Source: a virus. From it: 64,000 bases of DNA. Below are positions 1 through 64,000 of the stretch, piece after piece; position 1 is the first letter of the stretch; each line of letters opens with the position of its first letter. The notes below the pieces were generated by a model, which saw only the letters and a program-made list of their open reading frames with translations, made no database searches and had not been told where the DNA came from. Location: the IMG/VR virus record IMGVR_UViG_3300006920_000040, positions 1 through 64,000 of that record; one strand, 5' to 3'. Position numbers and translations under genes: made by a program.

Positions 1-1632
1 AACATAAACGAGGTTAGCGTTGAATCTCTTTTAGCTCGATATACCGATAATCCACCGGAGGTATTATCAGGGTCACCCGCATGCTTCAATTATTGGATGA
101 CATTCCCGAAGCATCTGGATGACACATGCCGAACACTTGGAACCGTTATTCCCCTGAAGAACAATTTCGGAATCGATGAACAGGTCACCTGTAACCCGTG
201 CGTTAGGACATATACTAATTTTTCATTTGGAAGTGATACGCTAGATTCATATGAACCCTCACTATTATTCAATAGTGATTTTTATAATATTGATATTGGC
301 GAAACTGATGAGGTTTTTAGATTACCCGACTACTCGCCAAATATAGCTCTTTCCAGCTTGGACTTCATCTGCTTTGGTGCCATTGCCGGTGATTGTCCAA
401 TTAACTCCGATAGATTAATTATCGACGGTAAGGAATTGTGGTTGAGTGGTGGTGAGTTATCCGCCACTTGGATGGAAAGGTATTTTGGGCTCAGTGGAAC
501 TTGTTTAAGTTCCTCCCCCGAACTGGAGAGTGTTCTGTATGAAGATATCAATGTTGACAATACCGTATTGGTTTCCGCATTCGATTATATATACAAACGA
601 CCTGACTTCTCACATTTAATCTCAACTGGATCGATTGATGAGTGCATTAATCTTCCGGATTTAACAGGTAGATTTGGATTTTTGTCGGATGCCGGATACG
701 TCAACACCAACCAACTGAGCGCATCAAACCGTTTAAATAATCTCGGCGATTTGGATGCAGTATTTTTTGGAGGGGATAACAATTACGAAAGTGGGTTATC
801 CGCTACTATTGAAGCCAACTGGGCGGTGTTTGACGAGTATGTCCAATTGGAGACGGCATACCCCGCTATCGGAAACCATGATATAGAATCGGATGATTTG
901 GCGACAGCGCAGTCCGAAAAGTTCACATACCTCCCGAATAATAAGCGTTATTATTCGGTGGTTTTTGATGATTCCGACATGGAATTATTTGTTCTAAATA
1001 GTGGAGCAAAGAGTGACAATTCCATAGTGGAACCTGACGGGAACACAGTCGGGAGTGTCCAATACAATTGGTTCATTGACCAATTAAATCTATCCACTAA
1101 AAAATATCGAGTCGTGATGTTCCACCACCCATATGTTACCGGTAAATCTGCCGGTCAGAGCAAGACCATCCCTGCGATGGATTGGGGGTTTGAGGCACTT
1201 GGTATTGATTTAATCCTCAATGGACACACCCACACCAACCAACACCTCAAACACAACAACTTAGATATTGTTGATATATCCGCTCCAGTTAGAGACCCCC
1301 GAAAAATGTCAGGGTCTGGATCAATCTATGGTTCGGCGACAGCAATCCCTGATACCACTTTGGTTTGGTCGGATGCAGGTGTGGGTGAATATGGAACCCC
1401 CTGTATTTCGTTTTTTGAAGCCACCGCTTGTGGTTTGGATTTTTGCGTGATTCGAGTATCCGATGCCGAAATTCTTCATAGATTTTCAATAACAAACAAT
1501 AGAAGTTTTAGTGGGGTCGTGTCCGATTGTGGACCGAGAAACACTAACGGAATCATATTCTCCTTGGGTTGCCTGTCGGGTGATAAGTTCTTGGACGAAT
1601 CGGGATTGGAGCACTTTTTAATAGAATCTTAA
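1..1632 (+). CDS. Virion-associated metallophosphoesterase, 5' end outside window
   Basis: The reading frame is open from base 1, so the N-terminus lies outside the window; 543 codons remain. It carries the metal-binding motifs of calcineurin-like phosphoesterases in the purple-acid-phosphatase style: SDAGY near residue 230 of the fragment, GGDNNYESG near 257, GNHD near 291, FHHP near 373 and GHTH near 408. The first half has no recognisable domain and looks like a phage fibre or structural protein. The downstream gene follows after one base and the neighbours are virion genes, so an attachment or tail-associated enzyme is inferred. The substrate is unknown. The motif assignment is strong; the virion location is inference. 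Confidence 0.8.
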   Translation, partial: NINEVSVESLLARYTDNPPEVLSGSPACFNYWMTFPKHLDDTCRTLGTVIPLKNNFGIDEQVTCNPCVRTYTNFSFGSDTLDSYEPSLLFNSDFYNIDIGETDEVFRLPDYSPNIALSSLDFICFGAIAGDCPINSDRLIIDGKELWLSGGELSATWMERYFGLSGTCLSSSPELESVLYEDINVDNTVLVSAFDYIYKRPDFSHLISTGSIDECINLPDLTGRFGFLSDAGYVNTNQLSASNRLNNLGDLDAVFFGGDNNYESGLSATIEANWAVFDEYVQLETAYPAIGNHDIESDDLATAQSEKFTYLPNNKRYYSVVFDDSDMELFVLNSGAKSDNSIVEPDGNTVGSVQYNWFIDQLNLSTKKYRVVMFHHPYVTGKSAGQSKTIPAMDWGFEALGIDLILNGHTHTNQHLKHNNLDIVDISAPVRDPRKMSGSGSIYGSATAIPDTTLVWSDAGVGEYGTPCISFFEATACGLDFCVIRVSDAEILHRFSITNNRSFSGVVSDCGPRNTNGIIFSLGCLSGDKFLDESGLEHFLIES

Positions 1633-1633
1633 C

Positions 1634-2569
1634 ATGCCTACTTTATACAGAGACCCCCGCGTTTTCGACGAAGACACGTTCGTAAACAAAACCCCAACAG
1701 AATTAACTAACGGTAATTTTGTTGGTGGATTTAGGAATGCCAACTCTTCGTCTTTTCAGACATATTCACCGTATAGAGCAAGCACCCCGTTAGACTTGAG
1801 TAATTCATTAAACACGATTTCTGAGCAATGCATAGATCCTATAATCACAGACGGATATGTCACCAAATACCTCCAAGATGTTCGCCTGACACAATACATT
1901 CTCCTAAAGACTATTCCTGTAGAATCGTCCATTTCCGACAAGAGGAATGATCTTGGGAGACTATTCGTATTAGACCATTCCGGTTTGATTGTTGACGATT
2001 TCTTTGGAATAACTCTATCGTCGATAGACGTGAAAGATGTGTTTGTATTCTACCAATTGGTGGTTATTTTCACCGGAAATCAAGCATTTTTTATAAACAC
2101 TGATACCCAGTCTGTGTTTACTGAAAGCTACATGTCACATATAGACTTAACCTTTAGGGATGGTGTGGTGTATTTCATATCTGATGAGATTTTGAACGAA
2201 TTCGCTCTATCTAAATATGACGGACATAAGATACATACCGAAGATGATGTTTGGATACAACCATTAACTTCATCTAAACTATATTTTGACAAAACCACAC
2301 TAACACTACTCGGGACCGACACCAACCTAGATGAACTGGTGATTGGACAATTTGACCCAGATGATATGGAGTGGTATTACTTTACCGTAGACGACTTCGC
2401 TTATCAGATTGTTGGTGGTTACAGTATTGATAGTAAGTGGGTTGTCATCAGGGAGGATTACGTCTACCCCAATCAGGTTAGCGGGATCTGTGTAGAATAT
2501 ACCCCTACAGAAATCACCGAAGTGATGGAGGACTGCCCCACCACCTCGGACCTAATCATAACATTTTAA
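1634..2569 (+). CDS. Putative virion structural protein
   Basis: A 311-residue protein with no family I recognise. It is rich in beta-prone, Asp/Thr-containing stretches, has no signal peptide or membrane segment, and begins one base after the phosphoesterase stop, so the two are probably co-transcribed and coupled. The ATG is preceded by TCTTAAC, with no Shine-Dalgarno sequence. Its 3' end overlaps the convergent gene by four bases. A tail or fibre component is the best guess, from context only. Confidence 0.7.
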   Translation: MPTLYRDPRVFDEDTFVNKTPTELTNGNFVGGFRNANSSSFQTYSPYRASTPLDLSNSLNTISEQCIDPIITDGYVTKYLQDVRLTQYILLKTIPVESSISDKRNDLGRLFVLDHSGLIVDDFFGITLSSIDVKDVFVFYQLVVIFTGNQAFFINTDTQSVFTESYMSHIDLTFRDGVVYFISDEILNEFALSKYDGHKIHTEDDVWIQPLTSSKLYFDKTTLTLLGTDTNLDELVIGQFDPDDMEWYYFTVDDFAYQIVGGYSIDSKWVVIREDYVYPNQVSGICVEYTPTEITEVMEDCPTTSDLIITF

Positions 2570-3390
2570 CGATCAATAAAAAGGGTGTGATCGAACGGGA
2601 TTTTTACATCAGTTCCGTCCAACGTTAACGCGACATTAATAGGCTCAGAAAGTATTTCAATGGAATCCAGAACACCCCTATAACACTCCTTCGAAAGGGT
2701 GTTTAGTAGTTTCCGTTGGCTGTCGATAGACTGACCTTCGAACACCAGTGTTTGTGTTTCTTTATTATTAATAATCGTGATATCTTTTAAAAACGGGAGC
2801 AACATGAACACGAACGCCTCTTTAGCGACAACCTCCATATTGGGGACCTTCTCCTTAAGGACTCGATCATAGACGGTTTTCAGTTCTTTATTATAGAAGA
2901 ATGATTTCTTATACGAGGGTAGTTCCAATGTAATCTCAATACCATCCACTTTAACGGTATGTGTGGTTTTTATTTCACTATCGAGCAATCTCTTGATTTG
3001 GGTCTTTGTGCATACGTCAACCTCCTCTTCACCGACATCCGACAGGACCTTCAAGTCATTACCAAGCATTTCTCTAAGTTTGAAAACAAGGAAATGCATA
3101 TCAACAATATTGATGTCGTTGTAAGTTTTACCTTCGGGTAAGGTCAACAAATCGTCAAAAATACTTTTAACCACGACCGTGAACTGGATATGGTGAGATC
3201 CATTCATGCCACTAGCCATAAAGGAACTGTTAATCTTTGAAATTTGCTTGGCACCCAGAGGCTCCAACACAACTTCGAAATCGGAACAAACCAACGGGAT
3301 CGTCACTCGCTTACTTTCATTACTCTTTTTGAGGGAATTGATTACATCATCAATACTAACAACTGTTTCAGGCATACCAGTATATATCAT
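2566..3390 (-). CDS. Putative baseplate hub assembly protein (gp26/gp51-like)
   Basis: About 274 residues from the ATG at 3390; an in-frame TTG 18 bases upstream would give 280. The protein is a mixed alpha/beta soluble chain with repeated Lys/Glu and Leu patterns and no membrane segment. Its length and position among hub and neck genes resemble the T4 baseplate chaperone/hub-assembly family (gp26/gp51 type), but I see no diagnostic motif. It is divergent from the neck-like gene across about 30 bases that hold an AATAATTAA element with a palindromic TAATTA core. Function is tentative. Confidence 0.6.
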   Translation of the reverse strand: MIYTGMPETVVSIDDVINSLKKSNESKRVTIPLVCSDFEVVLEPLGAKQISKINSSFMASGMNGSHHIQFTVVVKSIFDDLLTLPEGKTYNDINIVDMHFLVFKLREMLGNDLKVLSDVGEEEVDVCTKTQIKRLLDSEIKTTHTVKVDGIEITLELPSYKKSFFYNKELKTVYDRVLKEKVPNMEVVAKEAFVFMLLPFLKDITIINNKETQTLVFEGQSIDSQRKLLNTLSKECYRGVLDSIEILSEPINVALTLDGTDVKIPFDHTLFIDR

Positions 3391-3406
3391 CCAATGTGGG
3401 GTTTTC

Positions 3407-3415
3407 AATAATTAA
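3407..3415 (+). promoter_or_regulatory. AATAATTAA element (candidate late promoter)
   Basis: Exact AATAATTAA ending five bases before the neck-like gene's ATG. The TAATTA core is palindromic and may also serve the divergent gene. Confidence 0.5.
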
Positions 3416-3420
3416 AAATA

Positions 3421-5040
3421 ATGGAAGATTCAACAATACCCGTAATACCAGAAGGTAGAGTTGCATCCACCTATAGAGGTTCATCTATAAAAACCTACGC
3501 TGATGTAGCTAATCGGATTAAACTCAGACTTGGCTCACCTTACAACCAAGTTAATATAACCGATGAATCTCTAGCAAACCGGATCGATGAAGCCATCGAA
3601 ATGTATTCCCGTTACGCTGGGTATGACAGGGAATATATCATATTCTGTGATAAAGCACTTGATTCGGGTTGTTCGGTCCTATTGGATGAGATTGTTGACA
3701 AATGTTTGTGTGAGACTGGTCTTTCGGGGACTGCACTATCTTCCGATGTAAGGATGACATCATATCTATCGGCAACAAACATAAACAGGGAGTTGTTGGG
3801 CTCTGGGCAATCACTTATGAGTTCCGTCTGCACCCTTTCCGGAGATGTGAGAGTAACCAATATAGAATTAACTTACGATAAGACCAACCCTTGGGATTTT
3901 GACATCTGTGACGCGAATGAAGTAGGCATACAACCATTAAGCGCATACCCCGACACAATCACACACTCACCTGAAATGGATGCGTGGTTGAAGGTGGAGG
4001 ATGGTCTTGGGGAGATCTACCCCCCAAACTGGGACACTATGGACACCTGCTTACCACTAAGCTCTTGGTGGGGCATTGGTGAGTCGGATTTAAGTGCCTT
4101 TGACCCCAAATCGGCAACCCACGTTAATATAACCGATATCCCCACATGCACGGTGGAGGGCATTAATGTTTTGGGTGTGAATACAGGGAAGGGTGCTAAC
4201 TTCAAAGTGGTGGACGATAATTTGGACACTTGCGGAAACCTCGATGCCACTGTTCAATTCTTGGAGAGTTTCGAACCACCCAGTGGACTATCAGGAGACT
4301 TTCCTCTCAACAAAAATACCGGATTTAAAGTCCAGATACATTCCACAGATCTGTTCGACGAAACCTCATATCTCACACCCGTAAACACCGATTTTTACCT
4401 TTCAACCACTACTTTGGAGTATGGGCTGTCGGCGGCACCATTTGACGCATACTATGATTTGGGTCGAAATGAAAAAAGAAAGATTTCGGGAGTATTCGAT
4501 GTAACCGCAAGGTCGGGTAGTGGTGATGGTGGAAACCTTATGTTTTATGACGTTGACTACTTGGTGGCACAACAAGCATTTGGGTATAATGGTGTTGGCG
4601 GTAGGAACTTCTCACGTTACGGGTATGACATCGTAACCCATGAATTGGGTGTCCAGTATATTGACATGATTAGAGGTAGGTTCGGTGGTGGTAATTCTGA
4701 TAGTTTCCAGTTTGACCCCCATACTCAGAGATTGCGAATTTTTAAGAATGCAGGGCGGCGGGGTAGTTGCAACGGATGTTATTTACTCGGGATATATTTG
4801 GAGAGGTCAGTGTCACACATGTTATCAGAAATGTGGGTTCAGGACTATGCAACCGCTTTAATTAAGATAACTGTGGGTAACACACTATCCAAGTTCTCTG
4901 GGGGTAACCTAATCGGGGGTATCCAGATCAATGGAACCGATATCCTATCGCAGGGTCTTGAAGAGAAAGCCGATCTACTGATTCGACTTCGTAGAGATAA
5001 TTCCGAGGGCGGGACCGATACTCCGTTTTACATTTTATAA
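3421..5040 (+). CDS. Neck/head-completion-like virion protein (gp13/gp14-like)
   Basis: 539 residues. The N-terminal 60 residues (YADVANRIKLRLG, then an ITDE...RIDEAIEMY helix) and the C-terminal 110 residues (DYATALIKITVGNTLSKFSG, then GGIQINGTDI) match, from memory, a protein of T4-like marine phages annotated as a neck or head-completion protein. The middle, about 60-400, is an insertion rich in Leu-Ser-Gly/Ala and Cys. The known relatives are much shorter, so this copy carries an added domain. The ATG lies six bases after an AATAATTAA element. The downstream gene starts four bases after the stop. Confidence 0.6.
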   Translation: MEDSTIPVIPEGRVASTYRGSSIKTYADVANRIKLRLGSPYNQVNITDESLANRIDEAIEMYSRYAGYDREYIIFCDKALDSGCSVLLDEIVDKCLCETGLSGTALSSDVRMTSYLSATNINRELLGSGQSLMSSVCTLSGDVRVTNIELTYDKTNPWDFDICDANEVGIQPLSAYPDTITHSPEMDAWLKVEDGLGEIYPPNWDTMDTCLPLSSWWGIGESDLSAFDPKSATHVNITDIPTCTVEGINVLGVNTGKGANFKVVDDNLDTCGNLDATVQFLESFEPPSGLSGDFPLNKNTGFKVQIHSTDLFDETSYLTPVNTDFYLSTTTLEYGLSAAPFDAYYDLGRNEKRKISGVFDVTARSGSGDGGNLMFYDVDYLVAQQAFGYNGVGGRNFSRYGYDIVTHELGVQYIDMIRGRFGGGNSDSFQFDPHTQRLRIFKNAGRRGSCNGCYLLGIYLERSVSHMLSEMWVQDYATALIKITVGNTLSKFSGGNLIGGIQINGTDILSQGLEEKADLLIRLRRDNSEGGTDTPFYIL

Positions 5041-5043
5041 CAT

Positions 5044-6963
5044 ATGGAACTCTCTTTGTCAGAAATAGCCTCATTGATCGATGCAGGTAAAGGTAATGGT
5101 TATTTTGAAAACCAAATTGAACAGGCGTTCACACCATTCTTTACTAAATTACAGTCTTTATCCGATGACCGGACCAAATTGACTGTTCTTGATATATTCA
5201 AGATCGATCCCAATAAATTCAAGAAATACCAAAAAAGGTTTGAGGTTGTCCTTGAAGAATTTCTGAGTGGGTTTGAGGCTAAAGTGGGTAATCTCCCAAA
5301 AAAGGAGACCATGGCCAAACCAAATGAAGACACCCCCGATGGCACGAAGAAGCAAATGGGGTTTCTGGGTAGATTGTTCGGGGATGACGGGAGGATTAAG
5401 CCACCCAAGAAGAAATTCGACACTGAGGGTGACGAGATTGTTCGGGAGGTTAGAATTAGATCTATTCACAAAGACGTGTTCAAAATGTTTGGTGACGAAC
5501 TAAAAGGTCGCATACAGGAGAGTGGCAACTTCAGAAAATATGACAGAGCCAAAAGGGGAGGTGTTAGGGATAAAGCGGGTGGTTTTCTGGGATTCTTAGC
5601 GAAAGCCGGAACCATGGCATTGGGCGCGGCTATGTTATTCAAAGCATTCACAACTGATGGTCAATTCAAAGGAACATTTGCTCTACTGGGCAAAATGATA
5701 CTTCTACCGATCACCAAGATGTTCACTCCTTTTGTGGAGAAAGCATCAAAACTCAAGGTCCCTAAATTGATGTCTGGACTCCTTAAATTACCGGGATTGT
5801 CTAAATTAGCTAAACTTGGCGGAACAGGCTCTAAGATTATATTTAAAGGTATTTGGGGGTTGGGTGCATTAATCTCGTTGGGTTTCGCATATCAGAGATT
5901 TAAGAAAGGCGATAATCTTGGTGGATTTCTGGAGATTGCGGCGGGTATATCTTCTTTAGTGCCAATAGTTGGAACCGCTATATCTATAGGTATTAGTGCG
6001 TTTTTGGCTTGGAGGGACGTTACCACAACGGAAGGTGAGAAGAAAAATAATTTCGGTGGAGATATGATGGCCGGTATTAAGGACTGGTTTTTGGACAATA
6101 AGTTCTTCGGGACAATAATACGCCTATTCCAAGGCATATTCCAATTCTTTACTGCCAAAAATAGCGGAGAGGTTGACGATGCAATTGATCTGATTAAGAA
6201 TAATCTAGGCGGGTTTAGAATTTTCTCCCCCATCCTAATGATATATGATTTCTTCACATCGGCAATCGGACAAGAGGTTGCCGCCAAAACGGGATCAGCT
6301 ATAGGGGTTGCATTAGAATGGATATGGGAGTCCATAGTGAAATTGATCACGAATATCGGGACATACATCGGCGAACTGGGAGCGAGTATCGTTAACAGCA
6401 TTTGGTTTAGAAAAGTAAAAAATAAACTAGGTCTAGCCGCTGTTAATTTAACCAAAAGTATAGTATCAACCTTTAGTTGGGTTATTGATATTATGGGGTG
6501 GTTGTCGAGTAAGATGTTCGGCATAATTGATAACTATGCTGTTAAGAAGTTGGTTGGTGTTTTTAGTGACGATGGAGTGGCTGCAATCGAAGCTACCGCA
6601 AAAACGTTGAAGAACCAAAACGCAGACACTATGATCAAATCACTGGAAGGTCTGAAGCTTAAATACACTGCCGAGGCGGAGTCCTTAAACAAAGAGGGTC
6701 GAAAGGCGGATAAGATACGGGAGGAGAAAAGAGCTAAAGCGGAGGAGAAGCGTCATAAGGAGAAATTAGAGCGAGATCAACGAAATGCCGACAAAATTAC
6801 CGATGCTGTAACTAACGGTTCGGCGTTAGTTGCTACAACTATTGGTGGTAATGATTCTGCCGAAAGGGAGGTTATCGTCATCAAAGATACTGATGGAAAT
6901 GCAGCAACCCGAAGACTTCGAGATCTACACTGGGGAAAAACCTACGGAGCGCCTTCTAGGTAG
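5044..6963 (+). CDS. Large virion protein with hydrophobic centre, tape-measure candidate
   Basis: 639 residues in three parts: a charged N-terminal 170; a long Gly/Ala/Leu-rich hydrophobic centre from about 180 to 500 with several membrane-like stretches, including SLVPIVGTAISIGISAFLAW; and a charged coiled-coil near 545-590 (REEKRAKAEEKRHKEKLERD). Such a layout is common in tape-measure and internal tail proteins, and T4 gp29 is of similar length. The convergent hub candidate lies four bases away. I find no catalytic motif. The alternative is an internal virion or membrane-penetration protein. Confidence 0.6.
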   Translation: MELSLSEIASLIDAGKGNGYFENQIEQAFTPFFTKLQSLSDDRTKLTVLDIFKIDPNKFKKYQKRFEVVLEEFLSGFEAKVGNLPKKETMAKPNEDTPDGTKKQMGFLGRLFGDDGRIKPPKKKFDTEGDEIVREVRIRSIHKDVFKMFGDELKGRIQESGNFRKYDRAKRGGVRDKAGGFLGFLAKAGTMALGAAMLFKAFTTDGQFKGTFALLGKMILLPITKMFTPFVEKASKLKVPKLMSGLLKLPGLSKLAKLGGTGSKIIFKGIWGLGALISLGFAYQRFKKGDNLGGFLEIAAGISSLVPIVGTAISIGISAFLAWRDVTTTEGEKKNNFGGDMMAGIKDWFLDNKFFGTIIRLFQGIFQFFTAKNSGEVDDAIDLIKNNLGGFRIFSPILMIYDFFTSAIGQEVAAKTGSAIGVALEWIWESIVKLITNIGTYIGELGASIVNSIWFRKVKNKLGLAAVNLTKSIVSTFSWVIDIMGWLSSKMFGIIDNYAVKKLVGVFSDDGVAAIEATAKTLKNQNADTMIKSLEGLKLKYTAEAESLNKEGRKADKIREEKRAKAEEKRHKEKLERDQRNADKITDAVTNGSALVATTIGGNDSAEREVIVIKDTDGNAATRRLRDLHWGKTYGAPSR

Positions 6964-6967
6964 AGTA

Positions 6968-8887
6968 TTAATCACCCTTGACATCTGTAGGTTTACGGAA
7001 TCTATAGAATTTAACACCCGTCACATCGTTAGTGTATACTCCACCAGATAGGTCTATTTCATGCTTAATCTCCATCGCCCACCAAACCCCAAGGAGTCGG
7101 TTTAATGTTTCATCTTTTGGATCAGTTCCACCGTCAATATCTACACTAAAGAACCTCCCACTTTGCCTATATGATTGCCCTGTGGTTTGGAAATTCAGGA
7201 GATCGTTCATAAATATCATATTTCCAATCAAGCGATTCCGCCCCAAGGCTATAGCCGCAGTATAAGTTGGAATAGGCGTTTGGGTTCGTATCTTTGGCCT
7301 TTGTTGATCTAACACAACACCTGAATTTGAAGTATTATCCACATTTAATTTCCCCAAACCCCTTTCGGCGTTACTATCATCAGTGAAGAATGGTATGTAT
7401 AATTCTGATATGAACTTTTTACAGAATTCCACACTTCCATCAACGTCAAATATCTGTGTTTTAAAGCCCGAACTATGATGTTCGACCACATGAGGTACAA
7501 TGAATTTGAGGGAATCTAGAGGTTCAATTGGGTCATAGACAAATTGGGTGATGGGTTGCTCGCTACTCTTTATTTTATTTTCGTTTCCGCAAAATAAAGA
7601 CTGAACAGAAAACCCCTTAGTCTTCCCCACCATCATATTGAGGAATGGTTCTTCGTTTTTCAATGAAAAACGATCCATATACTCTTCTCCTAAAGACGAC
7701 CCATCAATTTTGCCGAAATTAGAAAACCACGAATACAGTGGTCGGAGTGTCATTTTGGAAAATCCAGTCTCGGTTTCCGGTCGAGAGTAATGGAAGAAAC
7801 ACTGCTCCGAATTTAACTTGGACAGGGCACCAACAATATCCAGCGACTTAGAGTCACCATGATCCAGTGCTGATACATGAACGTCATGAAACTTATTCAC
7901 AATGTCCCTAGTGTTACCGGAACCATCCAGAGCAGAAAAGTATATGCTGGTGTCGGACCCAAAATCCCACATATCAGTGGGGTCTCTATCTGACCTTTTT
8001 ACATCATAGGTTTTACCCTTCCTAACCCAAGTCTTCTTCTTGCCCTTCAATTCCGACTCATCGACAATATAACCCTTCCCATCGAAACCAATTTTTGGCA
8101 AAAACTCCAAACACTTAAATCCGGTGAGTCCTTGGAAATACCAAAGAGCGGAGTAATGTAACCAATACAATGCCTCTCCGGTTTTTGATGCAAGAACCTT
8201 ATTCTTGTCGAATGGCTTCTCTGTTGGATAGTCGGGTGCATTGGCAGATTTAACTGCAAGATCAGCTAACCCCTTACGAGCTACCTCGAAATCGTCAGGG
8301 TTCGTTGGGAAGAACTCTTCGATTTTACCAACACCAATACCCGCCGTAATAACGTCAGGTATCCGGTAGTTGGTTAGGACATTACTGATAATATCTTCAA
8401 ACTCGATACGGAATGCGTTATCAGCAAGAACACTATCCTTATTTTGAATTTTAGTTATGACGAATGAATTCTGGATAACCCAGTCCCCTGTTGGGAACTC
8501 GTCCTCCATACCCTCATCACTCAGAGGTGAGAATTTTATATGTATCATTTCGACACCAGTCCCCCTAAAAGTAAATGATGGGCCTTTATCCTCGAATTCG
8601 GAATCTATACAGTCCTCACCAACCATCATCTTTATCTTATCAAAGAACCTACCAATACTAAAATTAGGATCTCTATATACCAATGATCCGGTTATAGAAC
8701 TATCTCTAAAAGAATCCACTATCGAAACATCCTCAATATACGGGGTGGGGATGGCCAACACTCGGTCACCATTATCCAAAAATGCTGAGAATAGGTATTT
8801 CTGCCCGTTTAAAGAAACTATATTCTCGTCCCCATCATTAGAACTCACTGTGGATACTTTCGGGAATTGGTTATAATTAAATGCCAT
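6968..8887 (-). CDS. Baseplate hub candidate (gp27-like)
   Basis: 639 residues. The N-terminal region (PYIEDVSIVDSFRDSSITGS) has the early beta-sandwich look of hub and tail-tube-related proteins. The C-terminus (NRLLGVWWAMEIKHEID, then YTNDVTGVKFYRF) resembles the closing strand pair of gp27/gpD-type hubs. In T4 the hub sits at the centre of the baseplate and carries the puncturing device. Downstream of it in transcription is nothing but the convergent tape-measure candidate. The next gene upstream ends three bases from its start, suggesting one transcript. Homology is from pattern, not a search. Confidence 0.55.
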   Translation of the reverse strand: MAFNYNQFPKVSTVSSNDGDENIVSLNGQKYLFSAFLDNGDRVLAIPTPYIEDVSIVDSFRDSSITGSLVYRDPNFSIGRFFDKIKMMVGEDCIDSEFEDKGPSFTFRGTGVEMIHIKFSPLSDEGMEDEFPTGDWVIQNSFVITKIQNKDSVLADNAFRIEFEDIISNVLTNYRIPDVITAGIGVGKIEEFFPTNPDDFEVARKGLADLAVKSANAPDYPTEKPFDKNKVLASKTGEALYWLHYSALWYFQGLTGFKCLEFLPKIGFDGKGYIVDESELKGKKKTWVRKGKTYDVKRSDRDPTDMWDFGSDTSIYFSALDGSGNTRDIVNKFHDVHVSALDHGDSKSLDIVGALSKLNSEQCFFHYSRPETETGFSKMTLRPLYSWFSNFGKIDGSSLGEEYMDRFSLKNEEPFLNMMVGKTKGFSVQSLFCGNENKIKSSEQPITQFVYDPIEPLDSLKFIVPHVVEHHSSGFKTQIFDVDGSVEFCKKFISELYIPFFTDDSNAERGLGKLNVDNTSNSGVVLDQQRPKIRTQTPIPTYTAAIALGRNRLIGNMIFMNDLLNFQTTGQSYRQSGRFFSVDIDGGTDPKDETLNRLLGVWWAMEIKHEIDLSGGVYTNDVTGVKFYRFRKPTDVKGD

Positions 8888-8890
8888 GAT

Positions 8891-11758
8891 TTATTCCTGT
8901 TCTATTTTAAAACATTGGATCTTATTGACCCCAATGAATTCGGGTTTGAATACGCCAAGTTCGTCTTTCGTCCTAAACGTGATGGGGTCTTCGGAGTATT
9001 TAAGGGTGGCATTCGGGCCATTTAAATAGTAACTCCACGGTGTGGTTGCCTGAGTATATTCGATATAGTTATTTTCCTCGTTTGTTGAAACGAGGAAATC
9101 CTGTGACCAGACGAACGATTCTGATGTAGATACGAACAAGTCGGTGGTATCACCGCAATCTAGAGGGGTACGCAACACCATAGTGGAGTCGGTATCCGTC
9201 TCGGTAACCACACCTATATATGACTCGCAGTTGTTCTCTTTCAAGAAACAAGAATCTGGAGATTCGTTAAAAACCAACTCACAAGTTCCACACCCCACGA
9301 TCTTCCTTAAAAGATTTGGGCTTTTGAATCCAAAATCAAGAACCTTCCAAGTATCCGGTTTCTGGAAATCAACAGTGAACGTCAAATTCTCGCTCCAAAT
9401 AAAGGGTTCACATGCATTACGGTTATAATTCACGTAATCATCGGATTTCAATATTATTGGACTCGGCTTAGGTTGTGTGGTTAGTAGGTAGTCGTTGACT
9501 TCAAACGCACTCAATCCCGTCCCCAGAGAGCCTACTGTTGGCGTTTCCGCCCAATAGGGCTTAGGTGCATCAAATTTGAGATTAAGCGAGTAGGCAGGCA
9601 TATAGGACGTTCTATCGTGGGGTTGTTTATCCTTATACTGGGTGAAGCCGATACTCTTAACTCGATCATACTCATAATACTGACCAGATTGGAGCAACAT
9701 ATCACTCGGCTCACCCGTGGTGGACCAAACCCCATCATCACCCTGAATCATTTTAATCCATTGTGGTGTATCGACATAAGAACTACCTCTATCAAAACAA
9801 TGACAGTTATTAATGACGAAGCAAGGGGGTTTATTGTCACTACATCCGCCGAACGAAGCTCTCCTATAAACGTAACCCTTACCTTGTTCTAGAACTAAAT
9901 CCTTACCAGTTAAAGTCTGCCAAAATCCAATACCATAACCCAAATCAGGCTCAACACCAGAGTGTTTAAATACTGCAAATTTGTCACTGGCTCTATAGTC
10001 ATTACCTTCATCATCAACCCATGTGGTGAAAGAAAATGGCTCTGGACCCACGTCTAGATAGACAATGTCGGAATATTCTTTGATATTGTCAAATCCGGAT
10101 AGTCCCAGATTACCATTACCTATGGGTGAGTAGTAGACAGCCTTACAGTTGCAATGCTCCCATTGATTTGTTTCCTCACCCACGATAGGCGTAAGCACCG
10201 ATGAGTATTTATCAATTTTCAGATACTCACAATGCTCATCATGATCATACCCATTGATAACTTCGTTCAGATTTAGCTCAGGGTAGTCCCAGAAGAAATG
10301 ATTACTTTCGCCGGATGCTGCAACAAATCTAACACCCGTTTGTCTAGAAGCTCCCGAAAATTCCTTAACGACAGGAAGGACACCGTTGTATAAGGTCGAT
10401 ACATTTTCACTTGTAAGCGACCCCTCATCATAAAAGGATAAGATATTAAATCCGTTTGAACTCAATGAGTAAGCCTTCTCATCTTCCACAACACCCGAGC
10501 CACTGATAGTGGTTCTCACTACAGTGACCACATCATCCTCCTTCAATATCTCGAAAGAATCATTGACCGGATCAGGCGAAGCGTAGTCTTCAATTAAGAG
10601 CAACTCTACACTGTCGGAGATAACCCCACCTGCGCTTACATAAGATCCGCCCACCGACAGGTAACCGGCACTTAAAGAGAAATCATATTCATCTATAAAT
10701 ATCGAAACACCCGCACTGAGGTATATATCTTTTGCCTGAGTGCCAATATCTATGCCCTCCAACCAAGCACCTTCAATCTGACTCCCACAGAAGCCATTAT
10801 TCTTATAAAGCCTATCGGCAGTTTCGGGGGCAGTTCCCGCCACAGCACCACACATCTCCTTAGTGAGATTAACTGAAGCCAAGCTCCGGTCTTCCACCTG
10901 ATCCCGTGGTATATTGAATGGAAATGTCTTGGCGGCATCGTCGTATCTAAACAGGGGGAAGTATATCTGATTCAACCCACACATTACCGGTATTTCGGTG
11001 TGACTAAAATCGTAAAGAAACGCAACTTCATAATCGACAGAATCTCGGGTATCTCTAACCTCTATCTGGTCGGCTTTGAATATATTGGCATGTGCATATG
11101 CACCACTCTCAACCAAATTACTCTGGTTGAGGGGTATATCGTTGGATGATGATAGAGTGTTGTTAGTGGACCAGTAAGACGATTCGATGTCATCTTGGTA
11201 TTGTTTTTGGGTTTCGGTCAAAAACACCGGCAAATCGGTATTATCGATAGATGGACCCGACCACCCAAAAACGTTTGAACTCAAACCTTTGTTGATGAAT
11301 GGGTATCTAAACTCGTTATTACCTACATCTAGCTTCATTCTAGCTTCATCCAACACGATCTCTTCATCAAACCTCTTATAGAACGCGCCCTCTAAAGTGT
11401 TATCCACAAATTGCCACACTATGTCCGAGTTGTTCATATTACTACCCGCAGTTTTACCAATATTACTGGATGATAGCGGGATTGATAGAGACTCCCCTTC
11501 ATTCTCCATGAAGGGGTTGAAGAAGTTATCACCAGACTCTATCTGGTTGGTGATCGTAGTTGTGGTATTTTCACCAACATCACCATCCAAGACATACAGG
11601 TCCTCTCCTAGGTATTTGTTGGTATCTTTGTAGAGGTCGCTCACATCCCCCGTCTTATCGAAGGGGTTCAAATAACTGCTAAGAGAATCCGACGTGGGCG
11701 CATTGTCATCTAGTTCTTCATTTTCTGAAGAAATCGTTAAGTTTACTGTATCCGCCAC
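8891..11758 (-). CDS. Very large virion structural protein
   Basis: 955 residues from a GTG start that follows an AATAATTAA element by four bases. No catalytic family is visible. It is acidic, beta-rich and unusually Cys-rich for a cytoplasmic phage protein (for example HCNCK and CFVINNCHCF). A segment near residue 300, CGAVAGTAPETADRLY, matches a segment of the phosphoesterase gene at the window start (CFGAIAGDCPINSDRLI), so the two may share a module. It is likely a baseplate-peripheral or fibre protein, by position and size. Confidence 0.65.
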   Translation of the reverse strand: MADTVNLTISSENEELDDNAPTSDSLSSYLNPFDKTGDVSDLYKDTNKYLGEDLYVLDGDVGENTTTTITNQIESGDNFFNPFMENEGESLSIPLSSSNIGKTAGSNMNNSDIVWQFVDNTLEGAFYKRFDEEIVLDEARMKLDVGNNEFRYPFINKGLSSNVFGWSGPSIDNTDLPVFLTETQKQYQDDIESSYWSTNNTLSSSNDIPLNQSNLVESGAYAHANIFKADQIEVRDTRDSVDYEVAFLYDFSHTEIPVMCGLNQIYFPLFRYDDAAKTFPFNIPRDQVEDRSLASVNLTKEMCGAVAGTAPETADRLYKNNGFCGSQIEGAWLEGIDIGTQAKDIYLSAGVSIFIDEYDFSLSAGYLSVGGSYVSAGGVISDSVELLLIEDYASPDPVNDSFEILKEDDVVTVVRTTISGSGVVEDEKAYSLSSNGFNILSFYDEGSLTSENVSTLYNGVLPVVKEFSGASRQTGVRFVAASGESNHFFWDYPELNLNEVINGYDHDEHCEYLKIDKYSSVLTPIVGEETNQWEHCNCKAVYYSPIGNGNLGLSGFDNIKEYSDIVYLDVGPEPFSFTTWVDDEGNDYRASDKFAVFKHSGVEPDLGYGIGFWQTLTGKDLVLEQGKGYVYRRASFGGCSDNKPPCFVINNCHCFDRGSSYVDTPQWIKMIQGDDGVWSTTGEPSDMLLQSGQYYEYDRVKSIGFTQYKDKQPHDRTSYMPAYSLNLKFDAPKPYWAETPTVGSLGTGLSAFEVNDYLLTTQPKPSPIILKSDDYVNYNRNACEPFIWSENLTFTVDFQKPDTWKVLDFGFKSPNLLRKIVGCGTCELVFNESPDSCFLKENNCESYIGVVTETDTDSTMVLRTPLDCGDTTDLFVSTSESFVWSQDFLVSTNEENNYIEYTQATTPWSYYLNGPNATLKYSEDPITFRTKDELGVFKPEFIGVNKIQCFKIEQE

Positions 11759-11762
11759 ACCA

Positions 11763-11771
11763 TTAATTATT
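11763..11771 (-). promoter_or_regulatory. AATAATTAA element (candidate late promoter)
   Basis: Exact minus-strand match four bases before the GTG of the 955-residue structural gene. Confidence 0.48.
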
Positions 11772-11782
11772 AACGAATAATT

Positions 11783-11914
11783 TTAAATCAATCCCTCGAT
11801 GACCTCGATGACGCTTTCCACCTCGCTTATTTGGTATTCATCACCGCCGTCGATTAGCATTGATTTGTAATCCTGCAAAATACCGTGTAGTTTCTCTAGA
11901 AGGTTGTCGTCCAT
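11783..11914 (-). CDS. Small acidic protein, 43 aa
   Basis: An ORF of 43 codons: MDDNLLEKLHGILQDYKS at the N-terminus, then an acidic Ile/Val/Glu helix (EVESVIEVIEGLI) to the stop. It fits the gap between the RmlD-like gene and the giant structural gene on the same strand, with few bases to spare on either side. It has no cysteine or membrane segment. The amphipathic helix could mediate oligomerisation. No family is recognised. Confidence 0.55.
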   Translation of the reverse strand: MDDNLLEKLHGILQDYKSMLIDGGDEYQISEVESVIEVIEGLI

Positions 11915-11954
11915 AATAATCTAAGTTATGAAACTTATTTATGAATTCAACCGG

Positions 11955-12791
11955 TCATTTACTAAATTTAGAATTCATAAGATCGTTACATCTAACCAAT
12001 TCCTCAAAAATCTCTCGCGGCCTATAGAATTGTTTCAGTTTACTGATGTCCAAAATATTATTGACCAGACATAGTCTCTGGTCTGTTTGTAGCTCCGTTC
12101 CGGTTATGGGTGGTTTCGGTGGGCATGACAGCGCACCCGCAATCTCACCGATAGTCGCATAACCCTCCTGTGCCACATTGAAGATACCAATTTGCTCGTA
12201 TTCCAACAGGGCCACCACCGACTCCACCACGGTATCCACCGAAGAGTATGAGTTAATTTCATTCAGGTGTTTCTCGAATTCCGGAATTTTACATAGAAGA
12301 TTTTTGGGATCTATAAAACCTCCAAAAAATAGCCTCGGGCGAACAATAAGGTCTCGGTTGTGATTACATCCATTCTCCCCGAATATTTTAGATACGGTGT
12401 AGTGGCAATGAGTAGATAGATGGTCATCCTCCCTATTTGGTCTTGAGTTTTGGTCATACAGGCAACCTGTGGAAATATGGACGAATTTCTTATCAAAGTG
12501 CTCACAGCAACTAGAAAGATATTCGGGTAGAGTTGAGTTCCCAAAACGGACAGCCTCCCAGTTGGATAGATCCTCACAGTATCGAGTATCAGAAATGCCG
12601 ATGCAATTAATAACCGTATCGTAGGTGTCGTCCGCTAGGTATTTTTCGGAAAATTTTTCGAACGCATATTCATCATCAGGGTCAAACTCGAAATCTGAGC
12701 GACCAACTACGGCAAATCCGTTTTCCTTGAAGGCTTTACCCAGAAAGCCCGACCCCAAAACGAGGACCTTGTCTTTAATTAACTTTAACAT
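11955..12791 (-). CDS. RmlD-like NAD(P)-dependent sugar-nucleotide reductase
   Basis: 278 residues of the extended short-chain dehydrogenase fold. The Rossmann loop is VLGSGFLG (about 11-18), followed by an acidic strand end, NCIGISD near 82, the serine-bearing STGCLYD near 127 and the catalytic YTVSK near 151. The closest pattern is dTDP-4-dehydrorhamnose reductase (RmlD), which reduces the 4-keto sugar made after RmlB and RmlC; an RmlB is encoded at 49.4 kb. It sits among virion genes and overlaps the upstream gene by 17 bases. The exact substrate is not shown by the sequence. Confidence 0.82.
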   Translation of the reverse strand: MLKLIKDKVLVLGSGFLGKAFKENGFAVVGRSDFEFDPDDEYAFEKFSEKYLADDTYDTVINCIGISDTRYCEDLSNWEAVRFGNSTLPEYLSSCCEHFDKKFVHISTGCLYDQNSRPNREDDHLSTHCHYTVSKIFGENGCNHNRDLIVRPRLFFGGFIDPKNLLCKIPEFEKHLNEINSYSSVDTVVESVVALLEYEQIGIFNVAQEGYATIGEIAGALSCPPKPPITGTELQTDQRLCLVNNILDISKLKQFYRPREIFEELVRCNDLMNSKFSK

Positions 12792-13128
12792 AGAGTGATA
12801 CGATTGAGTCTAAAAATTTATGATTCGAGAATGGCGAAACGTCCTCGATTTTGAACTCACTTCTGAATGGTTTATTTAGCGTTCCAATCCGGTAGTCCAT
12901 ATACACCTCGGATGTTTCCCCATAATCGTCGTCATGTGACTCCAAACCAAAAGGATATAGTAATTTGAAGATATCTTCCTTGGCGGGTGTCTCCAAATTA
13001 ATTTCCGCGAAAAATGGGTTACATTTGTGGTTCACTAACACACCCTCTTTAATCACTTTACCTTTATGTTCAAGGAAAATATATTTATGCCCAAGTTTTG
13101 ATAGTATTTTATTGAAAGATTCTAACAC
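12775..13128 (-). CDS. Conserved-looking hypothetical protein, 117 aa
   Basis: 117 residues from a GTG start; no ATG is in frame nearby. The protein is soluble, with no Cys pair, signal or membrane segment. It overlaps the RmlD-like start by 17 bases and follows the collar gene, so translation coupling within a minus-strand structural operon is likely. I do not recognise the family. A small tail-completion or chaperone role is possible from position only. Confidence 0.55.
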   Translation of the reverse strand: MLESFNKILSKLGHKYIFLEHKGKVIKEGVLVNHKCNPFFAEINLETPAKEDIFKLLYPFGLESHDDDYGETSEVYMDYRIGTLNKPFRSEFKIEDVSPFSNHKFLDSIVSLYVKVN

Positions 13129-13169
13129 GATGGCATTATTTAATACCGTATTTTAGTTTTGCAAACTTT

Positions 13170-13700
13170 TTAAAGACAAATTTCTCCTGTCGATATAATT
13201 GGTAGCAATAGGACTTCTTTTCGTGGCGTTACACAGTCTTCCAAATCGTTATTTTCACAGTAGGTGTTGGTTGCGCCCACATTATCCCCGAGTTTGGTAG
13301 CACCAGCAACATCACGCCCTTGCCATAGAGCAACATCTGTGATGTTACCCGACCCCAAATCCGACCCAACGATGGACACACCCCTGAGGTCGGGGACTCG
13401 GAATGTATCAAGAGCACCCTTACCGTGTCGGTATTTGATGGCAGAGAATAGAACTGGATACGTGGTGGTTTCGTAATAGGAGCCATCACATAGAATGTAA
13501 TTTTTGGGAATGGTATCCAGACCACCCGCATACCAATGCGGGATACCTGCGGGTGTGACCGAATTAAGTAAAGCTCTTTCGATAACGGCCAAATTATAAG
13601 CATTCAATAGGACTTGGTCACCCACACATGTATTATCCGAAGGTTGTTCAACCAATGGACAGTCAAGTGGTGATAATGTGCTAAAATCAATAACGCTCAT
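13170..13700 (-). CDS. Phage tail collar domain protein
   Basis: 176 residues. The core YILCDGSYYETTTYPVLFSA followed by FRVPDLRGVSIVGSD is the Phage_collar (PF07484) signature: a CDG turn, then the PDLRG motif. Proteins with this domain form short tail fibres or fibre tips, as in T4 gp12 and microcystin-dependent proteins. A Cys-containing C-terminal tail (ISTGEICL) follows a variable stretch. It lies 11 bases downstream of a small coiled-coil-like gene on the same strand. Confidence 0.88.
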   Translation of the reverse strand: MSVIDFSTLSPLDCPLVEQPSDNTCVGDQVLLNAYNLAVIERALLNSVTPAGIPHWYAGGLDTIPKNYILCDGSYYETTTYPVLFSAIKYRHGKGALDTFRVPDLRGVSIVGSDLGSGNITDVALWQGRDVAGATKLGDNVGATNTYCENNDLEDCVTPRKEVLLLPIISTGEICL

Positions 13701-13710
13701 AATTTAGGTA

Positions 13711-14160
13711 TTAACGTCTACCCATGTTGGTTTCTGCTCCTTGGTATTTTTGGGAGGTGGAGGGAAGAGGTGGTGGTGACGCGGGTGGCGTTGGTACGGT
13801 CTTTTCACCTTGATACCTATCGGTATCGGGGCTTGTGTTATCGGAAATCCGATTAATGAGCGTATTAAAATTACTCTTGAATTGTTTTTGGTAATAATCC
13901 ATCAACTCACCCTTTTCGGGGGCGTCTTTGGGGATTAGTTTGTCGAGATCTTTGTAAATTTCGTCATACTTATTATTCAAGTAATCGACCAGTTGCTTCT
14001 CCCTAACATTGGTTAGATCTCTAGAGTCACCGGAAGCAACTGCTTTTAGGTTACCCAAACGGGTCCTACCTGCGTTAAGTCTGGCTTTTGCTCTATCAAG
14101 AACACCCTCCGTAAATAACACTTCTAGTTTATCACTCTCTGTTGACCATGCTTCACTCAT
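13711..14160 (-). CDS. Hypothetical helical protein with proline-rich tail
   Basis: 149 residues. Residues 5-105 are strongly helical and charged. The C-terminal 35 are disordered and proline-rich (PTPPASPPPLPSTS), ending in Met-Gly-Arg-Arg. The early segment LEVLFTEGVLDRAKARL looks like a tag plus amphipathic helix, but its F-T-E does not fit the [LI]-x-E cleavage pattern seen in three other proteins here. Upstream sequence is CATAAATAG, a possible TATAAATA-like late promoter. The small membrane gene ends four bases before its start. Confidence 0.6.
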   Translation of the reverse strand: MSEAWSTESDKLEVLFTEGVLDRAKARLNAGRTRLGNLKAVASGDSRDLTNVREKQLVDYLNNKYDEIYKDLDKLIPKDAPEKGELMDYYQKQFKSNFNTLINRISDNTSPDTDRYQGEKTVPTPPASPPPLPSTSQKYQGAETNMGRR

Positions 14161-14164
14161 AAGT

Positions 14165-14383
14165 CTATTTATGGTCTTTTAACAACTTATCTATAACTTT
14201 GGTTTCGGCGAAAGTTGGTTGGGATTTGCCCAGTATGAATCCAATGAATGCAAACGCCACGGTCTGGAACCATTCCAGCGGAACTATCCCTATAAAAAAT
14301 CCCACAATTATCGCAAGAACGAAGAGGAGGGTAGCAATCCCGCGAACCCAAGAGGGATCTAGCTTTTTGATAAACTCACTCAT
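14165..14383 (-). CDS. Small membrane protein with two transmembrane segments, holin-like candidate
   Basis: 72 residues from ATG 14383; a longer reading of the frame is not needed. Two hydrophobic segments (about 15-33, TLLFVLAIIVGFFIGIV, and 36-51, FQTVAFAFIGFILG) are joined by a short turn, with charged ends. This layout fits small phage holins or pinholins and superinfection membrane proteins, but nothing is diagnostic; the amidase lies about 7.5 kb away. The start is shared, divergently, with the tube-like gene over 16 bases centred on ATTAATTAG. Confidence 0.65.
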   Translation of the reverse strand: MSEFIKKLDPSWVRGIATLLFVLAIIVGFFIGIVPLEWFQTVAFAFIGFILGKSQPTFAETKVIDKLLKDHK

Positions 14384-14387
14384 GGTA

Positions 14388-14395
14388 TTAATTAG
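14388..14395. promoter_or_regulatory. Shared TTAATTAG element between divergent virion-region genes
   Basis: The only AT-rich element in the 16 bases between the membrane protein and the tube-like protein. It is four bases from one start and five from the other, so one element would serve both strands. Confidence 0.45.
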
Positions 14396-14399
14396 ATGT

Positions 14400-15341
14400 A
14401 TGAGTCGACCATTTCCCAATTTAACCCAAACCGATGGGGGGTTTATTCGTAGGAATATTAACGCACCCATCGAGAACTTCCTCTCGTTCTTCAACAACGA
14501 AGAGGGTTCCTTTGCTTCGGGTTCCTTCGAGTATACAAACGGGTATGACCCTAGGGGTAATGGACCACCTGATTACATAAATCGACCATTTATCCACTAT
14601 TACAACACTTTATGTGACTTTTGTTACGCTTTACCACATGCACCGAAATGGGCGGTTTTTATCGAACCCCACAGCGAGGGGCATTTGCTCAATGAATTGG
14701 GGAAAATGAGGCAATATGAGCCGAGTTCATCGTCCGAAGATTGGAATGTCCAGAGACCAGCAGAATACTTAATGCGGGATGACGCCCAAAAGGTCATTGG
14801 CTGTATTTTTGCACTGTCGGTCACTGAGGCGGGTGGTAGTGTTGGTATCGGGCAATATGGAGGTGCAATGGGCGCTAACAATGGATTTTTGAAAGCACCC
14901 GTAACCCAAGGCAGATCCGACAATGAACCACTGGAGATCACTTTCAAAGAGACCAATTGTTCTTATGTGGACTTTGTTTTAAATCCATGGATGAAACTAA
15001 TTGGGCATAAAGGTCTGGTGGCAAGGCCGAAAACCGAATCCCTGAAGGCGGATATTCGAATTTTTGAATTAGCACCAACTTTCGCAAAGCAATCTCCAAT
15101 CGTCCGGAAAGTCTACCATTACCATGATTGCGCACCCATATCGGTCCCCATCGAGAGTCTGAATTATGAGGCAGATCGGGTTATTCAGAAACAAGTCCAG
15201 TTTATCTACAACCACTATACCATTCAAGACGGAAGTGGGTTCGGCGCTGATAATGCTTTCGAAGCAGGTCGGGAGGATAATGCAAACTGGGTCATTGGAC
15301 AGGAGCATGTCTATGGTGAAGTGGACCCCAATGGAAAATAA
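14400..15341 (+). CDS. Virion protein, tail-tube/tube-initiator-like
   Basis: 313 residues from the ATG at 14400; upstream in-frame ATGs would run through the divergent gene and its promoter, so I reject them. The C-terminal strand order, VYHYHDCAPISVPIESLNY followed by VQFIYNHYTIQ, resembles the closing sheet of T4 tube-type proteins (gp19, gp48, gp54). The ATG is five bases from a TTAATTAG element. The assignment rests on fold-like pattern only. It could be a tube subunit or a tube cap. Confidence 0.55.
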   Translation: MSRPFPNLTQTDGGFIRRNINAPIENFLSFFNNEEGSFASGSFEYTNGYDPRGNGPPDYINRPFIHYYNTLCDFCYALPHAPKWAVFIEPHSEGHLLNELGKMRQYEPSSSSEDWNVQRPAEYLMRDDAQKVIGCIFALSVTEAGGSVGIGQYGGAMGANNGFLKAPVTQGRSDNEPLEITFKETNCSYVDFVLNPWMKLIGHKGLVARPKTESLKADIRIFELAPTFAKQSPIVRKVYHYHDCAPISVPIESLNYEADRVIQKQVQFIYNHYTIQDGSGFGADNAFEAGREDNANWVIGQEHVYGEVDPNGK

Positions 15342-15434
15342 ACGGATTTTCTTCTCGACTTCCTGTAGTTTTATAGGCGAATTATCCGGAATATTTTTAG
15401 ACGATAAAACTTGCAATAGGTGCCGTGGTGTGGT

Positions 15435-15443
15435 AATAATTAA
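15435..15443 (+). promoter_or_regulatory. AATAATTAA element upstream of nrdA
   Basis: Exact match nine bases before the nrdA ATG, within a GGTGT...ACACC inverted repeat that could be an operator. Confidence 0.48.
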
Positions 15444-15452
15444 CACCTACCT

Positions 15453-17741
15453 ATGGAACACAAAATCTTTGTAACGAAACGAAACGGCGAAACCGAAAAC
15501 TATGATGCGGAGAAAATTAACAAGATCCTAAAGTGGGCTACGGACGGAATTACCGGCGTCAACATAGGTGATGTCGCCATGAAAATGTCCCTCAATTTAA
15601 TCGAGGGGATTACCTCAAGTCAGATTCATGATACGGTCGTTGAATCTGCTGCCGACCTAATTTCGGAGAAGACACCCAACTACGCCAAGGTTGCGGCGAG
15701 ATTATTCTCGTATAAGCTCCGAAAGGAAGTTTGGGGCGGAAAAAATGCACCGAAACTCTACGATATTATTGAACGAAATACAGAAAAGGGGTTCTACCAC
15801 CCCGATATTCTGGAGAATTACACCAAGGGTGAGATTGACAAGATCGATGAGTATATTAACCACACCCGCGATGATTTCTTTGACTATGGTGGATTGATTC
15901 AGATGTCGGAGAAATATCTTGTCCAGAACCGTAAATCGAAAACAATTTTAGAGACTCCACAATTCATGTTTGCACTGATGGGCATGACTGTTTTCATGAC
16001 GGAGGGGAAGAAGGATCGGCTCAAGTGGATCAAGAAATTTTACGATAAGACCAGTCAGTTCAAAGTCAATTGGCCAACCCCAATCCTAGCAGGTGCCAGA
16101 ACATTAACCAATTCATATTCTTCTTGTTGCCTCATGGATGTGGCGGATACCAAGAACTCACTGTTCGCGGCAAATACTGCGGCAGGTTTGGTTACTTGTG
16201 ACCGATATGGTATCGGTGTCAATTTGAGTAAAATTCGACCAATTAATGCCCCCATTAAGAATGGCGATACGTTGCATTCTGGGGTCATTTCATGGCTTAA
16301 GATGTATCAGGACACAATTCACGCTTGCCAACAAGGTGGGGCACGTAGAGGGGCGGGGACGTTCACTTTCAACATCTTCCACCCTGAGATCATGACCGTC
16401 TTGGAATTGAAGAACAATCAAGGCACTCATGAGAACCGAGTTCCTCACTTGGACTATTCTATTGTAATCTCAAATATATTTTATGAGCGGCTTATAAAGA
16501 AGGAATCCATTTCGTTGTTTGGTTCGCATGTCGCACCAGATCTTTACGAAAAGTTTGGAACACCAGAATTTGACGAGTTATATTTGAAGTATGAGGCAAG
16601 TGATGCCGATAGGGTTGAGGTGTGTTCTCATGAACTTTTCACCAAATTATTCACTGAGCGTCTGGAGACTGGACGAATTTATGTTCTGAATGTGGATATC
16701 GCTAACGAGACCAGCCCATGGTTGGACACGGTGCAAATGTCAAATTTGTGTCAAGAAATTCTCCAACCCCTTATCCCTGAACGGATTACGAATGACCCTG
16801 TAGCGGAAATCGGGGTGTGTGTCTTGGCGGCAACGAACATGCTAAAAATTAAAACTGACAATGAACATAAGGAAGTTTGTGAATTGATCGTGAGGGGACT
16901 GAACCATGTCATCGACCGTCAACATTATTCGGTTAAAGCCTGTGAGAATTTCGCTAAAAACAAGAGATCACTAGGCGTGGGTATCACTAACCTTGCAGCA
17001 TGGTTGGCGTCACAAGGTCTTAATCACGATAGCAAAGAAGCCCCACAAGCCATCTCCGACTTCATGGAGAAGCAACAGTATTATCTCATGCAATCATCAT
17101 GTGATTTGGCCAAAGAACAAGGGGCTGCACCAGACTTCCACCGGAGCAAATATCATAAAGGAAGAAACTCCCCGTTGGACCTCTACAAGAAAACTATGGA
17201 TACGGTTGTGGAGCCACATAACCTTCCAATCGAAATGTGGGATGACCTCATGAGTGAGATCGCGGAATACGGTATGCGGAATATGACCCTATCGGCACAG
17301 ATGCCCGTAGAAAGTTCAAGTGTGATCCAAAACACCACAAACGGGGAAGCGCCCATTGGTTCCAATATTGTCAGGAAAACCTCTAAAGGTAAAACAGCAA
17401 TTCAGGTGGTTCCAAGTCTAGCTAAATGGAAAAATATTTATCTCAAGAAGGGTGACATTAAAAACAATAACGGTATTATTAAGACAGGTGCATCACTTGT
17501 GAAATGGCTCGACATGGCAAGTTCGTTTAACTTGTATTATAATTCCACCTTGTTTGAAGACGGCAATATCCCGCTTAGTGTTCTGGTTAAGGATCACCTT
17601 TATGCCACTCACCTCGGGATGCCCACTTTTTACTATTGTAACAGTAAGAAGAAAGCCGATAGCCTAGCTACAGCGGACGTGGAGTCTGTTGAAGTTATTG
17701 AGGAGACCAGCGGATGTGTCGATGGCGCATGCTCCTTGTAA
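15453..17741 (+). CDS. nrdA: Ribonucleoside-diphosphate reductase, class Ia alpha subunit
   Basis: 762 residues, the usual NrdA length. An ATP-cone domain covers about 5-95 (VTKRNGETENYDAEKI). The catalytic barrel includes the NSYSSCC cysteine region near 217, GVNLSKIRP, the active-site strand SNLCQEI near 430 and PVESSSVIQNTTNGEAP near 615. The C-terminal CVDGAC pair is the redox shuttle that re-reduces the active site. With NrdB it makes dNDPs for phage DNA synthesis. NrdB follows within 60 bases. An AATAATTAA element flanked by GGTGT/ACACC lies nine bases before the ATG. Confidence 0.97.
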   Translation: MEHKIFVTKRNGETENYDAEKINKILKWATDGITGVNIGDVAMKMSLNLIEGITSSQIHDTVVESAADLISEKTPNYAKVAARLFSYKLRKEVWGGKNAPKLYDIIERNTEKGFYHPDILENYTKGEIDKIDEYINHTRDDFFDYGGLIQMSEKYLVQNRKSKTILETPQFMFALMGMTVFMTEGKKDRLKWIKKFYDKTSQFKVNWPTPILAGARTLTNSYSSCCLMDVADTKNSLFAANTAAGLVTCDRYGIGVNLSKIRPINAPIKNGDTLHSGVISWLKMYQDTIHACQQGGARRGAGTFTFNIFHPEIMTVLELKNNQGTHENRVPHLDYSIVISNIFYERLIKKESISLFGSHVAPDLYEKFGTPEFDELYLKYEASDADRVEVCSHELFTKLFTERLETGRIYVLNVDIANETSPWLDTVQMSNLCQEILQPLIPERITNDPVAEIGVCVLAATNMLKIKTDNEHKEVCELIVRGLNHVIDRQHYSVKACENFAKNKRSLGVGITNLAAWLASQGLNHDSKEAPQAISDFMEKQQYYLMQSSCDLAKEQGAAPDFHRSKYHKGRNSPLDLYKKTMDTVVEPHNLPIEMWDDLMSEIAEYGMRNMTLSAQMPVESSSVIQNTTNGEAPIGSNIVRKTSKGKTAIQVVPSLAKWKNIYLKKGDIKNNNGIIKTGASLVKWLDMASSFNLYYNSTLFEDGNIPLSVLVKDHLYATHLGMPTFYYCNSKKKADSLATADVESVEVIEETSGCVDGACSL

Positions 17742-17792
17742 AAATAAATGTTGCACATTTACAACTACAATGGTAACTTATCAAGAAGAATT

Positions 17793-18845
17793 ATGAAGAC
17801 AGTATTAAACACTCAAAAAACCGACATCCTCAAGCAACCCATGTTCTTGGGCAATGACTTGGGATTGCAACGATATGATATTATCAAGTATCCCGAATTT
17901 AAAAAATCCTACGAGGACCAACGGGGGAATTATTGGCAAGCTAATGAGGTCGCCATCTCAAATGACCGAGCCCAATTTGAAGAAATGGGTGAGATTGAGA
18001 AGTGGGTGTTCGTCAACAATCTACAGTTCCAGACTGTAGGTGATTCATGCCTTTCCAGAACGATTGAGACTCTAAAAGACCATGTCTCAAACTCAGAATT
18101 GGAGTTTGCAATGGGGTGGTGGAGTCTAATGGAGATTACCCATTCGGAGTCATACAGCTACATCCTCCAAAACATCGTAAAAGACCCCTCGGTATTCTTT
18201 GATGACATTTATGACAATGAGGCAGTAATGAAGAGAGCTACTCAGTTGTCGGACTCATTTAACAAGCTACTGGTAAACAGTGAAGCTAGCCCGAAAGAGG
18301 AATTATTCAACACGATCCTATCCCTACAAATTGCGGAAGGCATTTTGTTCTATGTTTCATTCGCATGTTCATATTGGTTTGGCTCCAAGGGTATCATGAA
18401 GGGGAATGCCGACATCATCAAGCTCATTAACAGGGATGAGGACACGCATGTCGCCATTACCCAGAACATCATGAAGCGTTGGCGTGAAGACCCTTCGGAG
18501 GGGTTCAAAGAACTCGTTGAGAGTAAAACTGAGGTGATTTATGATGCATACCGGATGGCGGTTCAACATGAAAAAGATTGGGCTTCTCATCTGTTCTCAA
18601 AAGGGGAACTCATTGGACTTAATGCTGGTTTGCTGCATGGTTATGTTGAGTGGTTGGCAAACACCCGTTTACGCTCCATGGGGTTTGATCAAATCTTCGA
18701 AACCAAGAAGAACCCTCTGGGATCTTGGATTAAGGAATACATTAACTCTGATGAATCGGAACCAGCACCTCAAGAGAAGAACATTATTGACTACGAGAAA
18801 GGTAAGATCAAAAATGACCTTGATGGAATGAGTTTTGACTTTTAG
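17793..18845 (+). CDS. nrdB: Ribonucleoside-diphosphate reductase, class Ia beta subunit
   Basis: 350 residues from the ATG at 17793, preceded by AAGAAGAA; an upstream in-frame ATG at 17748 would add 15 unlikely residues. The diiron ligands are visible in FEEMGEIEKW, EITHSESYSYI (with the radical Tyr candidate after HSES) and NRDEDTHVAI. The subunit stores the tyrosyl radical used by NrdA. It lies just behind nrdA, as in many T4-like phages. Confidence 0.96.
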   Translation: MKTVLNTQKTDILKQPMFLGNDLGLQRYDIIKYPEFKKSYEDQRGNYWQANEVAISNDRAQFEEMGEIEKWVFVNNLQFQTVGDSCLSRTIETLKDHVSNSELEFAMGWWSLMEITHSESYSYILQNIVKDPSVFFDDIYDNEAVMKRATQLSDSFNKLLVNSEASPKEELFNTILSLQIAEGILFYVSFACSYWFGSKGIMKGNADIIKLINRDEDTHVAITQNIMKRWREDPSEGFKELVESKTEVIYDAYRMAVQHEKDWASHLFSKGELIGLNAGLLHGYVEWLANTRLRSMGFDQIFETKKNPLGSWIKEYINSDESEPAPQEKNIIDYEKGKIKNDLDGMSFDF

Positions 18846-18865
18846 CATTATGAAATTACATTATT

Positions 18866-19120
18866 ATGAAAAGTAATAGGAATCACGCACATAGCACCAA
18901 AAAGAAGATTAGGGAGTTGGCACAAGAGATACAGAATTATGAAGGATTTGCCAGTAATGAGATCGAAAAGAAACAGTCGCCTTTCCAGAAAGACTGGGTT
19001 GACTTCTTAATCAAAGAAGGAATTGACCCCAATGACCCATGGGGTTATGATGAGTGGTATGAGGCGGGATGTTTGAAATTAGAGGGACTTTGGGAGGAGC
19101 ATGTTGTTGGATATGAATAA
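18866..19120 (+). CDS. Hypothetical protein, 84 aa
   Basis: A charged 84-residue protein with a basic N-terminal third (STKKKIRELAQEI) and an acidic, Trp-rich C-terminal half (DPWGYDEWYEAG). It starts 20 bases after nrdB and its end overlaps the next small gene by eight bases. The series of overlapping small genes from here to 20.9 kb looks like one operon of early accessory functions. No family recognised. Confidence 0.6.
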   Translation: MKSNRNHAHSTKKKIRELAQEIQNYEGFASNEIEKKQSPFQKDWVDFLIKEGIDPNDPWGYDEWYEAGCLKLEGLWEEHVVGYE

Positions 19121-19292
19121 AGCAAAACTTGAAAAGGAGATACGTGAAATGGTTGATGATTATCAGGAGGAATTACTCATGACGACTTGGGATAAATTCA
19201 TATTCGATTGCCACTTCACGCCAGACGAAGAACAAAAAGACATAGAGGGTGTTATTGGCACTGGACTTTGGAGCAAATATGCGGTAAACTGA
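19113..19292 (+). CDS. Hypothetical protein, 59 aa
   Basis: 59 residues from ATG 19113, which overlaps the stop of the upstream gene (ATGAATAA), a typical coupling arrangement. The N-terminal half is a charged helix (KAKLEKEIREMVDDYQEEL). The rest has the same DEE/GLW-type acidic-aromatic composition as its upstream neighbour, including a terminal G-L-W, so the two may be diverged paralogues. No function can be assigned. Confidence 0.55.
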   Translation: MNKAKLEKEIREMVDDYQEELLMTTWDKFIFDCHFTPDEEQKDIEGVIGTGLWSKYAVN

Positions 19293-19297
19293 ATCCG

Positions 19298-19543
19298 ATG
19301 AAAGTAAAAAACGTAACGAAACCAAAGTATGTCACCTTCCTTGAAGAAGGTAACCTCGATAATAAATTCGGTGTCTTATTAGACGCATTTGGACCACTCC
19401 CTAGAGTTGGTGAAGGGTTTCAGTTTGAGACAGAAAATGAGGATGGTGTTGATTGGGTAACCGCCATCATCGGCACGGTCATCGAAGTCATTCATAATTT
19501 CGCTTCAGATTCTATACTGATCGAATATAGAGAACTGAGTTAA
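19298..19543 (+). CDS. Hypothetical protein, 81 aa
   Basis: 81 residues from ATG 19298; the longer frame would overlap its neighbour by 85 bases, so the downstream start is preferred. It is acidic and beta-rich with no Cys and no membrane segment. It sits five bases after the upstream stop and six before the next gene, as expected for an operon member. No recognised family. Confidence 0.6.
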   Translation: MKVKNVTKPKYVTFLEEGNLDNKFGVLLDAFGPLPRVGEGFQFETENEDGVDWVTAIIGTVIEVIHNFASDSILIEYRELS

Positions 19544-19548
19544 ATAAC

Positions 19549-20001
19549 ATGACACCCGAAGAAAAAATTACGACAAATCTCAATGATATCTTCCCTGATT
19601 ATTTAATCACATGGGTTTGTTGTGGTGAAAAACATCATGACTTCTCGGTCAGGGGACGGATTTTGATTGACGGGGTGAGTGTGGGGGGTGACTATATTTT
19701 GGATTGCCAACATGGTCTCACCACTGATCACATCTTGTTGTTACAAGAGGATGTCCAGAACTGGATTGACAGAAACCCCAAACAAACTCCACTGGAAGAA
19801 GCACTTCAGGATACTTGGAATGACTTTGTGAATGACACCGGAAACTACCCCGATTGCGTATCTGGAGATGGAGATGGTCATATCGTAGGGGCATTTACCG
19901 GATCTCAGTTTGTTCAGAACGTGGAGTCTCTTCTGGAATCTCGCGGATATGGCGTCCAAAGGGTCCTAGGGGCGAAGTATCTTTCTTTTGAAAATGAATA
20001 A
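19549..20001 (+). CDS. Hypothetical protein, 150 aa
   Basis: 150 residues, acidic and soluble. It has a CCGEKHHDFSVRG segment near 26 and a SGDGDGH acidic loop near 105. The Cys-Cys/His-His cluster could bind metal, but it is not a known motif. Its end overlaps the next gene by eight bases. Unrecognised. Confidence 0.6.
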   Translation: MTPEEKITTNLNDIFPDYLITWVCCGEKHHDFSVRGRILIDGVSVGGDYILDCQHGLTTDHILLLQEDVQNWIDRNPKQTPLEEALQDTWNDFVNDTGNYPDCVSGDGDGHIVGAFTGSQFVQNVESLLESRGYGVQRVLGAKYLSFENE

Positions 20002-20326
20002 CATTGAAAATCTCACCAAAAACCTAAAGGAGTTGTTTCCAGAACGACAGATCGAACTCCAGAAATACGGAGAAGAGGATTGGTGTCCCCGATTCGGAAT
20101 TATGGTTAATGGTAAACCGACGACCATCTGCTTTTCTTTAGAAATATTTGACGATATTAGTTATGAGCGAAATGTGCGAGAAAAGGGTGATGGTGATGTC
20201 CTAAACATACAAAACTTAGCAATCCCCATTTCGATTAAAGATAACGACCAAACCCTAAACGATATCACCCAGACATTAGATACCCTAATCAAAGAATGGT
20301 TATATTTTGAAAATGAAACCAGTTAA
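19994..20326 (+). CDS. Hypothetical protein, 110 aa
   Basis: 110 residues from ATG 19994 (a TTG two codons upstream is in frame). The N-terminal NIENLTKNLKELFPERQIEL resembles the start of the preceding protein (KITTNLNDIFPDYLI), both with a short helix then L/I-F-P. This suggests a tandem duplication of a small family. Its last codons overlap the next gene. Function unknown. Confidence 0.6.
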   Translation: MNNIENLTKNLKELFPERQIELQKYGEEDWCPRFGIMVNGKPTTICFSLEIFDDISYERNVREKGDGDVLNIQNLAIPISIKDNDQTLNDITQTLDTLIKEWLYFENETS

Positions 20327-20528
20327 ATTAAAATATAACCACCAATTTAAAGTTGGTGATAAGGTGAGAGACCTTTGGTACTCCGAGTGGGGCGTGGGTG
20401 TGGTTGAAGAGGTTCTTAAAACAAGAATTCGGGTGAGTGGGTTCACCTGCTATGAAGATGGGTATGGGCGTGTTGTGCCATATACGACATATGACAGTGG
20501 TCACTATCAGTTTTTGACTTTGGTATAA
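20313..20528 (+). CDS. Hypothetical protein, 71 aa, small beta-barrel-like
   Basis: 71 residues from ATG 20313. The pattern KVGDKVRDLWYSEWGVGVV followed by further beta strands looks like an SH3/KOW-type small barrel (a VGDxV turn, then G-x-G-x-V). Such barrels often bind nucleic acid or protein. The stop shares one base with the SLOG gene start (TAATG), indicating coupling. The family call is weak. Confidence 0.6.
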   Translation: MKPVKLKYNHQFKVGDKVRDLWYSEWGVGVVEEVLKTRIRVSGFTCYEDGYGRVVPYTTYDSGHYQFLTLV

Positions 20529-20908
20529 TGAAACTAATCATTGCGGGTGGGCGTGACCATATCCTCACTGAGGACGAATACAGCCTCCTAGACGAGCTTT
20601 TGGGGGATTTCGGTATCACTGAGGTGGTTTCCGGTAAAGCTCGTGGTGTGGACACCTGTGGCGAAATATGGGCGGAACTTAATAACATTAAAGTTGAGCA
20701 TTTCCTAGCCGAATGGGCGAAATATGGGAAGAGTGCGGGAAATCTGAGAAATACCCAGATGGCATTATATGGAGACGCACTAGCTATTTTCAGTGGCGGT
20801 TCGGGTTCTGCGGATATGTTAAAACAGGCTAAACAAAAAGATCTTGTTATTTTTGACTTCAGGGAACCGGAAGAATCTTTTGAGGATGTTTTCGGAATTA
20901 ATTCTTGA
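20528..20908 (+). CDS. YspA-like SLOG-family protein (DUF2493 type)
   Basis: 126 residues. The N-terminal MKLIIAGGRDH followed by VVSGKARGVDTCGEIWA near 36-52 and the AIFSGGSGSAD loop near 93 are the nucleotide-binding loops of the cpYpsA/YspA branch of the SLOG superfamily. SLOG proteins bind or process nucleotide-derived ligands, and some sense signals in defence systems. In phages their job is undetermined. It begins on the stop of the small barrel gene and is last in that run; a separate promoter follows. Confidence 0.85.
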   Translation: MKLIIAGGRDHILTEDEYSLLDELLGDFGITEVVSGKARGVDTCGEIWAELNNIKVEHFLAEWAKYGKSAGNLRNTQMALYGDALAIFSGGSGSADMLKQAKQKDLVIFDFREPEESFEDVFGINS

Positions 20909-20932
20909 CTCAACCCACGAATCAACTATCAT
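20905..20932 (+). promoter_or_regulatory. Sigma70-type promoter, leaderless geometry
   Basis: TTGACT at 20905-20910, 16-base spacer, TATCAT at 20927-20932, start codon 20939 six bases later. The -35 box overlaps the upstream stop codon. A transcript would begin at or near the ATG of the 235-residue gene. Confidence 0.6.
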
Positions 20933-20938
20933 ACCGAT

Positions 20939-21646
20939 ATGAGCACCAGAATAGAACAAATAGAAAAGGACTTTTCTGACCAATTGGCGGCAGTCTCAGA
21001 TGAGGAACTTTTGGAGTTTTTCGAAGCTAGGGGTGTTAACATTACCATTAATAAGAATCCCGATAGTGTTGAGCACCATTTGTCAGCAATTGAGGAGGCA
21101 GGTTACTCGAGTGGACAACCGCAAAATCATAAATTTATGAAACGGGCATTAACCGAAAAACAATACAAGGCACTCAAAGAAACTGGGGATGAATTCCCGT
21201 CATTCGTAACTAACGAAGAAATTACGTTTTGGGAGAATAAATGGAAATTCGCATTCGACGAATACCCGAATGCGAAAACACTCGGGGAGTTCTTTGATTA
21301 TTGTGAGAACTTTAATCATGATCTAAACGACATGCCTTCTGATTGGCCGGAAAACGCCACATTTATGGCGAACGAACACACTGAGAAAACACCATTTAAG
21401 GTGGGTGATTACACGTTCAGATGGGTAGATATGCAGGGTGACGGTGACGAATACTGGTTTGTGTTTAGCGTAGAAGGAGCACCCATAACATTCTCTAAAT
21501 CAACCGTAATGCGACCTGTCAAAACATTCTGGAAATGGTCGGGTTATTATTCGTCATATCAAGGTGGGTCTTTAGATACGCTATACCAAGTTACTCCTAG
21601 GGAAAAGACGATCACGGTATTTGACAGAGTTAAAAGGTGTGATTAA
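20939..21646 (+). CDS. Hypothetical protein, 235 aa
   Basis: 235 residues, soluble and acidic, with many aromatic residues in its second half (RWVDMQGDGDEYWFVF, KTFWKWSGYYSSYQGG). No domain is recognised. Its own sigma70-type promoter (TTGACT, 16 nt, TATCAT) ends six bases before the ATG, so a leaderless message is predicted. The next small gene follows four bases after the stop. Confidence 0.65.
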   Translation: MSTRIEQIEKDFSDQLAAVSDEELLEFFEARGVNITINKNPDSVEHHLSAIEEAGYSSGQPQNHKFMKRALTEKQYKALKETGDEFPSFVTNEEITFWENKWKFAFDEYPNAKTLGEFFDYCENFNHDLNDMPSDWPENATFMANEHTEKTPFKVGDYTFRWVDMQGDGDEYWFVFSVEGAPITFSKSTVMRPVKTFWKWSGYYSSYQGGSLDTLYQVTPREKTITVFDRVKRCD

Positions 21647-21650
21647 GGTA

Positions 21651-21809
21651 ATGAGTGAAATAATTAACGGCCCATATGGTGATTTTAATGATTGGAAGCG
21701 CACCTGTGACACCCTCCAGCGAGATCACCGTTATCTTGGTGGTGATAATCGGTGGAGGGTGTATTCGGCCAAAGTAGCTAATTCCTCATGGAAACATTCG
21801 TTCCGTTAG
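21651..21809 (+). CDS. Hypothetical protein, 52 aa
   Basis: 52 residues from ATG 21651, basic and Trp-containing (DFNDWKRTCDTLQRD, GDNRWRVYSAKVAN). The longer reading of the frame overlaps the previous gene by 26 bases, so the shorter start is chosen. It ends one base from the convergent endolysin gene. Unrecognised; short length keeps confidence moderate. Confidence 0.5.
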   Translation: MSEIINGPYGDFNDWKRTCDTLQRDHRYLGGDNRWRVYSAKVANSSWKHSFR

Positions 21810-21810
21810 A

Positions 21811-22725
21811 CTAATCTAGTGATGCGACAATTGCATCGGCTAGTGCCAGTGCCTCTTTGTCATATTTGTCATCGAATTTATCATATTCACTTACATTTGA
21901 TGCGAAGAATGGTTCCCAGACGCCGGTAGGGCATTTCGGTGCCCTACAAAAACCACCACCACGACCACCACTGGACAGTAATTTGATACCATTGTTATGA
22001 CGAACTGTAACATCTGGGTAGTGTTCATGGAACTTCTTAATGAAAGGTTCAAATACTTTGCCAGACTCTTTGGAAACCACCAACATCTCCATACCATGAG
22101 CGGAAGGTGTGGCTGAATTAAAATGGACTTCCACAGCCAAAGTTGCACCAAAAGAATTAATATCCTTTCCATGTTGTCTCATTGCGGAGCCATAGGATAA
22201 GGATTTTTTTCGGTAAAACACTTTAGTGGTAATCCCACGTTCTTGGAGAATTTTAGCTGCCCGTGTGGTCACTTCATTTCGGGTTGTCCACTCATCATCA
22301 CCCTTGTGTGATCTAGCACCGGTAAATTTATTATGACCAACCGCCAGAGCTACTTTTTTATCCCCATATTTTGAGAAATCGTCAGGATTGGGCTCGAACA
22401 CTTTGGGTTCCTCCTCATGCACGACACCAACGCTTGGGGATTGATCCAAGTCCATATGAGTCTCTTCATCACACCTGAGTTCCGTCAATAAATCGTTACA
22501 GTCCGCTTTATATTCTACGACACCCCATTTTGCATCGCAACACCACCGAAGCGACCATAATGCAGAGAGATCCTCCAACACATTGGTTTTCCTCAATGCA
22601 GTCGATATGAGCGCGGTCACCTCTGCTTGGGTATCTGTTGAATTCCAATTCTCCAAGACTAGGACGTGAATCGCGGTCAAAATTTCTTTATATGTGGCAT
22701 TCTTCATAAATTTATTTATTGACAT
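21811..22725 (-). CDS. N-acetylmuramoyl-L-alanine amidase (Amidase_3), endolysin
   Basis: 304 residues. The C-terminal 180 are a zinc amidase of the Amidase_3 type: VALAVGHN near 128 (first zinc His), an Asn-Glu soon after (TTRNEVTT, zinc Glu), EVHFNS near 200 (second His) and the catalytic-Glu segment GVWEPFFASN near 270. The N-terminal 110 residues are helical with two Cys pairs and may bind cell wall or regulate release. It cleaves the amide bond between MurNAc and L-Ala in peptidoglycan at lysis. Its start region overlaps the divergent ligase promoter; ATG 22707 is an alternative start. Confidence 0.88.
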   Translation of the reverse strand: MSINKFMKNATYKEILTAIHVLVLENWNSTDTQAEVTALISTALRKTNVLEDLSALWSLRWCCDAKWGVVEYKADCNDLLTELRCDEETHMDLDQSPSVGVVHEEEPKVFEPNPDDFSKYGDKKVALAVGHNKFTGARSHKGDDEWTTRNEVTTRAAKILQERGITTKVFYRKKSLSYGSAMRQHGKDINSFGATLAVEVHFNSATPSAHGMEMLVVSKESGKVFEPFIKKFHEHYPDVTVRHNNGIKLLSSGGRGGGFCRAPKCPTGVWEPFFASNVSEYDKFDDKYDKEALALADAIVASLD

Positions 22726-22746
22726 CTCCCGATTTTTGTATATATT
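22719..22746 (+). promoter_or_regulatory. Sigma70-type promoter of the DNA ligase operon
   Basis: TTGACA at 22719-22724, 16-base spacer, TATATT at 22741-22746, ATG at 22754. It decides the ligase start and overlaps the divergent amidase start region. Confidence 0.7.
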
Positions 22747-22753
22747 GGACTCG

Positions 22754-24205
22754 ATGAAAGCAGTTTACGATATTCTAAAGAAAATGGAGTCAATCCCAGG
22801 AACCAACGATAAGTTGGATGTTCTCCGAGAAAACAAAGATAACGTCGAACTCCAAACGGTGTTCTTTTTGGCATATAACCCGAAATTTAAATATTTCATG
22901 ACATCGAAGACGTTCCCCGAAATCGAGAATTACGGAGTCCCTCGATGCACCATGGTGACTTTGGAGAAAATCTGTAGAAAACTCCACTCTAGAGAAATTA
23001 CAGGAAATGCGGCTAGAGATGCCGTCCGAACGTGGTCCGAGACATTTTCCGAGGAATCCGCCATTATCCTCAAGAGAATCATTTTGGGTGACCTAAAGGT
23101 GGGGGTGTCGGCAAAGGGTGCAAACAAGGTCTGGAATGGTCTCATCCTCGAAAAGCTTTATATGCGCTGTTCCGGTCTGGAGAAGCTTAAAAACATCACT
23201 TACCCTGCGGTTGCCCAAACTAAGGCGGATGGGATCTTTTGTAATATTGTTGTGGAAAATGGGGAAGTTAGCTTCCTTACGAGAAGTAACACTCTCCTTG
23301 AACTGGAGAGTTGGGGACAAAAATTCAAACTACTAAATGTGGATAACGTGGTATATCATGGTGAAATAACTATCCTTGGTGAAGATGGAGAGATTCTTGA
23401 TAGGAAAACGGGGAATGGCTTGCTCAATAAGATTGGAAAGCGCAATCAAACCCAAGAGAGTTTCGAGGCAAAACTAGAGACTGCAACCGGAAAGAAATTG
23501 GTCCAGTTGACAGCCAAACATAAAATTCATTTGGCGGAACTTGAGGAGATCGAGTCAAACTGCATCATTGACTTGTGGGACATGGTTGATTTGGATGGGT
23601 GGATGAAAGGTAAAGACGAAACACCCTATAAGGTGAGATTCACTAACCTCCAAAATACACTATCCTCACCAGCAAATGTAGACCTTGAAGCCATTGACAC
23701 CCGAACTGTAAATTCAGAAGAGGAGGCTTTCGCGTTCTACGAGGAACAACTAGCGAATGGAAAAGAAGGATCTGTTTTGAAGAACGAAAATTCACCTTGG
23801 AAAAACGGAACCTCCACTCAACAGATTAAATTCAAAGAGATCAAGGATTGTGATCTTAGAGTTGTTCGCCATTATATGGGCGAGAAGGGTTCCGAGATCG
23901 AAATGGGTATTGGTGGACTTGAACTGATTTCATCGTGCGGTAAATTGAAGGTTAATGTTGGATCAGGGTTATCTCGAAAAGAGCGGGGGTTGGAGTTGAT
24001 CAACCCCAATGATTCCAGCAGTGGCTTGAAAGTAATCGACGGGTTTGTCTTCAACCAATATGATGATAAAATTGTAGCAACGAAGTTTAACGAACTGGTA
24101 GATTCGGAATCGAAAGAAACTAAGTCGTTGTTTCTCCCACGGATTGTTGAGATCCGAGATGATAAAACTGAGGCAGATAGCTTGGCACACATTGAAACAC
24201 TTTAA
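22754..24205 (+). CDS. ATP-dependent DNA ligase, T4 gp30 type
   Basis: 483 residues, close to T4 ligase. The nucleotidyl-transfer Lys is in AQTKADG near residue 156. Later motifs include VVYHGEI (motif III-like) and EGSVLKNENSPWKNGT with IKFKE (motifs IV and V). The N-terminal helical region covers about 1-125. It seals nicks during replication and repair. I start it at ATG 22754, seven bases after a TATATT -10 element, rather than at 22694, which would run through the promoter. The ATP-grasp gene follows one base after the stop. Confidence 0.95.
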   Translation: MKAVYDILKKMESIPGTNDKLDVLRENKDNVELQTVFFLAYNPKFKYFMTSKTFPEIENYGVPRCTMVTLEKICRKLHSREITGNAARDAVRTWSETFSEESAIILKRIILGDLKVGVSAKGANKVWNGLILEKLYMRCSGLEKLKNITYPAVAQTKADGIFCNIVVENGEVSFLTRSNTLLELESWGQKFKLLNVDNVVYHGEITILGEDGEILDRKTGNGLLNKIGKRNQTQESFEAKLETATGKKLVQLTAKHKIHLAELEEIESNCIIDLWDMVDLDGWMKGKDETPYKVRFTNLQNTLSSPANVDLEAIDTRTVNSEEEAFAFYEEQLANGKEGSVLKNENSPWKNGTSTQQIKFKEIKDCDLRVVRHYMGEKGSEIEMGIGGLELISSCGKLKVNVGSGLSRKERGLELINPNDSSSGLKVIDGFVFNQYDDKIVATKFNELVDSESKETKSLFLPRIVEIRDDKTEADSLAHIETL

Positions 24206-24206
24206 T

Positions 24207-25031
24207 ATGAAACTACTATATCAAAAACAAATCTGGAATGAGTATGGCTACTCGGAATTTATCGACACTTTGAGAAACCAATTCGAGTGTGTTGAATGTG
24301 AAGTGATTCCTTTCACAGAAGAGTTAGTAGCGCCTATTGATTTTATTCCAGACTTAGTTCTGGGGTCGGGTCGTTTGGTTGACATCGCCAGAAATAATAA
24401 TTGGCCTACGTATAGATCATTCGATCCATCCGAAACCGAAGATATCAAAAAGAAACACTTCTTAAATTGTGGTGGTGGATACTTCAAGTTAACCGAAGTT
24501 GACATGATGCGCGAAGTGATTGGTAGTCGATTCGTATTTGTAAAGCCGTGCATTGAAAAAATGTTTACAGGTTGTGTGATTGATTTAGATAAACCAATTG
24601 AAGACCAAGTTCAGTTCTCGACTAGTGACGTTGACGACCCGATGGAGGAATTGGTTCTCGCGGCACCAATTCGGGAGATAAAACAAGAGTATAGAATATT
24701 CGTTGTTCGCGGCGAAATCATCACAGGTTCCCTCTATAAAGATAACGGGGTCGCTCGCTACGAACTTTTGGATGGTGTGTTTAAAGGCTCCGACGTTTAT
24801 GAATTCATCCGACATATCTCGACTATTAAGAAAGGTAAAAATCTCCTCAGGAATTTTACCGGATCTTTCGATGTCGCTCGCGTAGACGATGGATACATGA
24901 AGATTATCGAATTTAACAATCTAAATTCGGCGGGAGTGTATGCTTCGGATTATCAGAAACTCACAGAGGCCCTTCATGATGACATCCTTCTCGGATTGGG
25001 TGCTAATTTGGATTCCACAATGTTTCCTTAA
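24207..25031 (+). CDS. ATP-grasp domain protein (R2K/DUF4343-like)
   Basis: 274 residues from ATG 24207, directly behind the ligase. ATP-grasp features include FVFVKPC near 112 (ATP-binding Lys strand), EYRIFVVRGEIITGSLY near 165 and the metal-binding C-terminal GYMKIIEFNNLNSAGVYAS near 240, where Glu and Asn ligate magnesium. This spacing fits the R2K clade of short ATP-grasp proteins found in phages and polymorphic systems, which couple a carboxylate to an amine through an acyl phosphate. The substrates are unknown. A second member lies at 29.1 kb. Confidence 0.82.
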   Translation: MKLLYQKQIWNEYGYSEFIDTLRNQFECVECEVIPFTEELVAPIDFIPDLVLGSGRLVDIARNNNWPTYRSFDPSETEDIKKKHFLNCGGGYFKLTEVDMMREVIGSRFVFVKPCIEKMFTGCVIDLDKPIEDQVQFSTSDVDDPMEELVLAAPIREIKQEYRIFVVRGEIITGSLYKDNGVARYELLDGVFKGSDVYEFIRHISTIKKGKNLLRNFTGSFDVARVDDGYMKIIEFNNLNSAGVYASDYQKLTEALHDDILLGLGANLDSTMFP

Positions 25032-25041
25032 ATTCCAAAAT

Positions 25042-25953
25042 ATGAAAAAAATACTAGTAACAGGTAGCTCGGGATTCATCGGATCTCACTTGGTGAAGAA
25101 ATTGAGAGAGCAGGGTCATTTCGTGGAGGGATATGATTATACATATAACGACCAATGGTATGATTATAATGTGTCAAATGGACCAAATGAGACCAGCAAC
25201 ATACTCAATATTGGCCCCACTTTCCTTGACGAAACCGATGAACACTTTGATGTAATTTTCCACCTAGCTGCATATGTTAGTGCGAGTAAGTCTATAGAAT
25301 ACCCTTGGATTTGTAACCTTTACAATATTGGTGGGACTAACAATGTAGCCCAACTTGCGAGTGACAAGAGTCGAATGGTATTTGCTTCCTCTGCGGCAGT
25401 ATATGGTGATCAGACCAAGTGGGTTGATGGGTTGAGACAACGTAGTGGCTTTTCGGAGGAAGAAGTCTCATTGCTAGGGGATTTAAAAACACCCTATGCA
25501 AAATCTAAACTCATGGGTGAGGAAATCGTCAAAGATACCTGTAGCAATTATGCCAATCTTCGGTTCTTCAATGTTTATGGGAAGGGACAAAATCCTGCCT
25601 ATGGTGCCGTCATCCAGTCATTCATTGATGACTATAAATCACGTAGAGCTTCGACTATATTCGGTGATGGTCAACAAACCCGTGATTTCGTTCATGTTGA
25701 TGATGTGGTTGATGCTTTAATTCTCGCAGGAGACTCTACGGAGAACTTTACGGCAAATGTGGGGACTGGCGTAGGAACGACTGTCGAGAAGCTATGTGGC
25801 ATGATCTCAAGGGACCATGAGTATATTAAATATGAACCCGCTAGAGGTGGTGACCCAGTTTATTCGGTTGCCGACAATAAAAAGCTTGTGGATATGGGTT
25901 GGTCTGCTAAAGTGGATCTGAAGACAGCACTGGATAGAATGAAATTATGTTAG
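25042..25953 (+). CDS. NAD-dependent sugar-nucleotide epimerase/dehydratase
   Basis: 303 residues from ATG 25042. The Rossmann motif is TGSSGFIGSHL (7-17). The catalytic elements are ASSAAVYGD near 113 and YAKSK near 152, followed by RFFNVYGKGQNP and the DFVHVDDVV substrate loop. This is the GalE/WcaG-type extended SDR pattern, which acts on UDP- or GDP-sugars. It is ten bases behind the ATP-grasp gene in the same operon and could supply sugar nucleotides to the glycan cluster at 40-43 kb. Exact sugar unknown. Confidence 0.9.
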   Translation: MKKILVTGSSGFIGSHLVKKLREQGHFVEGYDYTYNDQWYDYNVSNGPNETSNILNIGPTFLDETDEHFDVIFHLAAYVSASKSIEYPWICNLYNIGGTNNVAQLASDKSRMVFASSAAVYGDQTKWVDGLRQRSGFSEEEVSLLGDLKTPYAKSKLMGEEIVKDTCSNYANLRFFNVYGKGQNPAYGAVIQSFIDDYKSRRASTIFGDGQQTRDFVHVDDVVDALILAGDSTENFTANVGTGVGTTVEKLCGMISRDHEYIKYEPARGGDPVYSVADNKKLVDMGWSAKVDLKTALDRMKLC

Positions 25954-26117
25954 ACACACTGAAAACAACAACAATCCGAACTTACGGTAATCTCTGCAAA
26001 AGACTCAAAATCAATGCTTGGCAAAGCCAAGTTTTTATGGACAACTCCATTGTAATCATGGATAAGTTGGAAGAACGAATCGCTAAACTGGAGAAGAAAT
26101 TGAAAAGATATGAATAA
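25947..26117 (+). CDS. Small coiled-coil protein, 56 aa
   Basis: 56 residues, starting inside the last codons of the epimerase and overlapping the next gene by eight bases (tight coupling). The C-terminal 20 residues form a charged heptad helix (DKLEERIAKLEKKLKRYE). The N-terminal half is basic (IRTYGNLCKRLK). A DNA- or protein-binding accessory is possible; nothing more can be said. Confidence 0.6.
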   Translation: MLDTLKTTTIRTYGNLCKRLKINAWQSQVFMDNSIVIMDKLEERIAKLEKKLKRYE

Positions 26118-26418
26118 CTACAAACTATTACCTGAGAAATATAAGCCCCGTAATCAGACCACTTCAAACCATCTGATTAATGTCGGGGTTAATACAGAAC
26201 TATACTGTAACGTGCATATGGATATTCATTCACAAACATTATCCGCATGGGTTAAATTTGATATGGGTGAGGTTAGAAAATCGTTCAAATACGGGAATTT
26301 TAATGAAGCTTTGAGTTGGCTGGAGACGGAGCTATGGGAGTTAACCTTATTATTAGAAATTAGGGGTGCCGGAACCGTAATAAGGGAACTTATTAACGAA
26401 ATTAAAAACAATGAGTGA
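26110..26418 (+). CDS. Hypothetical protein, 102 aa
   Basis: 102 residues, mixed alpha/beta. The centre has beta strands (NTELYCNVHMDIHSQ) and the C-terminal third is a helix (ELTLLLEIRGAGTVIRELI). The end overlaps the clamp-loader gene by eight bases, so it is translated with the replication genes. Unrecognised. Confidence 0.6.
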   Translation: MNNYKLLPEKYKPRNQTTSNHLINVGVNTELYCNVHMDIHSQTLSAWVKFDMGEVRKSFKYGNFNEALSWLETELWELTLLLEIRGAGTVIRELINEIKNNE

Positions 26419-27340
26419 TAAACTACTAGACCTACTTTGGCAGGAAAAATTCCGCCCCAAATCCCTCGATGAACTCGTTGTTGATGATAGCATCAAAAGA
26501 CAAATTAAAGAGTTCACCACTGCTGGGGAGATCCCCCACATCCTTTTAATTGGAACCGCAGGAATTGGAAAAACTAGCCTTGCCAAAATCCTTGTTGAGG
26601 ACATTCTGGATTGTGAGTATCTGGCATTGAATGGCTCAGATGAAGGCGGCATTGACACCGTTCGGACAAAAGTCAAAGGATTTGCCTCATCAGCCACATT
26701 TGATCGAAAGAAGAAAGTTATTATTTTTGGGGAAGCGGACGGGCTTACCAAAGCTGCACAAAACTCTTTGAAGGAAATCATTGAAGATTATTCCGAGACC
26801 ACTCGATTCATCTTCACCGCAAACGATGAGTCGAAACTATCAGCACCAATCATTAGCAGGTGTCAGAAGATCAATTTGTTCTGCAAATATGAACCGTTCA
26901 AAGATCACTGCGTTTCCATCTTAGAGAAGGAAGGTGTGGATTACGATCTAGAGTCTGTCGAGAAGTGCATTAAACCATGCTTCCCCGACTTCAGGAAGGC
27001 TCTTGTGGACATGAGGGCAAGCATTTCCGAGGGGGTGTTTACATTCAACCCAAAACAAGTTAATAAGAAATTCCCCCAACTGGTATGGATGATGCTTGAG
27101 CGTGAGAAATCACCCGAGACTATCAGAGAGGTTTGCATTCAACAAAGCGCAGAATATGGTGCTCATGTCGAATTAATGGTTGACTTAACGCATGTAGCTG
27201 TTAAAAAATACCCCGCCGCAATCAGTCGTGTAATACTACTTCTGATGAACAAATATATGGTGCAAGATAGCCAAGTTTATGATAAAGAGATAAACTTCGC
27301 CTGTCTTTTGATTGACCTCTCAAAATTAGAATTAAAATAA
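26411..27340 (+). CDS. Sliding-clamp loader ATPase subunit, gp44-like
   Basis: 309 residues of an RFC-type AAA+ ATPase. WQEKFRPKSLDELV opens the protein. Walker A is LIGTAGIGKTSLAK near 47-60, the Walker B strand is KVIIFGEADG near 105 and the SRC motif is APIISRCQKI near 147. In T4, gp44 with gp62 loads the gp45 clamp. I see no clear gp62 partner; the next gene is another AAA+ protein. Walker B reads FGEAD rather than the more usual DExD. Confidence 0.93.
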   Translation: MSDKLLDLLWQEKFRPKSLDELVVDDSIKRQIKEFTTAGEIPHILLIGTAGIGKTSLAKILVEDILDCEYLALNGSDEGGIDTVRTKVKGFASSATFDRKKKVIIFGEADGLTKAAQNSLKEIIEDYSETTRFIFTANDESKLSAPIISRCQKINLFCKYEPFKDHCVSILEKEGVDYDLESVEKCIKPCFPDFRKALVDMRASISEGVFTFNPKQVNKKFPQLVWMMLEREKSPETIREVCIQQSAEYGAHVELMVDLTHVAVKKYPAAISRVILLLMNKYMVQDSQVYDKEINFACLLIDLSKLELK

Positions 27341-27343
27341 CAC

Positions 27344-28570
27344 ATGTTACCAGAAACAAAAAAAATCAAAGAAACCCCGTTTTGGCAAAAACACATCCTA
27401 ACACGAAATCCCGAAAAGCTGAAATATGAACTGCTTGGTAAGTTTGATAGGTTGGTTATTAACCATAGCGAAATACCGGAACTCGGGGTGGATGGGTGGG
27501 GTGACGTGATACACATCACCAGCATTTCCGATAAACTTAAGATCAGGTCGGGGTGTAAACTCCCAGATAATTTTTCACGATATTTGAAGGGGTTCGACTA
27601 TTTGAAAAATGAGTGGTTAATGGAAAACTTCTACTATGTTGATTCTACTCAGGATCAGGATATTTTTGTGATCAAAGGATCGGAGGATATTATATTGAAT
27701 TTTACATTTAATTTCAACCCTGTTGACGACACTGAAGACGGGGTTGCTAGTAGGAAAAAAAACAAATTAACATATGAAGAGGGGTATGCTCATGTTGAGA
27801 TCATATCCGGTCCGTTGAGCACCGATATGAAAATGGTATCCGACGAACTAGAACCATACATCTTTGTTGATGATGTTGAGGATGTGAAATCAGCACATAT
27901 GGTTGTTCAGAGATCCACGGGATTTGCTCTTTTAGATAATCCAGTGAAACCGTTCGATATTAATTTCGACGATCATTACAACGACGACATTAATGACTTC
28001 AATGAACACATGAGGGCGTGGGATGAACACACCACACCTAATAAACGACTGTGCATTTTTTACGGACCTGCGGGGACCGGAAAGACGAACTGGATCAAGA
28101 ACTACATCCAACAGACTAACCGGAAGTCGATTTACATCCCACCATCAATGAGCCACATGATTACCGACGCCTCATTTATTGATTTCATGCTATCCCATAA
28201 AGGGTCTCTCATTATCATGGAAGACGCGGAAAATGTATTAGCAAGGAGGGAGGATATTACCAATAACCAGACCAGTAACATTCTAAATTTGACTGATGGT
28301 ATGATGGCTGATTTTCTGGATCTTCGAATCATTGCAACACACAACAAGGATAAATCTTGGATCGATACTGCTCTCAGAAGACCGGGACGATGCTACTGTG
28401 AGCACGAATTCAGGAAGCTCACCCCAGATAAATCAAAGAGCTTATGTGAGAAACTCGGATCACCATATGAGGGGGGTGAACTTTCGGTTTCGGAAGTGTT
28501 TAACTCCGAGGAGTATGGTCAGGATGACAGCCCAACCACAGATGGGGGTTTCATGGGATTTAACACTTAA
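27344..28570 (+). CDS. AAA+ ATPase
   Basis: 408 residues, four bases behind the clamp-loader gene. The N-terminal 200 residues match no family I know. The AAA+ core has LCIFYGPAGTGKTNW near 235-249 (Walker A), GSLIIMEDAENV near 287 (Walker B), and RRPGRCYCEHEF near 345 (arginine finger and sensor 2 region). The GxxGTGKT and GRxx layout is closer to Bcs1/FtsH-like single-domain ATPases than to clamp loaders. It could remodel a replication or virion complex. Position suggests replication. Confidence 0.85.
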   Translation: MLPETKKIKETPFWQKHILTRNPEKLKYELLGKFDRLVINHSEIPELGVDGWGDVIHITSISDKLKIRSGCKLPDNFSRYLKGFDYLKNEWLMENFYYVDSTQDQDIFVIKGSEDIILNFTFNFNPVDDTEDGVASRKKNKLTYEEGYAHVEIISGPLSTDMKMVSDELEPYIFVDDVEDVKSAHMVVQRSTGFALLDNPVKPFDINFDDHYNDDINDFNEHMRAWDEHTTPNKRLCIFYGPAGTGKTNWIKNYIQQTNRKSIYIPPSMSHMITDASFIDFMLSHKGSLIIMEDAENVLARREDITNNQTSNILNLTDGMMADFLDLRIIATHNKDKSWIDTALRRPGRCYCEHEFRKLTPDKSKSLCEKLGSPYEGGELSVSEVFNSEEYGQDDSPTTDGGFMGFNT

Positions 28571-28574
28571 TATT

Positions 28575-29123
28575 ATGGATACTGGAGATTGGAGAACAAC
28601 CGATATGGTAGAAACCCGCTTTTTTCAAGCGGGTGGTCCGGAAGATTGGACGGAAGATTGGGACCATGAGAATGGGAAATATTTTTGCAAATGCTCACAA
28701 TGCGAAATTGGATTCGTGGGACATAAGAGGCGAACTATCTGTAAGACTTGTGATACCAAATTTCAGGACCTTATCGACTCTATGACTGATGAAGAACGGG
28801 TGGCTTTTGACGAAAAACGAAACAAGGAGATCGCGGAAGCCTTTGCGAAATATTCGTTGGATAATTTCAAAACCAAAGTGAAAGGTATTGAGGAGGCTTA
28901 TACCGAAAAACGGAGAACAGCTATACGAAAAGTGACGGAAAAGATGAGTAAAGAGCATTGGTCCGTCACCCGACCAATGCTAGTTAAAGAGTGCCTCGAA
29001 CTGGGTGGTCACAAATATATCATAAATCCCAACTATAACCGTAACATGGCGGGTGATTATTCTTATACGTGCGAATATTGTAAAAAAACCGCCAATAAGA
29101 ATTCGGAGGGTGAGTTCTATTAA
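28575..29123 (+). CDS. Zinc-ribbon-like protein, 182 aa
   Basis: 182 residues from ATG 28575; the longer frame runs far into the AAA+ gene and is rejected. An N-terminal four-Cys site (CKCSQC then CKTC, about 34-56) and a C-terminal C-x2-C (CEYC, near 169) suggest two zinc sites. Between them lies a highly charged helical segment. A nucleic-acid-binding accessory of the replication operon is plausible. Confidence 0.68.
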   Translation: MDTGDWRTTDMVETRFFQAGGPEDWTEDWDHENGKYFCKCSQCEIGFVGHKRRTICKTCDTKFQDLIDSMTDEERVAFDEKRNKEIAEAFAKYSLDNFKTKVKGIEEAYTEKRRTAIRKVTEKMSKEHWSVTRPMLVKECLELGGHKYIINPNYNRNMAGDYSYTCEYCKKTANKNSEGEFY

Positions 29124-29128
29124 ACGTT

Positions 29129-29815
29129 ATGGGTAATATTATAATACAGAAAGGTTATAACGGTAGGGAGGTGGCGGCATCATTAAATTTCGCTTATGTG
29201 AATGAAGATTATGATGTTTTCTTTTCGGATGGTGATTTACGTGACTTCAAACGTAGACCTGCGGTCATCATCGGAACTGTGGAATTCTTGGAATCCATAA
29301 TCTGGAAACACCGACCAAATTACTACCCAGAATGGAGTAAGGATTTCTGGTTTAGGGCAATAACCGAATTCCTATCTTTTGATGACGTAAAAGTCGGGAA
29401 TTGGTTTATTAAACCCAGTGATTCGTATAAACGTTTTGATGGACGGGTAATTTATGAGTGGTCTGACACAGACCCATACCCAATGTATATTCCTGAGGAT
29501 TTTCCGGTCAATGCATCCGAGGTAGTAGAATTCGTTGATGAGTGGCGGTATTATGTTGCCAATGGTAAGGTTTTAACCTCTTGGTGGTATCAAGGTTCTG
29601 ATGAGACGTGTGAAAACGACCCCCATGGACCCCGTATCGACCACATGCCTATCCCTGAAGACTATTGTGGGGCAATTGACATGGGTATCCTGTCCACAGG
29701 GGAACTCGCTCTAGTCGAAATACAGCACCCATACGCCATTGGCTGGTATGGTGAAAATTCGGGCTTTGGAAAATATATAGAATTCCTTGAAAAAGGATTG
29801 AATCAACTATATTAA
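29129..29815 (+). CDS. ATP-grasp domain protein (R2K/DUF4343-like), second copy
   Basis: 228 residues. The ATP-grasp signals are NWFIKPSDSYKRFDG near 91-105 (Lys strand and loop), VDEWRYYVANGKVL near 135 and the C-terminal DMGILSTGELALVEIQHP near 190 with a Glu/His magnesium site. It is the same clade as the protein at 24.2 kb, though the two share little sequence outside the motifs. The last four bases overlap a convergent gene. Substrates unknown. Confidence 0.8.
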   Translation: MGNIIIQKGYNGREVAASLNFAYVNEDYDVFFSDGDLRDFKRRPAVIIGTVEFLESIIWKHRPNYYPEWSKDFWFRAITEFLSFDDVKVGNWFIKPSDSYKRFDGRVIYEWSDTDPYPMYIPEDFPVNASEVVEFVDEWRYYVANGKVLTSWWYQGSDETCENDPHGPRIDHMPIPEDYCGAIDMGILSTGELALVEIQHPYAIGWYGENSGFGKYIEFLEKGLNQLY

Positions 29816-30264
29816 AGCGTCTGGAAATCGGAAGTAGTTTCTTCCTTTTTCTGGGCTTTAGTCCCGCTGATGAGATCAAGAACTTCGGGCTTTCCGTCTT
29901 TATCTTCTTTGGACTTGTGCCTCCACGAATCGGGAATTTCTGGCGGGACATTATATCCGACAACCTCAAGAGCATCAACAGGCACGGTGAACTTCTGGGG
30001 GAAAATACCACTAGCAAGTTCCTGACCGATAACTGCCGCGAACAAATTAGGCTTATTTCCGCCGTCTTCCGGAGTGACCTTAACCACCTCAAGAACCTTA
30101 ATATTTAGATCCTCGCCTTTAATTCGCTTAAGCTCATCATTCATCGAATCGGGGGCACCCTCGATGTCAGTTCTTTTTAGTTTAACATAATCTAGAACCT
30201 GAACCCCACCTTGGGTAAAGCGACCTACTGAATGTTGATAGAGTTTCTCGAATTTGGGAGTCAT
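29812..30264 (-). CDS. Hypothetical protein, 150 aa
   Basis: 150 residues from ATG 30264; the longer frame would include an implausible Cys-Ile-rich leader and the promoter. Early residues FTQGGVQVLDYVKLKR and a proline-containing beta segment (FPQKFTVPVDALEVVGYNVP) suggest a compact beta domain followed by a charged, probably disordered tail. An AATAATTAA element ends four bases before the start, the class seen mainly at virion genes. Not recognised. Confidence 0.65.
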   Translation of the reverse strand: MTPKFEKLYQHSVGRFTQGGVQVLDYVKLKRTDIEGAPDSMNDELKRIKGEDLNIKVLEVVKVTPEDGGNKPNLFAAVIGQELASGIFPQKFTVPVDALEVVGYNVPPEIPDSWRHKSKEDKDGKPEVLDLISGTKAQKKEETTSDFQTL

Positions 30265-30268
30265 GATT

Positions 30269-30277
30269 TTAATTATT
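30269..30277 (-). promoter_or_regulatory. AATAATTAA element (candidate late promoter)
   Basis: Exact minus-strand match four bases before the 150-residue gene's ATG. Confidence 0.5.
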
Positions 30278-30308
30278 ATTAATTGTTGACAAATACAACC
30301 CATACCTC

Positions 30309-30321
30309 ATTGTATTACAAT
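30309..30321. promoter_or_regulatory. Palindromic operator candidate
   Basis: ATTGTA-T-TACAAT, a perfect 6-bp palindrome around one base, lies in the longest divergent intergenic gap. A TTGACA at 30286-30291 sits just upstream. A repressor site is possible. Confidence 0.35.
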
Positions 30322-30377
30322 ACATGCGTCCGTATGTGTTCACGTAATATTGGTAGTCACCTCTCGCCTAAATAAAC

Positions 30378-30405
30378 TTGAAAACACCCAAACCAACCAT
30401 ATAAT
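30378..30405 (+). promoter_or_regulatory. Sigma70-type promoter of the metallophosphoesterase operon
   Basis: TTGAAA at 30378-30383, 16-base spacer, TATAAT at 30400-30405, ATG ten bases later at 30416. Confidence 0.65.
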
Positions 30406-30415
30406 AAATTTAACA

Positions 30416-31777
30416 ATGACAAATAACCAACCCTTAGTGGTCACCACAGCAGGAACTAAAGTTCATCGTATCCTAACCATCCTCCTAGAGGATGACTTCC
30501 CCAAATTCCCCACTTACGCCGAGGCTACGGAACACCTAAACGAACAGTATGCCGAAGATATTTCCAAAAGCCAGTTTAGAAAAACGGTAAACAAATACAA
30601 CAATGGAAAATATTCGGTGGACGGCAACACATGGTTGGATACAGGTTCCATTAACCTACTATCCGATAATTCGGAAACTGGTGACGACCATGAAACATCG
30701 GTTTCCGAATTATCCGAAGCAGTGTATAGTGACGACAGTGTTGGTGATGAGATCATTAATCGCTATCAAGAATACTGTAAGAAGCTGGGTATTACGCCCG
30801 AAGCAGCTGGAGGCTCTTACGTTAAATTTGGAGATGTCACTGTCCGTATTCCCACCACGAAAGGTGCGGTTGGAGGGGATCTGGAGGAGATGACAAAGAA
30901 CTTGGAGATCGCGAAAGAGAAACTCAAGAAGGACATTAAAGGTGATAAACTCTCATGGAAATCCTCCAAGTCGGCTGTTGGGGGTCGGGTTGGTGTTCTA
31001 AATATCGCGGACATTCATCTCGGTGCCTTTATCCAAGGACTCCAGCAGACGCCCAATTACTCATTGGATGTTATTAAAGAATTCTTCATGGAAATTGCCG
31101 ACAAAATTAACAGTTTTGGGTATGGCCAAGTTCATGTAAATTTCTTGGGGGACTTGGTTGAGACTGGGTTTGATCTCATGCACTCTGGACAATGGAAAGA
31201 AATCGAGAATGGTATTCATGGCGTGAAAGCGGTCAAGATCTGTGTGGACATTATGCATCAGTATCTGTTGAGCGACATTACCAACCTTGTCGGAGTGAAC
31301 ATTATTAGTGGTAATCATGACCGTAGCTCTGCCGATAAGAGCGCAGGAACGGAAGGTTACATCACTGAACTCATCGCTTGGGGGTTGGAACTCATCGGAT
31401 ATGATCTGGAATATAACCCGCTGATTATCTCCAAAGAGATTGATGGAATCCAATACATCCTTTCCCACGGTGACCAACGCATCTCAAAGTTGTCCACGGA
31501 ACAGTTGGCTTTACAGTGGGGTTCTCATGAACTCTACAATTTAAATCTACAGGGTCACCTCCACTCACTTTCTAAGTTTGCATCACAACGCCCTAAGAAC
31601 ATTGAGACTCTTAAGATTGACGACAACCTCAACAATCGACTTCGTAAGATGATTCTCCCTTCATTATTTGGCGGTAACGCTTATTCGGAAAACGGCGGGT
31701 GGACATCCCAACAAGGTTACGTTATTATTGAAAATAACGGAAAGGGGACTCCAAATGTCTTTGACTTCACATTATAA
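30416..31777 (+). CDS. Metallophosphoesterase, SbcD/Mre11-like exonuclease candidate
   Basis: 453 residues from ATG 30416. The phosphoesterase motifs are NIADIHLG near 196, FLGDLVETG near 244, SGNHDRSS near 298, SHGDQR near 350 and QGHLHS near 378, the full dimetal set. The N-terminal 100 residues include a possible winged-helix-like segment (LLEDDFPKFPTYAEA). The nearest functional idea is a recombination or DNA-end-processing nuclease, but no SbcC/gp46 partner lies next to it. It has its own promoter (TTGAAA, 16 nt, TATAAT) ten bases from the ATG. Confidence 0.85.
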   Translation: MTNNQPLVVTTAGTKVHRILTILLEDDFPKFPTYAEATEHLNEQYAEDISKSQFRKTVNKYNNGKYSVDGNTWLDTGSINLLSDNSETGDDHETSVSELSEAVYSDDSVGDEIINRYQEYCKKLGITPEAAGGSYVKFGDVTVRIPTTKGAVGGDLEEMTKNLEIAKEKLKKDIKGDKLSWKSSKSAVGGRVGVLNIADIHLGAFIQGLQQTPNYSLDVIKEFFMEIADKINSFGYGQVHVNFLGDLVETGFDLMHSGQWKEIENGIHGVKAVKICVDIMHQYLLSDITNLVGVNIISGNHDRSSADKSAGTEGYITELIAWGLELIGYDLEYNPLIISKEIDGIQYILSHGDQRISKLSTEQLALQWGSHELYNLNLQGHLHSLSKFASQRPKNIETLKIDDNLNNRLRKMILPSLFGGNAYSENGGWTSQQGYVIIENNGKGTPNVFDFTL

Positions 31778-31779
31778 AA

Positions 31780-32022
31780 ATGACAGATAGACAAAACAAA
31801 GGCGACTGGCTGACCAATAACCCAAAAACGATCCACTCATGGTGGCCTCGAAGGGCGGTTAAAATGAAACAAGGTCCACCTAAAGCCACCGAGTCCAAAT
31901 CCCAAGAAGATCTTATTAAAATGGGATTGGTTGGGATTTATCTTGACGAAGACCTAGAAAACCCGTTTAATGAATACCCACTTTGTGGAAACCAAAAAGA
32001 TTACAAACAAAAATTAAAATGA
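31780..32022 (+). CDS. Hypothetical protein, 80 aa
   Basis: 80 residues, basic and Trp-rich in its first half (DWLTNNPKTIHSWWPRRAVK), acidic in the second. It starts two bases after the phosphoesterase stop and ends in an ATGA overlap with the next gene. The basic-aromatic N-terminus suggests nucleic-acid contact. No family known. Confidence 0.6.
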   Translation: MTDRQNKGDWLTNNPKTIHSWWPRRAVKMKQGPPKATESKSQEDLIKMGLVGIYLDEDLENPFNEYPLCGNQKDYKQKLK

Positions 32023-32804
32023 CAGACAGCAAAATTAAACAAATTAAACAAATAGTTACCGAAGTCACCGAAAGATTTATCGGCACAACCGCAACACAAT
32101 ATACGATTGCCCATATGCAATCAGTATTACATTGGGAACTAGGGCCTTTGATCGAGGATTTAGCTCGTGTTACAGTTACAATAACGGTTGGTAGTGGCGA
32201 AGCAAACGCAATATTCATTGATTCCTCTGGAGATATTATTGATATCACAGAAAAATCTGTTGAGGATATCTGCTGGGACAACATGAACTATTCGGGTCTA
32301 TTCAAGGAGAGTGACTCAGCGTTTATTGATATGGTGCAAGATATAGTCAAAGCAAAATACACCAATGAAACCGAACTGGAGTGTGTGATGTGTGACGAAG
32401 TAAGGGCGGGTTTGGACCAACACCTGATGGGTGCGCTAAAAACCACACCAACATTCGAAGACCTCACCAATGATGTAATTGATTGGGCTGAAAATAAAAA
32501 CCTTTTCACCGAGTCTGATCCAGCCAAACAACTTGAGAAAACTCAAGAGGAACTCACAGAGACTAGAGATGCCCATATTGCTCTTAGGACGCTACGTGAG
32601 GCTGGTTTACCAGAAGATCATGAACTCATAGTGAAATACAAGAAGGAGCTTGTGGACGGGCTTGGTGACACCCTAGTAACATTGATCATTTTCGCTGAAC
32701 AGGCTGATCTGGAGTGTGTAACTGCACTCAAAACTGCATATGATGTTATTAAGAATAGAACTGGTAAAACCATTGACGGTAAATTCGTGAAGGATGAGTC
32801 ATAA
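32019..32804 (+). CDS. Hypothetical helical protein, 261 aa
   Basis: 261 residues from ATG 32019, chosen because it overlaps the upstream stop as ATGA. Mostly helical, with a coiled-coil-prone stretch near 165-185 (QLEKTQEELTETRDAH). It has no catalytic motif. Its end overlaps the next small gene by 11 bases. It belongs to the same transcript as the phosphoesterase. Confidence 0.65.
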   Translation: MTDSKIKQIKQIVTEVTERFIGTTATQYTIAHMQSVLHWELGPLIEDLARVTVTITVGSGEANAIFIDSSGDIIDITEKSVEDICWDNMNYSGLFKESDSAFIDMVQDIVKAKYTNETELECVMCDEVRAGLDQHLMGALKTTPTFEDLTNDVIDWAENKNLFTESDPAKQLEKTQEELTETRDAHIALRTLREAGLPEDHELIVKYKKELVDGLGDTLVTLIIFAEQADLECVTALKTAYDVIKNRTGKTIDGKFVKDES

Positions 32805-33009
32805 TACACATGACTGTTATGTTTCTGGTAAAATCGACACACCAGAGTCCGCCAACAGAATAGCGGCGGGGTTAAAAAAATACATTAGATCGGAATGGCC
32901 CACAGCAACAGACATTAGTGTAAAATACTCCAATAAGACCACCACATTCTCATGTAGGTATGTGGTGGATAGGGTGGAGTATGTTTCAACACACCGAATT
33001 CGTAATTAA
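32794..33009 (+). CDS. Hypothetical protein, 71 aa
   Basis: 71 residues, basic, with alternating strands in the C-terminal half (ISVKYSNKTTTFSCRYVV). The ATG overlaps the end of the upstream gene, indicating coupling. It is followed after five bases by the gp25-like gene on the same strand, which uses a GTG start. Unrecognised. Confidence 0.55.
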   Translation: MSHNTHDCYVSGKIDTPESANRIAAGLKKYIRSEWPTATDISVKYSNKTTTFSCRYVVDRVEYVSTHRIRN

Positions 33010-33014
33010 ACTAT

Positions 33015-33452
33015 GTGAGCATCATCCTTAAAGACACCAGCCTGAAGAACAGCACATCAGGCAATTTTACTTATAGGGATGTTAATCTGAACTTAAATGG
33101 TCGTCAACCGGTTACTAGCGTAGTCGTTGACGACCTTTTTGCGATTACAGAGTCCATGAGGAACATCCTCACCATAAAAAAAGGGAGTCGCTTCCTTAAC
33201 CGTTCTTTCGGGAATGAGCTGAGTGAATATATGTTCGAACCGATCACTGAGGAGCTTGGTAAATCATTAGGTGACGATTTGGCCGAAACTTTAAAACAGG
33301 AGACCCGAATCGTTGTCCAAGAGGTTAACGTAACGGTTGACAAAGCGGAGGGTATCTACGAATTGGACATTATCTTCACCGTCCCCACTTTGAGTCAAAG
33401 CGATATTTCTATGCAAGTTGATTTTGCAATGAACCAAGGTTTGACCTTCTAG
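33015..33452 (+). CDS. Baseplate wedge protein, gp25-like
   Basis: 145 residues. The core ITESMRNILTIKKGSRF, then FGNELSEYMFEP near 75, is the GPW_gp25 (PF04965) signature: a helix, the conserved EPR-type loop region and a closing sheet. Gp25-type proteins join gp6 and gp53 in the wedge and nucleate sheath assembly in T4-like phages and related contractile systems. GTG is the only reasonable start. It lies opposite a tube protein and 2 kb before gp6, as expected for a baseplate block. Confidence 0.92.
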   Translation: MSIILKDTSLKNSTSGNFTYRDVNLNLNGRQPVTSVVVDDLFAITESMRNILTIKKGSRFLNRSFGNELSEYMFEPITEELGKSLGDDLAETLKQETRIVVQEVNVTVDKAEGIYELDIIFTVPTLSQSDISMQVDFAMNQGLTF

Positions 33453-34577
33453 TTAGAAAGCCCTCTTAACCAACCCACCAATAACCGAGGAAGCCTCCTT
33501 GATCGTCTTACATAATAGGTCGGGGTCGTTGTTTATTGCTCTGAGTTTATTACCGGTGTGGATGTATTCGTGTTGTAAGTTACGATAGCTTGGGAGCAAC
33601 TCCTTAACCATGATTCTACACTGATATGCTTCCGGCACAGGCTCTCCATCGATGTAAAGAAAATTACCCACACCCGTATATTCAAAGTCCAATTTAACAA
33701 GGGGTGCATATCGCAAACCCCCTATTTCGGCTTCTGCAATGATGGGAGAGTCTTCAATGTATCGATTTCTGCTCCGTGCTGACACCTGATATGCCATAAA
33801 ACGAACAAACTCTTGGTTGAATTTCGTGGTTTCGACATCAATGGTGTTCAATAGGTCTATGTTGAGTTCATAACCAATAGGACTAGAACCCCGATAAAAC
33901 CTATCAGCAGAATCCGAAGCATTGACCGAGGGGTATATCGTCCGTCCGATAGTCCCCATCAATTTACCCGAACCGGCTATAGTTGACCCAATAACATTAC
34001 CTACACCACCTCTTGAGCGAGAATTATTAGCGAAATAACTTGTAATATTATTGGATAATGCGCTGAAAAGATTACCACCTTCCCCCTCACCATTACCGAA
34101 AGATGTAGTGTAGGTTTGGGGTAGCAATGAGAGCATTGGTAGCTTGACCGTCCATTTCAAATCATCCGCAATCATCATGTTCGCATATGGGTTGGTGATA
34201 TCAAGACCATCCCTCACCTCCTTAAAATTGACACCATCGGATAGGTTTTGATCTGCAATTTGGAGACCTTGTGATATGTTGGTGAACAGGTTGGTTAATA
34301 CGCTCGAATATTTCGGTTGATGAAATTTCAAGGTATAACTCACTAAGTCCTCTTTGGAGAGGGTAGGGCTTTGACTCCAAGACGTGGATTTCGTTAAGTC
34401 AATAACTCCGGCTGGTCGAGAAAGAGCCTTATAAGCCTGTGCGGGGTTCTTGGAGTCAATACGATACCGTATCTTATCACCAAAGGTCCCATCCGATCTT
34501 TGTTTTAACTTTTGATTAAAAGAGAAATCAGAAGCTGTAATCTGATCATCAAATTTATTTTTAACATTCGTTGCCAC
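33453..34577 (-). CDS. Baseplate tail-tube protein, gp48/gp54-like
   Basis: 374 residues from a GTG start, near the T4 gp48 length. The closing segment VKLDFEYTGVGNFLYIDGEP, then PEAYQCRIMVKELLPSYRN, is the tube-type sheet that ends with a residue run facing the tube lumen. Gp48 and gp54 cap the baseplate hub and start tube polymerisation. An AGTAATTAA element is four bases from the start. It converges on the gp25-like gene with no spacer. The choice between gp48 and gp54 is open. Confidence 0.6.
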   Translation of the reverse strand: MATNVKNKFDDQITASDFSFNQKLKQRSDGTFGDKIRYRIDSKNPAQAYKALSRPAGVIDLTKSTSWSQSPTLSKEDLVSYTLKFHQPKYSSVLTNLFTNISQGLQIADQNLSDGVNFKEVRDGLDITNPYANMMIADDLKWTVKLPMLSLLPQTYTTSFGNGEGEGGNLFSALSNNITSYFANNSRSRGGVGNVIGSTIAGSGKLMGTIGRTIYPSVNASDSADRFYRGSSPIGYELNIDLLNTIDVETTKFNQEFVRFMAYQVSARSRNRYIEDSPIIAEAEIGGLRYAPLVKLDFEYTGVGNFLYIDGEPVPEAYQCRIMVKELLPSYRNLQHEYIHTGNKLRAINNDPDLLCKTIKEASSVIGGLVKRAF

Positions 34578-34581
34578 AATT

Positions 34582-34590
34582 TTAATTACT
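34582..34590 (-). promoter_or_regulatory. AGTAATTAA element (candidate late promoter)
   Basis: Eight of nine bases match AATAATTAA; four bases before the GTG of the gp48/gp54-like gene. Confidence 0.45.
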
Positions 34591-34600
34591 GAAAAAAATA

Positions 34601-34629
34601 TTGACGAATTGGAGTTTGCATGGTAATCT
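34601..34629 (+). promoter_or_regulatory. Sigma70-type promoter, leaderless geometry
   Basis: TTGACG at 34601-34606, 17-base spacer, TAATCT at 34624-34629, ATG 34638 eight bases later. It excludes the in-frame ATG at 34620, which lies in the spacer. Confidence 0.6.
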
Positions 34630-34637
34630 CCAAACAG

Positions 34638-34853
34638 ATGAGAGCACTACAAAAAATTGACAAATATCTCGAACGGAGAGGTAAACCCACCACCATCAAG
34701 CAAATTCAAAGTCGCCTGAAGACCCAAGGGACTACCTGTGATGATATTTTTCACTTGCTACAGACCAGCAGCAGGGTGAGAGTCACTTATTCCGAGCGGG
34801 GGGTGTCTTGCTATGAGACCAGTGTCATTAAAAAAATCAAGATGAGAGGATGA
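34638..34853 (+). CDS. Small winged-helix-like protein, 71 aa
   Basis: 71 residues from ATG 34638, eight bases after a TAATCT -10 element; an in-frame ATG at 34620 lies inside the promoter spacer and is rejected. The sequence ALQKIDKYLERRGKPTTIKQ, then IQSRLKTQGTTCDDIFHLL, and a Val-rich turn look like a winged helix. A transcriptional regulator or DNA-binding accessory is inferred. It overlaps the next gene by four bases. Confidence 0.6.
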   Translation: MRALQKIDKYLERRGKPTTIKQIQSRLKTQGTTCDDIFHLLQTSSRVRVTYSERGVSCYETSVIKKIKMRG

Positions 34854-35032
34854 AGGGCGGCACTACATTATCTCAAGATGAAATTAAAGCCATTATTGGT
34901 GACATTGACCTCGAAATATTAACAACATTGGATATGATCAAAAAAGACCCCTCAATTAGACGGGAACTTATGTCGCGTATTGACGATATTTTAGATAATC
35001 GGTGGGATGCCATGTATCTACTCAAAAAATAA
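34850..35032 (+). CDS. Hypothetical helical protein, 60 aa
   Basis: 60 residues, ATGA-coupled to the winged-helix-like gene. Charged helices throughout (DEIKAIIGDIDLEILTTLDM). No Cys or membrane segment. Possibly a partner of its upstream neighbour, from coupling alone. Confidence 0.6.
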   Translation: MKGGTTLSQDEIKAIIGDIDLEILTTLDMIKKDPSIRRELMSRIDDILDNRWDAMYLLKK

Positions 35033-35036
35033 ATCT

Positions 35037-35519
35037 ATGAAATTTGAGGATATTAAAGAAGGACAATACCTGTTCTATACCGAACGGTCTAGGAATGGTA
35101 ACATGGATGATAATTACGCCGACTCCCTAAATCTTGTTGTATCAAAAGACGGTGTATTGTTTCCTAAGTGTTTATGTTACGCTTATTACGGGGGTTATAA
35201 AACAGGAGAAACGCTTAGTCGAGAGGTTGAGCTTGAACTGGAATCTTGTTTTGATGAAAATTGCTGGCATCTCGTCGATGATTTTCATAAAGCAAATTAC
35301 GAGGAAGCCGTCCAATACCTGAGAGCGAAATTCCCGTTAAATCACACTTATGAGGAAATCATGTCAACGCTAAACCACAATACCCAATTGACAAAACCCA
35401 TCGGGATCAATGATCTCTATTTGGCTTGCAAGGCATTACCTTTAAATTTCGAAAATATGGACCATCGGGATATAATCTTGGGGATCGTCACACAATGCCA
35501 TGAAATGATGAGAGAGTGA
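35037..35519 (+). CDS. Hypothetical protein, 160 aa
   Basis: 160 residues from ATG 35037. The N-terminal KFEDIKEGQYLFYTERSR looks like a small beta-barrel start, and the rest is mixed with four scattered Cys. It is third in a short operon driven by the promoter at 34.6 kb. The gp6-like gene follows after 45 bases with its own AATAATTAA element. Unrecognised. Confidence 0.62.
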   Translation: MKFEDIKEGQYLFYTERSRNGNMDDNYADSLNLVVSKDGVLFPKCLCYAYYGGYKTGETLSREVELELESCFDENCWHLVDDFHKANYEEAVQYLRAKFPLNHTYEEIMSTLNHNTQLTKPIGINDLYLACKALPLNFENMDHRDIILGIVTQCHEMMRE

Positions 35520-35549
35520 TAATCTAACATTGTTCTTTTAATTGCTACC

Positions 35550-35558
35550 AATAATTAA
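35550..35558 (+). promoter_or_regulatory. AATAATTAA element upstream of the gp6-like gene
   Basis: Exact match six bases before the ATG. The surrounding CAATAATTAAAA is nearly identical to that at 3406-3417 before the neck-like gene. Confidence 0.52.
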
Positions 35559-35564
35559 AAGATA

Positions 35565-37277
35565 ATGGCAACGGACCCGAAAGAATATTTACAATTTGAC
35601 ATTGGGTCTATTGACGCTTTGATAAAATCAAAGCTGACACCGGAATTTCCTGATGTTGCACGGGGGGGTTCTTCTGCGGCGATCCTATCGGAGGCAGTTG
35701 CTTCTACATTTTCCCTGCTCCTCTACCAACTCAATAGAACGGCATCTAATAGCTCATTCACTAAAACCAATTCACTAGAATCATTAATAAATCAAACAAA
35801 AATACTCGGGTATAATCCAATTGGCCACCATGCCAGTTCGGTATTTGTCGATATCTCGGTAAATACCATATTGTCAAACGGGAGTTATACCATACCCCGA
35901 TATACCTACATCGAAACACCTCAAGGTAAATTCTCAACAACGAGCGACCTAACCTTCACCAACGATTCCCAGTTGACCGAAAGGGTCATTTTTAATGACA
36001 TCGTAATGAAGGGCGGTCCTTATGTGGAACATGACCTCATTTTATCCGATGGTTCCAGCAATCAAAAATTACTACTCAGTATCGGTGATAATCAAGTTGA
36101 CCATGAGGATATTGACATATACGTTAAGGAACCGAATGGCATGTGGGTGCAATTCTCCCGAGTTGATAGCCTGTTCCTCTCAACCCCAGACTCGACTGAA
36201 TTCGAAGTCAGATATAATGAATTTGGATCTTACGACATTGTATTTGGTGACGGTATAAACGGGTGTCTCGTTCCCGAAGATGCCGAGATTGCAATCTATT
36301 ATCTATCGGTTAGCTCCAGTGAGGGTATATTGGATGTAGGTGAAGTGGATACCCAACCCTTCCGATTTAACACCAACAGGATCAATGCCATCATTATCGA
36401 TGTCGCAGACACCACGGGATCAGTGTTCGTCAATGATGTAAACACAAATTTCACATTCACCAACACTTCACAGTCTACACCCAAAGATGGACCCGAAAGT
36501 CTGGATGATATTAGGAGGAATGCCCCCTCCACATTCAAATCACAGAATCGATTGGTAACTAAAGAGGATTATGAATCCTTCATCAGGAACAACTTCTCGG
36601 ACTTCATATCAGATGTCCTCATTCTGGATAATGACGAGTATATGAATTCATATATAAAATATTATTCCGATCTAGGTCTCAATAAACCCTACGAAGAGAA
36701 TCGGGCACTATTCAACCAATTGAAATTCTCGTCCGCAGTAAATTTCAACAATGTGTATGTATTTGTTGTTCCGGTAATCGGGGATTACTTGATAGATATT
36801 CAAAAAAGGAATATCGTGGATCGGTTATCTAAGACCAAAACCCTATCTGCCGAGATCACACCATCCGACCCCATCTACATAAACTTCGCGGTCGCAACGC
36901 CAACAAATACCATAGAATTTTCGGACACAACAACGTCCGAAATAATCATAACAAAGACACCCAACACCACTAGAAGCGAAAGTGATCTATTGGTTGACTT
37001 TCAGGATGCACTGGTGTCTTATTTCACCGACAGAGGTAAGTCGTTCAATCAAATAATTGATGTGTCTGAGTTGACGGGCATTTTGTTATCAATTGACGGT
37101 ATACAGCACATTTCCACTAAAAACGGAACGGTAACCAATACTGGTTTGGGGTTATATGAGTGGAACCCATTTTTCCCAGAAAGGGTGACTACAGCACCAC
37201 CAACCAACAGATTCACCGGAATATTTGTCCCTAGATTTGAGTCCAACAGCATCTTTGACCGTATAACGTTCGTTTAA
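35565..37277 (+). CDS. Baseplate wedge protein, gp6-like (Baseplate J family)
   Basis: 570 residues. The segment EFGSYDIVFGDGINGCLVP near 216-235 is the conserved Baseplate_J/gp6 turn (FGDG-x-x-G). The C-terminal part holds DIRRNAPSTFKSQNRLVTKE, the second family hallmark (a P-x-x-F-x-x-Q-x-R-x-V-T motif). T4 gp6 forms the inner ring of the baseplate. Here the protein is a little shorter than T4 gp6. An AATAATTAA element is six bases from the ATG, and the next virion gene begins one base after the stop. Confidence 0.88.
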   Translation: MATDPKEYLQFDIGSIDALIKSKLTPEFPDVARGGSSAAILSEAVASTFSLLLYQLNRTASNSSFTKTNSLESLINQTKILGYNPIGHHASSVFVDISVNTILSNGSYTIPRYTYIETPQGKFSTTSDLTFTNDSQLTERVIFNDIVMKGGPYVEHDLILSDGSSNQKLLLSIGDNQVDHEDIDIYVKEPNGMWVQFSRVDSLFLSTPDSTEFEVRYNEFGSYDIVFGDGINGCLVPEDAEIAIYYLSVSSSEGILDVGEVDTQPFRFNTNRINAIIIDVADTTGSVFVNDVNTNFTFTNTSQSTPKDGPESLDDIRRNAPSTFKSQNRLVTKEDYESFIRNNFSDFISDVLILDNDEYMNSYIKYYSDLGLNKPYEENRALFNQLKFSSAVNFNNVYVFVVPVIGDYLIDIQKRNIVDRLSKTKTLSAEITPSDPIYINFAVATPTNTIEFSDTTTSEIIITKTPNTTRSESDLLVDFQDALVSYFTDRGKSFNQIIDVSELTGILLSIDGIQHISTKNGTVTNTGLGLYEWNPFFPERVTTAPPTNRFTGIFVPRFESNSIFDRITFV

Positions 37278-37278
37278 C

Positions 37279-39036
37279 ATGGCTATCGACACCCCAATTA
37301 CCCTAAACGGGACCAACTACCTAAAATTCCCCTTGGTTGACGATTTCTACCCCAAAGATAGTATTTGTGTGGATTTTGATCTAACACTACCAGATTGGAA
37401 CCAACCTTATAGTTCACAATTGGTTGGTAACTTCAAGAATCAAGGGTATGGTGTATTTTACCAGAAGGGGTTGGAACAAGTAATTAAACTGTCCATAATG
37501 GATCAGGGTAACAGTCACTTATTCTCGTTAAATAGTGGCGGCGCATTGATCTCGCAAAGATCAATGCCCCCACAGACCAATCCGGTTAATTTGACCACCC
37601 AAGCTATTGATCGGCTGGAGAATAAAGCTATATTTGACGCAGGGAATAATAAAATATTCATATTGGACACCAATAACATTTTATTGAGCGAGTTCACAGT
37701 TGTCGGGACACTATTTGACATAGCTCGTTTAGATTTCGATTCGGTCGGAAATCTCTATATTTATAACCGAGCAGAAAGCGTCCTTCTAAAATATACGAAA
37801 GCAGGACTGCTATTATCTTCAACCGCACACGCCTCAATGGACTGTAGCATGTTCGGTATCGACCGCAATGACATGCCCGTATTTTATTATGCAAACGACC
37901 ACACTCCATTGTTATTTGATTGTGAAAATTCTCACTACACGTTGTTTGGGGTCAATATCCACAAGAACGGTGTCCCCTTTTTCACGGTCGGGTCAAATTC
38001 CAACGGTATAGGTATTGATGGTGAGGATAATATATGGGTAGTTCGAAATGATAATGAGATTTTGAAGGTAACTACGGCGGGTAAGGTTCTTTTTAATAAA
38101 AAATTCCACTCCATAGAGCCGTGTGACCCAGACCCGTGCGACACATCAACAACACCGGTCAGCATATCCTTTACCCGAGAATTGACATCAGAAGGGGTTA
38201 GTGATTATACGTGGGTTATCTTAAAAAACTCAAACTACGCCCTAAAACTCAATTCCAACGGAACTACGGTGGATTGTACCCTAACCACCAGTCTCCTGAA
38301 TGTCGAGAAATTCACCGACACCTCATATTCGGCGGTCAGCGTGGGTATTGATGGTGATTTCACATCTTTCCGTTCGAAAAAGAATTTTGGCCAAAATTGC
38401 GATAATACGGACGATTCCTTAATAGTAGCTAAGATAGCCGTTGTGGGTGTCTGTGACGGTGCGGCACAGATAAACATATTGGAACATAAGGTCACTGATT
38501 TGAACGGAACGCACTCCATAAAATTCCTTTTTGATGGATCGTCAGGGGTGGGTAGTTTGGTGGTTGACGGTGTAGTCGTGGACACATTTACCCAAAAGGG
38601 GTCCATCCACTACACCGACAGTAATTTGATTCCAACGCTGGTTGGTGCTGATAGCGGGGACTACCGATCACTGAAAGAGGAGTTGGGTGACCAAAATCCA
38701 CAATATACCATTGCCACCATTGATGAACTTCTGATTTCCCGTGGGAATGGTGGGAATTTTGTGGAGCGCAGTAATACAGGTCCTCTTAGGATCGAATTAC
38801 CCACACCCAACCACATCTCATACCAAGAGACTGTCAGAGATCTTTTCTTATTTCGTTCAAATGGTTATAAATCACCCACAGTTAACTTGAAGATTTCCGA
38901 TAGTGGGTTCACCGATGTATCATCACAACTAATTATATCTGAGGATATCACAACTGTATTTGGTGATAATACACCGGTTCCCAGTAAGATTAATACAATT
39001 GGATGGGTTGAAACTGTAAGACTAAAAGATATTTAA
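37279..39036 (+). CDS. Virion protein with beta-propeller-like and lectin-like regions
   Basis: 585 residues. From about 100 to 275 there are NHL/SMP30-like propeller repeats (FDSVGNLYIYNRAESVLLKY, GIDGEDNIWVVRNDNEILKV). From about 330 to 460 a jelly-roll, LamG-like stretch ends with GSLVVDGVVVDTFT. Such regions suit a peripheral baseplate or fibre protein that touches the cell surface. It is downstream of gp6 in the same transcript, and the PKD protein follows seven bases later. Function by analogy only. Confidence 0.68.
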   Translation: MAIDTPITLNGTNYLKFPLVDDFYPKDSICVDFDLTLPDWNQPYSSQLVGNFKNQGYGVFYQKGLEQVIKLSIMDQGNSHLFSLNSGGALISQRSMPPQTNPVNLTTQAIDRLENKAIFDAGNNKIFILDTNNILLSEFTVVGTLFDIARLDFDSVGNLYIYNRAESVLLKYTKAGLLLSSTAHASMDCSMFGIDRNDMPVFYYANDHTPLLFDCENSHYTLFGVNIHKNGVPFFTVGSNSNGIGIDGEDNIWVVRNDNEILKVTTAGKVLFNKKFHSIEPCDPDPCDTSTTPVSISFTRELTSEGVSDYTWVILKNSNYALKLNSNGTTVDCTLTTSLLNVEKFTDTSYSAVSVGIDGDFTSFRSKKNFGQNCDNTDDSLIVAKIAVVGVCDGAAQINILEHKVTDLNGTHSIKFLFDGSSGVGSLVVDGVVVDTFTQKGSIHYTDSNLIPTLVGADSGDYRSLKEELGDQNPQYTIATIDELLISRGNGGNFVERSNTGPLRIELPTPNHISYQETVRDLFLFRSNGYKSPTVNLKISDSGFTDVSSQLIISEDITTVFGDNTPVPSKINTIGWVETVRLKDI

Positions 39037-39042
39037 AATAAG

Positions 39043-39762
39043 ATGACTATTTGTGTAGATAAGCGTATTGGGTATGCCAAACTGGAGACTTTTTGCTTCA
39101 GGTTGGGAGGTATTGTTGACCCTGAAGCTATAATAGACTTTGGGGATGGTTCTACCGAGGGTGTAAATGGTAGAGCGATCATATCACATCAATATGACCA
39201 ATATGGCACTTATTCGGCATGCGTCACCACTTGTCTTGAGGGTGAGATCATTTCCGAGGAATGCCAAAAGATAACAGTAAAACCCTACGTAGAGGATCGG
39301 ATTGTTTTCGACAGTTACCCTCTGAGTGGTTTCACGACGACCGACGATGGTATGAATTTCCAAGTTTCATTATCGGCCAATTGCCCACCACCCATTCGTG
39401 TAAAATTGGATCTGGTGGGGACAATTTCGCCACCTGTTTCAGAATTACCCGATACTTCTTTTCAGGACTGCTTACCCAAGCACATTATAACGGCAAACAT
39501 CCCATTTGATGTTGACACGTTCATCATAGAAAATCCCAGCCGAATAATCGTTAATGGCGAAGTTTGTGGTTGGCATGAGACATTCTGCTTCGGGTTTTAT
39601 GACGACTACCCCGCAGATAACATTATGAAGTTAACTCTGGAGCGTGACTGTAAGGATTGCTTTGATATCGATTGGGATGTTTGTGACCCTGTTTCTTCAT
39701 GTGACATCTACGGACAGGACCACTTACCCATCAGATATATCGATGAAGACTTGGGGTATTAG
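39043..39762 (+). CDS. Virion protein with PKD domain
   Basis: 239 residues, Cys-rich. Residues 22-80 form a PKD-type Ig-like domain: IIDFGDGSTEG, then HQYDQYGTYSACVTT, the diagnostic FGDG and HxYxxxGxY pair. PKD domains in phages decorate fibres and baseplates and bind glycans. The C-terminal half has six further Cys, including CKDCFDIDWDVC. It ends the baseplate and fibre transcript. Confidence 0.78.
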   Translation: MTICVDKRIGYAKLETFCFRLGGIVDPEAIIDFGDGSTEGVNGRAIISHQYDQYGTYSACVTTCLEGEIISEECQKITVKPYVEDRIVFDSYPLSGFTTTDDGMNFQVSLSANCPPPIRVKLDLVGTISPPVSELPDTSFQDCLPKHIITANIPFDVDTFIIENPSRIIVNGEVCGWHETFCFGFYDDYPADNIMKLTLERDCKDCFDIDWDVCDPVSSCDIYGQDHLPIRYIDEDLGY

Positions 39763-39763
39763 G

Positions 39764-39792
39764 TTGACAAATTCGGACAAACGACATATATA
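39764..39792 (+). promoter_or_regulatory. Sigma70-type promoter of the GT8 gene
   Basis: TTGACA at 39764-39769, 17-base spacer, TATATA at 39787-39792 (or TATATT two bases on), ATG 39801 eight bases later. The -10 context TATATTGG is shared with the ligase promoter. Confidence 0.7.
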
Positions 39793-39800
39793 TTGGTATA

Positions 39801-40433
39801 ATGATTGGCGTTACTATTAGTTCACCGAATTACAGTGAAATGACTGAAGAGTCACGGAAAGCTTTCCAGAAACATACGGGATTGGCATGTCACGTAATAC
39901 ATACAAACAATGATCACAACTATCTAGCCAAATTGCAGCTACATCGGTATTTTCAACAAACAATCGTGTTCTTCGATTCGGATTTGCGGTTTATCAGAGA
40001 TGTGGATCTACACCCATACGACAATAGAGAGGAATTTTTTGGAGTCAAAGATTGTAGTGGACACCCACTTAATGCCGCCACTTTCGAGGAGTCATTTTCA
40101 TACAAAGATTGCCAAAATCTAAAAATGAACCCCAACACTTATATCAATGGTGGTTTTATGATTTTCAACCGAAAACACCATGGGGTTATGATGAATGATG
40201 CGCTGAATCATATTAGGCAAACTCCGGAGGACTTTGCCGATTTCGGTGAACAGTCTGCCGTGAACTATCAATTGCAAACTTCTGATGTAAAACTCGAACT
40301 ACTGCCCGTTAACTACAACGTCATGGTTGGTGGGTCGGCATCTGTCGAATCCATATGTAGCGACCCCTACGCAATACACCCCGCTGGAATGCCTTATGCT
40401 GATAAGCAGGGGTGGTTTGATGAGTTCTCCTAG
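39801..40433 (+). CDS. GT8-like glycosyltransferase
   Basis: 210 residues. IVFFDSDLRFIRDV near 54-67 has the D-x-D sugar-nucleotide/Mn motif, and YINGGFMIFNRKHHG near 113 is the NGG-x-M-x-x-N acceptor loop of GT8-type retaining transferases. The C-terminal LLPVNYNV and AIHPAGMP complete the pattern. It transfers a sugar from a nucleotide sugar to an unknown acceptor. The ATG lies eight bases after a TATATA -10 element. It converges on the minus-strand glycan operon with a four-base overlap. Confidence 0.8.
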   Translation: MIGVTISSPNYSEMTEESRKAFQKHTGLACHVIHTNNDHNYLAKLQLHRYFQQTIVFFDSDLRFIRDVDLHPYDNREEFFGVKDCSGHPLNAATFEESFSYKDCQNLKMNPNTYINGGFMIFNRKHHGVMMNDALNHIRQTPEDFADFGEQSAVNYQLQTSDVKLELLPVNYNVMVGGSASVESICSDPYAIHPAGMPYADKQGWFDEFS

Positions 40434-41110
40434 GGATTGGCAAGTTTCCAAGTTTCGTTGTCTGCATCGTCTCTAATACTGAATTCGGACACATGATCAG
40501 TCAACCACGGGGTGTGCTCGATGACATAAATATTAAACAACTTCAAGTTTTCTGGGTTAGATAGGAAATTATCAATTTCGCAAGTCAGTGGAAATGCGTC
40601 TATGAGTCGCTGAAATACCTTTCGGGGCTTAACCAAATAACTAAACATCCCCGTGCAGCAGGGTTTGGTTATTTTAGAAATACCCTTGGTCGTTGACCCT
40701 TGGTTTGCACTTCCACATTTTATGTCCCAGTATGACAAATGTATGAAATCCCAGTCATCAGGAATTTCTATTTCGGACAAATATTCGAAAACATTTTCAT
40801 GAATTGAAACATCATCCTCCAGAATCATCACAAAATCATCCTCATTGGGGCATTGGCCTATTGCTCCCAATATCATACTCAAATGAGAATAACACACGGC
40901 TTTGCTACCCTTAAGGTGTGTCAGGTCACCGTCCCATCGACCTCGGGTCCAATTTGAAGGAACTTGTTCAACCCTACCATTCAACCCGTAATGTACATGC
41001 ATGGGTGCTGCCTCAGAAACACTACAAGGTAATCGCTCCACGAACTCCTGTAATCTTTTCGTGGATTCGTCGTCGTCGAGCGTTAGAGTATAAATGGCTT
41101 TTGGTTTCAT
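40430..41110 (-). CDS. GT25-like glycosyltransferase (LPS-type)
   Basis: 226 residues from ATG 41110, chosen because it overlaps the upstream stop as ATGA. Features are the early MKPKAIYTLTLDD strand, GSKAVCYSHLSMILGA near 84 (the conserved GC/SH helix) and MILEDDVSI near 109 with the catalytic acidic triad. These match the GT25 family that adds sugars to lipopolysaccharide. Last gene of the four-gene minus operon that starts at 43.1 kb. Confidence 0.8.
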   Translation of the reverse strand: MKPKAIYTLTLDDDESTKRLQEFVERLPCSVSEAAPMHVHYGLNGRVEQVPSNWTRGRWDGDLTHLKGSKAVCYSHLSMILGAIGQCPNEDDFVMILEDDVSIHENVFEYLSEIEIPDDWDFIHLSYWDIKCGSANQGSTTKGISKITKPCCTGMFSYLVKPRKVFQRLIDAFPLTCEIDNFLSNPENLKLFNIYVIEHTPWLTDHVSEFSIRDDADNETWKLANP

Positions 41111-41892
41111 AATTGTAAGAAGGTTTCTGGTTGGTTGGTGACAAACCAACACATGTTATCGGATCGCAATGGACCGACATGGTATATGACGGACCCTCTA
41201 GCTCTCGCCGGATCGGTGATGCTGGATTTGCTTGAGGAAGTAACTATAACTGGTATTTTATTGAGTGTCAAGAAGTTAGACATAAAAAATCTCATCTCTA
41301 ATAACGAAATCCTGTCTAGATCATTGCTCAACTCATTACCCAACCCCTCCACATATGGGATTTTATGAGAATCCAAAATTTCTTTTATTTCACCTCTGCG
41401 AGAATCTGACATTAAAAACAAAGAATCGGTGGGTTCCGTCTCAATACCCCCCCATATTTCAATTACATGATGAACAAAATCCCCCAGAGAACCAGAAGCT
41501 TCCCCCAAACCTCTCCAGTGCGCGGCCATAGGGAATGTCCTTGTGTCGGGTTTGGCTTTAAATGAATTTAAAATTCGATCATAATTTTGTTTCAACACAT
41601 CTATAGATGAGATAACCCCATTCTGTGGATACCAATACGTGGAATAGGCATCCTCATCACAGACACACCCCCAATGTCTTTCGGCATCCATATGCCCAAC
41701 ATCCCCCGAGAAATAATTGCACACATCAAACCCCAAGTCGTCCTTAAATATCCACCTGAATGGAAACGGCATATGTTGGTTTACCTGCCAGTTTAAAACA
41801 GAACGACCCGACGAGGGGGCTCCATTCACCAACTCATTCACCCTATTACCCAAACCACCATAACCAACTGCGATTTTATTTTTACAATCCAT
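41107..41892 (-). CDS. Possible fucosyltransferase-like protein
   Basis: 261 residues. GYGGLGNRVNELVNG at the N-terminus, AAHWRGLGEASG near 123 (an H-x-R donor-like motif) and a SLFLMSDSRR strand near 155 recall NodZ/GT11/GT23-type fucosyltransferases. A later VTSSSKSSITDPARA segment fits their last motif loosely. It lies between GT25 and DUF5672 genes with overlaps on both sides, which supports a glycan role. The family call is tentative. Confidence 0.55.
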   Translation of the reverse strand: MDCKNKIAVGYGGLGNRVNELVNGAPSSGRSVLNWQVNQHMPFPFRWIFKDDLGFDVCNYFSGDVGHMDAERHWGCVCDEDAYSTYWYPQNGVISSIDVLKQNYDRILNSFKAKPDTRTFPMAAHWRGLGEASGSLGDFVHHVIEIWGGIETEPTDSLFLMSDSRRGEIKEILDSHKIPYVEGLGNELSNDLDRISLLEMRFFMSNFLTLNKIPVIVTSSSKSSITDPARARGSVIYHVGPLRSDNMCWFVTNQPETFLQL

Positions 41893-42553
41893 AATGCGGG
41901 TTTTTCTCGGTCCATGATGAGATGTCAGTTTGCTTCAAGTCATGAAACCCGAATTGATCAGTGTATACCCCACATTCCTTAGAGAATTTTTTGGCAAGTT
42001 CCAACGGCGCAAACTCTACACCATAACCCTCCAGTATTTTCTTATACCACCCACTCATAACAACATCTTCGGGGTGGTAGTGGGGCATGGTTCCGTCTCG
42101 GGATAGTGTTTGTGTCAAATCCAACAATTTTTTACTCCGTAAACTAAATCCACCATTACCGACAATATGATTGTGCCCAACACTGTCCACCCCCATCATA
42201 GCGAACAATTCGGCACTTTCCACAAAGATCGGTGCCCCGATATAATCATAATCCAAAAAACGAGAGTCCCAAGCCGATGGGTTTAATAAACACCCATCAT
42301 ACTGAACAACCAATGCAAAATCCGTGTCAACATAATCCGATAGATTCTGTATACAGAATCTAGAATATTCCTCGATAGATCCTATTTGGGGTATCTCGAC
42401 CCAACGAGGGTCATCATTCACAATGTGGGATAATAATTTAATGTCCCCGAAATCAACCGAAACTGTTGATATATCCAGTGCTTTTTGGATACGAGGTATA
42501 TCAATACAATCAACGCCAATTAAGGTTACATTATCTAGCGTAACCGAACTCAT
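41882..42553 (-). CDS. DUF5672-type putative glycosyltransferase
   Basis: 223 residues. The pattern SRFCIQNLSDYVDTDFALVV, QYDGCLLNPSAWDSRFLDYD, YIGAPIF and HIVGNGGFSLRSKKLLD is that of DUF5672, a family linked to glycosyltransferases. The Q-x-D-G and GNGGFSLR elements resemble GT-A donor and acceptor loops. Its stop overlaps the following gene by 11 bases; its start shares one base with the methyltransferase stop. Confidence 0.85.
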   Translation of the reverse strand: MSSVTLDNVTLIGVDCIDIPRIQKALDISTVSVDFGDIKLLSHIVNDDPRWVEIPQIGSIEEYSRFCIQNLSDYVDTDFALVVQYDGCLLNPSAWDSRFLDYDYIGAPIFVESAELFAMMGVDSVGHNHIVGNGGFSLRSKKLLDLTQTLSRDGTMPHYHPEDVVMSGWYKKILEGYGVEFAPLELAKKFSKECGVYTDQFGFHDLKQTDISSWTEKNPHYGL

Positions 42554-43077
42554 TATTTTTCGGCAGGTTTGATGTAATATACAATGACATCATCATAACG
42601 ACCAGTGAACCCCCGACCATCATACACACCAGAGCGCCACCCATGGGGGCATTTGTTGAGAAACTGGGAGATTTCTCTATCCGGATCTTGTATATCCTCA
42701 ATCACAATGACACCACCTGCTGCCGTAAGCGGTAGTGCTAGTTCGAGAAATTCGTTTTGATGCAGCCTTTCGTGGGAACCGTCATCAATCAGTAGATCAA
42801 AAAAGGACCCCTTTAGTTTGGGCATTACACTCTGGAACCCGTCATGAAAGAATTTAAAGTTAGGGAGATTACAAACCCCATCATCCAAATCATCAATATC
42901 ACAACCAACCACACTCTCTATACTGTCCGCCTCCAACATAGCCTTTATAGACCCACCCTGTCGGACACCGACTTCGAAAACGGTTTTTACATTACGGTGT
43001 TTTATAATATCAGTGTAGAACCTACCGTAAGAATGTTTGGTCTCCTTGTCGCTACCGAATTCTGTAAATCTTAACAT
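42553..43077 (-). CDS. Class I SAM-dependent methyltransferase (small-molecule/sugar type)
   Basis: 174 residues from ATG 43077; the frame begins with TTG two codons earlier. HSYGRFYTDIIK near 15 and TVFEVGVRQGGSIKAML near 32-48 form the SAM-binding motif I. VVGCDID is the acidic strand end, and DLLIDDGSH near 92 is the metal-binding site typical of TylF/MycE-like O-methyltransferases acting on sugars. Leader of the glycan operon; the AATAATTAA element is eight bases upstream. A terminal methylation of a phage- or host-surface glycan is inferred. Confidence 0.82.
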   Translation of the reverse strand: MLRFTEFGSDKETKHSYGRFYTDIIKHRNVKTVFEVGVRQGGSIKAMLEADSIESVVGCDIDDLDDGVCNLPNFKFFHDGFQSVMPKLKGSFFDLLIDDGSHERLHQNEFLELALPLTAAGGVIVIEDIQDPDREISQFLNKCPHGWRSGVYDGRGFTGRYDDVIVYYIKPAEK

Positions 43078-43085
43078 AAGCAATG

Positions 43086-43094
43086 TTAATTATT
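43086..43094 (-). promoter_or_regulatory. AATAATTAA element of the glycan operon
   Basis: Exact minus-strand match eight bases before the methyltransferase ATG, preceded by CC as at the gp6-like gene. Confidence 0.5.
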
Positions 43095-43167
43095 GGGGTA
43101 TGTATTTAGTTCAATGGGGTTCTTCCGTTTTTTTAATATATTGTGTTGATTACTAAATATAAGTATT

Positions 43168-43497
43168 ATGAGTAATATTGAAGAAACAAAAGATGTGATC
43201 AAGCTTATCGCAACCCTCGCGAAGGCATTCAACGATGCTAATGAAGACGGTAAGGTCAATGCGGGTGATATCGGAACTCTCATCCAAGTCCTCCCAGCAA
43301 TCGGACCAGCCCTCAATGGCATCAATGAGATCGATGACGAATTGAAGGATCTGGATGGAGCGGAGCTTGTCGAACTTGAGGATGCAGTTAAAGATGTGAT
43401 TGGAATCGTTGCCGATGACAAATATGTTGACGTTGCGGCACATGCACTTAAAGCTGGAATCGAAATCTTCGAGATCGTGAAGCTTATTAGAGGGTAA
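43168..43497 (+). CDS. Small acidic protein with EF-hand-like loop
   Basis: 109 residues, acidic and helical. DANEDGKVNAGD at 24-35 follows the canonical EF-hand loop (D-x-N-x-D-G-x-V-x-x-x-D), though the last position is Asp, not the usual Glu. The rest alternates Leu/Ile/Val with acidic residues. It stands alone between divergent and convergent genes, with a strong terminator directly behind it and an AT-rich promoter region in front. Codon choice with many C/G-ending codons suggests high expression. A minor virion or calcium-binding role is inferred. Confidence 0.7.
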   Translation: MSNIEETKDVIKLIATLAKAFNDANEDGKVNAGDIGTLIQVLPAIGPALNGINEIDDELKDLDGAELVELEDAVKDVIGIVADDKYVDVAAHALKAGIEIFEIVKLIRG

Positions 43498-43520
43498 CCC
43501 TACACAAAACCATTTAAATC

Positions 43521-43556
43521 AAAAGAGGAGATCGTGAATGATCTCCTCTTTTTTAT
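43521..43556. terminator. Strong bidirectional Rho-independent terminator
   Basis: A 13-bp stem (AAAAGAGGAGATC / GATCTCCTCTTTT, 43521-43533 and 43540-43552) with loop GTGAAT, flanked by A and T tracts. It ends the EF-hand-like gene on plus and the ART-zincin gene, which stops at 43553, on minus. Confidence 0.9.
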
Positions 43557-45415
43557 TTGCCCATCAACCCAAGGATACTCTTACGGTGATTTGGTGGTAG
43601 CTCTAAAAACTTCTCCACACCAGTCGCCCATATTTCATCATCATTGGACAATCCGTATTCGTCCCAACCAACGATGGCGCTCAGGTTTTCGCGAAGCTTA
43701 TTTTTATCCTCACCCGATAAGTTGTGAGCAGCAGTAGGTAGTGTATTGTGCTTATACAGCTTATTCGTCACACTGAACAGGTAGTCTTTAATATCCATCA
43801 AGATGTCGCTATCGCCATTCTTGACACGCTCGATGTAGTTGCCCTGTATTTCTTCGAGATATTCGGTGGGGAATTCCTCACTATATTTCTCCGATTCCTC
43901 GGAAGCATACCACATGTCCTTAACCGTAGGATACATGTCCGTGGTGATCATCTGCATTATCCTACCAACCACCTTATCAATCAACCTATCATCATCAAAT
44001 CGAGGTAACTCAAGACGATCCCATTCCTCTTTGATAATCCTCTTGATACTTCCCTCATAACTTTCAACCCCATTGAGGGTATTTTTCGAGGTGGGCTTTT
44101 TAACCGGTTCGCCGCCAAACCCATCGTCATCACCGGACGTGGGGGTGTTGCCATAAACCAACCAACCGATCATATTTGTGATCTTTTTAGACAAACCGTC
44201 AGTGTCCATCTTGTCCTGTAACTCATGTTCCAAATTGGAAAACTCCCTATCTTCCTCGCTACCCGCCCAATGGTCGGAGTCAGTATCCAAGTCATTCTCC
44301 ATGTGGTCACCACCAATCATCTCTTGATAGTAGTCGTAGACTGCCCTCTTAAAACCTTTACTATTATTGAACATCCATAAATGCGCCCACTCATGGACGA
44401 CTATATTGACGAAATGATGGGAGCGGATGGTTTCGTTTAAGGAATCATCAATGTCGATAAATTTGGAACCGACAGACATGTGCTTGGCATGTGACCTAGA
44501 AGCCCAACCCCCAACACCCCCACCGGTATTTTGGTTAACAGTATCCGACACATCCTTGATGACAATATTGGCATGCATCTTGGGGAACCCCATCTTGGTA
44601 ATATTGCGAAGGGCAATACTCAAATCCTTTTTAATCTGCGGGATTTTTTTCTCAAAACCTGACATCTCATCATCGGAGAAATCGGATTTATCTACAAAGA
44701 CCGAAAACATCTGAACATCCACAAGGTGATTAAGGTTTTTCTTTTTTCGAAATTTAGAATTCTCTGTCAAGAAAACACCATAACCCTGTGGATCAATGGA
44801 ACTTGTAACTAGACCCAATGCTCGATCAAATTTGGATTCCTTGATAGAGTTGGAGTATTTATCGAATCTACGGGAAAGGGGGGTTATGCCACCCCTTTTA
44901 TCATAAGTGACGGGGTCTGCGGATTTGATTTGACGAGGATCAAATACGGCATATTCGATAATATCACCGCTCTCTACATCTTTGTTTATGGATGAGGAGA
45001 ATCCACGCTCTTTAAGATCATCTACCGTTTCGTCTGTAGAAAACTTCTCAACGGATTTACCTAACCGCAAATATGCGCGTTGGACAACCGGAACACCACC
45101 CCCTCTATCTGATGATAGTTGCGCATACATATCTGCAAAATTCTTATCTATCGCAAAAAAAACAGCAGGTCTAACCTCAATGCCCTTCGCATTACTCCCA
45201 ATCTGAGGTATGAAAACATCAGGTATTTCTCCTGATGTCCCATGAAACCCCTCCACACTATAACCTGCGCTCTTTGCAGCACCATCAACCATACCCTGTA
45301 GTTCTTCGGCATTCTCTTCAGGGTATTGCGCAAGCTCCATATATCGCTCATCACCACCCTGAACTGGTTGTTCGGATTCTATCAAAAACTTAACATATTC
45401 CTTGAAGGAGTTCAT
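43553..45415 (-). CDS. ADP-ribosyltransferase-like/zincin polyvalent protein, candidate packaged effector
   Basis: 620 residues. Residues 1-15 (MNSFKEYVKFLIESE) fit a capsid-targeting tag with an L-I-E|S cleavage site. Residues about 50-165 resemble the ART fold of polyvalent proteins: VEGFHGTSGE, AVFFAIDKNFADMYA, DIIEYAVFDPRQIKSA. A zinc-protease motif, IVVHEWAHLW, lies near 338-347 in a region with no other known domain; the C-terminal 250 are charged. ADP-ribosylation plus proteolysis of host targets after injection is inferred. A bidirectional terminator lies just beyond its stop. The HExxH is clear; the ART call is by pattern. Confidence 0.75.
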   Translation of the reverse strand: MNSFKEYVKFLIESEQPVQGGDERYMELAQYPEENAEELQGMVDGAAKSAGYSVEGFHGTSGEIPDVFIPQIGSNAKGIEVRPAVFFAIDKNFADMYAQLSSDRGGGVPVVQRAYLRLGKSVEKFSTDETVDDLKERGFSSSINKDVESGDIIEYAVFDPRQIKSADPVTYDKRGGITPLSRRFDKYSNSIKESKFDRALGLVTSSIDPQGYGVFLTENSKFRKKKNLNHLVDVQMFSVFVDKSDFSDDEMSGFEKKIPQIKKDLSIALRNITKMGFPKMHANIVIKDVSDTVNQNTGGGVGGWASRSHAKHMSVGSKFIDIDDSLNETIRSHHFVNIVVHEWAHLWMFNNSKGFKRAVYDYYQEMIGGDHMENDLDTDSDHWAGSEEDREFSNLEHELQDKMDTDGLSKKITNMIGWLVYGNTPTSGDDDGFGGEPVKKPTSKNTLNGVESYEGSIKRIIKEEWDRLELPRFDDDRLIDKVVGRIMQMITTDMYPTVKDMWYASEESEKYSEEFPTEYLEEIQGNYIERVKNGDSDILMDIKDYLFSVTNKLYKHNTLPTAAHNLSGEDKNKLRENLSAIVGWDEYGLSNDDEIWATGVEKFLELPPNHRKSILGLMGK

Positions 45416-45424
45416 TGATTGTAA

Positions 45425-45760
45425 TTATACCACGGGCTTCTCACCATCAGGACGCCAAATCAGGCGATCCTCACACTTTGGTTTATATGGTTTCCGACCA
45501 GCCTGTAATAGCTCTTTAACTCTAACCGGATCATCAAATCTAGAATTGAGGAAAAGGTTTGCGAAGTGTTTGAACAACTCACCACCCTCCTCCTTATAGA
45601 AAAAGATCAAGCCCATGAAGCGATTCTCACGAAGAGTCTTGAGTTGTTTTTTGATATGTTCATCGTCAACCAAATCCGTAGGTGAATAATATTCATCTCG
45701 CCATCTCGTTTTAAGGTTATGGATATAATCTTCGTCAGTGGTTTCTAGATATTTTGTCAT
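45425..45760 (-). CDS. Hypothetical protein, 111 aa
   Basis: 111 residues from ATG 45760, coupled to the stop of the small upstream ORF (CTATGA). Charged, helical, with FMGLIFFYKEEGGELFKHFA near 53-72 and a basic C-terminal region. It ends nine bases before the polyvalent gene. Not recognised. Confidence 0.6.
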   Translation of the reverse strand: MTKYLETTDEDYIHNLKTRWRDEYYSPTDLVDDEHIKKQLKTLRENRFMGLIFFYKEEGGELFKHFANLFLNSRFDDPVRVKELLQAGRKPYKPKCEDRLIWRPDGEKPVV

Positions 45761-45861
45761 AGTAATTTGTTTGGGATGATTTTGGAATTCACACAAACAC
45801 CGTCCCTCTTGAAGACGAGAGTTTTAAATTGTTCTCGGGTTAACAGTTTAACATTGTTCAT
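45757..45861 (-). CDS. Very small protein, 34 aa, HNH-like N-terminus
   Basis: 34 residues, flanked on both sides by ATGA overlaps, so it should be translated. Its text LLTREQFKTLVFKRDGVC looks like the first helix of HNH endonucleases (a REQF...V-x-x-RD-x-x-x-C start), but the sequence stops 15 residues later with no His-Asn-His core. It may be a decayed or minimal remnant, or a chance similarity. Confidence 0.45.
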   Translation of the reverse strand: MNNVKLLTREQFKTLVFKRDGVCVNSKIIPNKLL

Positions 45862-46589
45862 TTTAACAATCCCCCATAACCATATAAGAGGACTTCGCAA
45901 GCAAAATCATTATCGAAAGTATAACCCACAGTGTCCTCAAGTTTATCCACTTTTTTGATTTGCTCTTCACACAGTTTCGAAACTTCGGAAAGCTCAAATT
46001 CTTCTGGATGCGTCTTCAGCCGAAGACAGATATCAAACACGGGAGTTCCTTTCAAGGAAACCGGAAACACCCCCGTTTTGAAAAACTGCTCACCACAATA
46101 AGCCAGACGGATCATGTGAGAGACGTTTTTGGGCGAGAAACCATGTTTGTCTAGGGCGGCTTTACGAGCACCACCCAAATGCCCCGTGCGGACACCCCGA
46201 GCGTGTTTCGACTCATTAAAGACATGGCCCTTCAAGCTGTGCATGAGTGCCTTAGAGTCCATTAGGCGTTTATAATTCTTCTGGATCATGTCAAAGACCG
46301 GTGTCTTCATCCTGAAAGAATCCTCTGGTGCAAATAGCGCCTCGATTGAATTCGTATTTGTCCTTTTCAGTTTCTTCAGGAAGTAATTTAATTCGAAGTA
46401 AGCATAATCTTCTTCGTCGCTCTGGTTTACTTTGGTCTCATCCTTTTTAAACCCGAATAGTGCTGGTGTTGAATCTGTTAAATACACACCTCTCAGATCA
46501 ATATCCGAGTTTACCGTGTTCAAATTATACAGGTGACTTCCGCCCAAGTATTCGCAGACTATGTTTTTTCCAAATTTTGATGTTCTCAT
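45858..46589 (-). CDS. RlaP-like predicted nucleotidyltransferase
   Basis: 243 residues from ATG 46589, fixed by the ATGA overlap with the upstream stop. YLGGSHLYNLNTVNSDIDLR near 15-34 is the GS-x(n)-D-x-D polymerase-beta motif of the PF10127 family (RlaP). The remaining helical domain includes FNESKHARGVRTGHLGGAR. Members of this family are linked to RNA repair with RNA ligases. Nearby genes of similar theme are a HAD_SAK protein (50.7 kb), a kinase (57.2 kb) and a second NTase (59.6 kb). Confidence 0.85.
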   Translation of the reverse strand: MRTSKFGKNIVCEYLGGSHLYNLNTVNSDIDLRGVYLTDSTPALFGFKKDETKVNQSDEEDYAYFELNYFLKKLKRTNTNSIEALFAPEDSFRMKTPVFDMIQKNYKRLMDSKALMHSLKGHVFNESKHARGVRTGHLGGARKAALDKHGFSPKNVSHMIRLAYCGEQFFKTGVFPVSLKGTPVFDICLRLKTHPEEFELSEVSKLCEEQIKKVDKLEDTVGYTFDNDFACEVLLYGYGGLLK

Positions 46590-46792
46590 CGTTTTAGTTT
46601 TCTTGATTCTTTCTTCCACGCACGGGCGATTAGATTGGCTCTATTTTTATGTTGAGCATCTTCCGTATAACCGGTGTAGCCAAAAGCGACGAAACGCCTT
46701 TCGGTACAGAATGGGCTTAATTTATCTAGATTTAACAAATTAAAATACGGTGACATTTCATCTGCTCGGGAGTTACACGAACCCACCACCAT
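46586..46792 (-). CDS. Hypothetical basic protein, up to 68 aa
   Basis: The frame gives 68 residues from ATG 46792 or 56 from ATG 46756. The promoter TTGACT-17-TATGGT overlaps the first ATG, which favours a downstream start, but the exact one is undecided. The C-terminal half is basic (HKNRANLIARAWKKESRKLK) and may bind nucleic acid. ATGA-coupled to the RlaP gene. Confidence 0.5.
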   Translation of the reverse strand: MVVGSCNSRADEMSPYFNLLNLDKLSPFCTERRFVAFGYTGYTEDAQHKNRANLIARAWKKESRKLKR

Positions 46793-46816
46793 AGCAGGTC
46801 ATCCCCGACCAGTCAA
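46788..46816 (-). promoter_or_regulatory. Possible sigma70-type promoter within the 46.8-kb small genes
   Basis: Minus-strand TTGACT at 46816-46811, 17-base spacer, TATGGT at 46793-46788. It lies in the end of the 39-residue ORF and overlaps the first ATG of the next one. Confidence 0.4.
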
Positions 46817-46918
46817 GCCGTCCCTCCAAACGGTTGTGATGTTGACTCGATTATAATCCCACATCGTCAATGCCAGTGCCGCTTTCCGCAATCCTCTCTT
46901 TCCGCATTTTAGTCTCAT
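46799..46918 (-). CDS. Small basic protein, 39 aa
   Basis: 39 residues starting with ATGA on the stop of the upstream gene. Sequence KCGKRGLRKAALALTMWDY, then a Thr/Trp-rich end. Arg/Lys-rich with one Cys. The coupling and open frame support it; there is no homology evidence. Confidence 0.42.
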   Translation of the reverse strand: MRLKCGKRGLRKAALALTMWDYNRVNITTVWRDGLTGRG

Positions 46919-47244
46919 TTTTTTAGAATTGTCGAAGCAAGGTCGGTAAGGTTTTTATAAGAACCAAGCGAATGTGATTTTAGATCACTTCTGGAAGAAA
47001 TAAATTTCAGTGCTGAGTCAATTGCCTTTTCGGGACTCCCTGCGGAATGCTTAAAATTACCACAATTAACATTAGCTGCATTTAAATACATGAAACCATA
47101 GCCGGATCTGTGGCGCACTAGGATTGCTGTATCATTGGCCGTATGGTAACCCACTATTGATCTACGATCACGGAATGAGGTGGCGGCTTCTTTTACAGAG
47201 ATTGGGGGTTCGATCAACGGTTCTTTTTTAGTAATTGGGTTCAT
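46915..47244 (-). CDS. Hypothetical protein, 109 aa
   Basis: 109 residues, basic. The middle has a sheet-like stretch (SIVGYHTANDTAILVRHRSG) and C-terminal helices. It starts on the last base of the histidine-phosphatase stop, so translation is coupled. No family recognised. Confidence 0.58.
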   Translation of the reverse strand: MNPITKKEPLIEPPISVKEAATSFRDRRSIVGYHTANDTAILVRHRSGYGFMYLNAANVNCGNFKHSAGSPEKAIDSALKFISSRSDLKSHSLGSYKNLTDLASTILKK

Positions 47245-47897
47245 TATGGTCGTTCTTTAATTGTTCCTGATGTCCAAGACCATACACCTGTCTCATTACA
47301 AGTCAACTCTATAATTGAACAATTTTTTGGAGTGTGGTATCGCAGATAATCATCCACGGTCCAATCAAGCAACCTCATCATCAAAGTCCTGATTGCGGTC
47401 CCATGTGAGACGATGACACCCTTCCGGTCATACACCCTACCACTCCCCTCGATACGGTCCATCAAGAAGCTGGATGTTCGGTCATAACAATCCGCCATAC
47501 TCTCCCCGCCCTCGAATCGGTAAAAGAACCGACCTTGATCTCGCATCTCTCGGATTTGGGAGAATTCGAACCCACCAAGCTTACCCCGATATTCGTGTTC
47601 TCTAATTCTAGGGTCTTCGATAATATTCTCTATATTATCTAAGACTTTACCTGAGAGACCTTCATGGATACCCTCCCAAGTTTGCCTACCTCTCAGGTAA
47701 GGCGTAACAAACACATCTGTAGCACCCCAAGGGGAAATCTGTTCGTTGAGACCCAACCCACATTGGGTTGACTGCCCCTTACCAATTTCGGTGAGGGGGA
47801 TATTGCTATCAAGGACACCGTCATATGCTCGGTGGTCAACATTACCTTCGCTCTCCCCATGGCGGATGAGGTATAGTTTGTGATATGGTTTACTCAT
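47244..47897 (-). CDS. Histidine phosphatase (phosphoglycerate-mutase superfamily)
   Basis: 217 residues. The phosphohistidine loop is LYLIRHGESEGN (8-19). A second basic site appears as PYLRGRQT near 66, and the second active His is in VIVSHGTAIRT near 164. The family removes phosphate from small molecules or phosphoproteins; the substrate cannot be read from sequence. It follows the small helical gene by one base and lies in the methyltransferase/AlkB operon. Confidence 0.94.
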   Translation of the reverse strand: MSKPYHKLYLIRHGESEGNVDHRAYDGVLDSNIPLTEIGKGQSTQCGLGLNEQISPWGATDVFVTPYLRGRQTWEGIHEGLSGKVLDNIENIIEDPRIREHEYRGKLGGFEFSQIREMRDQGRFFYRFEGGESMADCYDRTSSFLMDRIEGSGRVYDRKGVIVSHGTAIRTLMMRLLDWTVDDYLRYHTPKNCSIIELTCNETGVWSWTSGTIKERP

Positions 47898-47898
47898 A

Positions 47899-48078
47899 TT
47901 AAATTCCTACGACATTTTTGATATATGCGTCTCGACCATTCTCTTCGATATAGTCATCAGAGAATTTGTCGAAATCCTCCGCCGATATTTGTCCGATAAT
48001 TTCTTTCATTTCTTTTTTCATTCTGCACAAACTACGTTCCAGATTTTCAATCTTAACTTCTACTTCTTTACTGTTCAT
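47899..48078 (-). CDS. Small coiled-coil protein, 59 aa
   Basis: 59 residues from ATG 48078. The first 30 residues form a charged coiled coil (KEVEVKIENLERSLCRMKKE) followed by an acidic Asp/Tyr stretch. It overlaps the DNA methyltransferase end by 11 bases. The longer frame would run far into that gene and is rejected. Confidence 0.6.
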   Translation of the reverse strand: MNSKEVEVKIENLERSLCRMKKEMKEIIGQISAEDFDKFSDDYIEENGRDAYIKNVVGI

Positions 48079-48802
48079 TATTTTCAATTCTATTTTTGGC
48101 AAATTTAAAGTAACCTTCATCAAGCTCAATTCCTATAAACGACCTTTTAAGGTTCTTACATGCAACTCCTGTGGTGCCAGATCCCATAAACGGATCAAGG
48201 ATAAGCGCACCCTCTTCGGTGAAATTGGATACCGCTTTCTCCACAAGCTCAACCGGAAATGTTGCACCGTGAGTTTTACACGACTTTTTACCCCTTTTTT
48301 GTGCCCACACATTGGAGAGTGTTCCTCTGTCAAATTGGGCGGTCTTAAATAATCTACTCATCGGACTAGTCCTCTCAAGGACTAGGATTATCTCAAATTG
48401 ACTATTCATAACCCCTGAAGAGATAGCGGGTTGAGCATTAACTTTATCCCAGATAATAATCTCTTTAATATAGTCTGAGAAATAACCCATCAGTTTAAAG
48501 AAGGCGGGTTTGTTTCCAGTTAGAATCTGGATATTATAAAACACCAATGGTGATACCCTCAGACACTCTTCAATGACATCCACATTGAAGTTATAAAGGT
48601 CATCCATTGATAGATTGTCATCAAAATTCTCATATTTGGTTGACAATTCTTTGACGATTTGTCGTGAACAATATTTACCTTTACGAATACGGAGATTCAT
48701 ATTGTATGGTGGTGAAGTGAACACCATATCCACCGAATCACTAGGCAGTTCCTTCATTACTTCGAGACAATCCCCTTGGAATAATAATTCTGACAAATGC
48801 AT
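48068..48802 (-). CDS. DNA methyltransferase, amino (N4-C/N6-A) beta class
   Basis: 244 residues. The catalytic motif IV TSPPYN is at 29-34, the SAM-binding DPFMGSGTTGVA at 203-214; motif IV before motif I defines the beta class. TSPPY is most common in N4-cytosine enzymes, though some N6-adenine enzymes have it. No cognate endonuclease is adjacent, so it is probably an orphan protecting phage DNA from host restriction. AlkB precedes it by one base. Confidence 0.95.
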   Translation of the reverse strand: MHLSELLFQGDCLEVMKELPSDSVDMVFTSPPYNMNLRIRKGKYCSRQIVKELSTKYENFDDNLSMDDLYNFNVDVIEECLRVSPLVFYNIQILTGNKPAFFKLMGYFSDYIKEIIIWDKVNAQPAISSGVMNSQFEIILVLERTSPMSRLFKTAQFDRGTLSNVWAQKRGKKSCKTHGATFPVELVEKAVSNFTEEGALILDPFMGSGTTGVACKNLKRSFIGIELDEGYFKFAKNRIENNEQ

Positions 48803-48803
48803 A

Positions 48804-49415
48804 TTACTTAAATGCCCTGAAGGTTAGAGATGTGCGAGGTCCACAAGGTTGCCCGTGTTTCGGGATGCGGTGTAAGTGGGTCTCCTGATAATGTGGGGGC
48901 ATGATGAATAGACTACCTTCAGGAAGAAGAATTCTTTGTTCCTTTGGAACAAGTCCCGATTCACCAAACGGCTTCACCCAAATTTCACGCTCTGCCCCAA
49001 ATGACATGACGGCAATGGGTGCCTCTGGGTCCATTGCCTCGAAGTCATCCGCATGCCAACCAAGATGTTGTTTTTCCGTATCATAACGATTCAGGAAACA
49101 AGCACTAAAATTAACATCCAGTCTACGATTCAATGTGGACATGAGATTTTTAATAATGGGTGACATTGGGTTACTGTCATAAAACTCCTCACCCGTATTT
49201 CGGTTTCCGTAAGAATACGTCCTCTGAGTTTCGGACATGAAATATTCGTGTCTTGCTGATTTCCGTGTTAACCAATCCAAACCATCAAGTTCTCGTTTAA
49301 TGGCATCCGTCACATCCACACTTGGCTTTTCGAATTTCGTGATCAAAATTGTCTCACAATGCGTAGTAACGGAATCACCCAATCTAGCTTTTTTTAATTC
49401 TTCTATTGTTTTCAT
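48804..49415 (-). CDS. AlkB-like 2-oxoglutarate/Fe(II) dioxygenase
   Basis: 203 residues. Iron ligands are GWHADD near 119 (H-x-D) and the distal His in ETHLHRIP. The C-terminal RTSLTFR is the 2-oxoglutarate and Arg motif of AlkB. NRYDTEKQHLGWH is the conserved substrate-lid region. It demethylates damaged bases in DNA or RNA in known members. The gene starts with an ATGA overlap on rmlB. Confidence 0.95.
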   Translation of the reverse strand: MKTIEELKKARLGDSVTTHCETILITKFEKPSVDVTDAIKRELDGLDWLTRKSARHEYFMSETQRTYSYGNRNTGEEFYDSNPMSPIIKNLMSTLNRRLDVNFSACFLNRYDTEKQHLGWHADDFEAMDPEAPIAVMSFGAEREIWVKPFGESGLVPKEQRILLPEGSLFIMPPHYQETHLHRIPKHGQPCGPRTSLTFRAFK

Positions 49416-50455
49416 TTTTTATCGAATAATCGTTGCATGGAGTTCTCCACCCACTGTTGGTTATTAATATACCATTTGACAGTTTTGTCAAGACCTGTTT
49501 CAAAGTTTTCTTCGGGAGTCCACCCTAAGTCTGTTTCAATTTTAATAGGATTGATGGCATAACGCTGATCATGCCCCAGACGGTCCTCAACGAAAGTCAG
49601 GTGACTCTTACCTATAAGCTCGGGCATTTCTTTGTAAACGATTTTTAAGATCTTGCTGACAATGTCGATATTGTTTCTTTCACAACGACCACCGATAACA
49701 TAAGATTCACCGATAACACCATTGGTTAAAACCGCAACGAGCGCCTTACAGTGATCTTTGACATACAACCAATCTCGGATATTCTGACCGTTCCCATAAA
49801 TCGGAAGATCTTCACCTGCCAACACCTTCCCAATCATCAATGGAATCAACTTCTCAGGGCATTGGTTTGGCCCATAGTTATTTGAACAGTTGGTGGTGAT
49901 GACAGGAAGTCCATATGTTTTGAAATATGACCGAACCACGAAATCACTAGATGCCTTAGAAGCCGCATAGGGGCTGTTTGGAGCGTAGGGCGTCTCTTCG
50001 GTAAATGGTGCATCAGATTCACTCAAAAGCTCACCATACACCTCGTCAGTGCTTACATGGATGAATCTATGATCAATACTGGGGTCCGGTTGAGCACCAA
50101 TATGGTTTTTGAAGCACTCCAGAAGAATTGCCGTGCCCTTCACATTAGTCTCCATGAAGATATCCGGACCTTCGATAGAATTATCAACGTGGCTTTCCGC
50201 CGCAAGGTGGAAAATATGAGTGATATCGTAGAAATCCATATAATGTGCAATTTCTTCTTTATCACAGATATCAACCCAACGGTTGTGGTATCGGCTATCC
50301 TCTTTGATACTATGGTTGATATTTTTGGGGTTACCCGCATAGGTCAAGGCGTCGATATTAACTAAGTTGTCGATCTCTAAGCCGGATTCGATTAGGAGAT
50401 ATTTGATGAGGTTTGATCCAATAAACCCACACCCACCTGTTACCATTATATTCAT
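49412..50455 (-). CDS. rmlB: dTDP-glucose 4,6-dehydratase
   Basis: 347 residues, typical RmlB length. The NAD motif TGGCGFIGSNL (6-16), HLAAESHVDNSI near 83, the active-site STDEVYGE near 133 and YAASKASSDF near 161 are all present. It makes dTDP-4-keto-6-deoxyglucose, feeding rhamnose or other deoxy-sugar routes. An RmlD-like gene is at 12 kb, but I find no RmlA or RmlC here. A candidate promoter (TTTGCA, 17 nt, TAAATA) is nine bases upstream. Confidence 0.95.
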   Translation of the reverse strand: MNIMVTGGCGFIGSNLIKYLLIESGLEIDNLVNIDALTYAGNPKNINHSIKEDSRYHNRWVDICDKEEIAHYMDFYDITHIFHLAAESHVDNSIEGPDIFMETNVKGTAILLECFKNHIGAQPDPSIDHRFIHVSTDEVYGELLSESDAPFTEETPYAPNSPYAASKASSDFVVRSYFKTYGLPVITTNCSNNYGPNQCPEKLIPLMIGKVLAGEDLPIYGNGQNIRDWLYVKDHCKALVAVLTNGVIGESYVIGGRCERNNIDIVSKILKIVYKEMPELIGKSHLTFVEDRLGHDQRYAINPIKIETDLGWTPEENFETGLDKTVKWYINNQQWVENSMQRLFDKK

Positions 50456-50464
50456 ATTATTTTT

Positions 50465-50493
50465 TATTTAGCAAAGATTAGGTAGGTTGCAAA
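50465..50493 (-). promoter_or_regulatory. Possible promoter of the rmlB-AlkB-methyltransferase operon
   Basis: Minus-strand TTTGCA at 50493-50488, 17-base spacer, TAAATA at 50470-50465, ATG nine bases later. Weaker match than the others but same geometry. Confidence 0.42.
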
Positions 50494-50527
50494 CCAAATC
50501 GAGTGGTGGTATCGTCATATTAGGATT

Positions 50528-50728
50528 CTACCGTTCGTGGAGAATGCAACCAAAATTTTCATCTGTTTCAATGTCAATAATAGTATGACCCTCCCAGCCG
50601 GAGTCTACCTCAGGTGAAATATTATCGGTAATTTCAGGATGATTACATACACCGTCCGTCACATATGATGGTTGATTCACGGGCGCAAGCCAACATCTGC
50701 ACGTTTTACATCTATTCGTATTTGTCAT
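50528..50728 (-). CDS. Small Cys-rich protein, 66 aa
   Basis: 66 residues. CKTCRCWLAP near 7-16, a Cys-Asn-His near 28 and a terminal CILHER suggest a zinc knuckle or a rubredoxin-like knot. It overlaps the HAD gene end by 17 bases and is coupled to it. Family unknown. Confidence 0.58.
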   Translation of the reverse strand: MTNTNRCKTCRCWLAPVNQPSYVTDGVCNHPEITDNISPEVDSGWEGHTIIDIETDENFGCILHER

Positions 50729-51164
50729 AAATTTCTTTAATTTGTTTTTTGGTTATTCCTTTGTGGGTCTCACACCATACAATTCTCTTTTTCATTTCCG
50801 GTGAAGCGTCCTCATAATGCATTTCCAAATCCTCTAAAATAATATAAGTGTCTGGTTCATGTCTCATAATCCAGAATGCCACCTCCTGCCACCTATGACC
50901 GATAACAGGCGTCATCCAGTCCTCATGTAAGTATCTTGCCAGTGGACCGATGAGCCGTTCAATTTCCCCCTTTTTCTCGAAGTTGCGCCAATCGGAAGAA
51001 ACCACGATTTTCAAATCAAGAGTCTCACAGACTTTTGCTAGGTCCCTCATTCGATCAGGGCAGAACTCGAAATGGTCCGGTGTTAAAACCAACCCCGAAG
51101 AGGGCACACGAATGACGCCATCAAAATCGAGCATAATTACTCTAAGTTTTTCGACGGTATTCAT
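50712..51164 (-). CDS. HAD-domain protein of the Swiss-army-knife RNA repair type (HAD_SAK-like)
   Basis: 150 residues from ATG 51164, set by the TCATGA overlap with the upstream membrane gene. VIMLDFDGVIRVP (9-21) is the HAD nucleophile motif, and KIVVSSDWRNF near 51 is motif II. The short length and SSDWR text fit the HAD_SAK group, phosphatases found with RNA repair enzymes. Activity on RNA ends is inferred from the family. Confidence 0.8.
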   Translation of the reverse strand: MNTVEKLRVIMLDFDGVIRVPSSGLVLTPDHFEFCPDRMRDLAKVCETLDLKIVVSSDWRNFEKKGEIERLIGPLARYLHEDWMTPVIGHRWQEVAFWIMRHEPDTYIILEDLEMHYEDASPEMKKRIVWCETHKGITKKQIKEIYDKYE

Positions 51165-51292
51165 GATGTTACAATAATCCCCACAAATAACAGCCAACCC
51201 CATCCATGGATGCCCATGACCGCCATCACAACACCTCCGATAAAACAGATGTAGGACCCTAGGTTGGAGGCTATGTATTCTTTGATTTTCAT
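51161..51292 (-). CDS. Small membrane protein, 43 aa
   Basis: 43 residues. A short basic start (MKIKEYIASN) is followed by one or two hydrophobic stretches, ICFIGGVVMAVMG and GWGWLLFVGIIV. Promoter TTGACA-16-TAAATT ends eight bases before the ATG. The stop is overlapped by the HAD start (TCATGA), so both are expressed together. Similar in build to the membrane protein at 62.2 kb. Confidence 0.65.
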   Translation of the reverse strand: MKIKEYIASNLGSYICFIGGVVMAVMGIHGWGWLLFVGIIVTS

Positions 51293-51300
51293 CTGAGACG

Positions 51301-51328
51301 AATTTAGCATTTTTTCAGAGGATGTCAA
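51301..51328 (-). promoter_or_regulatory. Sigma70-type promoter of the membrane/HAD operon
   Basis: Minus-strand TTGACA at 51328-51323, 16-base spacer, TAAATT at 51306-51301, ATG 51292 eight bases later. Confidence 0.65.
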
Positions 51329-51358
51329 TATTTTATTTTGCTTTTCTCCTTTCCACCC

Positions 51359-51365
51359 TAATTAA
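51359..51365 (+). promoter_or_regulatory. TAATTAA element (candidate late promoter)
   Basis: Four bases before the ATG of the isolated fibre-like gene; supports that start over the upstream ATG. Confidence 0.42.
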
Positions 51366-51369
51366 ATTT

Positions 51370-52410
51370 ATGGCTGAAACCGATCCCTGTAAATGCGCAA
51401 CACCTTCCACAGGTCTTTCTGTTGTGACCGCATCCACTTTTAGCTTTCAGATGTGTGAAGCCGGTCAACTAGTAACCGTCCCTGCTGCTACCGTTGCAGA
51501 ATATCTGGTTAATACGATTTATGGCGATGTAATTGGCGATCCTCCTGCCGAAGGTTGTTATAATGTTTGTTATGATGCCGGTGGGAATCGGACCATTTCC
51601 ACCAATGAATCCACCCCCCTGACTCATTATGAGCTACAGGAAGCTGTGACTATTTTTCCCGATGCTCCGGTAGACCCCGATGATAGGTTAACTTGGGGGC
51701 GAGCAACGACACGAATTCTGGGTCTAATTCAACCACCAGTAGGATATATCCCAACTCATGTAAAATTGAGAATATGGGGGTTCATAGGTGGTGGTGATAA
51801 TACCAACATTTTGAGGGATACTAACTCCAACCGAATATTTATCATGCAGGGGTTCGGTGGTGATGATGATCATAGTTCGGTCACAGATGTAATGGTCCCT
51901 GTGCAACAAAACATTAATGATGATTATGAGGTGTATATTACTGGTGATTTTGCTAACGGGGTGGTTAATATAAAACAGATCGGTTATAGTCAAATGTGTT
52001 CTTTTGATGGTGACGGCAATGTCACACCACCAACCGGAGGAGAAACTCCAGAGGTGGAAATTCCACCAACGATACCGGTGCCATTGGAGATCACATACCT
52101 AAATCATACCTATTCTGTTTCTGGGGTAGACCAAACAATTGTGGAATGGTATATTGACGACACTTTGGTTGGAACCGACGAATACAACATTCATATCGAC
52201 ATGGGTGAGGTCATTCATACGGAAACTGTAACGCATGTTGTGGGCCTAACCTCCGATAAACAAAGACTCACTATTGATTGGACTGTTCTAAACAACCTGA
52301 AGGTCGATGTGAGTGTCCAAGAAGCCACGTATGGTTCTGTTCAAACTTCAAACTTCGGCACTTCAGACGTGTCGATCCCACCCTCATATGAGACTGCGGT
52401 TGTCGTGTAA
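51370..52410 (+). CDS. Putative virion/fibre protein
   Basis: 346 residues from ATG 51370, four bases after CCTAATTAA; an upstream ATG at 51322 would add a hydrophobic leader but runs over the divergent promoter. Beta-rich, with Cys pairs near the N-terminus and a Pro/Thr linker (TPPTGGETPEVEIPPTIP) at about 217-235 joining a C-terminal Ig-like part. The promoter class and composition support a late structural protein standing alone in the accessory region. Confidence 0.62.
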   Translation: MAETDPCKCATPSTGLSVVTASTFSFQMCEAGQLVTVPAATVAEYLVNTIYGDVIGDPPAEGCYNVCYDAGGNRTISTNESTPLTHYELQEAVTIFPDAPVDPDDRLTWGRATTRILGLIQPPVGYIPTHVKLRIWGFIGGGDNTNILRDTNSNRIFIMQGFGGDDDHSSVTDVMVPVQQNINDDYEVYITGDFANGVVNIKQIGYSQMCSFDGDGNVTPPTGGETPEVEIPPTIPVPLEITYLNHTYSVSGVDQTIVEWYIDDTLVGTDEYNIHIDMGEVIHTETVTHVVGLTSDKQRLTIDWTVLNNLKVDVSVQEATYGSVQTSNFGTSDVSIPPSYETAVVV

Positions 52411-52412
52411 TA

Positions 52413-52604
52413 TTAATAATCAAATCGTAGTTTGAATGCGATACCCATACAGCCACTTATAGGTTGTATGGGTATGACCTCACAACCCTTCATTAGAGGG
52501 TAGGCGTCCCAAATAGGCGTCATTACATCGTGCCTGTTGCCCCGTGCGTCAAAATATTGGACACGAACCGTAATATTCGCACCAGATGATCCCGTAATCA
52601 TCAT
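52413..52604 (-). CDS. Hypothetical protein, 63 aa
   Basis: 63 residues, beta-rich (GANITVRVQYFDARGN). Its start overlaps the upstream stop by four bases and it ends two bases from the convergent virion gene. No motif. Confidence 0.5.
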   Translation of the reverse strand: MMITGSSGANITVRVQYFDARGNRHDVMTPIWDAYPLMKGCEVIPIQPISGCMGIAFKLRFDY

Positions 52605-52804
52605 GCGTAGAATTCTACCCTCCCGTCATCTTCCAGAGCAATCAATCGCTTATGGATATCTAGAAGTTTCTCGTCGGTGGTTTTCGATTGCCAAATAGCC
52701 ATCGCTTCGCGTGATTTTCTCTGATGACACTCCGGACATTGTCCGTTTAGGAAATGTCGTTCTTTTTCGCAGTGATTGCAGTATTCGAGGTTTATATATG
52801 CCAT
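52601..52804 (-). CDS. Zinc-ribbon protein, 67 aa
   Basis: 67 residues. C-x2-C (CNHC) at 9-12 and C-x2-C (CPEC) at 23-26 form a compact zinc ribbon. The rest is a helix with basic residues. Probably a DNA- or RNA-binding accessory. Coupled downstream by a four-base overlap. Confidence 0.65.
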   Translation of the reverse strand: MAYINLEYCNHCEKERHFLNGQCPECHQRKSREAMAIWQSKTTDEKLLDIHKRLIALEDDGRVEFYA

Positions 52805-52810
52805 GATATT

Positions 52811-53137
52811 TTATTCTACTTCCTCCCATTTGTTGAGGGCTTTGAGGAATGCTTCGGCGCGTTGTGGTGCTGTAGCGTTGTGGTAGTGCATTGCTCCACA
52901 GATATCCGCTAGGATCTCGCGATATTTCAGTTTGAATTCTCCACTCTTCGACATCACCGCTACGTGCATCGCGTCGAGGTCGTCTAGGTAGTCCGGTGGC
53001 ATCTCTAATTCATGATCTGCACCACCGGCACGAACCCAACATCCCAACGCTATACATTTCAGGTCAGCATCGTAATGTGGGCTGAACCTCCACCCACACG
53101 CTTCGGCGATGGTGATTCTTTGTGTTTCGGGTTTCAT
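52811..53137 (-). CDS. Hypothetical protein, 108 aa, resembling phage ABA-sandwich proteins
   Basis: 108 residues. ITIAEACGWRFS near the start and a MPPDYLDDLDAMHVAV stretch near 47-62 recall small phage proteins with an IAEAxGW start and a DY-x-x-DL-x-AM helix. The two segments bracket a beta region holding three Cys and a His. Its role is unknown; the gene sits in a run of small co-oriented accessory genes. Confidence 0.6.
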   Translation of the reverse strand: MKPETQRITIAEACGWRFSPHYDADLKCIALGCWVRAGGADHELEMPPDYLDDLDAMHVAVMSKSGEFKLKYREILADICGAMHYHNATAPQRAEAFLKALNKWEEVE

Positions 53138-53163
53138 TATGTGTAGTTGGTGGATATGTCTTT

Positions 53164-53832
53164 TTATTTTCTGTGTCTGAAAGATATTTTTTTATCGAAA
53201 CCTGCCATGACGATTTTTGAGTCATTGTCGGTGTTCTGAGGTGCTTCGGGGTTGTCATTCATCCAACCAAGGAACTCGCTAATTTCACCGTAAACCTCAT
53301 GCGCGGTCATGGCTTTTTGGAAAGCGATGGAATCGAGAATGGGTATTTTGATACCATAACCGGTATCCGCAAGGACAGGTTGCCTATGTTCTTTATTCAG
53401 TTCGGTTGGTCTCTTATTGTATCGATTCCATAATGACAACGCTATTTTACGAAGGTAAGTTCCCTCAACCTCCATTGAAAACTTATCAATGGATCGGAAA
53501 TAATCTTTGTAGTAAATTCTAGTGGAATAACGGCAACGGTAATTGTCACTATGGGTCTCCAAATAAGCAGAACCACTCTTCCTCAAAATTACAAACAATT
53601 CAAACAACTCATCCGATGTGTGGTAAAATTTCTGGTTGTATGAGAATATAGTGTAGTATTGGTGGTTAATATGGATCTTTGTTCGAACCATCATATCCTT
53701 CCTCCACAAACACAAATCGTTAGTGAGATTACTCACGGGCATCTTTCGGCGATCATAGTATAGAACTGGATCGATGCCGTAGATGCCCGTGAGGTAGTCG
53801 TAGTAATCTTTATGCTTGGACAGAATCTTCAT
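53164..53832 (-). CDS. Hypothetical protein, 222 aa
   Basis: 222 residues, basic, rich in Tyr, Arg and Lys (YRCRYSTRIYYKDYFRSIDK). No known domain. Promoter TTGACA-17-TATAAA lies five bases before the ATG, among the clearest in the window. The high Tyr and basic content hints at nucleic-acid binding. Downstream genes follow with short gaps. Confidence 0.65.
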   Translation of the reverse strand: MKILSKHKDYYDYLTGIYGIDPVLYYDRRKMPVSNLTNDLCLWRKDMMVRTKIHINHQYYTIFSYNQKFYHTSDELFELFVILRKSGSAYLETHSDNYRCRYSTRIYYKDYFRSIDKFSMEVEGTYLRKIALSLWNRYNKRPTELNKEHRQPVLADTGYGIKIPILDSIAFQKAMTAHEVYGEISEFLGWMNDNPEAPQNTDNDSKIVMAGFDKKISFRHRK

Positions 53833-53837
53833 ACCGG

Positions 53838-53866
53838 TTTATAACGGGATTTTGTGGAGATGTCAA
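53838..53866 (-). promoter_or_regulatory. Sigma70-type promoter, leaderless geometry
   Basis: Minus-strand TTGACA at 53866-53861, 17-base spacer, TATAAA at 53843-53838, ATG 53832 five bases later. One of the best matches in the window. Confidence 0.7.
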
Positions 53867-53885
53867 CCCAAACTTGAGATTTATT

Positions 53886-54320
53886 TTAATCCTTAAGAAG
53901 TTCCGCCAGTGCCGCAACTTCCAATTCCCGCCGCATCTCTGGGGACACCACTTGATTCAGGCGCTCTTCAAGAACTTTGAGTTCCTTCTGTTTTTTCATG
54001 ACTGTCACCTTCTCAAATCGAGCAGTAATGTCATGCTCCCAATCCTTAAATGAACACCCCTGCCAAGTAAACGGGAGATGGGTTTTTAGATGCTCTGATG
54101 CATCCCTCCAATAATCTCTCTTTCCAATAATGAATGCGAGGATCTCCACCAGTTCTTTTTCGGCGTTAACCACATTTAGGTTTATGGAATTTTTCGGAGA
54201 CTCATCATAACTGAAAATCATGTTTGTCCTGTAGTTGGGGGACTGAATCCTCTTAACTTCTTGCTTCTTAGCTTCTACTTTGTTGAAAAGTAGTTTAATT
54301 GTTTCGTCTATTTTGCTCAT
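53886..54320 (-). CDS. Hypothetical helical protein, 144 aa
   Basis: 144 residues. An N-terminal helix (KIDETIKLLFNKVEAKKQEV) and a long C-terminal charged helix (MKKQKELKVLEERLNQVV) frame a middle with Trp-rich turns. Likely oligomeric. It follows the 364-residue gene by 11 bases. No family recognised. Confidence 0.62.
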   Translation of the reverse strand: MSKIDETIKLLFNKVEAKKQEVKRIQSPNYRTNMIFSYDESPKNSINLNVVNAEKELVEILAFIIGKRDYWRDASEHLKTHLPFTWQGCSFKDWEHDITARFEKVTVMKKQKELKVLEERLNQVVSPEMRRELEVAALAELLKD

Positions 54321-54331
54321 TGTATTTTGTT

Positions 54332-55426
54332 TTAAAGTTTCGTGTCTTTGTAGTCTTCCTCATACCACCACCCCTTAGTTTTTCGCTTGATGGTAGAACC
54401 GTCATCCATTTTAAAGTAGAGGTCCACACATTGATATTGTGTGATATCTTCGATTGGTGTGTTGGGTCGAGCTTGCACTAACACTTCAAGTCCTTCGATG
54501 GTAGCCGACGAAGTTATTTCATGACGCCTTGTCATAACCCGATCCTGATAGTAACCTCGGTTCCCCTCAAAGTCCTTTTTACAGTTCACCATCAATAACT
54601 CATTTTCGGGACTTAGGAAATATTTGTAATCATCTATATGATCATATTTGCAATATTTCAATGCAACCTTTTTAGTGATGATCTTGTCGATCTCCTGAGT
54701 ATGAATTGTCTTGCTATACTTGTCCAAGATATTTGCCCAGTCATCAGAAGTATCCGATACTTTGGAGGCAAGATAGGTCCACCCATCTTTTCCTACAAAC
54801 TGTTTCCGTTCAACATCCCAGAAGATGTTCTTACGCTTACCTTCAACCAAACCGTTGTTGTGATCGTAGTTATCAACCCTTTTGTAGAACATTTCGCGCT
54901 CAATAAACACAAATTGTTTCATGTTTTTGTCAATGAATACATTACCTTGTGCAACATCCTTGGCGGTAATCTTCTGCGATTGAATATTGGTAAATTTGGA
55001 GATCTTACTATACTCCTGACAACCAACTGGGAGTAGAATGAGGGTTGGTCCTTCCCAACAATAAACAAACTCACCTTCCAACCCCTTACCTTTGATGGAG
55101 TTGGTTTCCTGTAGGATGAACAATAGGTTGGCTAGACTGATCTCAATCTCAAAGCCTCGTGGGTCATATACTCTGATAAACTCCTTGCGGGAAGTATACC
55201 CCCTACCACCACCCCCGTTTCGGTTTAATACAAACCCTTCGGTTGGTTCATTCTTAAATTCCTCTGGGGGAATTTCATGATCCCGAAAAGTTTCCCAAGA
55301 ATTCTCCTTGCGAAGAGTCCCCTTCGCATCCCAATAAATAATGTATGCTAATTTTGCACTATAAGTATCTTTTCGCAATTGGAATCCGACGTTGATTTTT
55401 TCTGGTATAAATAGTTTAGTTCTCAT
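54332..55426 (-). CDS. Conserved large-phage hypothetical protein, 364 aa
   Basis: 364 residues. The start (MRTKLFIPEKINVGFQLRKD), the EIPPEEFKNEPTEGFVLNR stretch and the VYDPRGFEIEI strand match, from memory, a protein present in several large T4-like and jumbo phages with no assigned function. It contains WG- and Tyr-rich beta segments and no known catalytic site. A TATAAT -10 lies eight bases before the ATG but no good -35 is seen. It heads a two- or three-gene transcript. Confidence 0.68.
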   Translation of the reverse strand: MRTKLFIPEKINVGFQLRKDTYSAKLAYIIYWDAKGTLRKENSWETFRDHEIPPEEFKNEPTEGFVLNRNGGGGRGYTSRKEFIRVYDPRGFEIEISLANLLFILQETNSIKGKGLEGEFVYCWEGPTLILLPVGCQEYSKISKFTNIQSQKITAKDVAQGNVFIDKNMKQFVFIEREMFYKRVDNYDHNNGLVEGKRKNIFWDVERKQFVGKDGWTYLASKVSDTSDDWANILDKYSKTIHTQEIDKIITKKVALKYCKYDHIDDYKYFLSPENELLMVNCKKDFEGNRGYYQDRVMTRRHEITSSATIEGLEVLVQARPNTPIEDITQYQCVDLYFKMDDGSTIKRKTKGWWYEEDYKDTKL

Positions 55427-55463
55427 TTTCGTTCATTATATATTAGTTGATATTTTTGATTAT

Positions 55464-55787
55464 TCAATCCTGATAATTGGATTGGGTGCTTGATTTTAGT
55501 TCTTCTTCGGTGGCGTCTTCGATTTCACCATATACATCCCGCCCGAGGGTCTTGAATCCACAACCTTTGTCGTATTCCTTATAACCACAGACTAAGCAGA
55601 TTCGATTATCGAATCTATTAAACATACTACCCGTATATTTCGTTCTGCTTCTGAGGGATTCCTGCCGCAACCACTCAAGTTTATGTTCACAATTATCGAC
55701 GAAGTCGGAAATGTATTGTTTTTTAGCTGCTTCGATATCGACAATATCCTCTGTGAATTTTTTAATGTCGGCACGATAGTTTACCAT
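55464..55787 (-). CDS. Hypothetical protein, 107 aa, start region tandemly duplicated
   Basis: 107 residues from ATG 55787. Cys pairs (CLVCGYKEYDKGCGF near 75-89) suggest a zinc site. The first nine codons and the start lie inside a 28-base unit repeated twice, so a second, out-of-frame ATG exists at 55815 that would give a 17-codon peptide. I choose the ATG in frame with the long ORF. The start is therefore uncertain. Confidence 0.6.
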   Translation of the reverse strand: MVNYRADIKKFTEDIVDIEAAKKQYISDFVDNCEHKLEWLRQESLRSRTKYTGSMFNRFDNRICLVCGYKEYDKGCGFKTLGRDVYGEIEDATEEELKSSTQSNYQD

Positions 55788-55822
55788 TTTTAATGTCGGC
55801 ACGATAGTTTACCATTTTTAAT
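55759..55822. repeat. 28-base tandem duplication over a start codon
   Basis: Unit 55767-55794 is repeated exactly at 55795-55822, with the last eight bases of the unit also present just before it. Each unit carries an ATG (minus strand) and nine codons of the 107-residue gene. Confidence 0.9.
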
Positions 55823-55831
55823 GGGTCCATA

Positions 55832-56020
55832 TTAATCATGTTGCGGGACATCCACAAAAATTTCATTCTCCTGAAGTGCGTCCAATATCCGTTGGCCCGT
55901 CCGAGCGATTGCCGCTGTGGTTTCGGGGTCACAATAGGGGTCGATAGTTCGGGTGTAATCCACAATATAGAGATTGTGGGTGAGTCTATTTCGAATTTCT
56001 TCTGGTGTCGGCTGTTTCAT
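55832..56020 (-). CDS. Hypothetical protein, 62 aa
   Basis: 62 residues: KQPTPEEIRNRLTHNLYIVD, then a helix with TGQRILDALQENEIF. Own promoter (TTGACG-17-TATAGT) six bases before the ATG. It precedes the duplicated-start gene. Not recognised. Confidence 0.58.
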   Translation of the reverse strand: MKQPTPEEIRNRLTHNLYIVDYTRTIDPYCDPETTAAIARTGQRILDALQENEIFVDVPQHD

Positions 56021-56026
56021 GAGTGA

Positions 56027-56055
56027 ACTATATTCAATTTATTGGGGTTCGTCAA
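56027..56055 (-). promoter_or_regulatory. Sigma70-type promoter, leaderless geometry
   Basis: Minus-strand TTGACG at 56055-56050, 17-base spacer, TATAGT at 56032-56027, ATG 56020 six bases later. Confidence 0.65.
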
Positions 56056-56058
56056 TGT

Positions 56059-56541
56059 TTATTTTCGGTAATTTCGGATGACGGTAAATTCGTCATGTTC
56101 CAGTAAGACTTCTTCTTTAGCGAAGTGAGATCGGTAATTCGGGAAATAAATATCTCCAGTATAATCGCCCTTAATATGACTGACAATTAGCTCGTCACAG
56201 AGAGGTAGGAATTGTCGATAGATTTCCGCCCCGCCGATGATGAAGATTTTCCATGTATCCTTCGGACTATTCCAACAATAGTCAACCGACAGCATGTCAT
56301 GGATGACTTCAACACCTTCATGGGTCCAATTTCGATCCTGAGTCATGACAATATTGGTCCGGTTTGGAAGAGGTTTGCCGATAGACTCAAATGTCTTCCG
56401 TCCCATCACGATAGGGTGTCCGGTTGTTTGCTCTTTGAAGAACTTGAAGTCGTCGGGGATATGCCATGGGATCTCCGAACCGTTTCCGATCAGATTGTTT
56501 TTGTCCATGGCGACAATCGCGATTAGTTTGCATGTTTTCAT
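56059..56541 (-). CDS. Dihydrofolate reductase
   Basis: 160 residues, standard DHFR length. LIAIVAMDKNNLIGNGSEIP (6-25) is the conserved N-terminal strand and Met20-type loop; WHIPDDFKFFKEQT carries the catalytic acid; VMGRKTFESIGKPLPNR and FIIGGAEIYRQFLP complete the NADPH site. It reduces dihydrofolate for thymidylate synthesis; no thymidylate synthase is in the window. A hairpin (CCTCTCAG/CTGAGAGG) lies in the 5' region. Confidence 0.96.
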   Translation of the reverse strand: MKTCKLIAIVAMDKNNLIGNGSEIPWHIPDDFKFFKEQTTGHPIVMGRKTFESIGKPLPNRTNIVMTQDRNWTHEGVEVIHDMLSVDYCWNSPKDTWKIFIIGGAEIYRQFLPLCDELIVSHIKGDYTGDIYFPNYRSHFAKEEVLLEHDEFTVIRNYRK

Positions 56542-56552
56542 AAATTTTTAAC

Positions 56553-56582
56553 CCTCTCAGCAATATAGAAATCACTGAGAGG
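56553..56582 (-). promoter_or_regulatory. Hairpin in the 97-base gap before the dihydrofolate reductase gene
   Basis: CCTCTCAG and CTGAGAGG form an 8-bp stem with a 14-base loop. No strong U-tract follows, so it may be a weak terminator of the upstream gene or a leader structure. An extended -10-like GGTTATAAT precedes it on the minus strand. Confidence 0.45.
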
Positions 56583-56638
56583 ATTCATTATAACCCCGTG
56601 CAGTCCTCGTTAGAGATCCCCCAAGGGGTTGACATATC

Positions 56639-57151
56639 TTAGAACGGAATTTCCTCGCTGTCAAGAAATTTTAAATATTCCTTTTCGCCACCCGCTTTAG
56701 CCTCCCGCAATCTTCGATTAAAATCGGCTCGGTCCAACTCAATATTAATGCGTTCTAACCGGAACAGATCAAAATATTCCTTTTGATAACCCTCCCTCTT
56801 TTTAAGCTGAGATAATAACCAGTATAAATTACCGCCACTTTCACTGCACCCGAAACAATGGAATCTATTATACCTTTCATCCATAACCCAATCTCGCACA
56901 TAATTGTTGTCAATTCTAAACCACCCTTTGAACCGTTCATCGGGGATAAGTTTAGCGTTGGTCATGCGTATGGTCTCCCTGCGGAAGGTGACTATGAGTG
57001 ATGGGCTTTTCTCTTTATGGAACGGACATAGCAGATAAATGCGCCCAGATGAGTTGTAGTAGCCGATGAAGTGTTTTACGTCTGAGTTATACTCTTTCTT
57101 GGAAGACGCAATAGGGAGCGTGTGGAAGCCCGAAATGGGTGCTTTGGTCAT
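56639..57151 (-). CDS. Primase-type CHC2 zinc-finger protein without catalytic domain
   Basis: 170 residues. LLCPFHKEKSPSLIV near 40-54 and FHCFGCSESGGNLYWLL near 98-114 give the C-x2-H...C-x2-C set of DnaG/gp41-linked primases (CHC2). No TOPRIM (E-G-x-x-D) follows, and the chain ends 55 residues after the finger. It could be the recognition half of a split primase or a regulator. It lies six bases from the kinase start-side neighbour in the same operon. Confidence 0.85.
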   Translation of the reverse strand: MTKAPISGFHTLPIASSKKEYNSDVKHFIGYYNSSGRIYLLCPFHKEKSPSLIVTFRRETIRMTNAKLIPDERFKGWFRIDNNYVRDWVMDERYNRFHCFGCSESGGNLYWLLSQLKKREGYQKEYFDLFRLERINIELDRADFNRRLREAKAGGEKEYLKFLDSEEIPF

Positions 57152-57156
57152 CGTCT

Positions 57157-57495
57157 TTATTTCTCCAATTTAAAGTGTGTGATGAATTCTTTACGCCCAC
57201 CTTTGAGTTTTTCTCGTTCCAGTAGAACGGACTTGGAGACATCTAATATAACCGTAGTAATTTCGAACCCCCTGTCTTCAAAAAACTTTTCAGCAACAGC
57301 GCGATGCTCCCTGAAAGATAGATATGGATCTGTGACAACAACCCGATCCCGTTCGATATGGGGTAAAACGTCTCGATCTATATCAACCGGATCATCGATT
57401 AAGAAGTGGTCGGGGTAATCTTCCTTTGCACAGGTGGTCTTCCCGCTACATGGAAGACCACCGATCAATACAACCTCTTTAGAGTTGGTCTGCAT
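57157..57495 (-). CDS. P-loop kinase-like protein
   Basis: 112 residues. VLIGGLPCSGKTTCAKE (9-25) is a Walker A. VVVTDPYLSFREHRAVAEKF and ILDVSKSVLLEREKLKGG give the nucleic-acid/nucleoside-kinase lid and LID-type basic residues. Of the zeta-toxin/polynucleotide kinase type fold; substrate not evident. It overlaps the frameshifted gene upstream by 17 bases. Confidence 0.8.
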   Translation of the reverse strand: MQTNSKEVVLIGGLPCSGKTTCAKEDYPDHFLIDDPVDIDRDVLPHIERDRVVVTDPYLSFREHRAVAEKFFEDRGFEITTVILDVSKSVLLEREKLKGGRKEFITHFKLEK

Positions 57496-57885
57496 CTTTT
57501 AGTGCATTATAGAGTCTATCTAAGGAGAAGGCGAATCCCGAGTAGCTGGTGGAGTTTCCATAATATTCTTGGTCAAAACCCAATTTACATTCAAACACAA
57601 CATCCGCCTTAAGTTTATTATACAGCTTGTGGGACACATTCTCGTTAACTAAGGTGAGGATGTCCCCTAGGGGGTCCTCACCTTCACCATGGGTAGTGGT
57701 AAAGGGGTGGGGGTTTCATCATCCCAATAATTACCCCCTTCATAACCGTAGGTTTTGGTCACGACACTGATGTAATGTTCACCATCCTTGATTGGGGTTG
57801 GGGTTCTACTGCTCCGTTCGATATCATTTTTAATACAGACAATGTCTGCTTCTTCAATTTTTTGTAGGAATTCGTTGCAGTTCAT
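57479..57885 (-). CDS. Hypothetical protein interrupted by an apparent frameshift
   Basis: The first frame runs from ATG 57885 (MNCNEFLQKIEEADIVCIKN) to TYGYEGGNYWDDETPTPL and ends at 57667. The -1 frame is open from just before the same point: PFTTTHGEGEDPLGDILTLV, then KLYNKLKADVVFECKLGF, down to a stop at 57479. The second frame has no good start but reads as a natural protein continuing the first. The switch lies at C-runs around 57704-57716. It may be a recent mutation, an assembly error, or programmed slippage. A weak promoter (TTGACA-17-CAAAAT) precedes it. Confidence 0.6.
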
Positions 57886-57894
57886 TGCGTTTTT

Positions 57895-57923
57895 ATTTTG
57901 GTTCATTTTCTGGAATTTGTCAA
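57895..57923 (-). promoter_or_regulatory. Weak sigma70-type promoter of the frameshifted gene
   Basis: Minus-strand TTGACA at 57923-57918, 17-base spacer, CAAAAT at 57900-57895, ATG 57885 nine bases later. The -10 is poor. Confidence 0.4.
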
Positions 57924-57934
57924 GCTTATTGGTA

Positions 57935-58126
57935 TCAGTCGAAGTGGATTTCTGCAACTTCCGCAACTACAGGCGTTATATATCGCCAGTAAACCCCAGT
58001 AACTTCATGGAGTTTGTTCTGGTGGAACAACGAATCACCAATACGTGGGACGTTGTTCACGAATCGGACTTCAGCTTCGTGGGGTGGACACCCACTCCAA
58101 TATATTATGATTTTAGTTTTTATCAT
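57935..58126 (-). CDS. Hypothetical protein, 63 aa
   Basis: 63 residues, beta-rich (TKIIIYWSGCPPHEAEVRFV, VTGVYWRYITPVVAEVAEI). The ATG overlaps the upstream stop (ATGA). Its stop precedes the next promoter by about ten bases. Unrecognised. Confidence 0.6.
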   Translation of the reverse strand: MIKTKIIIYWSGCPPHEAEVRFVNNVPRIGDSLFHQNKLHEVTGVYWRYITPVVAEVAEIHFD

Positions 58127-58719
58127 TTGTTCGTAGTGAGATAGTCAAAAGCCCCCTTCAATCGGACCCCTGCGGCTCTTCCCGCCGCCATAATATTGTC
58201 CACCGTTGCAGGTGGTAGCTTGGTTTCGATGACCAAAGGTTCACCGGTCTTGGAGTTTTTGAGTCTATCACACACGATACTCTTCGTCTCCGATTGGGTT
58301 GATTCGTTGCTCTCTTTAATGGCATTCAAACACTTGTGGAAATTGGACGCATATGAGTTGAGGGTGTGATGTTTGGCGTCATTGGGGTTGGAGATGTATT
58401 TTTCGATCCAAGCTTCACATAACTTATAATCAACATAGTTCCCGCTAGGATACCAGAACAATACCAATTTACCCTCAATTCGAGCCCAATTTACCCTCAT
58501 CCAAACTTGTAAATCCAGCTTATTATCACCGATATTGCCCACATGGACACCCCAACCGTTACTGATCTGATCCCATTGGACACCCTTGTTATCACCCCTC
58601 TCATAACCGTCATGGGCGTTTTTGTTCCAGAGGGTGGTGAGTTCAAAGCTGTTTGCTTCAACGGCGAAAAAGGTTTTCTTCATTCGTTCTTCGGCACTGC
58701 CGGATTGTTCGTTAATCAT
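58123..58719 (-). CDS. Hypothetical protein, 198 aa
   Basis: 198 residues from ATG 58719, seven bases... behind a TATGTT -10; a GTATG upstream would add five residues but overlaps the promoter. NAHDGYERGDNKGVQWDQIS and a WGVHVGNIGDNKLDLQVWM beta stretch, then a helical C-terminus ending AAGRAAGVRLKGAFDYL. No family known. Preceded by a Rho-independent terminator. Confidence 0.65.
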   Translation of the reverse strand: MINEQSGSAEERMKKTFFAVEANSFELTTLWNKNAHDGYERGDNKGVQWDQISNGWGVHVGNIGDNKLDLQVWMRVNWARIEGKLVLFWYPSGNYVDYKLCEAWIEKYISNPNDAKHHTLNSYASNFHKCLNAIKESNESTQSETKSIVCDRLKNSKTGEPLVIETKLPPATVDNIMAAGRAAGVRLKGAFDYLTTNK

Positions 58720-58725
58720 GTTCGA

Positions 58726-58753
58726 AACATACAAGGTTTCTCGGAATTGTCAA
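58726..58753 (-). promoter_or_regulatory. Sigma70-type promoter behind a terminator
   Basis: Minus-strand TTGACA at 58753-58748, 16-base spacer, TATGTT at 58731-58726, ATG 58719 six bases later. It begins two to three bases after the terminator U-tract of the upstream gene. Confidence 0.68.
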
Positions 58754-58754
58754 A

Positions 58755-58783
58755 TAAAAAACCCACTATTTCTAGTGGGCTTA
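58755..58783 (-). terminator. Rho-independent terminator
   Basis: Minus strand: CCCACTA, four-base loop, TAGTGGG, then TTTTTT. It ends the 206-residue gene and is followed at once by the next promoter. Confidence 0.88.
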
Positions 58784-58786
58784 ATT

Positions 58787-59407
58787 TTAGACATTTCTTT
58801 GATTGTTGACATAGATGCCATAATTTTTAAAATACCATTCGTGGGGTTTATATGCCCTATGGACACCAAGCTCCTTAGATAGCTCATCCACCTGTTTAGC
58901 CTTCCATTTGTCGAATGACAGTGTTTCGTTATCAGGCGGGAAGAAATTCTCAAAAGCCGAAACAATGACACCTAGGGGCAACCCCGTTAATTGAGCCATA
59001 GACTCTTTACCTTCGTCATTGTTCAGATCTTCTAGTATATAACGGACGGAGTGAGCAATTTTCCAGTCATCATTTGCCCCCTCAACCGGACATGTTTTGT
59101 GTTTTGGTAATCCGAACACCCACATTCCCTCCCCTTCCTCCACCATAGTCAATGGTGACTTATAAGAAAAAGGTTTCTTCAAGTATTTTTGGAATTCATC
59201 CAAGATGAATTGTGGCTTCAATAATACACGACCATCATCGGTATCCGCTCCGTCCGTCAGGTCTTGACTGAAGTTGGCATAATCGGAGCAAATATCGAAT
59301 AGCGTTTCGCCTCTATTAGTCCCGAACTCATCGGGCTTATAGGTGACCGAATAATACCCCGATGATACGGAATCTTCAAAATCGAGGTTAAGGGACTCCC
59401 TAACCAT
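58787..59407 (-). CDS. Hypothetical protein, 206 aa
   Basis: 206 residues, acidic. Motif-free but with a well-formed core (MWVFGLPKHKTCPVEGANDD) and a C-terminal helix pair. It is downstream of a 34-codon ORF, with 12 bases between, and ends right at a strong terminator. Probably cytoplasmic. Unrecognised. Confidence 0.65.
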   Translation of the reverse strand: MVRESLNLDFEDSVSSGYYSVTYKPDEFGTNRGETLFDICSDYANFSQDLTDGADTDDGRVLLKPQFILDEFQKYLKKPFSYKSPLTMVEEGEGMWVFGLPKHKTCPVEGANDDWKIAHSVRYILEDLNNDEGKESMAQLTGLPLGVIVSAFENFFPPDNETLSFDKWKAKQVDELSKELGVHRAYKPHEWYFKNYGIYVNNQRNV

Positions 59408-59419
59408 ACGGTTCGTTAC

Positions 59420-59524
59420 TCAAGTCTCGGGGTCTTCGATATCAATGGGTGTATCGGGATTTTCTTTGATTTCCTTTTCAAGCCATTTGATGACATTCTC
59501 GGTGGTGATTACTTCTAGGTTCAT
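59420..59524 (-). CDS. Small acidic protein, 34 aa
   Basis: 34 residues: NLEVITTENVIKWLEKEIKE, then an Asp/Pro/Glu tail. The best evidence is its promoter, TTGACG-17-TATACA, placed eight bases before this ATG as at other leaderless genes in the window. It may act as a leader for the 206-residue gene. Confidence 0.5.
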   Translation of the reverse strand: MNLEVITTENVIKWLEKEIKENPDTPIDIEDPET

Positions 59525-59532
59525 ATTATCAA

Positions 59533-59561
59533 TGTATAGTTTGTTTTTTTGGGGTCGTCAA
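59533..59561 (-). promoter_or_regulatory. Sigma70-type promoter of the 34-residue ORF
   Basis: Minus-strand TTGACG at 59561-59556, 17-base spacer, TATACA at 59538-59533, ATG 59524 eight bases later. Confidence 0.62.
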
Positions 59562-59569
59562 GATTATTC

Positions 59570-59968
59570 TTAGAATAAGAATAAATCGATACGGGGAATA
59601 TCCGGTGTGTTGGTATAAATCACCCGAACCTCTTTATCGAACCGGTAACGGGAATTTGGGGAATTTGTTGTTACCTCATCAAACAACAAATCCAATTCAC
59701 TCTTTTCTGTGGGTTCATTGCATGCTGGTGCTTTGTTGTTGGAGCTTAGGACCTGTATATTCGGAAACTTCAACTTAAATATACGTAAGATATCCTTTTC
59801 TCGATATGGGTTGGCTAAATCGTGTGAATATACCACAAGATCTAGATCCTTCTTCGACTCCCCAGAAAAGAGAACCGATCCTGTGAGTGAAAGGTGCCCA
59901 CCCTGTCGGGCAATATCAGGCTCCAGTTCTTGGACGAGAGCCACCGCTTGTTCCAATGTGATTAACAT
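59570..59968 (-). CDS. Nucleotidyltransferase-fold protein, 132 aa
   Basis: 132 residues. GGHLSLTGSVLFSGESKKDL followed by DLVVY (near 23-47) fits the GS-x(n)-D-x-D of minimal nucleotidyltransferases (MNT-like). A third acid is possible in PRIDLFLF at the C-terminus. Substrates can be tRNA ends or nucleotides; not shown here. It follows the 216-residue gene by four bases. Confidence 0.68.
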   Translation of the reverse strand: MLITLEQAVALVQELEPDIARQGGHLSLTGSVLFSGESKKDLDLVVYSHDLANPYREKDILRIFKLKFPNIQVLSSNNKAPACNEPTEKSELDLLFDEVTTNSPNSRYRFDKEVRVIYTNTPDIPRIDLFLF

Positions 59969-59972
59969 GATT

Positions 59973-60623
59973 TTATTTGTTTAGAAACTCATCCAAATCA
60001 AAATCGTCACTTGAGTGGGATATATTATATTCAACCACGCAGATCTTACGACCCAACTCCTCACAGATCTCCTCAACCGTCACCTCCTCAACCGTCACCT
60101 CCTCGACTGGTTCTGTGATTCTAGTGAGGCACCACCAAGGGACAAAGTGATAGAAACCATCTAGGTTAAATCCTCTAGATGGATCACCCCACCCATAGCC
60201 TTTAATCTGAAAATTTCCACCCACAACCTTCTTAATTTCATAATCTCTTTCACCAGAGTCTACGACACCCCACCCACGGTAGTTGTCAATCACTGGGTAG
60301 TTGGTAATCTCCACCCAGTCACCCGCCACCAAACCGCTCGCCTCTTGGTCACGGATGTATTGTTCTTCGGGGTCAATCTTGAGTTGGAGATCCATTGAGG
60401 GAATGTCACTATTCTGACCTCGACGGCATACCCCCACACCATCCCAGCCATAGGGATATATTGAGTTATTTGTGTTCGAAGTGACGACACCGATGACGAC
60501 GACACCTTGGTTGTCCGTGGTTTTGATTTTGAGGATTTCCACTTCTTCATGACCACCAGTCCGGTAGGTGTCATCGAGATTGATCGTGTGATCTGTGGGG
60601 ATGGGGACGTATTTGTCTGTCAT
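59973..60623 (-). CDS. Hypothetical protein with short Val-Glu repeats, 216 aa
   Basis: 216 residues from ATG 60623, seven bases... set by the TAGGAT promoter element; a GTG two codons earlier is in frame. The centre is beta-rich with Trp/Gly turns (GWGVVDSGERDYEIKKVVGG). Near 175-187 a 15-base DNA repeat encodes VEEVTVEEVTVEE. Unrecognised. Confidence 0.6.
   Translation of the reverse strand: MTDKYVPIPTDHTINLDDTYRTGGHEEVEILKIKTTDNQGVVVIGVVTSNTNNSIYPYGWDGVGVCRRGQNSDIPSMDLQLKIDPEEQYIRDQEASGLVAGDWVEITNYPVIDNYRGWGVVDSGERDYEIKKVVGGNFQIKGYGWGDPSRGFNLDGFYHFVPWWCLTRITEPVEEVTVEEVTVEEICEELGRKICVVEYNISHSSDDFDLDEFLNK
60071..60105. repeat. 15-base in-frame tandem repeat
   Basis: CCTCAACCGTCACCT occurs at 60071-60085 and 60086-60100 with a decayed third copy. 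It encodes the repeated V-E-E-V-T stretch of the 216-residue protein. Confidence 0.8.
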
Positions 60624-60629
60624 GGGCAC

Positions 60630-60657
60630 ATCCTAACAGAATCGATGGGGGTGTCAA
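60630..60657 (-). promoter_or_regulatory. Sigma70-type promoter, leaderless geometry
   Basis: Minus-strand TTGACA at 60657-60652, 16-base spacer, TAGGAT at 60635-60630, ATG 60623 six bases later. The -35 overlaps the stop codon of the upstream ART-like gene. Confidence 0.62.
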
Positions 60658-61664
60658 CAATTAATTTCGATGGATTCTGACATAATTGTGATTAAGTCAA
60701 CAAACTTGGATTCTTCAATCTTCTCGGTTTTCAAAGAATCCCACCATTGGATTGCTGCTGGCATTTGTTTCGGCCATAGATAATTTTCAAGTATTTCTTT
60801 GGGTGTCCAATCACCATTAGCCAACATTTTGAAAGTCTTTAATGTTTCCTCCATAGATTTCCGAGAATTACCTGCGTCTCTTAAAAGAGTATCAACGTCG
60901 AAATCATCACGGGGTTCGAATATCTTCTTTTGACCTCGGGAGTCATAGCCGTCGCGTTTCAGATTTTTCTCGGAATAGGTATCATCCACCTCCTTAAGAA
61001 ACTCTTTTCTGGATAAACGGCGAAAGGGTTTATTGGTCATCTGATAACCATTTTCGTCCAATTCCCTTACCCAAAATGCTCTTATCGAATTGGGGTTGAG
61101 GTCACCTGTAAACAGTGCTTGGTTTTCACCACCCATCTGCAAGAACCATGCTAAATCCGGACGATCACTCTCAAGAACCCATTCCAAACCTTGCTTTTCA
61201 GCTTCCTTTTTAATCTCTTCGGTTCGTTTGACTTGCGCTTCCTTTCGCTGCTGGGTATTCTCTTCAGGGTCATTCGAGAAATATTCTGACATTTGTCCTT
61301 GAACGGTATAAGATCCACTCGGCCAAACCGGAATTTCCAAATCAGATTCCTTGGCATGAAATTCGGCGATAACCGCCAATTTTTCATTTGCTCCTGTGAA
61401 TTCTTTAGAGACTTTAAGCTCGGAGGACACAAATATACCCTTCGGGTTATTATTAGCTTCGTAGGAATATACCCGTTGCGCTTCACCTCTACCAGATATT
61501 CCTACTTTAGCGGCATCAACCGCATCCCTCGTATCCCTAAATCCATGGTAAACTCTTAGGGTGTCACCGTAGTTAACTTCTTCTGTATCAGAGCTACCTA
61601 TATTGTGGTTAATAACCTTAGCCTCACTGATGGGATCTTGAAAATAGTCGGTAAAGTGGCGCAT
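60654..61664 (-). CDS. ADP-ribosyltransferase-like protein, candidate packaged effector
   Basis: 336 residues. Residues 1-15 (MRHFTDYFQDPISEA) repeat the tag seen in the 43.6-kb protein, with an I-S-E|A cleavage site. Then LRVYHGFRDTRDAVDAAK near 36, an AVIAEFHAKESDLE strand and FTGDLNPNSIRAFWVREL near 190 follow the ART pattern of phage polyvalent proteins; GIFVSSELKVSKEF is the Ser-x-Ser-like strand. The C-terminal third is charged and without a known domain. ADP-ribosylation of host protein is inferred; catalytic residues are not certain. Confidence 0.62.
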   Translation of the reverse strand: MRHFTDYFQDPISEAKVINHNIGSSDTEEVNYGDTLRVYHGFRDTRDAVDAAKVGISGRGEAQRVYSYEANNNPKGIFVSSELKVSKEFTGANEKLAVIAEFHAKESDLEIPVWPSGSYTVQGQMSEYFSNDPEENTQQRKEAQVKRTEEIKKEAEKQGLEWVLESDRPDLAWFLQMGGENQALFTGDLNPNSIRAFWVRELDENGYQMTNKPFRRLSRKEFLKEVDDTYSEKNLKRDGYDSRGQKKIFEPRDDFDVDTLLRDAGNSRKSMEETLKTFKMLANGDWTPKEILENYLWPKQMPAAIQWWDSLKTEKIEESKFVDLITIMSESIEINC

Positions 61665-61684
61665 AAAGGTATTTAGTCTATATC

Positions 61685-61927
61685 TTAAGAGTGGAATAGT
61701 GATTCAATGAGACAGATAATGACTTGATCGGAGATACTCTCGTCGGGGAAGTTAATCGAGCTACTGCATGTAAACGTAATATCATTCAACCCCTGTTTTA
61801 TTAGGTTGATGACGAATTCATCCAAATCGTCTTCAGTCTTCACCTCCCATGTCTGTTTGTCAGTCGAGAGCCGGAGGATGTCTTCACCTTTGGTGTTTTG
61901 GGTGGCGGTGGCATATATCAGTGTCAT
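61685..61927 (-). CDS. Hypothetical protein, 80 aa
   Basis: 80 residues, acidic with a beta N-terminus (TLIYATATQNTKGEDILRLS). It overlaps the next upstream gene by four bases (ATGA). No motif recognised. Confidence 0.55.
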   Translation of the reverse strand: MTLIYATATQNTKGEDILRLSTDKQTWEVKTEDDLDEFVINLIKQGLNDITFTCSSSINFPDESISDQVIICLIESLFHS

Positions 61928-62172
61928 GATGGGAATGTCCTTTCTACAGTGTCGCGTTGGTGTTTCAATAACTCTGCATGCTTCAGTGACTTCACCTTGA
62001 TCGGAAGCTCATCCACAATCTCAACCCTGCCCCTCAGACCGTTGATACCACAACTTCGCAACATTTCGTAGTGGACGATATTGACGACTATATACCCCCT
62101 GTTGAACCACCTTTTTCTAATCACGGTGTAAATTCTGAGGCAACTCTCGGTCCATTCTCCTTTTGGATACAT
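61924..62172 (-). CDS. Hypothetical protein, 82 aa
   Basis: 82 residues from ATG 62172, nine bases after the membrane gene's stop. Basic (YTVIRKRWFNRGYIVVNIV, VKSLKHAELLKHQRD). The alternative longer reading overlaps the membrane gene and is rejected. Unrecognised. Confidence 0.55.
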   Translation of the reverse strand: MYPKGEWTESCLRIYTVIRKRWFNRGYIVVNIVHYEMLRSCGINGLRGRVEIVDELPIKVKSLKHAELLKHQRDTVERTFPS

Positions 62173-62180
62173 AATATTTA

Positions 62181-62339
62181 TTATCTGGTTTTGATATCGG
62201 GGTGGGTGTCTAATAATGCCCACCCAATAGTCGCCAATGCGATACCGCCCCAAGGTGAGCAGTAAGCCATCACCACAAACCCTGAGGATATGAGTATGGC
62301 GGCTAGGATTATGCGGGAGTGGCGTTTGAGGAAAGGCAT
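62181..62339 (-). CDS. Small membrane protein, 52 aa
   Basis: 52 residues: MPFLKRHSRI, then a hydrophobic helix (ILAAILISSGFVVMAY) and a second one (GGIALATIGWALL). Positive residues precede the first helix. Resembles the 43-residue membrane protein at 51.2 kb in build. Part of the operon that starts at 62.6 kb. Confidence 0.6.
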   Translation of the reverse strand: MPFLKRHSRIILAAILISSGFVVMAYCSPWGGIALATIGWALLDTHPDIKTR

Positions 62340-62348
62340 GATAATAGT

Positions 62349-62621
62349 CTATTGTCCAGCGTGGAAATGAAGCTCACCGACGAGATAAACTTTACCTTCA
62401 CCGTCAACGGCAACCTCAATGGTGTTCGTCCCAATATAACCGTCTTCATATGGATCATCCTCATCCAGAATCTCCTGTCGTCGTTTATCAGTGATATCAC
62501 CATCATCATTGGCGGGGTGATTGGCAATCAGTTCATCTTGCGAACCATATCCAAAGAAACTATAACCCCCATCTTGATTGTCTTGGAGGCGGGTGTGAAT
62601 TGTAATCGTTTGTTGTTTCAT
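62349..62621 (-). CDS. Hypothetical protein, 90 aa
   Basis: 90 residues, very acidic (HPANDDGDITDKRRQEILDE, then DPYEDGYIGTN). N-terminal strand KQQTITIHTRLQ. Promoter TTGACT-16-TAACTT ends eight bases before the ATG, divergent from the next gene's. Unrecognised. Confidence 0.58.
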   Translation of the reverse strand: MKQQTITIHTRLQDNQDGGYSFFGYGSQDELIANHPANDDGDITDKRRQEILDEDDPYEDGYIGTNTIEVAVDGEGKVYLVGELHFHAGQ

Positions 62622-62629
62622 CGGGGGTC

Positions 62630-62657
62630 AAGTTAACCAAAAACCAGAATAAGTCAA
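62630..62657 (-). promoter_or_regulatory. Sigma70-type promoter, divergent pair
   Basis: Minus-strand TTGACT at 62657-62652, 16-base spacer, TAACTT at 62635-62630, ATG 62621 eight bases later. Confidence 0.58.
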
Positions 62658-62666
62658 TATTTATCT

Positions 62667-62694
62667 TTGACAATGAGGGTGCATCGATTATTAT
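62667..62694 (+). promoter_or_regulatory. Sigma70-type promoter, divergent pair
   Basis: TTGACA at 62667-62672, 16-base spacer, TATTAT at 62689-62694, ATG 62704. Its -35 lies within ten bases of the -35 of the opposing promoter. Confidence 0.55.
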
Positions 62695-62703
62695 ACAGGG
62701 ACA

Positions 62704-63396
62704 ATGAACCGACGAAACATTATCCAAGTCCTTGCCACGTCTGCACTAGGGACACTAAAACTGACTGCTGTATTGACACCCAATCCCCAACAAATCACCG
62801 ATAGATACAATAGAAAGGTCTGTAGGGAAATGCTAGCCACCATTAATGGGCTAGGGGAAGCTGGTGATCGATTCGACATCCACCGCATGATGAAATCTGA
62901 TTTGGCCAATAGGCGAAACCTCTTTTCCCCACTTATCCACAATGTGGTGGTGTCACCCGACACCAAACAGATCCAACACCCCAATGGGAAATGGTCAGAG
63001 GTCAGACACTCCCGAATTAACCAAGCCCATTATACACTTACTGAAAATGGAGAGGGTCTCACGGCATGTCTAGCGAGTGAAGCAAAGGTGCGGGTTGTCC
63101 AAAAGCTCTTAGACCAAAAACGATACACGGTTGTGGACGATGTAGACTCCGTGGATATCCCCGAAGGTTTCGTGGTTGATGATCTAGATAGCATTGGCGC
63201 TAAAAGGTGGAGGCATGGGATTATATGCAAACTCGTTCACAACAAACCTCTGGTAACTATTAACTGGGCTTGTCTGTTGAAGCTACAGGAACCTATTTCG
63301 GTGGAAGGCTTCAGCCCATTACCCGCATTTTACACCCAATATGCAATCCACATTGGGGAACTGGAAGACACCCATTTGTGTATTCAGCGTGGTTAA
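62704..63396 (+). CDS. Hypothetical protein with twin-Arg-like N-terminus, 230 aa
   Basis: 230 residues. The N-terminus (MNRRNIIQVLATSALGTLKL) has an RR followed by a hydrophobic run, like a Tat signal, though too short to be sure; no lipobox is present. The rest is mixed and basic. Promoter TTGACA-16-TATTAT lies nine bases before the ATG. No domain recognised. Converges on the GNAT gene. Confidence 0.62.
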   Translation: MNRRNIIQVLATSALGTLKLTAVLTPNPQQITDRYNRKVCREMLATINGLGEAGDRFDIHRMMKSDLANRRNLFSPLIHNVVVSPDTKQIQHPNGKWSEVRHSRINQAHYTLTENGEGLTACLASEAKVRVVQKLLDQKRYTVVDDVDSVDIPEGFVVDDLDSIGAKRWRHGIICKLVHNKPLVTINWACLLKLQEPISVEGFSPLPAFYTQYAIHIGELEDTHLCIQRG

Positions 63397-63397
63397 A

Positions 63398-63787
63398 TTA
63401 GGGGGTCCAAATCATGGACTCCCGTGTGGTGTAGTCCTTGGTTCTCCCCTTGTTGGGTTTAAATCCAAAGGACTTATAGAATTTCTCCAACCTACCAACA
63501 GAACTGGCACCAAAGACCTTACTGGGTGTTAATAGAACTCTCATGTGATACCTCTGAGCAAGTTCCAGAAGCTCTCTCATGGCAACACTACCAAGACCCT
63601 GACCTCGGGATTCTTTGGCGATCTTGATCTTATTAAGAGTAATACTCCCCCTGTGAGCGGATACGAACGACTCAATGCCACGTTCCTCCCACTGGTCACT
63701 GAGTGAATCCAAAGCTTTGTTTGCCGAGACATCCGCCTCTCTGGCAGTATTGGACTCGGTCAAGAAGTAGGCTTGAAAGGATATCAT
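63398..63787 (-). CDS. GNAT acetyltransferase with capsid-targeting-like tag
   Basis: 129 residues. Residues 1-12 (MISFQAYFLTES) repeat the packaged-protein tag with an L-T-E|S site. The GNAT core follows: IKIAKESRGQGLGSVAMREL near 53-72 holds the acetyl-CoA R-G-x-G-x-G loop, and VGRLEKFYKSFGF near 99 is the family's C-terminal motif. AATAATTAA lies four bases from the start. It would acetylate an unknown host or phage target. Confidence 0.85.
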   Translation of the reverse strand: MISFQAYFLTESNTAREADVSANKALDSLSDQWEERGIESFVSAHRGSITLNKIKIAKESRGQGLGSVAMRELLELAQRYHMRVLLTPSKVFGASSVGRLEKFYKSFGFKPNKGRTKDYTTRESMIWTP

Positions 63788-63791
63788 GGTA

Positions 63792-63800
63792 TTAATTATT
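63792..63800 (-). promoter_or_regulatory. AATAATTAA element upstream of the GNAT gene
   Basis: Exact minus-strand match four bases before the ATG; the ATTAATACCATG junction is the same as at the small membrane gene near 14.4 kb. Confidence 0.5.
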
Positions 63801-63806
63801 ATCCGC

Positions 63807-64000
63807 CTAGTTTAGCCCCATTATCCGTTTGGCTCGGGGGTGGATACCGTCATCAACCACCTTCACAAGGGGATTTCCTTTGAAATCCTCTATTCGGCCT
63901 TTAACTTTTCGGCCAAGCTTACGGGAAGCGAACAACCTATGGTGACCATCATCCAATTGAATGCGACCATTTCTACCGATAATGAGTTCCACCGGTTCCT
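63807..64000 (-). CDS. ParB-like domain protein, 5' end outside window
   Basis: The frame is open to the window end, with a GTG at 63992 that may be internal. GRIQLDDGHHRLFASRKLGR is the ParB/Srx-type nucleotide-binding motif (D-G-x-H-R). Only the last 64 codons are visible. In other phages this domain occurs in DNA-modifying or packaged proteins. Confidence 0.7.
   Translation of the reverse strand, partial: EPVELIIGRNGRIQLDDGHHRLFASRKLGRKVKGRIEDFKGNPLVKVVDDGIHPRAKRIMGLN

What the first reader, a model, noticed from the sequence alone, without database searches (positions are those of the whole stretch)
39801..43077. Phage glycan cluster with four or five transferases plus methyltransferase
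GT8, GT25, a possible fucosyltransferase, DUF5672 and a sugar-type methyltransferase sit together, while RmlB (49.4 kb), an RmlD-like enzyme (12 kb) and an epimerase (25 kb) are spread over the window. The operon has the AATAATTAA (virion-type) element, so it may decorate the virion rather than alter host LPS.
Basis: inference. Interest (0 to 1): 0.55.

Follow-up and report, generated by a model that had tools for sequence, protein, structure and literature searches.

The report
Phage sugar-attachment gene cluster beside tail
A T4-like phage carries five small genes that probably build a methylated sugar chain; clusters of this kind are already known in aquatic phages, and the gene signals here hint, without proving it, that the sugars go on the phage particle rather than on the host cell.

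Summary
The cluster is real but less certain than written. It is a four-gene overlapping operon on the minus strand (methyltransferase, DUF5672, fucosyltransferase-like, GT25-like; 43077 to 40430). A convergent GT8-like gene (39801-40433) follows the gp6/tail genes. Profiles confirm only DUF5672 and the methyltransferase; GT25 is weak; GT8 and fucosyltransferase rest on motifs. RmlB is genuine, but RmlA and RmlC were not found. A relative (G001, gp6 49% identical) keeps the RmlD-like gene while lacking all five cluster genes, RmlB and the epimerase, so the module looks accessory and the RmlD-like gene does not belong to it. AATAATTAA is real (8 sites, 1.65 expected). In a looser form it lies about 12 nt before start codons in both phages, often of virion genes, but also of NrdA: it suggests late co-expression and does not prove it. 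DUF5672 sits in large sugar clusters of Synechococcus phages, and GT-rich regions of aquatic T4-like phages are published. Best reading: an accessory, probably late module making a short methylated glycan, acceptor somewhat more likely virion than host surface. A new member of a known kind.

The parts
42553..43077 (-). Class I methyltransferase, sugar-type O-methyltransferase likely; first gene of the operon (ATG at 43077, an in-frame TTG at 43083)
   Evidence: PF13578 E=1e-7 over cut-off; phrog_21658 methyltransferase E=1.3e-8; solved relative 8ia9 E=8.3e-4 over residues 92-129
41882..42553 (-). DUF5672 protein, inferred GT-A-type glycosyltransferase
   Evidence: PF18922 E=1.2e-16; 32-39% identity to proteins in phage loci, one carrying a glyco_tranf_GTA_type note
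41107..41892 (-). Fucosyltransferase-like protein (motif level only)
   Evidence: Ordered motifs GGLGNR, HWR, MSDS, SSSKSS; no credible family hit
40430..41110 (-). GT25-like glycosyltransferase (weak), ATG at 41110 chosen over the GTG at 41152
   Evidence: PF01755 E=0.02 below cut-off; phrog_2835 E=3.2e-5; LEDD motif
39801..40433 (+). GT8-like protein (motif level only), convergent with the operon, last gene of the gp6/tail gene run
   Evidence: DSD, INGG, EQS, LPVNYN in order; no family hit
43086..43094 (-). AATAATTAA start-proximal element of the operon
49412..50455 (-). RmlB, dTDP-glucose 4,6-dehydratase: possible donor supply, not shown to be linked
   Evidence: TIGR01181 427 bits over cut-off 365.1
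24940..25953 (+). NAD-dependent nucleotide-sugar epimerase, possible donor supply, not shown to be linked
   Evidence: PF01370 E=7.9e-42; phrog_540 E=1.1e-60; absent from G001
39043..39762 (+). PKD-domain protein of the tail gene run; a candidate acceptor by position only
   Evidence: PF18911 E=4.4e-4, below cut-off; homologue in G001 lies elsewhere, upstream of NrdA
35565..37277 (+). Baseplate wedge gp6, head of the plus-strand run, with its own AATAATTAA at 35550
   Evidence: phrog_219 E=2e-38

Best explanation
An accessory, soluble glycan-building module in the tail region of a T4-like myovirus. Four glycosyltransferase-like enzymes and a sugar-type O-methyltransferase would assemble a short oligosaccharide from nucleotide sugars (RmlB possibly giving dTDP-4-keto-6-deoxyglucose, the host giving the rest) and methylate it. 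Expressed with virion genes, it more likely decorates a virion protein, perhaps a product of the adjacent tail genes, than the host surface. Shown: the genes, their overlapping order, the element, and the module's absence from a relative. Inferred: the GT8 and fucosyltransferase identities, timing, donor and acceptor.
For: Profiles for DUF5672 and methyltransferase; overlapping operon; absence from G001 of 26 of 26 tiled ORFs between 39801 and 55965 (some of these ORFs may not be genes) while gp6, the 37279 gene, NrdA and NrdB are kept; the element, shared in position by orthologous gp6, gp25, adaptor-like and two further genes of both phages; no membrane segment in the five proteins; DUF5672 in sugar clusters of phages RB11-B and S-H68 and next to glycosyltransferases, methyltransferases and epimerases in viral contigs. 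Precedent for virion glycans in mycobacteriophages: passages of PMC11256854 and PMC12619734.
Against: NrdA carries the element in both phages, and in G001 so do a resolvase-like and an endonuclease-like gene (named by eye), so it does not mark virion genes alone. GT8 and fucosyltransferase calls rest on motifs chosen after reading the proteins. No acceptor is identifiable. Comparable clusters are read as LPS modifiers in print. G001 may be incomplete.
Confidence: 0.45

Rival explanations
1. Host-surface modification: the enzymes add or alter sugars on host LPS core or O-chain during infection and hinder other phages from attaching.
For: Published reading of cyanophage and pelagimyophage clusters, with GT8 the commonest family in pelagimyophages and GTs in their tail-fibre region (PMC7824862 section 3.4.10 read whole; passages of PMC7029224, and PMC9602691). 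GT25 and GT8 families are linked to LPS synthesis (Pfam title of PF01755; PMC7029224 passage).
Against: The element shared with virion genes suggests late expression, late for superinfection exclusion (inference). No flippase, lipid-carrier transferase or membrane protein among the five, though cytoplasmic enzymes could still act on LPS core.
Confidence: 0.35
2. DNA modification: sugars are put on modified bases of the phage DNA against restriction.
For: RmlB lies in a tight gene run with an AlkB-family 2OG oxygenase and an N4/N6 DNA methylase; passages in PMC12619734 name DNA glucosylation as a phage GT role.
Against: The cluster itself is 5 kb away from that run; four different GT-like proteins plus a sugar methyltransferase are more than simple base glucosylation needs (inference). 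I made no dedicated search for base-hydroxymethylating enzymes.
Confidence: 0.05
3. Non-functional or filler cargo carried by a large genome.
For: Absent from the relative; PMC3037559 raises 'stuffer DNA' for cyanophage LPS genes (passage).
Against: All five frames are intact, the four genes overlap tightly and the operon carries the phage's own start element.
Confidence: 0.06

Closest known systems
Sugar clusters of Synechococcus phages RB11-B and S-H68 (annotated records)
   Same: DUF5672 relative (34% identity) beside several glycosyltransferases, fucosyltransferase-type genes, GT25, methyltransferases and nucleotide-sugar enzymes
   Different: About 20 genes with their own RmlC-type and cytidylyltransferase genes there; five genes here, and the GT8-like, GT25-like and fucosyltransferase-like proteins had no match in those records at E<=0.1
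Glycosyltransferases in the tail-fibre hypervariable region of pelagimyophages (PMC7029224)
   Same: GT genes, GT8 the commonest, placed with tail genes of T4-like phages (passages)
   Different: No sequence comparison with those genomes was made here
Jumbo cyanophage 'capsular polysaccharide modification' clusters (PMC7824862)
   Same: Mixed GT families with NAD-dependent epimerase/dehydratases, sporadic between related phages (section 3.4.10)
   Different: Smaller set; no sugar kinase or nucleotidyltransferase found among the five or by the RmlA-type search
Virion glycosylation of mycobacteriophages Che8 and Rita (Freeman 2023 and others, not read; passages of PMC11256854 and PMC12619734)
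   Same: Phage-encoded glycosyltransferases, no membrane step needed for a virion acceptor (inference)
   Different: No homology tested; acceptor unknown here
Gtr serotype-conversion systems of temperate phages (recalled)
   Same: Phage-borne glycosyltransferases
   Different: No membrane-spanning protein among the five and no GtrA/GtrB-type hit

Membership tests
Aquatic T4-like phage glycan cluster | Several glycosyltransferase families with sugar-modifying enzymes, contiguous | tested here: met
   DUF5672 and methyltransferase firm, GT25 weak, two more by motif only; genes overlap
Aquatic T4-like phage glycan cluster | Accessory: sporadic between related phages | tested here: met
   No match in relative G001 at E<=1e-4; one relative only, possibly incomplete
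Aquatic T4-like phage glycan cluster | Modifies the host surface | not testable with these tools
   Needs LPS profiling
Glycosyltransferase family 8 (PF01501) | Match to the family profile | tested here: not met
   No hit for the protein at E<=1 nor in the record; works-like claim rests on ordered motifs
Glycosyltransferase family 25 (PF01755) | Match over the family's cut-off | tested here: inconclusive
   E=0.02, 15.2 of 24 bits; E=6.3e-4 for one genome, not over cut-off
Fucosyltransferase superfamily (GT11/NodZ/O-FucT type) | Match to a family profile | tested here: not met
   No such hit for the protein at E<=1 in Pfam; PF10250 not in the record
Fucosyltransferase superfamily (GT11/NodZ/O-FucT type) | Ordered motifs G-L-G-N-R/Q, H-x-R, S-D, S-S-x-S (recalled) | tested here: inconclusive
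   Present; pattern hits 4 of 1851 other ORFs, all four GT11 by Pfam, but it was written after reading the protein and it misses the O-fucosyltransferase-annotated protein of L006
DUF5672 (PF18922) | Match over the family's cut-off | tested here: met
   61.2 of 24.4 bits
Gtr serotype-conversion system | Flippase GtrA, bactoprenol transferase GtrB and a membrane transferase | tested here: not met
   No such family hit among the five; highest 19-residue hydropathy 1.52, below the 1.8 used
Virion glycosylation system (mycobacteriophage type) | Glycan on virion protein dependent on the phage enzymes | not testable with these tools
   Needs mass spectrometry
dTDP-rhamnose pathway RmlABCD | All four steps encoded | tested here: not met
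   RmlB present and RmlD-like far below cut-off; PF00908 and PF00483 not found in the 70,189-base record, which may be a fragment

The most novel reading that the evidence does not exclude
A late-class, soluble five-enzyme pathway that builds an O-methylated deoxysugar chain on the phage's own tail or baseplate proteins (for example the PKD-domain protein next to it). That would be tail glycosylation in a T4-like phage, and would mean that at least some 'LPS clusters' of such phages are virion-decoration clusters.
Probability: 0.35. Interest if true: 0.55.

Novelty: new member of a known kind. Interest (0 to 1): 0.27.

Why it matters
Glycosyltransferase clusters recur in aquatic T4-like phages, and the passages I read treat them as host-LPS modifiers by inference or leave their function open. 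This locus offers a handle on timing: if the element shared with virion genes proves to be a late signal, clusters that carry it can be told from those that do not, and the question of virion or host acceptor becomes testable.

Tried and rejected
Rejected: one five-gene operon (strands differ). Rejected: the RmlD-like gene at 12 kb as a cluster partner (kept in G001). Rejected: the element as strictly virion-specific (NrdA and GNAT-like genes in the window; NrdA and a resolvase-like gene, the latter named by eye, in G001).

Led nowhere: AlphaFold on the fucosyltransferase-like and GT8-like proteins without alignments gave pLDDT 35.0 and 31.4, so no fold search was made. Single-sequence hhalign of the five proteins against ten phage targets gave probabilities of 0.05-2.89, no power; the GT25-like protein against four phage GT25 relatives gave 0.43. 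Relatives of the GT8-like, GT25-like and fucosyltransferase-like proteins: none in phage records at E<=0.1; none in viral contigs for the GT8-like and fucosyltransferase-like ones (GT25-like not scanned); none in genome contigs for the fucosyltransferase-like one (the other two not scanned); in 42 records at E<=0.1 one 33-residue match (E=0.006) for the fucosyltransferase-like and none for the other two. These scans find close relatives only, and searches had no positive control. RmlB relatives, to guess the host: the 80 kept loci are 48-55% identical and spread over several phyla by their titles, no host call. Solved structures: none for the GT8-like, fucosyltransferase-like and GT25-like proteins at E<=10; the DUF5672 profile gave one hit at E=0.87. 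Sigma-70 promoter scan at chance level, 29 found against 27.3. The T4-late-like CTAAATA precedes 4 of 48 starts against 0.22 expected, this operon and RmlB among them, but it was one of 12 patterns tried; in G001 I only listed its sites, uncounted.

Rows dropped before counts: 85 DUF5672 loci were reduced to 42 at 70% identity, with 240 neighbour ORFs within three genes; 144 of those 240, mostly the nearest two on each side and from 41 of the 42 loci (L076 left out), were scanned, and each tally shows only the 25 commonest families (of 62 and 86). Start-element counts used 48 hand-picked window genes and 67 ATG ORFs of at least 110 aa in G001. Records searched for PF01501, PF10250 and PF01755 were 33 chosen handles.
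Full report
What is there. The window is 64.0 of 70.2 kb of a virus record. It belongs to a T4-like myovirus: gp6 (35565-37277, phrog_219 E=2e-38), gp25 (33015-33452, PF04965 E=9.5e-8), a tail collar fibre protein (13170-13700), and class Ia ribonucleotide reductase NrdA and NrdB. The 20 listed phage matches of gp6 are 26-27% identical and come from cyanophages and T4-like enterophages. The DNA at 37000-46000 has no megablast match in 50,697 phage records.

The cluster. Four minus-strand genes overlap end to end: methyltransferase 43077-42553, DUF5672 42553-41882 (1 nt overlap), fucosyltransferase-like 41892-41107 (11 nt), GT25-like 41110-40430 (4 nt). The GT8-like gene 39801-40433 runs the other way and meets the operon tail to tail, overlapping by 4 nt. 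It follows gp6, 37279-39036 and the PKD-domain protein 39043-39762 on the same strand with gaps of 1, 6 and 38 nt.

How sure each name is. DUF5672 (PF18922, E=1.2e-16) and the methyltransferase (PF13578, E=1e-7) pass Pfam's cut-offs. Against solved structures the methyltransferase gave 9 distinct sequences at E<=1: first demethylmacrocin O-methyltransferase 8ia9 (E=8.3e-4), then mostly spermidine or thermospermine synthases, and 3ssm, listed as 'Methyltransferase' and by recall the macrolide-sugar enzyme MycE (E=0.09). The 8ia9 match covers the IDDGSH stretch. The GT25-like protein is weak (PF01755 E=0.02, below cut-off; phrog_2835 E=3.2e-5). The GT8-like protein has no hit in Pfam at E<=1, nor in PHROGs or NCBIfam at E<=0.1; the fucosyltransferase-like protein has none in Pfam and only sub-threshold unrelated hits in the other two. 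Both carry ordered motifs that 0 of 100,000 shuffles of the same protein reproduce. The fucosyltransferase pattern hits 4 of 1851 other ORFs, all four GT11 by Pfam, yet misses the O-fucosyltransferase-annotated protein of L006; the GT8 pattern hits none of the 1851. Both patterns were written after reading the proteins, so the shuffles flatter them.

Sugar supply. RmlB is real (TIGR01181, 427 bits over 365.1). RmlC (PF00908) and RmlA-type (PF00483) genes were not found in the record, while the same searches rang in 11 and 14 of 14 control genomes. The RmlD-like gene scores 31.8 of 224 bits. So the record shows at most part of a dTDP-deoxysugar pathway, and host precursors would be needed.

Accessory status. 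Relative G001 (IMGVR_UViG_3300038299_000097, 74,815 bases, gp6 49% identical) shares with the window gp6, gp25, tail-tube, tail-collar and adaptor-like genes, NrdA and NrdB, and, named by eye, clamp-loader-like and DHFR-like genes. It has no match at E<=1e-4 for 26 of 26 tiled ORFs between 39801 and 55965, nor for the 25-kb epimerase, but does have the RmlD-like gene (49%) and, in another place, the PKD protein (36%). Some tiled ORFs may not be genes. Family searches agree for DUF5672 and RmlB-type enzymes. G001 may be incomplete.

The element. AATAATTAA occurs 8 times against 1.65 expected; 7 of 48 gene starts have it within 20 nt upstream, against 0.18 expected over 60 nt. In G001 the exact 9-mer occurs 3 times, against 4 for the reversed control, so it is not enriched there by count; but all three lie just before an ATG. 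Relaxed to NTAATTA(A/T), 15 of 34 window sites and 24 of 66 G001 sites have an ORF start 8-25 nt downstream, against 15.7% of random window positions. The 24 G001 sites serve 22 ORFs. The distance from the first base of the 8-mer to the start codon is 11-13 nt for 8 of 15 and 18 of 24. Six orthologue pairs carry it in both phages: 3421 (adaptor-like), 8891, NrdA, gp25, 33453 and gp6. In G001 it also precedes homologues of the tail-tube, tail-collar, PKD, 5044 and 2566 genes. So it is a shared start-proximal signal well represented on virion genes, with NrdA a conserved exception. Before this operon the distance is 10 nt to an in-frame TTG or 16 nt to the ATG. GGAG occurs within 20 nt of 2 of 48 window starts, and GGAG, GAGG or AGGA before 3 of 67 G001 starts: Shine-Dalgarno sites look rare.

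Context elsewhere. DUF5672 relatives lie in roughly 20-gene sugar clusters of Synechococcus phages RB11-B and S-H68 with GT2, GT11, GT17, GT25, fucosyltransferase-type, methyltransferase and nucleotide-sugar genes. Of 144 neighbour ORFs scanned, 15 match Glycos_transf_2, 12 Glyco_transf_11, 10 Methyltransf_23, 9 Epimerase and 7 Methyltransf_24; a few match terminase, portal or HNH endonuclease families instead. A relative of the window's methyltransferase is the next gene after DUF5672 in L064 and L039. Among 1851 ORFs of the fetched loci at E<=0.01, the DUF5672 query matched 86, the methyltransferase query 11, the other three none.

Mechanism and acceptor. The five proteins look soluble (highest 19-residue hydropathy 1.52) and none is a flippase or lipid-carrier transferase by profile. 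They could build a short chain on a cytoplasmic acceptor: a virion protein, LPS core or DNA. The element and the place behind the tail genes favour the virion; published opinion favours LPS (PMC7824862, section 3.4.10 read whole; PMC7029224 and PMC9602691, passages), while PMC3037559 leaves function open (passages). Virion glycans are reported for mycobacteriophages (passages of PMC11256854 and PMC12619734; the original, Freeman 2023, was not held). I put virion at 0.45 and host surface at 0.35.

Novelty. GT-rich accessory clusters in aquatic T4-like phages, GT8 in the tail-fibre region included, are published. One paper of the held library contains 'DUF5672', seen only in the listing and on another subject by its title. 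This is a new member of a known kind.

Noticed in passing
43553-45415 (-), 63398-63787 (-) and the rest of the record to 70189 (L096): A run of genes whose proteins begin alike (MNSFKEYVKFLIE, MISFQAYFLTE, MQSFKEYFLTE and similar), recalling T4 capsid-targeting sequences cut after [LI]xE (recalled); one carries a sub-cut-off ADP-ribosyltransferase hit (PF18760 E=3.5e-6), one is GNAT-like. 11 of 360 Met starts fit a pattern written after looking, shuffled mean 2.7, largest 8; 7 of the 11 lie between 63398 and the record's end. Possibly a set of internal proteins injected with the DNA.
   Followed up: partly
Window-wide and G001 (L092-L095): A start-proximal NTAATTA(A/T) element at a near-fixed 11-13 nt from start codons in two distant phages that show few Shine-Dalgarno sites: a late promoter with a very short leader, or a translation signal.
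   Followed up: partly
48068-50455 (-): RmlB lies in a tight gene run with an AlkB-family 2OG oxygenase (PF13532 E=1.7e-17) and an N4/N6 DNA methylase (PF01555 E=2.3e-35).
   Followed up: no
43168-43552 (+): Small protein with a dockerin/EF-hand-like stretch (PF00404 E=0.0016, below cut-off), divergent from the sugar operon and closed by a 14-pair terminator-like hairpin at 43521-43552.
   Followed up: no
45858-46619 and 50712-51203 (-): Two RNA-repair-type genes, RlaP (PF10127 E=2.7e-10) and HAD_SAK_2 (PF18143 E=4.4e-18).
   Followed up: no
L002 16612-18198 (-): A thymidylate-synthase-like ORF of 528 aa that seems, by eye, to hold a long in-frame insertion; not tested.
   Followed up: no
33453-34577 (-): A gene between gp25 and gp6 is on the minus strand in the window but on the plus strand with them in L002 (35% identity): a local inversion.
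   Followed up: no
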